Shown here piece after piece: positions 1 to 35,324 of a stretch of 35,324 nucleotides of DNA. Position 1 is the stretch's first letter. Each line of letters opens with the position of its first letter. Origin of the DNA: Nitrospirota bacterium (GTDB taxonomy: Bacteria; Nitrospirota; Thermodesulfovibrionia; Thermodesulfovibrionales; UBA6898); the NCBI GenBank assembly GCA_004321925.1, contig SCQH01000046.1, positions 1-35,324 of the forward strand. The letters run 5' to 3'. Below the pieces are notes generated by a model. It saw nothing but the letters and a program-made list of their open reading frames with translations. It made no database searches and was not told where the DNA came from. A program made the translations under genes and the position numbers.

Positions 1-223
1 TATAGATGAACCCCGGCCTGCCGATGCCCTTCCTCTTTGATATATAGGTGACGATGCCTTTTTTCTCAAGGGCGAGCAGGTGCTGTCTGACCCCCATCGG
101 CGTGATCTGGATCTGTTTGCTCATATCGTCGATAGACATCCCGCCATGCTTTTTCAGGAGATGGACGATGCTTTCCCTGGTCGGGTTCCTGTCAAGAAAA
201 AATTCCATGTCAAAAGATAACAT
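1..223 (-). CDS. SufR/COG2345-like winged-helix transcriptional regulator (N-terminal part)
   Basis: Only the N-terminal ~74 residues are in the window; the gene runs off the left edge. The protein reads as a winged helix-turn-helix: a first helix with TRESIVHLLKKHGGMS, a recognition segment ITPMGVRQHLLALEKKG, and a wing ending in GIGRPGFIY. This matches the DeoR/ArsR-like family COG2345, which includes the Fe-S regulator SufR. The cysteines that bind the cluster in SufR would lie in the missing C-terminal part, so cluster sensing cannot be judged. The start is uncertain: ATG at 223 or the in-frame ATG at 208, neither with a clear ribosome binding site. A palindrome lies directly upstream. 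The divergent neighbour is a rubrerythrin-like gene, which would fit redox or iron control, but that is inference. Confidence 0.75.
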   Translation of the reverse strand, partial: MLSFDMEFFLDRNPTRESIVHLLKKHGGMSIDDMSKQIQITPMGVRQHLLALEKKGIVTYISKRKGIGRPGFIY

Positions 224-224
224 A

Positions 225-242
225 TTACATACTAATTTGTAA
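225..242. promoter_or_regulatory. Palindrome upstream of the SufR-like regulator, candidate operator
   Basis: TTACA at 225-229 is mirrored by TGTAA at 238-242 with an 8-base AT-rich centre, 2 bases upstream of the regulator's farthest start codon. DNA-binding proteins of this class usually bind such dyads as dimers and often control their own gene. The role as operator is inferred from position and symmetry only. Confidence 0.35.
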
Positions 243-293
243 ATATATATTTTTACAGATTTAATAGACATATTCTACGAGCAAAGAATAAGC

Positions 294-321
294 AGCAAAG
301 AGCATAGAGCAAAGAGCAAAA
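294..321 (+). repeat. Heptanucleotide repeat (AGCAAAG)4, intergenic copy
   Basis: Four consecutive 7-base units close to AGCAAAG fill 294-321 (the second is AGCATAG, the last AGCAAAA). An inverted counterpart, CTATGCTCTTTGC, occurs at 371-383 and pairs perfectly over 13 bases with 295-307. The same heptamer family appears again at 22976-23003, inside the glutamate synthase fusion gene. The spacer around it (224-455) shows no other gene. The function is unknown. Confidence 0.7.
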
Positions 322-455
322 ACCATAGATAATAAAACCTGGAACATAGAATTGGCTTGTACTCTTGGCCCTATGCTCTTTGCTCATGATATATGATATT
401 ATTAAGACAGGCACAAGATTTCTGACACTCTATAACTACGTAAAAGGAGCATTAC

Positions 456-941
456 ATGATCACGGGGAAAGAAGATCTGTTGCAGTCGCTTATCGAGGCT
501 TTCTTGATGGAAAAGGGAACAAATATTTTTTATGCAGAGGCCTCGTCAAGGGCAGCAGACCCCTCGGCAAAAAAAATGTTCCAGGACCTGACGGTCTGGG
601 AGGAAAAGCATATGGAGTTTATCCGGTTCCTCTATCAGTCGATTCAGGGGGACCGTGATATTGAGGGGTTCGAGTCCTTCCAGGCAAAGACCGAGACCGG
701 GGTGACCGAGGCAGGCATCCCGATCAAGGACCTTGAGGCAACGATAGAAAAATATGCCTTTGTGGATGACCGGACAGCGCTGAAGGTCGCTCTGGAGATA
801 GAGGGCAAGGCCTACGGCCTTTACCGGAGGCTCTCGGAGATCGCCTCCGACCCCAATGCGCGGACCGTTTTTAAGGAGATGATGGGCCAGGAACAGAAAC
901 ACGTTGCTTTTCTCCGGGAACTGGAGGGCAGGCTTGCTTAA
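456..941 (+). CDS. Ferritin-like diiron protein, rubrerythrin family
   Basis: This 161-residue protein is a two-fold repeated four-helix bundle with diiron ligand motifs. Glu19 and the EEKH motif (Glu49, His52) form the first half; the IEGK region near Glu116 and the EQKH motif (Glu146, His149) form the second. No rubredoxin-type CxxC domain is present, so it is a 'ferritin-like domain' protein rather than a full rubrerythrin. Such proteins usually reduce peroxide or handle iron in anaerobes. The start is set by AAAGGAG upstream of ATG 456. Its 3' end overlaps the start of the fumarase alpha gene, so the two are translationally coupled. Protecting the O2-labile Fe-S fumarase is a reasonable but unproven role. 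Confidence 0.85.
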   Translation: MITGKEDLLQSLIEAFLMEKGTNIFYAEASSRAADPSAKKMFQDLTVWEEKHMEFIRFLYQSIQGDRDIEGFESFQAKTETGVTEAGIPIKDLEATIEKYAFVDDRTALKVALEIEGKAYGLYRRLSEIASDPNARTVFKEMMGQEQKHVAFLRELEGRLA

Positions 942-1779
942 GCTCCGCGACGGGATCGTTGAGCTCTACCGAAAGGTTGCGACCTCGCTGCCCCCTGATA
1001 TAGAGGAAGCACTGAAGTCTGCTCTGTCGTCAGAGGAAGAGGGTTCGTCTGCCAGGGCTGCCCTGGCGATCATCCTTGAGAACACACGGCTTGCGCGTGA
1101 AACCTCGCGGCCTCTCTGCCAGGACACGGGAGTGCCTGTCTTTTACGTCCAGGTCCCGGTCGGGCTCAGCCAGCTTGAGCTCAGGGAGACGATCCTTGAT
1201 GCGACCAGGCTTGCGACGGTGAAGGTGCCGCTGCGGCCGAATGCCGTGGATGGTATAACGGAAAAAAATTCGGGCGACAATACCGGGACCGGATTTCCGA
1301 TCATATATTTTGAGGAAACTTCCGGCAGTACCCTTACGATAGACCTGATGCTGAAGGGCGGCGGCTCTGAGAATGCCGGCCAGACCTATCGCCTTCCTGT
1401 TTCCGAACTCAATGCTGCGCGAGACCTTGAAGGGGTCAGGCGGTGTGTCATCGATGCGGTGCAGAAGGCACAGGGCAAAGGCTGCCCACCCTATGTCATC
1501 GGGGTCGGGATCGGCGCCGCAAAGGACCAGGTCACCAGGCTTTCAAAATCTCAACTCATGCGCAAGCTGAACGATACAAATAAGATAGCTGAACTGGCAG
1601 CGCTGGAAAGCAGGCTGCTTCAGGAACTTAATCAGCTCGGTATCGGCCCCCAGGGGTTTGGCGGCAAAACGACCGTCCTCGGGGTGAAGATAGGCGTCAA
1701 CCACCGGCATCCGGCCTCATATTTCGTCGATGTATCCCTCAGTTGCTGGGCTGACCGAAGAGGCAGGCTGATATGGTGA
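934..1779 (+). CDS. Class I fumarate hydratase, alpha subunit
   Basis: The alpha subunit of the two-subunit Fe-S hydro-lyase family interconverts fumarate and malate; L-tartrate dehydratase alpha is the close alternative. The 281 residues carry the three cysteines expected to hold the catalytic 4Fe-4S cluster: Cys62 in LCQDTGVPVF, Cys184 in KGCPPYVIG and Cys271 in LSCWADRRG. The conserved KGGGSEN motif is at 141-147. The TTG at 934 was chosen because GGAGGG lies 8-12 bases upstream, inside the end of the rubrerythrin gene. A longer version from TTG 904 lacks such a site. The stop overlaps the beta-subunit start by 7 bases. Substrate assignment to fumarate rather than tartrate rests on the anaerobic TCA context and is not certain. 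Confidence 0.9.
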   Translation: MLKLRDGIVELYRKVATSLPPDIEEALKSALSSEEEGSSARAALAIILENTRLARETSRPLCQDTGVPVFYVQVPVGLSQLELRETILDATRLATVKVPLRPNAVDGITEKNSGDNTGTGFPIIYFEETSGSTLTIDLMLKGGGSENAGQTYRLPVSELNAARDLEGVRRCVIDAVQKAQGKGCPPYVIGVGIGAAKDQVTRLSKSQLMRKLNDTNKIAELAALESRLLQELNQLGIGPQGFGGKTTVLGVKIGVNHRHPASYFVDVSLSCWADRRGRLIW

Positions 1780-2366
1780 AGACGGTCGATCTTACTATCC
1801 CGATGACCGCTGATGAGGCCCGGTCCTTAAGGGCCGGCGACATGGTGTCGCTGAGCGGCAGCATCGTGACCGGGAGGGACAGGATCCATAAGCTGCTGCT
1901 TGAGGAGAGGATATCCCCCGGATCACTTCCGTTCCCGCTTGCCGGTGCAGTGCTGTATCATTGCGGCCCGATCATGCAAAAGCAGGATGACGGTTTCAGG
2001 GTGGTTGCTGCAGGCCCCACAACGAGTCAGCGGCTCGAGATGTACGAGGCGGACCTGATCAGGCAGTATGGCCTGAGGGGTATCATGGGCAAGGGCGGCA
2101 TGGGCGAACAGACACGGGAGGCGCTTAAGGAGCAGGGCTGTGTTTATCTGCATACCATTGGCGGGGCAGCGGCGTATCTCGCCGACCGGGTCACGAAGGT
2201 CCTTGGTGTATGGAAGCTGGAGGAACTGGGTCTGGCAGAGGCCATGTGGCACCTTCAGGTGAAGGATTTCCCCGCAATGGTCACGATGGACTCCCTCGGC
2301 AACGACCTGCACCGCGACCTTGAGGCAGATACCTTGAGGAAGTTCACTGAACTGATAGGGAAGTAA
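1773..2366 (+). CDS. Class I fumarate hydratase, beta subunit
   Basis: This 197-residue protein is the C-terminal (beta) domain of the split class I fumarase/tartrate dehydratase. Visible family motifs are YHCGPI near residue 62, AGPTTSQRLEMYE near 80, the GKGGMG loop near 106 and DFPAMVTMDSLGNDL near the C-terminus. It pairs with the alpha subunit to bury the Fe-S cluster and complete the active site. ATG 1773 overlaps the alpha stop codon, which indicates translational coupling and equal synthesis. The following SDR gene starts 5 bases after its stop, so it is probably co-transcribed. Confidence 0.9.
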   Translation: MVKTVDLTIPMTADEARSLRAGDMVSLSGSIVTGRDRIHKLLLEERISPGSLPFPLAGAVLYHCGPIMQKQDDGFRVVAAGPTTSQRLEMYEADLIRQYGLRGIMGKGGMGEQTREALKEQGCVYLHTIGGAAAYLADRVTKVLGVWKLEELGLAEAMWHLQVKDFPAMVTMDSLGNDLHRDLEADTLRKFTELIGK

Positions 2367-2371
2367 CCTCA

Positions 2372-3253
2372 ATGATCTTCATTGCCGGGGCATCGGGGTT
2401 CATCGGCGGACATCTTGTCGACCATCTTCTGAGGCGGGGAGAAAAGATCAGGGCTCTTGTCCGCTCGGCCGGGGCTGATGAACGCTTCACCCGCTCAGGC
2501 ATTCAGACGGTCGTCGGGGACATCACGCAGCCGGAGACCCTTAAGGGTGTATTGTCGCCGGATGATCTGGTCATACACCTCGTCGGCATCATTGAAGAAA
2601 AAGGACCTGCCACCTTCCAGCAGGTCCATGTCAGGGGGACGACAAATCTCGTTGCCGAGGCGAAGCAGGCAGGGGTCAGGCATTTTTTCTACCAGTCTGC
2701 ACTCGGGGCTGACCTGAATTCCTGGTCCGGGTATCTCAGGACAAAGGCAGAGGCAGAAGAGGCAGTAAAGGCCGGCGGCCTGTCCCATACCATATTCAGA
2801 CCGTCCCTCATTATCGGCCCCTGGGACGGTTTCACAAAGAAGATACTCGATATGCTTAAGATCTCTCCGGTGCTCCCGGTCCCGGGTGACGGCAAGGCAC
2901 GGTTCCAGCCTGTTTATGTAAAGGACTGGCTGCGCTGTATACAGGCGGTCATTGAAAGCCCCGGGGCATATAGGGGGACCTTTGATATCGGCGGGCCGGA
3001 GCATCTCACCTATCAGGAGATCGTTGAGATGCTTGCGCAGGTCTCAGGACATACCAGGATGAGCGTCAATATACCGATGGGCCTGATGAGGTTCGCGGCA
3101 AGGGCCGCCGGACTCCTCCCGACCCCTCCGGTGACCCTTGATCAGCTCAGACTGCTTGAGCAGGATAATATCACTGCGCCTGACGCGGTCAGAAGATCCT
3201 TTGGGTTCGATCCGCTGCCGCTCAGGGATGCCCTGAAGGAGTTCCTGGCCTGA
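2372..3253 (+). CDS. NDUFA9-like atypical short-chain dehydrogenase (NAD(P)-binding)
   Basis: This 293-residue protein starts with a Rossmann glycine motif, GASGFIGG (residues 6-13), followed by RALVRS and a conserved HLVGIIEE strand. That pattern matches the atypical SDR family of complex I accessory subunit NDUFA9 and bacterial NAD-dependent epimerases. The canonical YxxxK catalytic pair is not obvious, as is usual for atypical SDRs. The substrate is unknown; bacterial relatives are often linked to quinone or lipid metabolism. It starts 5 bases after the fumarase beta stop and ends 10 bases from the convergent stress-protein gene. Confidence 0.8.
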   Translation: MIFIAGASGFIGGHLVDHLLRRGEKIRALVRSAGADERFTRSGIQTVVGDITQPETLKGVLSPDDLVIHLVGIIEEKGPATFQQVHVRGTTNLVAEAKQAGVRHFFYQSALGADLNSWSGYLRTKAEAEEAVKAGGLSHTIFRPSLIIGPWDGFTKKILDMLKISPVLPVPGDGKARFQPVYVKDWLRCIQAVIESPGAYRGTFDIGGPEHLTYQEIVEMLAQVSGHTRMSVNIPMGLMRFAARAAGLLPTPPVTLDQLRLLEQDNITAPDAVRRSFGFDPLPLRDALKEFLA

Positions 3254-3263
3254 GTGTCCCGGG

Positions 3264-3680
3264 TTACTTGACCACCAGCACCGAGCAGGTGGCATGGTCC
3301 ACTATCTTTGACGAGACGCTCCCGAGAAGGAACTTCCCGGCCCCATGCCTCCCATGCGAACCGGTGACGATGAGGTCTGCCTTTATTTTTTTTGCGGCGG
3401 ACAGGATCTCTGAAGCAGGGTTGCCCTGACGTATCATCGTCTTTATCGGCCTGAGCCCCTTGGCCGACGCCGTGATCTTTTCCATGGCCCGGGAGGTCTC
3501 CGCCGACAGGGTCTCCAGTATCCGTGCCCTGTCGATATCCATCAGTTCGGTCAGGTATAATTCGGGTATCACCGATATGACCGTCAGCGACGAACCGAAC
3601 TTTCCCGCGATCTCGAAAGCCTTTTTGACAGCTTTGTATGACGGTTTTGAGCCGTCATGTGCTATGAGGATCTTTTTCAT
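3264..3680 (-). CDS. Universal stress protein, UspA family
   Basis: This 138-residue single-domain Usp begins with MKKILIAHDGSKPSYKA. It ends with the ATP-binding signature GSHGRHGAGKFLLGSVS (G-2x-G-9x-G-S/T type), so it is likely an ATP-binding member rather than a UspA-type non-binder. AAGGGG lies a few bases upstream of the ATG. It is a single gene, divergent from metK and convergent with the NDUFA9-like gene. The family acts in stress survival; a specific trigger cannot be read from the sequence. Confidence 0.9.
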   Translation of the reverse strand: MKKILIAHDGSKPSYKAVKKAFEIAGKFGSSLTVISVIPELYLTELMDIDRARILETLSAETSRAMEKITASAKGLRPIKTMIRQGNPASEILSAAKKIKADLIVTGSHGRHGAGKFLLGSVSSKIVDHATCSVLVVK

Positions 3681-3809
3681 ATCACACCCCTTTCAGAAAA
3701 ATATTATCAGATACAGGGCCATTTGTCTTTTATTTTTTTCAGTAAACCGTTAAAATAAAGACTTGCTTTGGGAGAGTTGGGTAAAGAATTCCACCATAAG
3801 GAGAAGACT

Positions 3810-4961
3810 ATGGCACAAAAGGACTATTTTTTTACGTCAGAATCGGTTACCGAAGGTCATCCTGACAAGATAGCCGACCAGATCTCAGATTCCATCCTCG
3901 ACGCGATCCTAGCGCAGGACCCTGTTGCACGGGTGGCCTGCGAGACCCTTGTCACGACAGGGCTTGCCTTTGTTGCCGGAGAGATCTCGACGACCTGTTA
4001 TGTCCACATCCCTGATATCGTCAGGGAGACGATAAAGAATATCGGGTACACCCGGGCGAAGTACGGCTTCGATTATGAGACCTGCGCCGTTGTTACCTCG
4101 ATCGACCAGCAGTCTGCCGACATTGCCCTTGGAGTCGATACCGGCGGCGCCGGGGACCAGGGCCTGATGTTCGGTTTTGCCTGCAACGAGACCCAGGAGC
4201 TCATGCCGCTGCCGATCATGCTGGCCCATAAGATCGCCCATCGTCTTTCCGAGGTCAGGAAACAGGATATCCTGGGCTACCTCAGGCCGGACGGCAAGTC
4301 ACAGGTGACAGTGGAATACCGGGACGGGAAGCCATACCGTATAGACACGGTCGTTGTTTCGTCCCAGCACAGCCCCGAGATCCACCTGCAGGAGATGAGG
4401 GAAGACATCATTGAGAAGGTCATCAAGCCGGTCGTGCCTAGAGAACTTCTGGACGAGGAGACCGTCAAGTACTACATAAATCCCACCGGCCGGTTCGTCG
4501 TCGGTGGTCCGATGGGCGACACGGGGCTGACCGGCAGAAAGATCATCGTCGACAGCTACGGCGGTGTCGGCAGTCACGGCGGAGGCTGTTTCTCCGGCAA
4601 GGACCCGACAAAGGTCGACCGTTCCGGGGCCTATATTTCCCGGTATATTGCGAAGAACATCGTTGCCTCCGGCATAGCCGACAGGCTCGAGGTGCAGCTG
4701 GCCTATGCCATAGGGATCCCCGAACCGGTTTCGATCCTCGTGGAGACCTTCGAGACCGGGAAGGTCGACGACGCAAAGATCGTCGAACTGATCAGGAAGC
4801 ATTTCAACCTGACGCCCAAGGGGATCATCGAGCACCTGAATCTCAGGAGACCCATCTTCAAGAAGACCGCTGCCTACGGTCATTTCGGGAAGAACGACCC
4901 TGACTTCACCTGGGAGGCGACGGATAAGGCAGCGGCGCTCAGGAAGGATGCAGGACTCTAG
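3810..4961 (+). CDS. metK: S-adenosylmethionine synthetase
   Basis: This protein makes S-adenosylmethionine from methionine and ATP. The 383 residues are the usual length. Key motifs are [17 protein letters not shown] near the N-terminus (GHPDK binds ATP/Mg), [13 protein letters not shown] in the first third, and the loop [20 protein letters not shown]. In that loop a Cys replaces the more common Ala. The start at 3810 is preferred over an in-frame upstream codon at 3768 because AAGGAG sits at 3798-3803. The next gene on the strand is ahcY, 235 bases away behind a SAH riboswitch. The pair therefore supplies the methyl donor and clears its by-product. Confidence 0.97.
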
Positions 4962-5024
4962 GAACGGGATCAGGAATATGGAGTCCGAAGGCAGGACCGG
5001 TAGCGCATCATGAGATCGATCTGC

Positions 5025-5048
5025 AGGGCAGCCCGAAGGGGCTGCCCT
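5025..5048 (+). other. Perfect 10-bp hairpin between metK and the riboswitch
   Basis: AGGGCAGCCC at 5025-5034 pairs perfectly with 5039-5048 around a GAAG loop. No run of T follows, so it is not a normal intrinsic terminator. It may stabilise the metK 3' end or pause polymerase ahead of the riboswitch. It lies 64 bases after the metK stop. Confidence 0.5.
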
Positions 5049-5082
5049 GAACATTCTGAGACAAGGAACCCGACTTCAACCC

Positions 5083-5172
5083 AAACCCGTCGAGGGGCGC
5101 TGCAGCAGTCACCATATGGTGGGTCTGTCAGGCTCGACGGGGTGGTTCAACAGGAACAACGGCGCCCATTCA
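5083..5172 (+). promoter_or_regulatory. S-adenosylhomocysteine (SAH) riboswitch
   Basis: The leader of ahcY folds as the known SAH riboswitch (ahcY motif). The P1 stem is CCCGTCGAG (5086-5094) paired with CTCGACGGG (5133-5141), all nine pairs perfect. A second hairpin is CACCATATGGTG (5110-5121). The pseudoknot is GGGCGC (5095-5100) with GCGCCC (5162-5167). The conserved segments GGCGCTGCA, AGGCTCG and AACGGCGCC are all in place. The element ends about 20 bases before the ribosome binding site. In known examples SAH binding turns expression on, so build-up of the inhibitory by-product would induce its own hydrolase. Confidence 0.93.
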
Positions 5173-5196
5173 CTAACCTGAATGGGAGGAATATCA

Positions 5197-6594
5197 ATGG
5201 CTAAGAAAGACTACGTTGTCGCTGACATCAAACTGGCAGAGTGGGGCCGCAAGGAGATCAGGATCGCTGAGACCGAGATGCCCGGTCTTATGGCGATTCG
5301 TGAAGAGTATGCAAAACGCCGGCCGCTGAAGGGCGCGCGTATTACCGGCTCGCTGCACATGACCATCCAGACGGCAGTGCTCATCGAGACGCTGGAGGCT
5401 CTCGGCGCGGAGGTTCGGTGGGCTTCGTGCAACATCTTCTCCACCCAGGACCACGCTGCCGCAGCCATCGCAGCGGGTGGAACGCCGGTCTTCGCCGTGA
5501 AGGGCGAATCGCTCAAGGAGTATTGGGATTATACACATCGCATATTCGAATGGCCGGACGGCGGGTTCTCGAACATGATCCTCGATGATGGAGGCGATGC
5601 AACGCTCCTGCTGCACCTGGGCGCACGGGCAGAGAAGGACATCAAGGTGCTGGGCAAGCCCGACAGCGAGGAAGCGACGGTGCTGTTCGCATCGATCAAG
5701 GCTCAGCTTAAGAAGGACCCGACGTGGTACTCGACGCGGCTGGCCAGGATCAAAGGGGTGACCGAGGAGACCACCACGGGCGTCCATCGCCTCTACCTGA
5801 TGCACGAGAAGGGCGACCTCAAGTTCCCCGCCATTAATGTCAACGACTCGGTCACCAAGTCCAAGTTCGACAACCTCTACGGCTGCCGCGAATCGCTGGT
5901 GGACGGCATCAAGCGCGCCACCGACGTGATGATCGCGGGCAAGATCGCCGTGGTCTGCGGCTACGGCGACGTGGGCAAGGGGTCTGCACAGGCGCTCCGC
6001 GCTCTGTCCGCCCAGGTATGGGTCACCGAGATCGACCCGATCTGCGCGCTCCAGGCCGCCATGGAAGGTTACCGCGTGGTTACCATGGATTATGCCTGCG
6101 ATAAGGCCGACATCTTCGTCACGGCTACCGGGAACTATCATGTCATCGACCACCAGCACCTGCTGAAGATGAAGGACCAGGCGATTGTCTGCAACATCGG
6201 ACACTTTGACTCGGAGATCAACGTCGCCTCGCTTGAGAAATACAAGTGGGAAGAGATCAAGCCTCAGGTCGACCACGTCATCTTTCCAGGCAAGAAACGC
6301 ATCATCCTCTTGGCGAAGGGCCGTCTCGTGAACCTGGGCTGCGCTACGGGCCACCCATCGTACGTGATGTCATCCTCCTTCGCCAACCAGACCATCGCCC
6401 AGATCGAACTGTTCACGCGCACGAAGGACTACCCGGTGGGCGTGTATACACTGCCGAAACACCTGGACGAGAAGGTTGCCCGGCTGCAGCTGAAGAAGCT
6501 GAACGCGCAGCTGACCACGCTGACCGATCAGCAGGCTGCCTATATAGGCGTATCCAAGAAAGGCCCGTACAAGTCGGCACACTACCGCTACTGA
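5197..6594 (+). CDS. ahcY: S-adenosylhomocysteine hydrolase
   Basis: It hydrolyses S-adenosylhomocysteine to adenosine and homocysteine with a tightly bound NAD. The 465 residues include the ~40-residue insertion (about 145-185) found in many bacterial forms. NAD is bound by GYGDVGKG at 255-262. Substrate motifs [12 protein letters not shown] and [10 protein letters not shown] are near residues 49-90, and the C-terminal tail ends in HYRY. ATG 5197 is preferred over ATG 5182 because GGAGGA (5185-5190) lies between them. Arginine and leucine codons are richer in CGC and CTG than in metK or the aro operon, where AGG is favoured; this may reflect transfer. A terminator follows. Confidence 0.97.
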
Positions 6595-6646
6595 GCGAAC
6601 GGGTATCAGCCTAACCTTTCAACGGTGAATTGAAAATTCTGGACAG

Positions 6647-6674
6647 GCCCCCCGTGAAAACGGGGGGCTTTTTT
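6647..6674 (+). terminator. Intrinsic terminator after ahcY
   Basis: GCCCCCCG (6647-6654) pairs with CGGGGGGC (6661-6668) around TGAAAA and is followed by six T. It ends the riboswitch-ahcY unit, and its T run directly precedes the ribosome binding site of the next gene. Confidence 0.9.
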
Positions 6675-6686
6675 ACGGGAGGAAGT

Positions 6687-7226
6687 ATGACAGAAGAAAA
6701 AAAGGAAAAATGGCTTAATTATCTGGCTCTTAGCACGATCATCTTTGCGGTATGCGCAACGCTCTCCACATTCAAGGGCGGAAGCCACTCCACAAGGTCG
6801 GTGCTGTCTCAGTCGCAGGCCTCGGACCAGTGGGCTTATTTTCAGTCCAAGAGCATCAAGGGATATCTCTATGAACTTCAGAAGGAAAAGTTCGAGCTGG
6901 AACTCAAGGCTGCTGACCCGAGGACGAAAAAGCTCCTCGGAGAGGACTACGAAAAGAGGATCGGCGCCTATGCGGGGAAGATCAGGAAGTACGACGAAGA
7001 GAAGGTCACGATCCAGAACGACGCAAAGGCCCTCGAGGCGCAGCGCGATGATGCGCAGAGGCATTCAAAGGCCTTCGGGATGGCGGTGATCTTCCTCCAG
7101 ATAGCCATCCTGCTGTCGTCCATTGCCGCCCTGCTGAAGAAAAGGATCGTCTGGCTGACCGGCCTTCTCTGCGGGGTCTTCGGACTCGTTTATTTTGCAA
7201 ATGGTTTCTGGCTATTCATGCCCTGA
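6687..7226 (+). CDS. DUF4337-like inner-membrane protein
   Basis: This 179-residue protein has one membrane segment near the N-terminus (about 11-28). A long charged helical stretch follows (about 50-125, rich in Lys, Glu and Gln, coiled-coil-like). Two further hydrophobic segments lie at about 131-150 and 154-175. This layout and the YLALSTIIFAVCATLSTFKGG start resemble the DUF4337 family, whose function is unknown. The start is ATG 6687, with GGGAGGA just upstream. The ahcY terminator lies immediately before it, so it depends on readthrough or a promoter in that short gap. No catalytic motif is visible. Confidence 0.75.
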   Translation: MTEEKKEKWLNYLALSTIIFAVCATLSTFKGGSHSTRSVLSQSQASDQWAYFQSKSIKGYLYELQKEKFELELKAADPRTKKLLGEDYEKRIGAYAGKIRKYDEEKVTIQNDAKALEAQRDDAQRHSKAFGMAVIFLQIAILLSSIAALLKKRIVWLTGLLCGVFGLVYFANGFWLFMP

Positions 7227-7257
7227 CCGGCCCTCGTAAGCCGGGAGGCTTTTTATT
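7227..7257 (+). terminator. Probable weak terminator after the DUF4337-like gene
   Basis: CCGGC (7227-7231) can pair with GCCGG (7240-7244), followed a few bases later by TTTTTATTT (7250-7258). The stem is short, so this is a moderate call. Confidence 0.4.
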
Positions 7258-7321
7258 TGAAGAGTGCCTTTTTTTCTGATACAATCCTAATCAAGAGACA
7301 GTATAGGTCATGAGATAAGGG

Positions 7322-8029
7322 ATGACAGAAGATATAACCGAAAAAAGGCACCATAAACGGTACCTCGTCGAGGGGATGGACATCAGCGGTACCCTGATGT
7401 TCGCGGCGCATGTGAGCGTCATCAATATCAGTATAAGCGGCATATCGCTGAAGGCTGACCGGAGGCTCGAGCTCGGCAGGGAATATACCATAAAACTGAA
7501 GGACCGCGAGAGGATCGTCACGGTCAAAGGGCAGGTCATGTGGTCGTCTCTGACCGGGAGCAAGCCGGGGCCCCACGGTGAGATGGTCCCGGTATACAGT
7601 GCCGGCCTGAAATTCACCGATGTCCTCAACGACCGGATCAACGAGATCGTGAACTTTATCGAAGGCCACCTCAGGGGAGAGGAGCACCGCCTCACCGGTC
7701 TGAGGTTCAATATTACGAGACTTTCAGCGGCAGTGCTGCATTTTCCCTCCCACTATGTTGTCAGAAAGATCAGCGCAGGCGGTATGCTCATCGAAAGCAG
7801 CGAGGCGCTTGACGTTGAGAGCCGGTTCCCGATGGAGCTGTCGATACCTGAGGAATTGCCGGTCTCCTTCACCGGCAGGGTCGCATCCTGCTCGGAAGTC
7901 AGCAACAAAGGGGTGGATCATTTTGATATAGGCATTGAGTTCATTTCGATGAACGACGATGACAGGAAGAAGGTTGACGGCCTCATTAAGCTGCTCAATG
8001 CCATGGATCAGCGGTCCCCGTCCCTGTGA
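7322..8029 (+). CDS. Protein with two PilZ-type domains, probable c-di-GMP effector
   Basis: This 235-residue protein has an N-terminal PilZ domain with the full c-di-GMP signature. RHHKR (Arg9-x-x-x-Arg13) is followed by NISISG (35-40, the D/NxSxxG motif). A second domain (about 125-225) repeats the fold with RFNITRL and VRKISAGGMLI, but its RxxxR and D/NxSxxG motifs are incomplete. It may therefore serve as a partner or dimerisation domain. No membrane segment or enzymatic output domain is seen. Such proteins usually bind c-di-GMP and control motility, exopolysaccharide or transcription through partners. The ribosome binding site is weak. It is a single gene between the methyl-cycle and aromatic regions. 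Confidence 0.82.
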   Translation: MTEDITEKRHHKRYLVEGMDISGTLMFAAHVSVINISISGISLKADRRLELGREYTIKLKDRERIVTVKGQVMWSSLTGSKPGPHGEMVPVYSAGLKFTDVLNDRINEIVNFIEGHLRGEEHRLTGLRFNITRLSAAVLHFPSHYVVRKISAGGMLIESSEALDVESRFPMELSIPEELPVSFTGRVASCSEVSNKGVDHFDIGIEFISMNDDDRKKVDGLIKLLNAMDQRSPSL

Positions 8030-8052
8030 TCCCCGGTGGTCCCCTTCTGTGC

Positions 8053-8083
8053 TTGAAAAAATAAGGAAAATCGGCAATACTAT
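8053..8083 (+). promoter_or_regulatory. Candidate sigma70 promoter for the aromatic operon
   Basis: TTGAAA (8053-8058) and TACTAT (8078-8083) are separated by 19 bases and lie about 65 bases before the pheA start. The spacing is longer than ideal and the -10 matches 4 of 6 bases, so this is only a candidate. No leader peptide rich in Phe or Tyr and no attenuator hairpin was seen downstream of it. Confidence 0.3.
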
Positions 8084-8149
8084 CAATCTGTTAGCGCGCG
8101 GAACGACATAAATAAAGCCGGCCGTTCCTGTCTGCCGCAGATTGACCGT

Positions 8150-9223
8150 ATGAAAGAACTCGAAAAACTCAGAAAAAATATCGACGGGACCGACGATGAG
8201 ATCCTCAAGCTCCTCAATAAGCGGGCGGGGTATGTCCTTGAGGTGGGCAATATCAAACGCGCCAGCAGGGTCAAGTTCTACCGACCCGACCGTGAACGCA
8301 GGATCCTCGAGCGGCTGACCCGGGACAACAGCGGACCTTTCCCCAACGATGCCCTGCGGGCGATCTACCGCGAGATACTCTCGGCCTCGCTCTCACTCGA
8401 AGAACCGCTGAAGGTCTCCTGCCTCGGGCCGCTGGCGACCTATACGCATCTGGCCGCCCTGAGGTTCTTCGGCTCCTCTGCCGCCTTTGTGCCGGTCGAC
8501 AGCATACGCAAGGTCTTCGAGAATGTCGAGACGAACAAGGCCGAATACGGCGTCGTCCCGATAGAGAATTCCAACGAAGGCGTGGTGAGCCATACGCTCG
8601 ACATGTTCATCGACTCTGACCTGCAGGTCGTGGCCGAGATCATCCTTGAGATATCTCATAACCTGCTGTCGAAACAGACGGACCGCCGCAAGATCAAGAA
8701 GGTCTACTCCCATCCGCAGGGCCTGGCACAGTGCAGGGCCTGGCTCGAGGCCAATATGCCTGGTGTGCCGGTGGCCGAGTCGACCAGCACTGCCCGCGCA
8801 GCCGAGCTTGCCGCAAAAGAGCCCTATACCGCGGCGATCGCCAGCGAGATCGCTGCCCGCATGTATGACCTCAATATCGTCGAACGCAACATCCAGGACA
8901 GCAGGCGCAATATCACGCGCTTCCTCGTCATCTCGAAAGAGTTCCCTCACCGCACCGGCAATGACAAGACCTCGGTGATGTTTTCGATAAAGCATAAGCC
9001 CGGGACCCTCTATGACGTGCTGCTGCCGTTCAAAAGGGCAAAGATAAACCTGACGAAGATCGAATCCAGGCCATCAAAGCGAAAGGCCTGGGAGTATATA
9101 TTTTTTGTTGATATGGAAGGGCATGTCGAGGACAAGAAGATCAGCAGGGCGATCGACCAGCTTAAGGAAAACTGCCTGTATCTGAAGATCCTCGGATCAT
9201 ACCCCCAGGGGAGGATCCAATGA
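8150..9223 (+). CDS. pheA: Bifunctional chorismate mutase / prephenate dehydratase (P-protein)
   Basis: It converts chorismate to prephenate and then to phenylpyruvate, the phenylalanine branch. The 357 residues hold an AroQ-type chorismate mutase helix bundle (about 1-88, with LRKNIDGTDDEIL and KFYRPDRE). A prephenate dehydratase domain follows (about 89-265), starting GPLATYTH and ending with the catalytic NITRF motif (254-258). The C-terminal ACT domain (about 275-357) contains ESRP (305-308), part of the phenylalanine-binding site, so feedback inhibition is expected. The start ATG 8150 has no strong ribosome binding site. The stop overlaps the hisC start (ATGA). It is the first gene of the aromatic operon. 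Confidence 0.95.
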   Translation: MKELEKLRKNIDGTDDEILKLLNKRAGYVLEVGNIKRASRVKFYRPDRERRILERLTRDNSGPFPNDALRAIYREILSASLSLEEPLKVSCLGPLATYTHLAALRFFGSSAAFVPVDSIRKVFENVETNKAEYGVVPIENSNEGVVSHTLDMFIDSDLQVVAEIILEISHNLLSKQTDRRKIKKVYSHPQGLAQCRAWLEANMPGVPVAESTSTARAAELAAKEPYTAAIASEIAARMYDLNIVERNIQDSRRNITRFLVISKEFPHRTGNDKTSVMFSIKHKPGTLYDVLLPFKRAKINLTKIESRPSKRKAWEYIFFVDMEGHVEDKKISRAIDQLKENCLYLKILGSYPQGRIQ

Positions 9224-10293
9224 TACGACCGCCGGATTATGTGCTTGGCATACAGCCGTATGTACCGGGAAAGCCTTTGGAAGAGCTTGAACGGGAGCTC
9301 GGGATAACCAATTCGATAAAGCTTGCCTCGAACGAGAACCCTGTCGGCCCGTCTCCTGCAGCCATGCAGGTACTCCAGTGCTCCTTTGCCAATATCCACC
9401 GGTACCCTGACGGCGGAGGCTATTACCTGAAACAGGCCCTTGCCAAAAAGCTGTCCGTCGGCGAGGACGAGCTCATACTCGGGAACGGTTCGAACGAGCT
9501 GCTCGATATTGCGGTCAGGACGTTCATGAAGGCCGGGGACGAGGCGGTGATGGCAACCCCTTCCTTTGTCGTGTATGCGATGGCGGTGCAGGCTGTCGGC
9601 GGCAGGCCCGTACAGGTGCCCCTGAAAAATTTTATGCATGACCTTTCTGCCATGGCCGATGCGATCACCCCCGCGACGAAGATCGTCTTTATCGCCAACC
9701 CGAACAACCCCACCGGCACGATCAACCGGATGGATGAGTTCGAACAGCTGATGGAGAGGGTCTCCGACGATGTCCTGGTGATCGTGGATGAGGCGTACTT
9801 CGAATATGTCTCAGACCCCGATTATGCCAACAGCCTGAAATATCTCAGGTCGGACAAGAACGTCCTGGTCCTGAGGACCTTCTCAAAGATATACGGGCTC
9901 GCGGGGATCAGGATAGGGTACGGCATAGGCAGGGCAGAGCTCCTGACCGATATGAACAGGCTCAGGGAGCCGTTCAATACCAACAGCATAGCCCAGAAGG
10001 CCGCCCTTGCCGCACTGGGCGACACCAAGCACGTCCGTCATTCGCGCGACGTGAACAAGGCAGGCAAGAAGTACCTCTATAAGGAGCTGCAGGCCCTCGG
10101 TCTTCCGTATATACCGACCCATGCGAACTTCATCTACATCCCGGTCGAGGATGCGGCGGCGCTCAATGAAGGCCTCCTGAAGAGGGGGGTCATCATCAGA
10201 CCGATGGGACCGAAGGCCATACGGATCACGATAGGCCTGCCCGAGGAAAATAAAAGATGTATCGAGGCGTTGAAGGAAGTGCTGAATGCGTAA
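9220..10293 (+). CDS. hisC: Histidinol-phosphate / aromatic aminotransferase
   Basis: This 357-residue fold-type I PLP aminotransferase is of the HisC type. It has SNENPVGPSP at 37-46, NGSNELLD near 89-96, NPNNPTGT at 160-167, the cofactor Asp190 in VDEAYFEY, Schiff-base Lys223 in FSKIYGLAG and Arg231. HisC enzymes often also transaminate phenylpyruvate, hydroxyphenylpyruvate or prephenate. Sitting between pheA and aroF with no his genes nearby, this copy probably makes Phe and Tyr; that is inferred from context. The ATG overlaps the pheA stop. Confidence 0.88.
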   Translation: MIRPPDYVLGIQPYVPGKPLEELERELGITNSIKLASNENPVGPSPAAMQVLQCSFANIHRYPDGGGYYLKQALAKKLSVGEDELILGNGSNELLDIAVRTFMKAGDEAVMATPSFVVYAMAVQAVGGRPVQVPLKNFMHDLSAMADAITPATKIVFIANPNNPTGTINRMDEFEQLMERVSDDVLVIVDEAYFEYVSDPDYANSLKYLRSDKNVLVLRTFSKIYGLAGIRIGYGIGRAELLTDMNRLREPFNTNSIAQKAALAALGDTKHVRHSRDVNKAGKKYLYKELQALGLPYIPTHANFIYIPVEDAAALNEGLLKRGVIIRPMGPKAIRITIGLPEENKRCIEALKEVLNA

Positions 10294-10312
10294 CGTCCGC
10301 GAGGAGGAATAA

Positions 10313-11338
10313 ATGGATATCATTGTTTTAGGCCACGAGGCGACCGATGAGGATATCAGGCATATCATCAAGAGGCTTGAGAGCTGGGGGCTGAAGATCA
10401 ATCTCTCCCAGGGGACCGAAAGGACGATCATCGGGGTCATCGGCGATACCTCCAAGGTTACCGAGGAGGAAGAGGACTCGATACGGGCAGCCAGCGGTGT
10501 TGAAAATGTCTTCAGGATACTGAAACCCTATAAGCTTGCCAGCCGTGAGTTCAGAAAAGAGACGACGCAGATCGATGTGAGGGGAGTCATCGTCGGAGGT
10601 AAAAAGATCCCGGTGATGGCGGGCCCCTGTGCTGTCGAGAACAGGACCGTCCTTGCCAGCATCGGGGAAAAGGTCAAGGCAGCCGGCGCTTCCTTCCTCA
10701 GGGGCGGCGCTTACAAGCCGCGGACCTCTCCGTATTCCTTCCAGGGGCTTGGCGAGGAGGGCCTGAAGTATCTCGCCGAGGCGCGGGAAAAGACGGGCCT
10801 CCCGATCGTGACCGAGATCATGGACCCGCGGGACCTGGAGATGATCGCGGAATATTCCGACATCATCCAGATAGGCGCTCGCAATATGCAGAACTTCAGG
10901 CTCCTCCTTGAGGTCGGCACGTCGCACAAGCCGGTCCTGCTCAAAAGAGGCCTTTCATCGACCATAAAGGAATGGCTCATGTCCGCTGAATATATCATGT
11001 CGCGGGGCAATCAGAACGTCATGCTCTGCGAACGGGGCATCCGGACCTTTGAGACGGCCACGAGGAATACCCTCGACCTGAGCGCCGTGCCGGTCCTTAA
11101 GCAGCTTACCCATCTCCCTGTGGTCGTTGACCCGAGCCACGGCACCGGCAAACGCGACCTTGTCGCCCCGATGGCCAAGGCCGCTGTCGCTGCAGGGGCT
11201 GACGCCCTCATGATCGAGGTCCATACGAACCCTGAAGATGCCATGTCCGACGGAGACCAGTCCCTGAAACCCGAACAGTTCGAAAAACTGATGAAAGAAC
11301 TGAAGCCTGTGGCAGAGGCAGTCGGAAGAGAGATGTAG
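10313..11338 (+). CDS. aroF: 3-deoxy-7-phosphoheptulonate (DAHP) synthase, class I beta with N-terminal regulatory domain
   Basis: This enzyme commits PEP and erythrose 4-phosphate to the shikimate pathway. The 341 residues have a ferredoxin-like regulatory domain (about 1-75), as in Thermotoga-type enzymes, where it mediates Tyr/Phe feedback. A TIM barrel (about 88-341) follows. Barrel motifs include MAGPCAVEN (metal ligand Cys106), [15 protein letters not shown] (Lys135), [17 protein letters not shown] and [18 protein letters not shown] precedes the ATG. It follows hisC by 19 bases and precedes tyrA by 5. Confidence 0.95.
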
Positions 11339-11343
11339 CCCTG

Positions 11344-12189
11344 ATGTTCCGGAAGGTAGCGGTACTGGGGGTAGGGCTGATCGGGGCATCGTTCTGTCTT
11401 GCAATGAAACAGAAAAAGCTCTGCGCAGCAATAACCGGGTACGGCAGGGACCGGGAGAACCTTCAGAAGGCGCAGCAGAGGGGGATCATTGATGAGTATG
11501 CCTCTGACCCGGCAGACGCCTGCAGGGACGCTGACCTGATCATGCTCTCCGCACCTGTGGGCAGTTTTATCGACCTGGTGCAGAGGTCTTCAGGATCCTT
11601 GAAGCAGGGGGCCCTGGTGACCGACGCAGGCAGCGTCAAGGGATCCCTTGTCAAGGATATCGAGCGCCTCATGCCTGCCGGCGTTTCGTACGTCGGCGGC
11701 CATCCGATCGCGGGCGGTGAACAGTCAGGCATCGGTGCTGCGACGTCCGGCCTCTTTGATGGTGCGAAATGCATCATTACCCCGACAGGGGCCACTGAAA
11801 GGGCCTCCCTCGACAGGATAAAGCAGCTGTGGCAGGACCTCGGGGCTGTCGTGCTGGAGATGGACCCGCAGACGCATGACCGCATATATGCCGCGGTCAG
11901 CCACCTGCCCCACCTGGTCGCCTACGCCATGATGAATACGGTCGCTGACATTGACAAGACATATCTTGAATTCTCGGGCCAGGGGTTCAGGGACATGACG
12001 AGGATCGCCGGCAGCTCTCCGGAACTCTGGAGGGACATCTCCCTGATGAACAGGAACAACCTGATCGAGATGATAGAGGTCTTCCAGCGGAACCTTGAGT
12101 CGATAAGCGCTCACCTGAGGGCCTCTGACCCTGCTTCCCTGGAAATACAGCTTCAGCAGGCCCGTGCACTGAGGGAAAGCCTTGGATAG
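11344..12189 (+). CDS. tyrA: Prephenate dehydrogenase
   Basis: This 281-residue protein oxidises prephenate (or arogenate) to the tyrosine precursor. The NAD(P) motif [11 protein letters not shown] is at residues 7-17. Family motifs [16 protein letters not shown] and [15 protein letters not shown] follow. There is no chorismate mutase or ACT domain, consistent with pheA supplying the mutase in the same operon. The cofactor preference cannot be read securely. It overlaps aroA by 8 bases. Confidence 0.94.
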
Positions 12190-13471
12190 GATCGAGGTCC
12201 GGGGGACAAAGAGCTTCAGGGGCGAGCTGACCCCGCCGCCCGATAAGTCCATATCGCACCGTGCGGTCATATTCTCGTCCCTTGCCGACGGCACCGGGGT
12301 TGTCAGGAATTTTCTCAGGGCCAAGGACACAGAGAGCAGCATGCATGCCTTCAGGGCCCTCGGGACAGATATCACCGATGAACAGGATACGCTCGTCATA
12401 AAGGGCAGGGGGCTCCACGGCCTGTCAGAGGCGCGTGACGTCATTGATTGCGGCAATTCCGGGACCACGATCAGACTCATCTCCGGGGTCCTTTCGGGTA
12501 ATCCGTTCTTCTCGGTCCTGACCGGGGACGAGTCGCTCAGGAGCAGGCCGATGGCCCGTGTCATAAAGCCGTTGACCCGCATGGGGGCCACGATTATCGG
12601 CCGGGACGACAACCGGTATCCGCCCCTGGCGATCAGGGGAGGCAGGTTGGCGCCTCTGAGCTATGAAATGCCGATGGCGAGCGCACAGGTCAAATCAGCC
12701 CTGCTGCTTGCGGGTCTTTATGCCGACGGGCTGACCGAGATAACCGAACCTGCCCGGTCACGTGATCATACGGAAAGGATGCTGCCTGCTTTCGGCGCTG
12801 CCCTTACGGTCGACGGTCTGAAGGTGAGCATCCAGGGCGGCCGGCCGCTGACCCCGGTGGATATCGTGGTGCCGGGTGATTTCTCCTCTGCAGCCTTCTT
12901 CCTCGTCGCAGCGCTGGTCGTTCCGGGCGCCGAGGTCTATATCAGGAATGTCGGGATGAACCCCACCAGGACCGGACTGCTTGATGTCCTTGGTGCCATG
13001 GGCGCCCGGATAAAGACCGAAAACGTCCGCGAGGTATCAGGGGAGCCCGTTGCCGACCTCTACTGCACCGGAGGCTCTGAGCTCAGGGCCGTTGATATCG
13101 GCGGGGCCACGGTCCCTTCGCTGATCGACGAGTTCCCGGTGCTCTGTGTTGCCGCGGCCCTTGCCGACGGGGTTACGACGATCAGGGGAGCGGAAGAACT
13201 GCGGGTGAAGGAGTCTGACAGGATCAGTGCTATTGCTGCGGAGCTCAGAAAGATGGGCGCTGTCATAGAAGAGTTCCCTGACGGTCTCAGTATCAGGGGG
13301 GCAGAGGCCCTGCTGCCTGCTGAGGTCGACAGTCACGGCGACCACCGGATAGCCATGGCCATGGCGGTTGCCGGGCTGACCACGCAGGGGGTGACGGTCA
13401 TAAACGGGGCGTCCGCGGTCGATATTTCCTTCCCGGGGTTTTTCGGTCTGCTCAGGAAATTCTCTGCATGA
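12182..13471 (+). CDS. aroA: 5-enolpyruvylshikimate-3-phosphate synthase
   Basis: It joins PEP to shikimate 3-phosphate. The 429 residues show PPPDKSISHRAV (Lys22/Ser23), LRAKDTESSM, DCGNSGTTIRL near 89-99, SLRSRPMARV near 118-127, DEFPVLCVAAALADG and DHRIAMAMAVAGL. GNSGTT in place of the enteric GNAGTA suggests a class II-like sequence group, which can affect glyphosate sensitivity. The start is TTG 12182 inside the end of tyrA, with GAGGG upstream. The stop overlaps cmk (ATGA). Confidence 0.95.
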   Translation: MDRIEVRGTKSFRGELTPPPDKSISHRAVIFSSLADGTGVVRNFLRAKDTESSMHAFRALGTDITDEQDTLVIKGRGLHGLSEARDVIDCGNSGTTIRLISGVLSGNPFFSVLTGDESLRSRPMARVIKPLTRMGATIIGRDDNRYPPLAIRGGRLAPLSYEMPMASAQVKSALLLAGLYADGLTEITEPARSRDHTERMLPAFGAALTVDGLKVSIQGGRPLTPVDIVVPGDFSSAAFFLVAALVVPGAEVYIRNVGMNPTRTGLLDVLGAMGARIKTENVREVSGEPVADLYCTGGSELRAVDIGGATVPSLIDEFPVLCVAAALADGVTTIRGAEELRVKESDRISAIAAELRKMGAVIEEFPDGLSIRGAEALLPAEVDSHGDHRIAMAMAVAGLTTQGVTVINGASAVDISFPGFFGLLRKFSA

Positions 13472-14118
13472 AAAAGGTCATAGCCATAGACGGTCCCTCC
13501 GGTGCCGGCAAGAGCACCCTGGCAAGGCTGATCGCACGGGAACTCGGGTTCGATTACCTGGATACCGGTGCCCTCTACCGGGCGGTCGCCCTGCATCTCA
13601 CCAGCCACGGGCTTGAGGAAAACGCGCCGGACGAGGAGATAGAGAAACTGCTCAGGAAGGTCCGGGTTGAGTTCAGGTCCGGCAGGGTCCTCGTCAACGG
13701 GACCGATGTGTCGGAAGAGATACGGACCCCCGAGGCAAGCCACTATGCATCGGTCTTCTCGGCCCGGCAGCCGGTCAGGCAGTACCTGCTGGGTATCCAG
13801 AGAGATGCTGCGGCGCATGCCGACCTTGTTACCGAGGGACGGGACATGACAACGGTCGTCTTCCCCGGCGCCTTCAGGAAGATCTATCTCGATGCCTCGG
13901 TCGAGGAGCGTTGCAGGCGGCGGGAGACAGAGTTCATGGCCCGGGGGGTTGAGGTCAATATGGACCGGCTCCGGCTGGAGATCATCGAGAGGGACGCGCG
14001 GGACTCCGGCAGGGGGATCGCGCCGCTCAGGAAGGCCGGGGATGCCTTTCTGATGGATTCGACCGGCCTGCATATAGATGAGGTCTTCCGGCAGATCATG
14101 GAGTTCATCAGGGAATGA
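13468..14118 (+). CDS. cmk: (d)CMP kinase
   Basis: It phosphorylates CMP and dCMP for nucleotide recycling. The 216 residues begin with the P-loop GPSGAGKST (9-17), followed by FDYLDTGALYRAVAL and VTEGRDMTTVVFPGA, both family signatures. The adjacent order cmk-ispH-rpsA resembles the cmk-rpsA-ihfB linkage in enterobacteria. Its start overlaps the aroA stop. Its stop is followed by a short 12-base tandem repeat leading into ispH. Confidence 0.95.
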   Translation: MKKVIAIDGPSGAGKSTLARLIARELGFDYLDTGALYRAVALHLTSHGLEENAPDEEIEKLLRKVRVEFRSGRVLVNGTDVSEEIRTPEASHYASVFSARQPVRQYLLGIQRDAAAHADLVTEGRDMTTVVFPGAFRKIYLDASVEERCRRRETEFMARGVEVNMDRLRLEIIERDARDSGRGIAPLRKAGDAFLMDSTGLHIDEVFRQIMEFIRE

Positions 14119-14150
14119 TTCGGGGAATGAGTCAGGAAATGATCAGGGGA
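14115..14150 (+). repeat. 12-base tandem repeat at the cmk-ispH junction with a possible 17-codon ORF
   Basis: Three degenerate 12-base units, each starting ATGA and containing GG-A, fill 14115-14150 directly over the cmk stop codon. Read from ATG 14115 they open a 17-codon frame that ends with TAA at 14166-14168 inside ispH. Units of 12 keep ATG and GGGGA spaced regularly, so the repeat supplies the ispH ribosome binding site. Whether the peptide is made is unknown. Confidence 0.45.
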
Positions 14151-14158
14151 GATATGCG

Positions 14159-15019
14159 GTGGAAATAATCACGGCCAAGCGGGCAGGCTTCTGTTTTGGC
14201 GTCAAGAGGGCCATAGACATCACATTCGACATTGCGCAGAAGGACAAACAGGGAGTCTTTACCCTCGGTCCGATCATCCATAATCCGCAGGTCATACAGA
14301 AACTGAAGGATGAGGGCATCTCACCCCTCGAGATCGACGAGGTCGCCGACACGGAGATCAAGGCCCTTATCATCAGGACCCATGGAATACCCTGTCAGCT
14401 GTATGATAATATATCGTCACGCGGCTTCAGGATCATAGACGCGACCTGTCCTTTTGTGAAAAAGGCGCAGGACTATGCACGTCATCTGAGTGAAAGCGGA
14501 TATCAGGTCGTCATTTTAGGGGACAGGGACCACCCGGAGGTCAAGGGCCTGGTCAGTTATGCCGGCAGGGAGGTGATCGTCGTTGATGGGGAGGAACCCC
14601 TGCCGGTGCTTAAGTCAAAGGTCGGGGTAGTGGTCCAGACGACCCAGCCTCTGGAGGCGCTGAAGCGGCTGCTGTCGAAAATTATCGAGCAGGCTAAAGA
14701 GGTTAAGGTTTATAATACCATATGCAATTCAACGGCCCTCAGGCTGAAAGAGACTGAAGAAATGGCCAGGAAGGTCGACGTGATGGTAGTGGTCGGCGGA
14801 AAGAACAGTGCAAACACCACACAACTCGCCCACCTCTGCCGGTCGCTTGATGTCCGCACCTATCATATTGAGACCGCAGATGAGATCGAGGACTCATGGT
14901 TCGACGGTCTGCAGAAGGTCGGCATAACGGCCGGGGCCTCGACCCCTGACTGGATCATTGCGGATGTTGAAAAAAGAATCAGCAGCAGAGGAGGGGTGTC
15001 CCTGAATGGAAAACAATAA
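14159..15019 (+). CDS. ispH: 4-hydroxy-3-methylbut-2-enyl diphosphate reductase
   Basis: The last enzyme of the MEP isoprenoid pathway, a 4Fe-4S reductase. The 286-residue protein has the three cluster cysteines Cys12 (GFCFGVKRA), Cys97 (DATCPFV) and Cys189 (NTICNST). His41, His75 and His125 plus Glu127 (DHPE) shape the substrate pocket. GTG 14159 was chosen because the family start (EIITAKRAGFCFGV) begins there and GGGGAG lies about 8 bases upstream. An upstream in-frame start at 14078 would add an unnatural Ser/Gly-rich tail from the cmk frame. The end overlaps rpsA by 14 bases. In some relatives IspH is fused to S1; here they are separate but overlapping. Confidence 0.95.
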   Translation: MEIITAKRAGFCFGVKRAIDITFDIAQKDKQGVFTLGPIIHNPQVIQKLKDEGISPLEIDEVADTEIKALIIRTHGIPCQLYDNISSRGFRIIDATCPFVKKAQDYARHLSESGYQVVILGDRDHPEVKGLVSYAGREVIVVDGEEPLPVLKSKVGVVVQTTQPLEALKRLLSKIIEQAKEVKVYNTICNSTALRLKETEEMARKVDVMVVVGGKNSANTTQLAHLCRSLDVRTYHIETADEIEDSWFDGLQKVGITAGASTPDWIIADVEKRISSRGGVSLNGKQ

Positions 15020-16583
15020 CAACGAGATGGAACGGCTTTATGCCGAGACCTTCCAGAGCTTCGAGGTGGGTGCGATACTCCCGGGAAGGGTCGTCGGCAT
15101 AAAACAGGACGGGGTTATTGTTGATATCGGATACAAGTCCGAAGGCTTTATCAGGGCGGAGGAATTTACCGAACAGGAATGGAACGCGCTGAAGACGGGC
15201 GACACCATCGAGGTCTATGTCGTCAGCATCCGGGACTCCGAAGGGGTCGTGAACCTCTCGAAGGAGCGCGCCTCGAAGACAAAGATATGGGATGTGCTTG
15301 AGAAGGCTGCCGAAGAGGGCACTTTGGTGAGCGGGGTCATCACCGGCAGGACAAAGGGCGGCATGAACGTTGACCTCGGAGGGGTGGGGGCATTTCTTCC
15401 CGGCTCTCAGATCGATGTGAAGATCGTCACCGACCTGAACTCCCTGATCGGTAAAAAGATGGATTTCAGGGTCTTGAAGATCAACAGCAAGAGGTCGAAC
15501 GTCATCGTGTCCAGGCGGGTCGTTGTTGAGGAGGAGCGCGCCAAACTGAAGGATAAGACCATGGTAAAGGTCACGGAAGGGGCGCTCCTTGAGGGGGTTG
15601 TCAAGAATATTACCGATTATGGGGTCTTTGTGGACCTTGGCGGCATCGACGGCCTCCTGCATATTTCCGACATATCCTGGGGCAGGATAACCCACCCCTC
15701 GGAATTTTTCGTGGTCGGGGATACGGCCGAGGTCGTTGTGCTGAAATACGACGTATCCAGTGAGAGGATCACCCTGGGGTATAAGCAGAAAACTCCCGAT
15801 CCCTGGACAGATGTGGACCTGAAATATCCTGCCGGCAGCACGGTCCGTGGTGTCGTGGTGAGCCTGACCGACTATGGCGCTTTTGTGAAGATCGAGGACG
15901 GGCTCGAAGGCCTGGTGCATATCTCCGAACTGGACTGGTCGCCGAAGATGAAGCATCCTTCGAAGCTGCTTGCGATCGGGGAGACGGTCGAGGCGGTCGT
16001 CCTGAAGGTCGACAAGGGAGACCGCAAACTCTCCCTCAGCATCAAACAGACAAAATCCAGCCCCTGGGAGCTGATCAGCCAGCAGTATGCCGTCGGCCAG
16101 AGGATATCCGGCAAGGTCAAGAGCCTGACGGATTTCGGGGCCTTTATCGGACTGCCTGAAGGGGTTGACGGCCTCCTGCATATCTCGGACCTGTCATGGA
16201 CAAAGCATATCAAACATCCCTCTGAAGTGCTGAAAAAGGGACAGAAGGTCGACGTGGTCATCCTTTCGATCGATACTGCCAGCGAGAAGATGAGCCTCGG
16301 CCTCAAGCAGCTTGAACAGGACCCCTGGATCGAGATGATCCCTTCGCGGTTCACTCTGGGCGATGAGGTGACGGGCAGGGCGCTGAGGCTCACTGACTTC
16401 GGGATCTTTGTGGAGCTCGACGGCGGGGTGGAGGGGCTTGTTTATTCCTCCGAGATCGTGCAGCCGTCGGCTGAAGAGGCCATACGCGAAGGGGAGATGC
16501 TCCATGCGCGCATCATCAAGGTCGATACGGCTGAAAGGAAGATAGGTCTGAGCATGAAGAACCTCAGGAAGGCAGAGGGATGA
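15006..16583 (+). CDS. rpsA: 30S ribosomal protein S1
   Basis: This 525-residue protein has six S1/OB-fold repeats. The two N-terminal, ribosome-anchoring repeats lie at about 20-88 and 104-172. Four RNA-binding repeats lie at about 192-260, 277-347, 364-434 and 450-518. Typical repeat phrases are TDYGVFVDLGGIDGLLHISD, TDYGAFVKI and TDFGAFIGL. It binds mRNA leaders and helps initiation on the 30S subunit. The length is close to the E. coli form, though slightly shorter at the C-terminus. GAGGAGGGG lies upstream of ATG 15006. The stop overlaps the sppA start (ATGA). Confidence 0.96.
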   Translation: MENNNNEMERLYAETFQSFEVGAILPGRVVGIKQDGVIVDIGYKSEGFIRAEEFTEQEWNALKTGDTIEVYVVSIRDSEGVVNLSKERASKTKIWDVLEKAAEEGTLVSGVITGRTKGGMNVDLGGVGAFLPGSQIDVKIVTDLNSLIGKKMDFRVLKINSKRSNVIVSRRVVVEEERAKLKDKTMVKVTEGALLEGVVKNITDYGVFVDLGGIDGLLHISDISWGRITHPSEFFVVGDTAEVVVLKYDVSSERITLGYKQKTPDPWTDVDLKYPAGSTVRGVVVSLTDYGAFVKIEDGLEGLVHISELDWSPKMKHPSKLLAIGETVEAVVLKVDKGDRKLSLSIKQTKSSPWELISQQYAVGQRISGKVKSLTDFGAFIGLPEGVDGLLHISDLSWTKHIKHPSEVLKKGQKVDVVILSIDTASEKMSLGLKQLEQDPWIEMIPSRFTLGDEVTGRALRLTDFGIFVELDGGVEGLVYSSEIVQPSAEEAIREGEMLHARIIKVDTAERKIGLSMKNLRKAEG

Positions 16584-17428
16584 AAAAGGGCTGCCTTATC
16601 ATTACCGGGCTTATGGTCCTGCTCGTGATCATCAGTCTTGTCCTTACCCTGTTCCAGAAGAACCTGTCCCTGAAAAGCAAGATCGCCCTTGTCCGGGTCG
16701 AGGGCCCTATCATTGATTCCAAAGATGTGATCGAGGAGATACGGGACTATACCAGGGACAGATCCATCAAGGCCATTGTTCTGCGGGTAGACAGTCCCGG
16801 GGGGGCGGTCGCTCCTTCCCAGGAGATCTACGCCGAGGTGAAGAAGGCTGTGGCCCGAAAGAAGGTGGTCGTTTCGATGGGGTCTGTCGCTGCATCAGGC
16901 GGATACTACATATCGGCACCTGCCACGAAGATCATGGCCAACCCCGGCACCCTGACCGGATCGATCGGCGTCATCATGGAGATACCGAATGTCGAGGAGC
17001 TCATGAAAAAGATCGGCGTCAGGTCCGAGGTGGTCAAGAGCGGCAGGAACAAGGACGTCGGATCGATGTTCCGTACCATGAAGGAGGAGGACAGGGAACT
17101 CCTGCAGGGGGTGCTTGATAATGTCCATGCCCAGTTTATAAGGGCCGTTGCCGAGGGGAGGAAGATGACCCCCGAAGCCGTCAAGCTGCTTGCAGACGGG
17201 AGGATATTTACCGGCGAGCAGGCGCTCCAGAACGGTCTTATCGACGAGATCGGGACGCTCGATGATGCGGAAAAGGCTGCTGCCAGGCTGGCAGGCCTTC
17301 CCGAAGACTCTGAGGTTGTGACGAAGAAGGAGAAAATGTCCCTGTTTGATCTGTTCAGGGGGAAGATACCGAAGGAGTTCACTGATCTGTTCCCCGCAGT
17401 GAAGATTAAATATCAATATGTGCCTTAA
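16580..17428 (+). CDS. sppA: Signal peptide peptidase SppA (short form)
   Basis: This membrane-anchored serine protease degrades cleaved signal peptides. The 282 residues have one N-terminal membrane segment (about 5-24) and a single catalytic domain, as in the Bacillus type rather than the doubled E. coli form. The Ser/Lys dyad is visible as Ser106 in SVAASGGYYIS and Lys158 in KSGRNKDVGS, 52 residues apart as in the Bacillus enzyme. The oligomerisation and substrate motif DSPGG is at 71-75. It overlaps rpsA and is 9 bases from the IHF gene. Confidence 0.94.
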   Translation: MKKGCLIITGLMVLLVIISLVLTLFQKNLSLKSKIALVRVEGPIIDSKDVIEEIRDYTRDRSIKAIVLRVDSPGGAVAPSQEIYAEVKKAVARKKVVVSMGSVAASGGYYISAPATKIMANPGTLTGSIGVIMEIPNVEELMKKIGVRSEVVKSGRNKDVGSMFRTMKEEDRELLQGVLDNVHAQFIRAVAEGRKMTPEAVKLLADGRIFTGEQALQNGLIDEIGTLDDAEKAAARLAGLPEDSEVVTKKEKMSLFDLFRGKIPKEFTDLFPAVKIKYQYVP

Positions 17429-17437
17429 GGAGGAAGC

Positions 17438-17725
17438 ATGACAAAATCGGTCCTTATCGAAAAAGTCTCGGAGAAGATCGAGGGTCTGACCAGAAATCAG
17501 ACCGAGATCGTTGTGGACACCGTGTTTGACAGCATCAAGCATTCCCTGCTGACCGGTGACAAGATCGAGATCAGGGGGTTCGGGAACTTCAGGCTGAAGA
17601 CGCGCGGTCCGCGGAAGGCGCGGAATCCCAAAACGGGAGAGAGTGTCGAGGTGAAAGGCAAAAAGGTGCTCTATTTCAAGGTGGGCAAGGGGCTGAAAGA
17701 GGCGCTCAACCCTGAGCAGGCCTGA
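17438..17725 (+). CDS. ihfB: IHF/HU family DNA-bending protein (IHF beta-like)
   Basis: This 95-residue protein shows the family signature IEIRGFGNFRLKTRGPRKARNPKTG, including the conserved arm-tip proline that intercalates into DNA. Location after rpsA matches ihfB in many Gram-negative bacteria, which favours IHF beta over HU. A homodimeric HU-like role cannot be excluded because no ihfA is in the window. AAGGAGGAAGC precedes the ATG. It is the last gene of the long operon. Confidence 0.88.
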   Translation: MTKSVLIEKVSEKIEGLTRNQTEIVVDTVFDSIKHSLLTGDKIEIRGFGNFRLKTRGPRKARNPKTGESVEVKGKKVLYFKVGKGLKEALNPEQA

Positions 17726-17735
17726 CAAAAAGACA

Positions 17736-17805
17736 ATTTTGAATTCTTAATTCTTAATTTTGAATTGATGTATCACAGAAATTCATAATTCAACATTAAG
17801 GATCA
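17736..17805. repeat. AT-rich intergenic repeat with candidate promoter
   Basis: GAATTCTTAATTCTTAATTTTGAATT contains overlapping copies of AATTCTTA and two TTGAATT. An inverted partner, AATTCAA, follows near 17787. Within it, TTGAAT (17760-17765) and CATAAT (17784-17789) are 18 bases apart and could drive the downstream secreted-protein gene. This is an AT-rich island between GC-rich genes and may be a dispersed repeat; other copies could not be seen in this window. Confidence 0.4.
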
Positions 17806-17858
17806 TCCTTTTAAAGCCGGCGGGTCACCGGTATTTCTGATTTTCTAAGGAGATCGTT

Positions 17859-18482
17859 ATGTGCAAAAAAGTAGTCCTGCAAGTATTCAGTATCCTTGTC
17901 CTGTCGGTCTTTTCCCTGCCGGTATCCGGTGCGGACCTTGGGGCGTTCAGGAACTATTCCGCTGATATGGAGACCATCTCTCCTCAGGGTACCTTTACCT
18001 CCAGGATATTCACAAAAGACAAAAAAATGAGAATGGAGAGCAGCGCGCAGGGGCATAGTTCGATCACGATCATGCGGCCGGACAAAAAGGTCATCTGGAT
18101 GCTGATGCCCGACAGCAAGACCTATATGGAAATGCCTCTCGATCTGAGCAGGCAGGATATGCAGTCCCTGCTCAATGACCCGAACGTCAAGGTGGACAAG
18201 GAGTCGCTGGGCAGTGAGGTGGTTGACCGGCATCCGGCAAAGAAATATCACATCACGATGACCACCAATGGCAAGAAGGAGAAGTCCGGTTATATATGGG
18301 AAGCTACTGACCTGGGCAACCTCCCGGTGAAATACCAGAGTGAGGACCTGAAGATAACGACCATCTGGAAGAACGTTAAAACAGGTGTGGTCGCTGATTC
18401 GGTCTTTGAACTTCCTGCCGGATACAATAAGATGGATACGGGCGGTATGGGCGGCGGAGCGGCCAGACGGTCGAAGAAATAG
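17859..18482 (+). CDS. Exported protein, DUF4412/LolA-like
   Basis: This 207-residue protein has a signal peptide (hydrophobic residues about 5-22, cleavage likely after VSGA). The mature part is predicted as antiparallel beta strands. It includes FTSRIFTKDKKMRMES, a strand with KVIWMLMPDSKTYMEM, and HPAKKYHITMTTNGK. This layout is typical of DUF4412 and outer-membrane lipoprotein carrier-like proteins. There is no lipobox cysteine. The C-terminus is a Gly/Met-rich then basic tail. The exact ligand is unknown; relatives are thought to bind lipid-like molecules in the periplasm. AAGGAG precedes the ATG, and a strong terminator follows. Confidence 0.65.
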   Translation: MCKKVVLQVFSILVLSVFSLPVSGADLGAFRNYSADMETISPQGTFTSRIFTKDKKMRMESSAQGHSSITIMRPDKKVIWMLMPDSKTYMEMPLDLSRQDMQSLLNDPNVKVDKESLGSEVVDRHPAKKYHITMTTNGKKEKSGYIWEATDLGNLPVKYQSEDLKITTIWKNVKTGVVADSVFELPAGYNKMDTGGMGGGAARRSKK

Positions 18483-18518
18483 ACCTTTACCCCGTAAAGT
18501 TCGCTCCGGAAAAGAACG

Positions 18519-18557
18519 GGGCGGGTGCCGGTGATCGGCACCCGCCCTTTTTATTTT
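18519..18557 (+). terminator. Strong intrinsic terminator
   Basis: A perfect 12-bp stem, GGGCGGGTGCCG (18519-18530) with 18536-18547, around GTGAT is followed by TTTTTATTTT. It ends the DUF4412-like gene and touches the stop codon of the convergent bioD. Confidence 0.93.
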
Positions 18558-19260
18558 AAAGGTACTTTTTCAGCAGCCCGATATCAAAATTCTTTCTGCC
18601 GGACTTCTCCAAGGCTTCTTCGCCTATCTCCTTCATGTAGGGGAAGGTCCCGATGACCGGGACAGGGCATATCTGTGAAAGCAGCTTCGGGTTGGTCTTT
18701 TCCGCAAGGCTGTTCTCAGGCTGCAGACTGTAGTTGATCACCAGGCCGGCAATGTCCAGTCCCCGGCCCAGGGCATACTCAACGGTCAGCATGATATGGT
18801 TTATTGCCCCGAGACCCGGCTTTGCAACAACGATCAGCGGAAGGCCGAGTTCCTCAGCAAGGTCGACGACGAAGTAATTCTTTTTGAGGGGGACGAGAAG
18901 GCCTCCGGCACCTTCAACGATGAGGGCATCATATTTTTGAGAAAGCCTCGAAAAGGCATTGCGGATCGCCGCGAGGTTGATCTTTTTCACCTCCAGTTCA
19001 GAGGCAGGCAGCGGGGCAAGAGGCGTTTCGAAACAGCAGGGGGTCACGTCAGACAGCTGATCGTCCATCCGGGCCGCCTGCCTCAGGAACATCCCGTCAA
19101 AGGGGAGGAGCACCTTGCCTTCCCTGCCGCATCCGGTCTCGACCGGCTTCATGCCGCCGGTCTTCAGACCAAGGAGAGACAGGGTCCTTATCAGTGCAGC
19201 GGAAACGGTCGTCTTTCCGACACCGGTGTCTGTTCCCGTTATGAAAAAACCCTTCGTCAT
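18556..19260 (-). CDS. bioD: Dethiobiotin synthetase
   Basis: It closes the ureido ring of dethiobiotin from 7,8-diaminopelargonate, CO2 and ATP, the penultimate biotin step. The 234 residues start with the P-loop ITGTDTGVGKTTVSAAL (residues 7-23). GGMKPVETGC (Lys37 in the substrate site) and VEGAGGLLVPL follow. AAGGAG precedes the ATG. Other bio genes are absent from the window. It follows the SDR gene by 26 bases and is likely co-transcribed. Confidence 0.95.
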   Translation of the reverse strand: MTKGFFITGTDTGVGKTTVSAALIRTLSLLGLKTGGMKPVETGCGREGKVLLPFDGMFLRQAARMDDQLSDVTPCCFETPLAPLPASELEVKKINLAAIRNAFSRLSQKYDALIVEGAGGLLVPLKKNYFVVDLAEELGLPLIVVAKPGLGAINHIMLTVEYALGRGLDIAGLVINYSLQPENSLAEKTNPKLLSQICPVPVIGTFPYMKEIGEEALEKSGRKNFDIGLLKKYL

Positions 19261-19286
19261 ATCTTCTCCTTATGGCCGGCCGGGGC

Positions 19287-20003
19287 TCACCCTATCCGGC
19301 TGTCCAGACTGAATATCTGGCCGGTTATCGTCTCCGTGCCTGCCAGGAATACGACAAAATCAGCGATCTCCTGATCACTCGATAGTGTCTTAAGCAGGCT
19401 CTGCTCCTGTGCGTCCCTCTGCGCACTGCCGGCCTGAGACCCCATGTCCGTTGCGAGATATCCAGGCATGATGCCGTTCACCCGTATATTGCCTGCAGCA
19501 AGCTCCCGTGCTGCGGTCAGCGTCAGACCGAGCAGCCCGGCCTTGGACGCGCTGTAGGCAGGCTGTCCTGCCTTCCCCCTGAGGCCTGAGCGGGAGGCGA
19601 TGTTCATGATATGTCCTCCTCCAGATTGTATCACAAGAGGCGACATTGTCCCAATGATATTAAAACATCCGGTCAGGTTCGTTCCTATGATCAGGTCCCA
19701 TTCCTTCCCGGACTGCCGCAACAGCAGGTTGTCTTTTGATATTCCGGCATTGTTGATGACAAGGTCAAGGCGTCCATAGCGGGTCATGATCTCATTGGCC
19801 ATGGCACGGACCTGCCCGCGGTCACTGACGTCTGCCCTGAGCGCACAGGCGTTCCCCCCGGCCAGACGGGCCACGTCCTCTGCCTCTGCCTCGGCTGAAC
19901 AGTAGTTGATGATCACCGTATAGCTGCAGCGGGCCAGCCTTAGTGCAAGCGTCCTGCCGAGACCGCGCGAGGCCCCGGTTATCAGAGCGACCTTCATTTC
20001 CAT
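19287..20003 (-). CDS. Classical short-chain dehydrogenase, FabG-like
   Basis: This 238-residue SDR has TGASRGLG (9-16), NNAG (84-87) and the active-site Tyr150/Lys154 in YSASK, with the partner Ser in IASRSG. It also carries PGYLATDMG, common in 3-oxoacyl-ACP reductases. Placed before bioD it may act on a pimeloyl-chain intermediate of biotin synthesis, or be a general ketoreductase; context alone supports the former. An in-frame ATG at 19997 is an alternative start. The possible extended -10 directly upstream leaves almost no 5' leader. Confidence 0.82.
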   Translation of the reverse strand: MEMKVALITGASRGLGRTLALRLARCSYTVIINYCSAEAEAEDVARLAGGNACALRADVSDRGQVRAMANEIMTRYGRLDLVINNAGISKDNLLLRQSGKEWDLIIGTNLTGCFNIIGTMSPLVIQSGGGHIMNIASRSGLRGKAGQPAYSASKAGLLGLTLTAARELAAGNIRVNGIMPGYLATDMGSQAGSAQRDAQEQSLLKTLSSDQEIADFVVFLAGTETITGQIFSLDSRIG

Positions 20004-20012
20004 GATGGTGTT

Positions 20013-20021
20013 ATTGTATCA
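20013..20021 (-). promoter_or_regulatory. Candidate extended -10 promoter for SDR-bioD
   Basis: On the minus strand TGATACAAT matches the extended -10 form TGnTATAAT with one mismatch. It sits 10 bases before the SDR start codon, which would give a near-leaderless transcript. No good -35 is seen. Low confidence. Confidence 0.35.
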
Positions 20022-20076
20022 GATTGGATAACCGGCGCGGACCTTTGCTCGGGGGTTCGTTATTCCCGGCGAAATC

Positions 20077-20085
20077 TGGTAAAAT
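20077..20085 (+). promoter_or_regulatory. Candidate extended -10 promoter for the HEAT-repeat gene
   Basis: TGGTAAAAT (20077-20085) fits an extended -10 and lies 34 bases before the chosen ATG. No recognisable -35 box accompanies it. Confidence 0.35.
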
Positions 20086-20118
20086 AGAAAAAAAGCAGTA
20101 AAAGTGAAAGAGGGGATA

Positions 20119-20592
20119 ATGGGGTTCGAAAAAATGATCGAGGAATTAAAAAAGGGCAGTGGGTTGGGAAGGGCACGCGCTGCAGTGGAATTGGGGAAGC
20201 TGAAGGACGCCCGCGCTATCCCGGCGCTCCTGGCTGCGCTTCATGACCAGAATGCCGGGGTGAGGAACAACGCGGCATTCTCCCTGGGTGAACTGGGGGC
20301 TACCGAGGCCTGTCCCCAGCTTGTCACTATGTTGAAGGACCCTGAGGAATGGGTCAGGAAAAGCGCTGCCAAGGCCCTTGGCATGCTCCGGACCCCGGAG
20401 GCCCTGAAGCCGCTTGCCGGGGCGCTGGGTGATCCCTCATCCATGGTCAGAAAGAATGCGGTGCGGAGCATCAGCCAGATCGGCGGGTCTGAGGCCGAAA
20501 GCATTCTGTTTAAGGCTGCCTCGCATCTGGACACAACCGTATCCGGTCTTGCCAAAGATGCCCTGGAGCGTATGAACGGGACAGGCCAATAA
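20119..20592 (+). CDS. HEAT-repeat protein (PBS-lyase HEAT type)
   Basis: This 157-residue protein is built from about four ~31-residue helical repeats. Typical repeat phrases are RAAVELGKLKDARAIPALLAAL, RNNAAFSLGELGATEACPQLV and RKSAAKALGMLRTPEALKPL. Such repeats form a scaffold for protein contacts; no enzyme motif is present. ATG 20119 with GAGGGG just upstream is favoured over GTG 20104. It ends 13 bases from the convergent glutamate synthase operon. The partner is unknown. Confidence 0.82.
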   Translation: MGFEKMIEELKKGSGLGRARAAVELGKLKDARAIPALLAALHDQNAGVRNNAAFSLGELGATEACPQLVTMLKDPEEWVRKSAAKALGMLRTPEALKPLAGALGDPSSMVRKNAVRSISQIGGSEAESILFKAASHLDTTVSGLAKDALERMNGTGQ

Positions 20593-20605
20593 GCCGGTTA
20601 CGCCC

Positions 20606-23029
20606 TTAAATATTCTCTACCATCTCCCAGACGCCGCAGGGGCATATCCCGGCGCAGAAGCCGCAGCCGATGCATTTGGTATCGTCGACCACATATTCAT
20701 ATCCGCCGCCTTCACGTTCTATCCTGCTGATGGCGCCCCAGTAACAGGTGGCCTCGCACATATGGCAGTCCCTGCATGAGGCGCAGGACATGCATTTGTT
20801 CGCCTCCCGCTCAGGACTGAAGTCCCCGGTGCAGACGTCATAATACTCTTTTTTGATCCTCTCATACGGGATCATCTGCTTCACCTCGGGATTCCGGGGC
20901 GCATGCATCAGCTGGTAATGCACGGTCTCGGCCGTCAGTCTCCCCTGGCCGATCGCATGGGTGACCAGCCCGAGGCCGGTCACATCCCCGATCGCAAAGA
21001 CCTTCACGTCCGAGGTCTGGAAGATATCGTTGACCGCTATCCAGCCTCTTTCCGTATGGACGGAGGGGGGCAGAAGATCGAGTACCGGTACATCGCCGAT
21101 AGAGATGATGACCAGGTCGGCCTCAAGCGATGACCCGTCCTTGAAATAGATCTTCTTCTCTTCTTTGCTGTACCGCTCGGTGATCCTCGGCCAGAGGATC
21201 TGCGTCCCCTTTGCCGTTGCCGTATCAACCTCTTTGCCAAAGGCAGCCGGTTTCTGGATGTCGACCGCTATGACCGACGCGGCCCCGAAGTTGTAGGCCT
21301 CGGAAGCAACGTCCATCCCGACGTTGCCTGAGCCGATGACCACAACTTTTTTGCCCTTCAGGTCATGGACCGTTCCTGCGTTCGTTGCCTTGAGAAAATC
21401 ATACGCTGAGGTTGCATCTTCCGACCCGGGGAAGGGGATGATCCGCGGCTTCTGAGCGCCGATGGCTATGACGACGATCTCATGGTCCTTATAGATCTCG
21501 CTGAATTTTGTCTTGTCTATCGCCGCATTGAGGTGGACCTTCACCCCGAGCTCCGCGAACCGGGAGAGCTCTTTTTCGAGTATCTGATGCGGCAGGCGCT
21601 CACGCGGGATACAGTGTTCGATCTTGCCGCCGAGCTTGCCGGTCGCTTCGTAAAGGTCTACCGCATGTCCCTTGAGGGCAAGCTGCCAGGCAGTGCTGAG
21701 GCCTCCGGGTCCGCCGCCGATGACCGCTATCGTATGTCCGGTTGCCTTCTCCTTCTTCGGGGCAGGCAGCTCAAGGGCGAGGCTGCCGAGCTTGTCGATC
21801 TGCAGCGGCTTGTCAAGCTGTCCCCTGGTGCAGCTCATCATGCAGGGGTTCGGGCATATCTGGCCGCAGACCGTCGCCGGCAGAGGGCTGTACTTAAGGA
21901 CGAGCTCAAGCGATTCCTGCAGGAGTCCCTGCCGGATCAGGCTTGCCCTTTTATGCGAGGGTATCTGCGAGGGACAGGCATAGGCGCAGGGCGGTGCGAA
22001 CTTCTCGTTTGCCCATAACGGTTTGTTGCGCCTCTCCTTCCCCGTCGTGATATAGGGGAGAATGGTCTGATCATGGTCCAGGTATTCGGCAAAGATGCCT
22101 CCCTGTCCCGTCTCCTTTTCCCAGTGGTTCTTCCTGAAATCGGTCGTGCTCATCTTGAACCATTTGCGCGACCTCTTTTCCTGGGGAGTATAGGCCATTA
22201 ATTTTTTCCAGTCGCTGCTGGCCCTGGTCAGCTCCTCGTAATAGGAGATGCGGTCGATCGCCTCGAGATAGGGCCTCATATTCGTTTTCAGCCAGTCCCA
22301 GTCCTGCTCGGTCAGGTCAAGGAGCTTGACGTCCTTGTCGCTATACCCCTGGATGGGGCCGCGGAAATAGATCGCTCCGCCGACCATCCCGACGCACGGC
22401 CTGTAGCCCAGGATATTTTCGGGGTTCCTCGGGTTGACGCCGCAGACAACGGCAATGCCGCCGGCCTTGAATTCAGCGAACGAGTCACCCACATTCCTGA
22501 AATACCAGGATTGAGGGGGCTCAAACCGGGGGTTCTGCTTGGTCATGGTATCACAGCGGGCACCACCGCTGCCCTGGACATACAGCAGACCCTGGGCTGC
22601 GGCATTGAAGGCACCGTTCGTCACGTCTCCGAGCACGGTTATCTTTGCCCCGCAATTGATCCAGCCCGCATCGTCAGAGGCGCTGTTCTTGACGATGACC
22701 TCGGTGCCGGGCATGCCCATGCTTCCGACCCTCTGGCCGGCCGGACCCTCGATCGTTATCCTGACCGTCCCTTCCCTGGGCCATATGCGGCCGCCGATGC
22801 CGTGCTGTCCGTTTGCGATAATATGCAGCTCGCGCGCCCCGTTCTGTACAGCATCCTGGATCTGCTCCTCCAGGATGCGCGAAGGGACCCTCTGGCCCCT
22901 GACGCTGCCCTTTAAGACGGTGACCGATGATCCCGGCGCAGCGGACAGAGGTTTATTTATCTTCCCGGCAGTTTTCTTTGCTCTCTGCTCTTTGCTCTTT
23001 GCTGTCTTTATCTCGTTCTTAGCACGCAT
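20606..23029 (-). CDS. Glutamate synthase fusion: GXGXG domain, GltD-like NAD(P)H oxidoreductase, 2x4Fe-4S ferredoxin
   Basis: The third gene of a split glutamate synthase (807 residues). Residues 40-265 are the GXGXG beta-helix domain that is the C-terminal part of ordinary GltB. Residues 340-410 hold cysteine motifs of the GltD N-terminus. Residues 430-710 are the FAD/NAD(P)H module, with VIGGGPGGLST (437-446), VVIGSGNVGMDVA (563-575) and FAIGDVTGLG (678-687). Residues 746-800 carry two 4Fe-4S clusters (CRDCHMCEATC and CIGCGFCAGICP). The protein should take electrons from NAD(P)H or ferredoxin and pass them to the FMN subunit. ATG 23029 overlaps the upstream gene; GGGGAT lies before it. A heptamer repeat encodes part of residues 9-18. 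Confidence 0.9.
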   Translation of the reverse strand: MRAKNEIKTAKSKEQRAKKTAGKINKPLSAAPGSSVTVLKGSVRGQRVPSRILEEQIQDAVQNGARELHIIANGQHGIGGRIWPREGTVRITIEGPAGQRVGSMGMPGTEVIVKNSASDDAGWINCGAKITVLGDVTNGAFNAAAQGLLYVQGSGGARCDTMTKQNPRFEPPQSWYFRNVGDSFAEFKAGGIAVVCGVNPRNPENILGYRPCVGMVGGAIYFRGPIQGYSDKDVKLLDLTEQDWDWLKTNMRPYLEAIDRISYYEELTRASSDWKKLMAYTPQEKRSRKWFKMSTTDFRKNHWEKETGQGGIFAEYLDHDQTILPYITTGKERRNKPLWANEKFAPPCAYACPSQIPSHKRASLIRQGLLQESLELVLKYSPLPATVCGQICPNPCMMSCTRGQLDKPLQIDKLGSLALELPAPKKEKATGHTIAVIGGGPGGLSTAWQLALKGHAVDLYEATGKLGGKIEHCIPRERLPHQILEKELSRFAELGVKVHLNAAIDKTKFSEIYKDHEIVVIAIGAQKPRIIPFPGSEDATSAYDFLKATNAGTVHDLKGKKVVVIGSGNVGMDVASEAYNFGAASVIAVDIQKPAAFGKEVDTATAKGTQILWPRITERYSKEEKKIYFKDGSSLEADLVIISIGDVPVLDLLPPSVHTERGWIAVNDIFQTSDVKVFAIGDVTGLGLVTHAIGQGRLTAETVHYQLMHAPRNPEVKQMIPYERIKKEYYDVCTGDFSPEREANKCMSCASCRDCHMCEATCYWGAISRIEREGGGYEYVVDDTKCIGCGFCAGICPCGVWEMVENI
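22976..23003 (-). repeat. Heptanucleotide repeat (AGCAAAG)4 inside a coding region
   Basis: Four 7-base units on the minus strand (AGCAAAG twice, AGCAGAG, AGCAAAG) begin 27 bases after the start codon of the glutamate synthase fusion gene. They encode the Lys/Glu/Gln-rich residues 9-18. The same motif lies at 294-321. Because 7 is not a multiple of 3, a gain or loss of one unit would shift the frame. Slippage is not shown, only possible. Confidence 0.75.
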
Positions 23030-24680
23030 AGCTTATCCCCAGCCTCTCTGCCATTGCCTTGTCATCAATGCTCAGGCCGTCAGACATCCCGATCGGCAGT
23101 TCAGTGCTCCGGCCCATTGGGGCGAAGATCTTCTTGAGCTCGGTATCTGCCGATTTAAAGACCTCCACGACCCTTTCGGCAACCTTGTCGGGGTCCAGTC
23201 TCCGGTAGAGCTTCGGGTCCTGTGTGGTGATGCCCCTCGGGCACTGGCCGGTGTTGCAGAGGTTGCAGCGGTTATTTTCGTCACCGAAGCAGTCCGAAGC
23301 AGTCTGCATGATGTATTTGCCGATCGAAACAGCTGAAGCGCCGAGCATGATCAGCGCAGCGGCATTGGCTGCGAGATTCCCTTTTTTCCCGACACCGCCG
23401 GCCGCAATGAGAGGGAGCTCGTTCTGTTTGCCCTGCTTCACGAGGTCCAGGTAACATTCCCTCAGGTTCGAGGCGATCGGATGTCCCATCTTGTCCATCG
23501 AGACGTTATAGGCTGCGCCGGTCCCGCCGTCTTCGCCGTCGATGCTCAGGGCTGCGGCATAGGGGTTCCTGGCGAGGTTGTTGAGCACGGCACGCGCGGT
23601 CTTTGATCCCGAGATCTTCGGATAGACCGGCACCCTGAAGCCCCAGGCCATCGACATGGACTGGATCATCTTGGCGACCGCTTCCTCGATAGAATATTTT
23701 GTCTGGTGCGTCGGCGGGGACGCAAGGTCGACCATCTGCGGCACGCCGCGGATCTTCGCAATGAGCTTCAGCACCTTCTGCGCCATAAGGAGCCCGCCGT
23801 CACCGGGCTTGGCCCCCTGGCCGTACTTGATCTCGATGGCCGCAGGGTCTTCGATCATATGCGGGAGAGCATGGATGATCTCGTCCCACCCGAAATAGCC
23901 TGAGGCGATCTGGATAATGAAATACTTGAGGTATTTAGAGCGTAAAAGACGCGGCGGCATACCGCCTTCGCCGGAGCACATCACGACCGGCATTCCCTCT
24001 ACCTCGTTAAGATAGGCAACCCCCATGGCGAGGCCTTCCCACATCGGCGGGGAAAGCGCACCAATGGACATGCTGCCGATCATGATAGGGTAGATCTCCC
24101 TGACCGGCGGGACAAAGATATTGTTCCTGGCGTCGATCCCGAGTTTCCCGTTGACGACGCTCAGCGGCATGGCTTCAGGCGCAAGGACCCTTCCCAGCAG
24201 GGTCCTGATGCGGAACTCATGCCTGCCGGCGTCGAGGGCAGGGTCGGTGAGCATCGATATCCTGGTGAACTTCAGCCTGTCGAGGGTCGAGATCGACGGA
24301 TCGTTCCTTCTGCCTCCGCGCTTGTAGCCGTCGCCGCCCTTGTTCTTGTAATGCAGGAGCTTGTTGGCCGGGTTGAACTCCGGCTCGATCGCCTCGTTCG
24401 GGCAGACGAGCGCACAGGTCCCGCAGCCGGTGCAGTAGCGCTCCATGTTCGTGACCTGCTCGACCACCTGGACGGTCCTCCGGGTCGATCCGGGCGTCGG
24501 GATGGGGCCCTCTGAATGAACGGACCTCATGACCTTCACCGACGGTACGATCGCCTTGACCGGGCAGACCGCCGTACACCTGCCGCAGCGCTTGCAGCGG
24601 TCGTCCCTCCAGCGGATTATATAGGGGAACTCTCTGAGCGAGAGCTTATGATTATGGTCTAACCGTGAAGCTGGTTCCAT
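23019..24680 (-). CDS. Glutamate synthase FMN-binding subunit with N-terminal Fe-S domain
   Basis: The 553-residue synthase subunit turns 2-oxoglutarate plus ammonia into glutamate. Two 4Fe-4S ferredoxin motifs lie at the N-terminus (Cys29/32/35/39 and Cys83/86/89/93). An FMN-binding TIM barrel follows (about 145-520) with GSMSIGALSPPMWEGLAMG, CSGEGGMPPRL, IKYGQGAKPGDGG, DGEDGGTGAA and AAGGVGKKGNLAANAA. The 3Fe-4S site appears as CNLCNTGQCPRGI. This arrangement, without amidotransferase or GXGXG domains, is the archaeal-type split form. It overlaps both neighbours, so the three subunits are translationally coupled. Confidence 0.93.
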   Translation of the reverse strand: MEPASRLDHNHKLSLREFPYIIRWRDDRCKRCGRCTAVCPVKAIVPSVKVMRSVHSEGPIPTPGSTRRTVQVVEQVTNMERYCTGCGTCALVCPNEAIEPEFNPANKLLHYKNKGGDGYKRGGRRNDPSISTLDRLKFTRISMLTDPALDAGRHEFRIRTLLGRVLAPEAMPLSVVNGKLGIDARNNIFVPPVREIYPIMIGSMSIGALSPPMWEGLAMGVAYLNEVEGMPVVMCSGEGGMPPRLLRSKYLKYFIIQIASGYFGWDEIIHALPHMIEDPAAIEIKYGQGAKPGDGGLLMAQKVLKLIAKIRGVPQMVDLASPPTHQTKYSIEEAVAKMIQSMSMAWGFRVPVYPKISGSKTARAVLNNLARNPYAAALSIDGEDGGTGAAYNVSMDKMGHPIASNLRECYLDLVKQGKQNELPLIAAGGVGKKGNLAANAAALIMLGASAVSIGKYIMQTASDCFGDENNRCNLCNTGQCPRGITTQDPKLYRRLDPDKVAERVVEVFKSADTELKKIFAPMGRSTELPIGMSDGLSIDDKAMAERLGISYAC

Positions 24681-25768
24681 ACCTTTACCTCCTGTGCCTG
24701 CGGCGAAATGATGACCATGTCGTACTTCATGGGGTAAAAGTCCTTCTCTCTGTCTCTTTTCGGGACTGCGCTGTCAACGCCGCATTCCTCTGACATGAGC
24801 GCGTATCTTCCTTTGACGCCGCCCACAACGCCGGGCCTCAGCTTCTTGGAGTCCTGGACCATAAAACAGGTGCCGTCAGGGGTGAAGCCGATGACCATGT
24901 TCGGGCCGTCGATGCAGAGGGGCCTCAGAGACTGCTTCATCAGCCGGATAGCGTCCCGGTCCTCCCTCTGTTCTATCTCCGCCGCCTTCAGCGGTGTGAT
25001 CACATCCTTGTAGTACGGCAGCGGAAAGCCGAGCTGCCTGACCGAGTAATGCAGGATGTGGGTGAAGACCTCGCTGTCGCTGTTATATCCCATATAGCCA
25101 GGGAAGCCCCTGCCGGAGAGGAACTCACGGATCGGCACAAAGGCGGTGTTCTCGCCGTTGGTCATCGAGCAGTAGCCCTGTATGAAGAACGGGTGGCAGG
25201 CATAGAGATAGATCGCATAGTTCGTGTTCTGCCTGCCCTGGGCAAGGACCACGCGCGCCGAGAGGCTGTCCTTGTCGAGACCGAAGAACTCGGCCACTTC
25301 AAGCGGATCGCCGACCTCTTTAAGGGTGATAACATCAGGATAAAAGGAAAAGGCGAAGATGGACCCGTCCGGCTCGCCGACCTTTCGTATGCCGAGGCGG
25401 GTATGCATGAGCAGGTCTTCCTTTTCGGGCAGGGACCTGTTTTTGAACGCTGCAGGATAATCATAGGCCCGGGCGAAATAATGGTCGCGGGCAGCGATCC
25501 CTTTGACCGGCTTTATCTTCGGCCTCCACTCATGCTTCAGCGTAAACCCGCGGCTCTTCATGTAGGCATCGAGCGTTTTCTTCCCGTCCTGAGAGCAGAT
25601 GCCCGAAAGGACCGGATATTTCTTGAGCTTCTCGAATTCCCCGCCGAGGTCCTTCAGCGTCAGGCCCAAACCTGAACCGTCGTGCCCTTCCTTCATCGTC
25701 TCAAGGGCCAGGATCGGCTCCAGCGGGGAGATGTAATCTTTGGATGTAATCGCAGCCAGTCTGCACAT
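24659..25768 (-). CDS. Glutamate synthase class II glutamine amidotransferase subunit
   Basis: The 369-residue N-terminal nucleophile amidotransferase releases ammonia from glutamine for the synthase subunit. The start was set at 25768 so that the protein begins Met-Cys-Arg-Leu-Ala; after Met removal Cys becomes the catalytic N-terminal residue, and TGAGG lies 8 bases upstream. A longer version would bury the cysteine and be inactive. Other class II traits are GHDGSGLGLTL near 41 and the MTNGENTAFV segment. It is the first gene of the glt operon, preceded by a promoter and a terminator-like leader hairpin. Confidence 0.9.
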   Translation of the reverse strand: MCRLAAITSKDYISPLEPILALETMKEGHDGSGLGLTLKDLGGEFEKLKKYPVLSGICSQDGKKTLDAYMKSRGFTLKHEWRPKIKPVKGIAARDHYFARAYDYPAAFKNRSLPEKEDLLMHTRLGIRKVGEPDGSIFAFSFYPDVITLKEVGDPLEVAEFFGLDKDSLSARVVLAQGRQNTNYAIYLYACHPFFIQGYCSMTNGENTAFVPIREFLSGRGFPGYMGYNSDSEVFTHILHYSVRQLGFPLPYYKDVITPLKAAEIEQREDRDAIRLMKQSLRPLCIDGPNMVIGFTPDGTCFMVQDSKKLRPGVVGGVKGRYALMSEECGVDSAVPKRDREKDFYPMKYDMVIISPQAQEVKVWNQLHG

Positions 25769-25808
25769 GTCATTAACCTCAAAAAGTATTCTTCCTGCAA
25801 CTACCGGC

Positions 25809-25848
25809 AAAAAAAGCGTCTATACCAATCCTCCGATATCAGACGCTT
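25809..25848 (-). terminator. Leader terminator / attenuator hairpin of the glutamate synthase operon
   Basis: On the minus strand AAGCGTCT (25848-25841) pairs perfectly with AGACGCTT (25821-25814). After one bulged base an inner ATATC/GGTAT stem extends it, leaving an 8-base loop GGAGGATT. A run of seven T (25815-25809) follows. It stands between the promoter (25872-25901) and the first start codon (25768), with no gene upstream on that strand. It therefore looks like a regulated terminator rather than the end of another gene. Confidence 0.7.
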
Positions 25849-25871
25849 GGCCAGTGATAACCAACAGCTTA

Positions 25872-25901
25872 ATTATATAAAACTGGACAAAATCTTTTCA
25901 A
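25872..25901 (-). promoter_or_regulatory. Sigma70 promoter of the glutamate synthase operon
   Basis: On the minus strand TTGAAA (25901-25896) and a perfect TATAAT (25877-25872) are 18 bases apart. Transcription should begin near 25865, about 17 bases before the leader hairpin and about 97 before the start codon. Confidence 0.7.
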
Positions 25902-25992
25902 CAAAGACTATCCGGCAGGGACAATAATATGCGAGCCCCGCTCTGACCGCCAAAAGGCTTGCTAAAGCCGGCAAACATGACGACAATATCAT

Positions 25993-26916
25993 ATGCCTCA
26001 GGAAACGGATAACAGACAGAGCCCGTCGGCCGGATACGTTTACGCCATAGCGGCTGCAGGGTTCTGGGCGGTCTCAGGGACGCTCTCGAAGTCGCTCTTC
26101 ATCGCAGGGACAACTCCCTTTGAGCTGGTCCAGCTCAGGACCACGATCGCTGCCGCAGTGCTTTTCATCTGGCTCATTATCAGAAGCCCGTCAGCCCTGC
26201 GCATCAGGCGCAGCGACCTCCTCTATTTTCTCCTGCTCGGGATAACGCTTGCGGTCTCTCAGGTGACCTATCTCTATGCCATCAGCAGGATACAGGTGGC
26301 TGCTGCGATCCTGCTGCAGTATCAGGCCCCGGTTTTTATCGCCCTGTATGCGGTCCTGTTCAGCCACAAGCGGTTGTCGGTCCCGGTCGTTGTCGCTATT
26401 ATGGCTGCAGTTGCCGGCTGCTACCTGGTTTCCGGTGTCTACGGCCATCATATAACAGGTTTTGACCGGGCCGGTCTTTTCGCCGGTCTCGGCTCTGCCC
26501 TCACCTTTGCGGTATACTCGGTAAAAAGTGAATACGGCATGCAGCGCTACCGGCCCCTGAGCGTTGTTTTCTATGCACTGCTTTTTGCCGCAGTCTTCTG
26601 GAATATCGTTGAACTGCCGTTTTCGGCCTTTGCACAGGTTCAGGGGACTACCGCATGGCTTAAGATAGGTTTTATCGGGGTCTTCGGGACGATCATCCCC
26701 TTTGTCTTTTACAATACCGGGATCAACCGCATCGGCGCGATCCGCGCCGGTACCGCATCGACCATGGAGCCGGTCTTTGCCGGGGTGTTAGCCTGGTCCT
26801 TCCTCGGCGAGGTCCTTGCCCCGCCTCAGATGGTCGGTGCCATGCTGGTGATCGCGGCCGTCATCCTGCTGCAGTTGGAGCGGCAGCAGGTTAAAACGGC
26901 AGCCGATCCTTCCTGA
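25993..26916 (+). CDS. EamA/DMT-superfamily transporter
   Basis: This 307-residue integral membrane protein has about ten hydrophobic segments in two EamA halves. The first half includes YVYAIAAAGFWAVSGTLSKSLF, and the second begins near AGLFAGLGSALTFAVYS. A conserved end-of-helix motif, GTASTMEPVFAGVLAWSFLGE, is near the C-terminus. DMT proteins export or import amino acids, sugars or other metabolites; the substrate cannot be predicted. No strong ribosome binding site precedes ATG 25993. It is divergent from the glt operon. Confidence 0.85.
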   Translation: MPQETDNRQSPSAGYVYAIAAAGFWAVSGTLSKSLFIAGTTPFELVQLRTTIAAAVLFIWLIIRSPSALRIRRSDLLYFLLLGITLAVSQVTYLYAISRIQVAAAILLQYQAPVFIALYAVLFSHKRLSVPVVVAIMAAVAGCYLVSGVYGHHITGFDRAGLFAGLGSALTFAVYSVKSEYGMQRYRPLSVVFYALLFAAVFWNIVELPFSAFAQVQGTTAWLKIGFIGVFGTIIPFVFYNTGINRIGAIRAGTASTMEPVFAGVLAWSFLGEVLAPPQMVGAMLVIAAVILLQLERQQVKTAADPS

Positions 26917-26947
26917 AAAAAAAAGGCCCCGTGGTCTGCACGGGGCC
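26916..26947 (-). terminator. Terminator of the DsrE-like gene
   Basis: A perfect 9-bp stem, GGCCCCGTG (26925-26933) with CACGGGGCC (26939-26947), is followed on the minus strand by nine T. It ends the DsrE-like transcript. In the plus direction there is no T run. Confidence 0.9.
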
Positions 26948-26964
26948 AAAGTGATGGGGAGGGA

Positions 26965-27354
26965 CTATATGTTGAGCTGAAAGGGCTGATACCCCTCCAG
27001 CAGCAGTTCACCCAGGAATGAGCTTGCCTTGACCTCGGTGTTCCTGATGAGGTCATCCTTTGAGATCCCGAAGGCCGGCATGAAGGCATGGCAGACGTAG
27101 AATTTCACCTTGAAGTCATCGATCAGGGTATTGAGCATATCCGCTACCACGATCTTCTGCCCTTCCATCTCCATCGAAATGGATTCAGCTATTCCTTTTT
27201 TGGCAAGTTGGACCCCGCCGCCGATGAGGAAGAAGTCCAGGGCAACGCTGTCATCAAAGGCCTTCATATTGAGGGCGATCTTCATGAGGCCGATCACCTC
27301 GATGGGCTTCTCGGTTGAGTGAGAAAGCACAAAAATAAATTTCTTCTTGTCCAT
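26965..27354 (-). CDS. DsrE/DsrF-like small sulfur-relay family protein
   Basis: This 129-residue alpha/beta protein has FIFVLSHSTEKPIEVIGLMKIALNM at the N-terminus, a glycine loop FLIGGGVQL and VKFYVCHAFMPAFGI. Cys88 sits where DsrE-family proteins carry their active cysteine. The family includes sulfur carriers and peroxiredoxin-like proteins of anaerobes. GGAGG precedes the ATG and a perfect sigma70 promoter lies upstream, so expression is probably high. It stands alone between two terminator/promoter signals. The sulfur role is inferred from family resemblance. Confidence 0.72.
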   Translation of the reverse strand: MDKKKFIFVLSHSTEKPIEVIGLMKIALNMKAFDDSVALDFFLIGGGVQLAKKGIAESISMEMEGQKIVVADMLNTLIDDFKVKFYVCHAFMPAFGISKDDLIRNTEVKASSFLGELLLEGYQPFQLNI

Positions 27355-27401
27355 AAAAACCTCCTGGTTAAAATAAGTTTAAGAGTTGCATACTTTAGAA
27401 T

Positions 27402-27430
27402 ATTATAGACAATAGAAAAAAAGATGTCAA
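27402..27430 (-). promoter_or_regulatory. Perfect-consensus sigma70 promoter
   Basis: On the minus strand TTGACA (27430-27425) and TATAAT (27407-27402) are exactly 17 bases apart. Transcription would start near 27395, about 40 bases before the DsrE-like start codon. No operator-like dyad overlaps it, so it may be constitutive. Confidence 0.85.
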
Positions 27431-27494
27431 CAAAATCAGGATACAAAGAGGAGAAAATGTCTCAGAAAGAAACGCGCGTCAAGCGCCTGTTGTC

Positions 27495-27731
27495 CTAATA
27501 CTCCCGCCATTCCATCGGGACAACGTGGTCGATGGCAAAATTGTTGAGCTGGATGACCAGTTTGTCTGCCTCTTTATACTGCTGATCAACAAACGGCTTC
27601 AATTCCCTTATCTCTGGAGTATCGTCCGTGGTGGTGTTGAGATAGGCCCTGAACTCTTTCCATTCCGAGCGCGCAGAAACTTCCTGTAACCTTGCATAGA
27701 GCTTATTGCTATAATGGTGCATGTGATACAT
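27495..27731 (-). CDS. Small hypothetical protein
   Basis: This 78-residue, mostly helical and charged protein begins MYHMHHYSNKLYARLQE and ends with VVPMEWREY. No family is recognised. It has no signal peptide, no membrane segment and no cysteine. It is divergent from the UPF0178 gene. Its ribosome binding site is weak, so it could be a chance frame, but its composition looks protein-like. Confidence 0.5.
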   Translation of the reverse strand: MYHMHHYSNKLYARLQEVSARSEWKEFRAYLNTTTDDTPEIRELKPFVDQQYKEADKLVIQLNNFAIDHVVPMEWREY

Positions 27732-27797
27732 GATAATCCGCGGGAAATCTTCGAGCGATAATAAGTGACGTATTTGTCCGCAATGAAAGGAATTTCT

Positions 27798-28250
27798 GTG
27801 ATCAGGTTATTCATAGACGCAGACGCCTGTCCGGTGAAGAATGAGGTATTCCGTGTTGCCCGGCGGTACCGACTGAAGGTATATCTTGTATCTAACTCAT
27901 CGATGCGGATACCTCCCGACGAATCCATTGAACTGATCATTGTGCATGAAGGTTTCGATGCTGCTGATGATTGGATCGCAACGCACATCACTGAAACCGA
28001 TATAGCGGTCACTGCAGACATTCCGCTTGCAGCGCGCTGCCTGAAAAAAGGCGCCCGGGTGCTTGATCCCAAGGGGCGGGTGTTCAGCGAGGACTCTATC
28101 GGCGAGGCATTGGCGACCCGGGAGTTTACAGCCTTTCTGCGCGATATGGGCACCATAACCGGCGGCCCGCCGCCTTTTGAACCAAGGGATCGCTCCCGCT
28201 TTTTGCAGCGACTGGACGAGATCATTCATGCAATCATGCGGGGATATTAG
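27798..28250 (+). CDS. UPF0178 (YaiI/YqxD) family protein
   Basis: This 150-residue protein starts IRLFIDADACPVKNE, the family hallmark with acidic residues as in PIN/NYN-type nucleases. DADDWIA-like and TADIPLAARCLKKGARVLDPKG segments follow, and RDMGTITGGPPPFEPRDRSRFLQRLD ends it. The molecular role is unknown; an RNA- or metal-related nuclease is a family-level guess. GTG 27798 with AAAGGA 6 bases upstream fits the family start better than ATG 27765 or 27783. Confidence 0.85.
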   Translation: MIRLFIDADACPVKNEVFRVARRYRLKVYLVSNSSMRIPPDESIELIIVHEGFDAADDWIATHITETDIAVTADIPLAARCLKKGARVLDPKGRVFSEDSIGEALATREFTAFLRDMGTITGGPPPFEPRDRSRFLQRLDEIIHAIMRGY

Positions 28251-28291
28251 TGGATTAATACAAAAAGAAGAAAGTTGGGAGGTAGTTTTAT

Positions 28292-28396
28292 TTGAAAAAG
28301 AGAATCGAATTGAAGGCCTACCTGGGTGCCGTGGCGACCCTGCGCCGGAGCGCTTCGCTTACGCGGCAGGAATTTGAGGCAGAGCGTTACCCGTAA
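28292..28396 (+). CDS. Possible small ORF
   Basis: A 34-codon frame starts at TTG 28292 with GGGAGG nine bases upstream. It encodes a basic peptide rich in Arg and Leu ending ERYP. It fills part of the 28251-28513 gap, where nothing else is evident. No homologue is recognised and it may be a chance frame or gene remnant. Confidence 0.25.
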   Translation: MKKRIELKAYLGAVATLRRSASLTRQEFEAERYP

Positions 28397-28513
28397 ATTC
28401 AAACTGGTGATCCGGCAGGCGGCAGGAGAGTCGTAGATCCCGCTTTTATTCAGGGATGACAGCGGAGAAATGCCGATGACCGGGCAGGAGGAGCAGAGGA
28501 GAAAAGTGAGTTT

Positions 28514-29266
28514 ATGGAAATTGTGGATCTGATCTTCGGATGTGTCGGAAAGTTACCAGAGTGGCTATGGTTCGTGATAGTGGGCGGGCCTCTTCTGGCA
28601 ATGTTTCTCTTTCATCTCTCCCTGGGGCCGCGTCGCAGCGCCCAATGGAAACGGATTGCCCTGCTGCTCGGCTTTGAGTACAACGGTGGAGATAACAGCA
28701 TGGTCAGGGCACTGAAGCCGGTCGGTTCGCACATTGCTGTCGATGGGTTTGAGACGCGGGTGCTGGAGGTACTCAGCAACGAAGAGCGGGGAGTCCAAAG
28801 ATGGCTTCTCGACCATGCCGGCAGCAAACCGCGTACGCTTTGCACGGTATGCGTCATGCGCAGCAGCGGACTTCATCTCCCTTACTTCAGACTTTTGTCC
28901 GGGAGCTCAGTGCGGTTGCCGAAAGAGCAGGTCGTCTTCCAGGAAGACCAGGAATTTTCGCGGATATTTATGCTGATAACTGATGACCCGGCTGCAATAA
29001 AGCGTCTGTTCGATCCCCTGGTGCGCCGTCACTTTGTGCGGTTATTTTATCGCTGCCGGGAACTCGAACGGGCAAATACTGACAGGCTTGACCTGCTGAT
29101 GCTTCGGGTCTCAAATGCGATCGGACGTTTTGAGGTCGAGGCTTCCGGCGACACGGTGAGTGTCCGCCTCAGCCGCCTTATCAACCCTCAAGGCGCCCCT
29201 GAATTTCTTGCCCTGACCGAAGAAACCCTGCAGATCCTTAAAGGCAAGCAGGGTGAGATGGGTTAA
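28514..29266 (+). CDS. Hypothetical membrane-anchored protein
   Basis: This 250-residue protein has one hydrophobic segment near the N-terminus (about 16-37, WLWFVIVGGPLLAMFLFHLSL). A soluble domain with FETRVLEVLSNEERGVQRWL, RLLSGSSVRLPKEQ and a helical region LVRRHFVRLFYRCRELE follows. A likely N-in/C-out or N-out/C-in anchor cannot be decided. No known domain is recognised. It may be linked to the following thioredoxin-domain gene, 56 bases downstream, but that is proximity only. Confidence 0.65.
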   Translation: MEIVDLIFGCVGKLPEWLWFVIVGGPLLAMFLFHLSLGPRRSAQWKRIALLLGFEYNGGDNSMVRALKPVGSHIAVDGFETRVLEVLSNEERGVQRWLLDHAGSKPRTLCTVCVMRSSGLHLPYFRLLSGSSVRLPKEQVVFQEDQEFSRIFMLITDDPAAIKRLFDPLVRRHFVRLFYRCRELERANTDRLDLLMLRVSNAIGRFEVEASGDTVSVRLSRLINPQGAPEFLALTEETLQILKGKQGEMG

Positions 29267-29322
29267 AATACCAAAAGAGGATAGACTATGCGATATAGAG
29301 ATAAGAAAGGGAGAATAAAATA

Positions 29323-31098
29323 ATGAACAGGCTTGGCAGTGAACGGTCACCTTACCTGAGGCATGCTGCAGACCAGCCTATCGACTGGTACCCGTGGTCG
29401 GACGAGGCCTTTCAGAGGGCGGCGGATGAGGACAAGCCCGTGTTCTTAAGTTCCGGCGCGGTCTGGTGCCACTGGTGCCATGTTATGGCGAAGGAGTGTT
29501 TTTATAATGAAGAGATCGCCGGGATGCTCAACAGGGACTTCATCTGCATCAAGCTCGACCGGGATGAGCGGCCCGACATCGACCGCCGGTATCAGCAGGC
29601 GGTCGTCGCGATAGCCGCGGCAGGCGGCTGGCCGCTCAGTGTCTTCCTCATGCCGGACAAGCGCCCTTTTTTCGGGGGCACCTATTTCCCCCCTGACGAC
29701 AGCCATGGAAGGCCCGGTTTTAAAAAAGTGCTGGCAGCCCTCCTGGACTTCTTCAAAACAAAAAGGGCCGAGGCCGATGAATATACCCAAAGGCTGCTTG
29801 AGCATCTGAGACAGGAGGGACCTGCTGCCGGAGAGCTCAGCCCGGCCATGGCCGACAGGGCAGCAGAATCCATCCTTGCGGCATTCGATTCAGCGAACGG
29901 CGGGTTTGGACAGTTCCCGAAGTTCCCGATGCCCGGAGCCATTGAGTTCCTTACCTCCCGGTATTCCCGGACGCATGACGAGTCCTCTGCCAATGTGATC
30001 AGAAGGACCCTTTCGGCCATGGCCCGGGGCGGATTCCATGACCAGTTGCAGGGCGGCTTTCACCGGTATTCGGTTGACGAGGCCTGGTTCGTCCCGCATT
30101 TCGAAAAGATGGCTGACGATAATGCCTGGCTTCTCAGGAATTATGTCTCGGCATATTCTCTTTTTGGTGATGCATATTATAAAGAGGTAGCGGAGGGGAT
30201 CGTCAGGTTTTCGAGAGAGGTGCTGTCAGCCCCTGAAGGCGGCTTTTATGCAAGCCAGGACGCTGATGTGACCCCCGACGATGAAGGCGGCTACTTCACC
30301 TGGACCGACGAAGATCTCCGGAGGGTGCTGGATGAGGATGAGTACCGGGTCCTGTTCCTGCATTACTTTTCACCGAGGGGCAGGATGCATCATGATGACA
30401 AAAAGCATGTCCTCTGCATAGCAAAAGAGCCTGAGGAGATTGCGGAGATGACCGGCCTGGAGGCTTCTCGGGTACAGGAGCTTATCAGCTCTGCCAGAAA
30501 GAAACTGCTTGCCGAACGAAGCGGAAGGGTTGCCCCGTATCTGGATACGACCATCTATACCTCGTTGAACGGGTTGTTCATCACGGCCTATATGAAGGCA
30601 TATAAGGCCCTCGGGGACGATAGCATCCGGGAGTTCGGCCTGGCCAGCCTTGACCGGATATTAAAAGAGCATGTCGCTGACGGCCGGCTCTATCACTGCA
30701 GCAATATTCCTGCCCTGCTTGACGATTATGTTTTTCTCATCGAGGCGCTGCTGGCGGCATATGAGGCCACTGCTGACCGGAAGCATCTGAGCCGGGCCGA
30801 AGAGTTCATGGAGACCTGCATCGAAAAGTTCTGGGACAGTTCCTCCGGCGGCTTCTTTGACGCAGAAGAAAAGCTGCTCGACATAACTCTCAAGCAGGTC
30901 GAAGATATCCCGCACCCTTCAGCCAATGCAGTGGCAGTGGTCTGCCTGCTGGAGCTTCAGAGGGCCCTGGGCAATGACCGGTACCTCCGTCATGCTGAAG
31001 ACTCTTTGAAGGCCTTTGCAGCCAGGGTTCCGGAGATGGGCCTGCATGCCGGATATTATTTCCGGGCATTGGACCTCTATTTTCAACTCAATGGCTGA
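29323..31098 (+). CDS. YyaL/SSP411-type thioredoxin-domain protein (DUF255)
   Basis: This 591-residue protein has an N-terminal thioredoxin-like domain. It contains SPYLRHAADQPIDWYPW, the CHWC redox site (Cys49/Cys52) and RDERPDIDRRYQQ. An (alpha/alpha)6 glycosidase-like region (about 170-590) with GGFHDQLQGGFHRYSVDE, PHFEKM and NGLFITAYMKAY follows. Family members are often 650-700 residues; this one appears to lack the C-terminal tail and overlaps the next gene by 8 bases. The physiological role is unknown; relatives are suggested to act in redox or carbohydrate metabolism. GGGAG precedes the ATG. Confidence 0.85.
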   Translation: MNRLGSERSPYLRHAADQPIDWYPWSDEAFQRAADEDKPVFLSSGAVWCHWCHVMAKECFYNEEIAGMLNRDFICIKLDRDERPDIDRRYQQAVVAIAAAGGWPLSVFLMPDKRPFFGGTYFPPDDSHGRPGFKKVLAALLDFFKTKRAEADEYTQRLLEHLRQEGPAAGELSPAMADRAAESILAAFDSANGGFGQFPKFPMPGAIEFLTSRYSRTHDESSANVIRRTLSAMARGGFHDQLQGGFHRYSVDEAWFVPHFEKMADDNAWLLRNYVSAYSLFGDAYYKEVAEGIVRFSREVLSAPEGGFYASQDADVTPDDEGGYFTWTDEDLRRVLDEDEYRVLFLHYFSPRGRMHHDDKKHVLCIAKEPEEIAEMTGLEASRVQELISSARKKLLAERSGRVAPYLDTTIYTSLNGLFITAYMKAYKALGDDSIREFGLASLDRILKEHVADGRLYHCSNIPALLDDYVFLIEALLAAYEATADRKHLSRAEEFMETCIEKFWDSSSGGFFDAEEKLLDITLKQVEDIPHPSANAVAVVCLLELQRALGNDRYLRHAEDSLKAFAARVPEMGLHAGYYFRALDLYFQLNG

Positions 31099-31678
31099 GC
31101 TTCCGGCACTTGTTGTGATCATGGTATGGCCGGTCATCCCGCTATTTTGGATCCCGGTCCATGGTCTGCCGAAGGTCTTTAAAAAGCTCGGTCTGCTCAG
31201 CTATATTGTCCCCGCGGTCCTATGGCTCCCGCTTGCCTTTATTATCTATTCAAACAGGATGGTCATCCTGTCAGGCAGGGTCGGACTGCCGGGCGGTGTG
31301 ATAGCGGCCGGCAGTATCATTTTCATCCTCGGGGCCGGCCTTCAGGTCTGGACGGCCAGGCTGCTTACGATGAAGGGGATCATGGGCATGCCCGAGGTCT
31401 CGGCAGCGGTGGAAGGCAGGTTCGTCACGAGCGGGCCTTTTGCGGTCGTCAGGCATCCCACCTACCTGTCGCACACGCTGATGTTCCTCGGCATCTTCCT
31501 GATGACCGGTTTTCATGCCCTGGGGTATCTGACCCTGCTCGACCTCCTTCTCGTCGCTCTCATCATCATCCCTCTCGAAGACCGGGAGCTGTCCGGCCGG
31601 TTCGGTCCTGCCTATGACGAATACCGCAAAAGGGTCCCGGCCTTTTTCCCGTTTAAAAGGCCCGGCAGAAATAGGTAG
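31091..31678 (+). CDS. Isoprenylcysteine carboxyl methyltransferase-like integral membrane protein
   Basis: This 195-residue protein has several membrane segments and the ICMT/PEMT-family C-terminal motifs. SGPFAVVRHPTYLSHTLMFLG binds the methyl donor. PLEDRELSGRFGPAYDEYRKRVPAFFPF follows at the end. Bacterial relatives methylate lipids or small molecules; the substrate here is unknown. ATG 31091 lies just inside the end of the thioredoxin-domain gene and is preferred over an in-frame codon at 31016. It ends ahead of the higBA pair, which runs the other way. Confidence 0.78.
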   Translation: MAELPALVVIMVWPVIPLFWIPVHGLPKVFKKLGLLSYIVPAVLWLPLAFIIYSNRMVILSGRVGLPGGVIAAGSIIFILGAGLQVWTARLLTMKGIMGMPEVSAAVEGRFVTSGPFAVVRHPTYLSHTLMFLGIFLMTGFHALGYLTLLDLLLVALIIIPLEDRELSGRFGPAYDEYRKRVPAFFPFKRPGRNR

Positions 31679-31757
31679 CCGCTGAATTCTTGAGAAGTTG
31701 TTTTATCGGTCGTGCCCGCGAGAAAGCGGCGTTATTGTAAGCACAAAAAAGGTTTTT

Positions 31758-32054
31758 CTATGCATGCGCGAGTGCGCGTATACCAGCAAGTCGTTTGCCG
31801 ATACTCGCTTTTGCAATCTTAAGGTCATAAGCCGACTGAAGATTGAGCCAGTACTGCGGAGTCTGGTTGAACGCGCGACCGAAAAGCAAAGCCAGTTCTG
31901 CCGTGACCGGCCGGTCGCCCTTGATGACATGAGAAATCCGCATGGGCGAAACGCCAACTGATCGGGCGAACTCAGCTTGTGATAATCCCATTTCACCCAG
32001 AATTTCCGCCAGGAACTCGCCCGGATGGATTGCGGGCAGACCATTCTTAATCAT
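31758..32054 (-). CDS. higA: HigA-type antitoxin
   Basis: This 98-residue Xre-family helix-turn-helix protein begins LPAIHPGEFLAEIL and has LSQAEFARSVGVSPMRISHVIKG as its DNA-binding motif, typical of HigA. It should bind and neutralise HigB and repress the operon at the palindrome 32357-32377. AAAGGAG precedes ATG 32054. Longer readings upstream add an unlikely tail. It lies 13 bases after the toxin gene, the toxin-first order usual for higBA. Confidence 0.93.
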   Translation of the reverse strand: MIKNGLPAIHPGEFLAEILGEMGLSQAEFARSVGVSPMRISHVIKGDRPVTAELALLFGRAFNQTPQYWLNLQSAYDLKIAKASIGKRLAGIRALAHA

Positions 32055-32067
32055 GTTCGTATCTCCT

Positions 32068-32349
32068 TTAATGATAATCAACGATCTCAACGTCATACGC
32101 GTCACCTTTTTCAAAGCGGAAGCAGATCCGCCACTGATCGTTAATGCGTATACTCCATTGACCTGCACGGTCGCGAGCTAATGCCTCCAGCCTGTTTGAG
32201 GGCGGAATTCGTAAATCGTCAAGACAAGTAGCACCATCAAGTTGGGTCAAACGCATTGCCGCACGTTTCAGTATATCCTGCGGAAATCGACGTGATTTCC
32301 CGGTGGCAAAGAAACGATCGGTTTCCGGAGAGGCAAACGATTGAATCAC
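32068..32349 (-). CDS. higB: HigB-type toxin (RelE superfamily mRNA interferase)
   Basis: This 93-residue protein reads from GTG 32349 as (M)IQSFASPETDRFF, the typical HigB start. It ends RINDQWRICFRFEKGDAYDVEIVDYH, with the conserved basic and aromatic residues of ribosome-dependent mRNA endonucleases. Extending to 32409 would add 20 residues without family support. The GTG lies about 7 bases after the -10 box, so the transcript may be leaderless. In this family the toxin cuts translated mRNA until HigA binds it. Confidence 0.92.
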   Translation of the reverse strand: MIQSFASPETDRFFATGKSRRFPQDILKRAAMRLTQLDGATCLDDLRIPPSNRLEALARDRAGQWSIRINDQWRICFRFEKGDAYDVEIVDYH

Positions 32350-32355
32350 AGGAAT

Positions 32356-32384
32356 ACTATAAACAAAATGTTTATAGAAGTCAA
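32356..32384 (-). promoter_or_regulatory. higBA sigma70 promoter
   Basis: On the minus strand TTGACT (32384-32379) and TATAGT (32361-32356) are 17 bases apart, each one base off consensus. The predicted transcription start coincides with the HigB GTG at 32349. The dyad operator fills the spacer and the -10. Confidence 0.75.
32357..32377. promoter_or_regulatory. higBA palindromic operator
   Basis: CTATAAACA (32357-32365) and TGTTTATAG (32369-32377) form a perfect 9-bp dyad around AAA. It overlaps the -10 and spacer of the higBA promoter, so HigA or the HigBA complex bound here would block RNA polymerase. Confidence 0.8.
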
Positions 32385-32512
32385 GCGGAGGTTCCGTGAG
32401 GCTGATCATATGTCATTTTTACGAGATCAAATTTGGCGTCATGAAGTAAATCGCATGCCTTCATCAACGCTTGGCCGTCATTTATTTCAATATGCACCAA
32501 ATTATTATTCAT
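32381..32512 (-). CDS. Small hypothetical ORF upstream of higBA
   Basis: A 43-codon frame runs from ATG 32512 to a TGA at 32381-32383, at the edge of the higBA -35 box. The peptide begins MNNNLVHIEINDGQALMKAC and looks protein-like, but no family is recognised. A stop codon sits just upstream of the ATG. It could be a remnant of a larger gene. The stretch 32513-32656 shows no other gene. Confidence 0.35.
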   Translation of the reverse strand: MNNNLVHIEINDGQALMKACDLLHDAKFDLVKMTYDQPHGTSA

Positions 32513-32656
32513 TGTCGTAGTCTAACGCGGACGTACCCCGTTTATCGGGCTGACGGACTGGCTGCAAGTTTCCTCCTGTTGCTCGCAAGTTGTTTAAGTT
32601 GGCAACGTCCCCTACTTCTCACCTTAAACTGCTCACTCCATCTTTCGATAGTCCTC

Positions 32657-33523
32657 TTATTCCTCCGGATTATCGCTGCAGCTCTGCTTACCCACGACCC
32701 ATTCGCCTTTCTCTTTCTTCATATCGATCGTGCAGTATCTTTTTTCTTTGCCTGCATGATCGGTAATAAACAGCACACCTTTGTCTCCATTGATATAACC
32801 TTCGACAAACTTAGGGTTCTTCGGCATCATCGCAACAGCAAGCTCCTTCATCATCTTCAGTTCCTCATCAGACATATTCTTTGCCTCATCCGGAGGGACC
32901 ATCTTCCTCATCTCCTTGATATCCATGCTTTTTACTTTCTTGTTATACGCAAGATACGCCTTCCATGTATCTCCGCCGTCTGCAGGGAGTTTCGTGCCGA
33001 CCTTTTTGCTCTGGGGAGCCGATATGTCTGCGCTGAAGGTGATGTCATAGCTGTACGAAACATCATCGAATCCTGATTTCTGGGGAGACTTTGTGAACGA
33101 GCGGCCGGAGATAGAACTGCCGGTAACCGCCTTTGGTTCGAAAACCTGGAAGCTAGACCCGCCGCCTACGGTCATTTTGAATCGGTTATGACTCACTTCG
33201 AAACTTATCACCTTTTTGTCGGCATCGATCGTATGCCTGACACAGTGCAATTTCCCGGCCTTCACCTGGTCATAAATCCCCATGGGTTCCTTTGCAACCT
33301 CAACGGTAACCGGGGCATCGCACATAAGCACTACCACATCCTTCTTCTTTTTGTCGAAGAAGCCCGGTTGTGAATATGCAAGAACATGCTTTATCTCAAC
33401 CGTCTTTCCGTCAACGGTGAGCTTTCCCTTTGCAGTGTTTTCGGCACCTGCCGGTACAACATTAACAGCAAGCATGAAAATTCCCAGGCAAATTGCAGCA
33501 ACTGCTGATAAATAACTTTTCAT
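32657..33523 (-). CDS. Exported hypothetical protein
   Basis: This 288-residue protein has a clear signal peptide (hydrophobic about 7-25, cleavage likely after PAGA). The mature part is rich in Lys and has four cysteines (in VLMCDAP, LHCVRH, RYCTID and KQSCSDN) that could form two disulfides. A helical stretch around MKELAVAMMPKNPKFVEGYI follows strands with VSHNRFKMTVGGGSSFQVF. No known family is recognised. GGGGAGGAA precedes the ATG, and TATAAT on the minus strand (33583-33578) is a possible -10 without a good -35. Confidence 0.72.
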   Translation of the reverse strand: MKSYLSAVAAICLGIFMLAVNVVPAGAENTAKGKLTVDGKTVEIKHVLAYSQPGFFDKKKKDVVVLMCDAPVTVEVAKEPMGIYDQVKAGKLHCVRHTIDADKKVISFEVSHNRFKMTVGGGSSFQVFEPKAVTGSSISGRSFTKSPQKSGFDDVSYSYDITFSADISAPQSKKVGTKLPADGGDTWKAYLAYNKKVKSMDIKEMRKMVPPDEAKNMSDEELKMMKELAVAMMPKNPKFVEGYINGDKGVLFITDHAGKEKRYCTIDMKKEKGEWVVGKQSCSDNPEE

Positions 33524-33634
33524 TTGATTCCTCCCCTGTCCGATGTTTGCGGCAAGTCCGCAATATTTATGTTGCTGATTATAATCCTTAGTGGGTTTAT
33601 TTCTGATAATAGTTCATGTGCTCAATAATCCCCC

Positions 33635-33747
33635 TGAAAATATTGGGGATGTGGTGTCCCACGTGTCATTCCTATCATCGCTAAGCCTGGCATAGTTTAT
33701 TATCCTTGTATAAGGCCATTCAGGACACAAGGTCCCGGATTGCTTCA
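33635..33747 (+). mobile_element. MITE-like element, copy A
   Basis: This ~113-bp sequence matches copy B (34902-35014) at roughly 100 positions by eye, in the same orientation. It has an identical core from about 33664 to 33693. Its ends are partly mirrored (GGGGATGTGGTGTCC versus GGACACAAGGTCCC), so the terminal inverted repeats are decayed. It has no gene of its own, so any movement would need a transposase elsewhere. It lies 5 bases after the stop of the 190-residue unknown gene. Confidence 0.7.
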
Positions 33748-33752
33748 TTTTG

Positions 33753-34325
33753 TTAGACCTTTTCTGTGTTATTAAGGCTCAAGACGTGCGATACAACTGA
33801 GAGTGGCAAATCAGTTAGCCATATCCCGGCATTCTTTATGACAAGAGAGCTGCGTACTCCGTCTTTGTTGATTTCATCGAAGTAAATTGCTAATCCGCTC
33901 TTGAAAGCTTTCAGCAAATCATTAACATGTACAGCGAGGATGTTAGGGTGATTGATGATCTTGCCTGCTTTCTTTAAATGCTCTACTGTTGCATCTCCCC
34001 AAGCGTATGTTATTTCACGAGCTTTTCCGCATCTAGAAAGATCTGACTCGGCCGCCATGGTATGAAGAATTCCACAACGAGCACCATATAACTCTAATCC
34101 CGAGCAACCGATAGGATATGCTTTCAACATATAGGAATCTACCCATCGAATGAAATTTGCTTTGGTGCCAGTATTCGGTTTTCGTTCTAAAGCACCAACG
34201 ACATCGATTCCACTATATAGAAGCATAAGCGCTGGCATAATCAGTTTTTTATCAATGCAAATCTCTATTGCGCTGATTAAGCCACTAAGGTTTCTATTGA
34301 GATTGTTTGTAATTTGCACACTCAT
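33753..34325 (-). CDS. Hypothetical helical protein with HEPN-like Rx4H motif
   Basis: This protein of about 190 residues is predicted as all alpha-helical. It contains MLLYSGIDVVGALERKPN near the N-terminus, a conserved-looking LELYGARCGILHT with Arg83-x4-His88, and SRCGKAREITYAWG after it. Rx4-6H is the catalytic motif of HEPN RNases, common in toxin and defence systems, but a short motif alone is weak evidence. ATG 34325 was chosen; an in-frame TTG at 34340 is the alternative. It follows the 158-residue gene by 73 bases, and both lie between the two MITE copies. The function is unknown. Confidence 0.65.
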   Translation of the reverse strand: MSVQITNNLNRNLSGLISAIEICIDKKLIMPALMLLYSGIDVVGALERKPNTGTKANFIRWVDSYMLKAYPIGCSGLELYGARCGILHTMAAESDLSRCGKAREITYAWGDATVEHLKKAGKIINHPNILAVHVNDLLKAFKSGLAIYFDEINKDGVRSSLVIKNAGIWLTDLPLSVVSHVLSLNNTEKV

Positions 34326-34398
34326 ATATTCGCAGCGCAAATATCCTGCTCAAGTGCAAAGTCTATATGGATGCTGCCTTTATCGGTCATCATCTTAT

Positions 34399-34875
34399 TT
34401 ACGCCTTTTTCAGTGCAGCAAGTGCGTCGCCGAGGCAAGCTGGATCAGCATTTTTTGCAAAGACGACGAGAGCTGCAGTAAGCGCATTCGCCATATCAAC
34501 AATGTGCCATCGCTTGGCATCGGCAGTGACATCAAGTCGAGTATATGTAAGATGCGCTACCTCCTTGCCTGTGCGACTGCGTGCAGGTTCTAAGGCCGCT
34601 GGAAAATTCGGTTGGACTTGAAACCATTTATCAGGCGAAGAGAAGAAATCACTAGCTACGGCATCGTCTTCGCGAAGCTTCTGTGCTTCCCATATGAAAT
34701 CAATTAGTGCTCGCAAATGGATAGTGAATGATTCTAATAATGAATTCTTTATGTGTTGCACAAGACCAGGATTAGATAGCTCAACGGCAGTGGCCAGTAG
34801 CATCTGATACTCATAATTCAGATGCTCTTCTGCAAAAGCCCTTACTTGTTCTTCTGTAAGCTTTCCTCTAGGCAT
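34399..34875 (-). CDS. Hypothetical helical protein with HEPN-like Rx6H motif
   Basis: This 158-residue, mostly helical protein starts MPRGKLTEEQVRAFAEEHLN. A central ESFTIHLRALIDFIWE segment is followed by DDAVASDFF and ARSRTGKEVAHLTYTR, giving Arg101-x6-His108. ATG 34875 is favoured over a start at 34929, which lies inside the repeat element; GGAGAAGG precedes 34875. Copy B of the MITE ends 139 bases upstream and begins 27 bases from the start. Pairing with a second helical gene suggests a two-component unit. Confidence 0.65.
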   Translation of the reverse strand: MPRGKLTEEQVRAFAEEHLNYEYQMLLATAVELSNPGLVQHIKNSLLESFTIHLRALIDFIWEAQKLREDDAVASDFFSSPDKWFQVQPNFPAALEPARSRTGKEVAHLTYTRLDVTADAKRWHIVDMANALTAALVVFAKNADPACLGDALAALKKA

Positions 34876-34901
34876 ACCCTTCTCCAGAACGACGAGTTGA
34901 G

Positions 34902-35014
34902 TGAAAATTTGGGGGACGTTGTGTCCCAAGTGTCATTCCTATCATCGCTAAGCCTGGCATTATTTATTATCCTTCATAAGGCCATTCAGGACACAACGTC
35001 CCCAAATTGCTTCA
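34902..35014 (+). mobile_element. MITE-like element, copy B
   Basis: This 113-bp element has nearly perfect terminal inverted repeats. AATTTGGGG-GACGTTGTGTCC at 34906-34926 mirrors 34989-35008 with one extra G. The element has the same core as copy A. It fills the gap between the partial membrane gene (stop at 35015) and the 158-residue gene. No target-site duplication could be recognised with confidence. Confidence 0.75.
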
Positions 35015-35324
35015 TTAATTCTTGTTTTCAGCTTCGATCTCGTTGTCGAAGCTTTTACCACAGAACTGACAGAATTTAATCTTTTTAGAAATCGAGAGAT
35101 CCCAGGTTGCAGGCCAACTCAGGGCGTATCCCAAATTCTCTTTGCATGATGGGCACCGTACCCTGAACATCAAGCCAAGAACAGCAACCATGGCGGTGGC
35201 ATAGCCGATTACAGCAATCGGAGAAAACATTTTATTGTATATTGTTAGTATCATGCCGAACGAAAATACGGCAAAAGCTATCACCATTGTCAAGAAGAGG
35301 CGTCTACGTGTTCGTGTTAATTTT
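35015..35324 (-). CDS. Membrane protein with C-terminal zinc ribbon (partial)
   Basis: The frame is open to the right edge, so the start is probably outside the window; internal candidates are TTG 35293 and ATG 35287, neither with a ribosome binding site. The visible part has a basic stretch (TRTRRR), two hydrophobic segments, then CPSC and CQFC pairs about 27 residues apart, a zinc-ribbon pattern. It ends in an acidic tail. The function is unknown. Confidence 0.6.
   Translation of the reverse strand, partial: KLTRTRRRLFLTMVIAFAVFSFGMILTIYNKMFSPIAVIGYATAMVAVLGLMFRVRCPSCKENLGYALSWPATWDLSISKKIKFCQFCGKSFDNEIEAENKN

Follow-up and report, generated by a model that had tools for sequence, protein, structure and literature searches.

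This study found that the leader of a split glutamate synthase operon carries a hairpin followed by a run of T, for which the role of intrinsic terminator is well supported by comparison with related sequences, and we give a probability of about 0.5 to the reading that this terminator acts as an attenuator of the operon and forms the remaining layer of its control. The window, by which we mean the whole stretch of 35,324 nucleotides analysed, comes from a Nitrospirota bacterium of the order Thermodesulfovibrionales, and the features of the leader and the operon are collected in Table 1.

Table 1. Features of the leader and the genes of the split glutamate synthase operon, in window positions.
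Feature	Position	Strand	Description
Promoter	25872..25901	-	TTGAAA 25901-25896, 18-nt spacer, TATAAT 25877-25872; 11 of 12 consensus matches
Start-site stretch	25847..25871	-	Place of the NrpR-type operator in relatives; unrecognisable in the window
Probable terminator hairpin, AAGCGTCTG..TAGACGCTT	25814..25848	-	Fold and comparison with relatives
T-run of seven	25809..25815	-	First two T able to pair with AA at the stem foot
First gene, 369 aa	24659..25768	-	ATG 25768, GAGG ribosome site upstream
Second gene, glutamate synthase FMN domain with ferredoxin-like N-terminus	23019..24680	-	Pfam PF01645, E 6e-63
Third gene, GXGXG domain, GltD-like oxidoreductase and ferredoxin domain	20606..23029	-	Domain search

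The operon consists of three overlapping genes on the minus strand. Its first gene is taken, from the Met-Cys N-terminus and the position, as the probable glutaminase part of the split enzyme; the protein gave no match to Pfam or NCBIfam models (with Pfam, none even at E values up to 1), and its full-length orthologues in the order share 69-89% identity. The ATG was taken as the start of this gene, the TTG at 25810 in the list of open reading frames being a mechanical start only. The second gene also matches glutamate synthase large chains in the PDB.

The promoter TTGAAA-18-TATAAT proposed by the first-pass annotation was confirmed on the minus strand. In the region 20000-35324, two promoter sites reaching 11 or more of the 12 matches were observed against a mean of 0.1 in 30 simulated sequences, and a promoter this good rarely arises by chance. 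Transcription is predicted to start near 25865, and the hairpin with its seven T begins about 17 nt later, ahead of the first gene, just as had been claimed; the predicted RNA up to the end of the T-run measures 56 nt, and the energy of the hairpin is -14.3 kcal/mol. A GC-rich stem with a T-run directly 3' of it, as is the case here, is the mark of an intrinsic terminator, and its location between promoter and first gene is the layout of an attenuator, the same succession of promoter and hairpin being also present in relatives. Folding of the window RNA alone is unremarkable (z -1.5, with 15 of 200 shuffles folding equally well); as a single sequence the fold is unexceptional, and it is the comparison with other leaders that lifts the hairpin beyond chance. 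Elsewhere in the window a tidy single-gene unit occupies 27430-26925 of the minus strand: its promoter matches the consensus perfectly (TTGACA-17-TATAAT, 27430-27402), a DsrE-like gene follows (26965-27354), and the unit closes with a terminator of nine perfect pairs and nine T (26947-26925).

Counting the window's own genome, 54 of 61 genomes have an orthologue of the first gene, and 80 named loci place this gene family in Thermodesulfovibrionales, Nitrospirota. The 109 leaders compared comprise 52 from the first genome set and 57 new ones, 23 of the 80 named loci being duplicates; two of them (L024 and L183) are N-masked and were left out of the first hairpin count and of the operator counts, which leaves 107 readable leaders. 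The status of nrpR covers 101 genomes, with 50 of the 57 new genomes taken and the others set aside as likely near-duplicates (L108, L109, L112, L122, L136, L148) or as masked (L183); G070, with a match below the cut-off, was scored negative, and G072 was scored positive on a partial match.

With a first finder (six or more stem pairs, then T5), hairpins were observed in 44 of 107 leaders against 2.1% of 535 simulated sequences, three of the 44 (L035, L047, L175) lying far upstream and being chance-like. A second, anchored finder, which required a T-run of at least six, gave 48 hairpins, from which four were dropped as chance (L035, L047, L113, L167) and two because their hairpin was another one, which overlaps the operator (L034, L037); the hairpin and T-run were thus kept in 42 of the 109 leaders of the Thermodesulfovibrionales first gene. 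The exact form of the hairpin, GCGTCT-N8..38-AGACGC-T6, is found in 16 of 61 genomes, in a single copy in each and always just upstream of the first gene, while the reversed pattern, used as control, gave one match in the 61 genomes. The first-pass annotation had named relatives lacking the hairpin as evidence against an attenuator, and on this point the outcome is divided: the hairpin is kept in each of the 10 leaders that could be read from the window's genus and the sister genus g5, and more than half of the leaders of the order, by the first finder, are without it.

Among homologous leaders the outer stem was found to change on both arms: each of its pairs 1-5 occurs among the 41 distinct hairpins in forms differing on both sides, including changes from G-C to C-G and from T-A to C-G. 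Most of these two-sided changes come from five sequences (L013, L018, L036, L038, L052), which might have acquired their terminator separately. In another lineage, L182 alone changes two stem pairs. For register, the hairpins of L003, L008 and L159 were shifted by one base, and in L172 the arms were placed manually; since pairing counted among the criteria by which the 42 hairpins had been chosen, the percentage of pairing that they show is circular. Over the 42 hairpins the energy has a median of -17.75 kcal/mol, and the RNA, counted up to the last T of the run, has a median length of 68 nt. Judged from these comparisons the hairpin is a selected element, and the stem changes, T-run, energy and conservation together point to an intrinsic terminator positioned so as to restrict how much transcription reads through into the operon; the proposed terminator between promoter and gene thus gains support from both its conservation and its two-sided stem changes, and we infer that transcription terminates there in the cell. 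The triplet after the T-run (window 25808-25806) is GCC in 25 of the 42 leaders, and C is its last base in 41, a likeness which may be due to common ancestry.

Lying in the untranslated 5' leader of a protein-coding gene, the hairpin could instead be a stabiliser of the RNA or a pause element and no terminator. We consider this very improbable, for the T-run following all 42 hairpins is 6-8 long and, although six were required by the finder, counts seven in 33 of them, and in the window leader about 30 nt separate the T-run from the ribosome site. It is likewise improbable that the terminated leader, of about 60-70 nt, serves as a small RNA with targets elsewhere and that read-through is secondary. 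Such an RNA would be short and would have its own terminator, as here, but beyond the outer stem and T-run the leader varies widely, even between the window and L002, which leaves little conserved seed, and the element is always found ahead of the first gene.

With regard to the factor that could act on the terminator, the first-pass annotation had proposed CsrA/RsmA from two GGA triplets exposed in the loop. The two triplets are indeed present in the hairpin of the window, but the loop in the predicted fold is the six bases GAGGAU and not GGAGGATT; among the 42 hairpins, GGA occurs between the arms in six and twice in only one, that of the window. CsrA was not found in the window's genome nor in any of the 27 genomes of its family, the window's included, by a search which matched 16 of 61 relatives and three controls. 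Within the reach of the CsrA family model, control by CsrA is refuted for the window's genome, and we give this reading next to no weight.

Antitermination by ANTAR proteins, of the Geobacter GnfR type, is known for nitrogen genes that stand behind leader terminators. The window's genome differs from that system in having no match to the ANTAR domain, and ANTAR antitermination is ruled out for it; the search was able to find such proteins, since 2 of 61 relatives matched, and it gave no match in the controls. One of the two, G042, has the terminator. The statement that no known nitrogen riboswitch is present agrees with our Rfam search of the window, which gave no family at the leader, its sole match being an SAH riboswitch (RF01057, 60.3 bits, 5086-5174, plus strand) directly upstream of the S-adenosylhomocysteine hydrolase gene (5182-6594), an ordinary known arrangement. 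A leader peptide was rejected, as the window leader has no ATG from the predicted start to the T-run (alternative starts were judged by eye). In the predicted folds of the leaders no common alternative, antiterminator structure was seen. Pairing of a 5' AGACG with the CGTCT of the terminator, considered by eye, was rejected as a general antiterminator because the motif, present in L003, L004, L014 and L016, is missing from L009 and the window. Near the amtB and PII genes of the window's genome no sigma-54 site was found.

In many relatives a palindrome, typically ACGGCAAACGGTTACCGT or ACGGTAACCGTTTGCCGT, lies directly after the -10 box, its core GGYA-N6-TRCC being located at the transcription start. 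By its sequence this core agrees with the NrpR operator of methanogens, which earlier reports give as GGAA-N6-TTCC (PMC2723118) and GGTA-N6-TACC (PMC3177094); 2-oxoglutarate releases NrpR (PMC11957540), and certain Bacteria are reported to have NrpR as well (PMC2723118). The NrpR domain PF01995 was detected in 26 of 61 relatives and two archaeal controls; of 50 further genomes, 25 gave a match above the cut-off. The NrpR of two relatives was examined and has the architecture of winged helix and NRD, one of them matching the Methanocaldococcus structure 3nek. Judged by sequence, both marks of an NrpR regulon, an nrpR gene with these domains and the operator at nitrogen genes, are thus found in relatives. 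Bacterial nrpR genes were observed to adjoin PII genes (in L066, where nrpR is followed by the PII and glutamine synthetase genes, and in L059); operators adjoin glutamine synthetase genes in L070 and L078, lie one gene upstream of them in L071 and L072, and stand at a sigma-54 activator gene in L073. The names of these neighbouring genes rest on their translations, with Pfam matches in addition for the activator and PII, and the loci of L066, L059, L070-L073 and L078 make up a candidate bacterial NrpR regulon.

An exact operator within 200 bases of the first gene was observed in 39 of the 46 genomes with nrpR and in 8 of the 55 without (Fisher p 4e-13, kinship ignored). The test corrected for the tree has six supported independent pairs, on average 3.7 for and 0 against, with a median p of 0.125, and the link between operator and nrpR, which do go together, is therefore weak and suggestive only once kinship is counted. 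The operator was found without nrpR in L022, L025, L039, L129, L137, L138, L140 and L153, and nrpR without the exact operator in L011, L040, L045, L050, L152, L163 and L167. Reading of the operator as an RNA hairpin is less likely than as a DNA site, because its common form GGCAAACGGTTACC leaves a C-A mismatch. L034 and L037 both have nrpR, and in these two genomes the operator forms part of a hairpin that looks like a terminator, AATAGGCAAACG..TTTGCCTATT and then T, so that some bases belong to the repressor site and the terminator alike.

In the window's genome nrpR was not found by profile search with PF01995, and the window has no GGYA-N6-TRCC operator within 200 bases of the first gene. 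Its start-site stretch contains TTGGTTATCACTGGCCAA (25864-25847), which is absent from the nearest relative, L002. Two members of the window's genus (L003, L008) and several of a sister genus have an altered operator close to ACGGCATGCGGYTAACGT and no nrpR, which we interpret as probable decay after loss of the repressor; the operator was presumably lost in the window's lineage as well.

On the attenuator reading, the polymerase would start near the predicted site, transcribe a leader of about 56 nt and, in many rounds, stop at the T-run, and the operon would be transcribed only by read-through, so that the terminator would work as an attenuator. Relatives would often have two layers, an NrpR-type repressor site over the transcription start and then the terminator; with nrpR absent from the window's genome and the operator unrecognisable, the terminator would be the layer that remains. 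The level of read-through would not be a fixed fraction but would be set by some factor that is neither CsrA nor an ANTAR protein. Counted against the attenuator are the many leaders of the order without the hairpin, the lack of a conserved antiterminator and the low distinction of the window's own fold.

It is possible, and in our judgement somewhat doubtful, that the terminator is real and acts merely as a fixed throttle, a constant and unregulated read-through lowering the output of a strong promoter, with control exerted by NrpR at initiation in the relatives and by something else or nothing here. The absence of a conserved alternative fold, of a CsrA or ANTAR protein and of an Rfam element speaks for such a throttle, as does the finding that the terminator is not positively linked to nrpR (14 of 46 genomes with the gene have it, and 28 of 55 without). 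Against it stands an argument rather than a test, namely that a weaker promoter would do, yet the layout has been kept in many lineages. We rank an attenuator with a factor of its own as the likeliest reading, followed by the fixed throttle, the small RNA and, last, the stabiliser.

Attenuators of the trp, pyr and bgl type have an intrinsic terminator in the leader. The window leader resembles these in its succession of promoter, short leader, GC-rich hairpin with T-run and operon, but differs from them in having no ATG leader peptide, no conserved antiterminator and no known RNA-binding regulator. The relatives share with the NrpR regulon of methanogens the repressor, with winged helix and NRD, and the operator GGYA-N6-TRCC at nitrogen genes, and differ from it by a bacterial -35/-10 promoter and, often, a terminator behind the operator; the window's genome differs by being without nrpR and operator. 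In the portions of the literature on NrpR in Thermodesulfovibrio and Nitrospira and on glutamate synthase attenuators that were covered, such two-layer control of glutamate synthase was not found described, and among the titles on glutamate synthase attenuators consulted none treats this leader element.

We tentatively propose, as a rather speculative view, that Thermodesulfovibrionales may combine an archaeal-type NrpR on a bacterial start site with a conserved terminator having its own read-through factor, and that in the window's lineage, the repressor being lost, the RNA layer alone may have taken over nitrogen control. What was a guess from a single genome has become a conserved and testable element in a poorly studied phylum, with the idea of CsrA removed from it. 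The data also point to a regulon of an archaeal-type nitrogen repressor in bacteria, and the lineages that have the leader terminator without the repressor would offer a test of how nitrogen control proceeds after loss of the master repressor.
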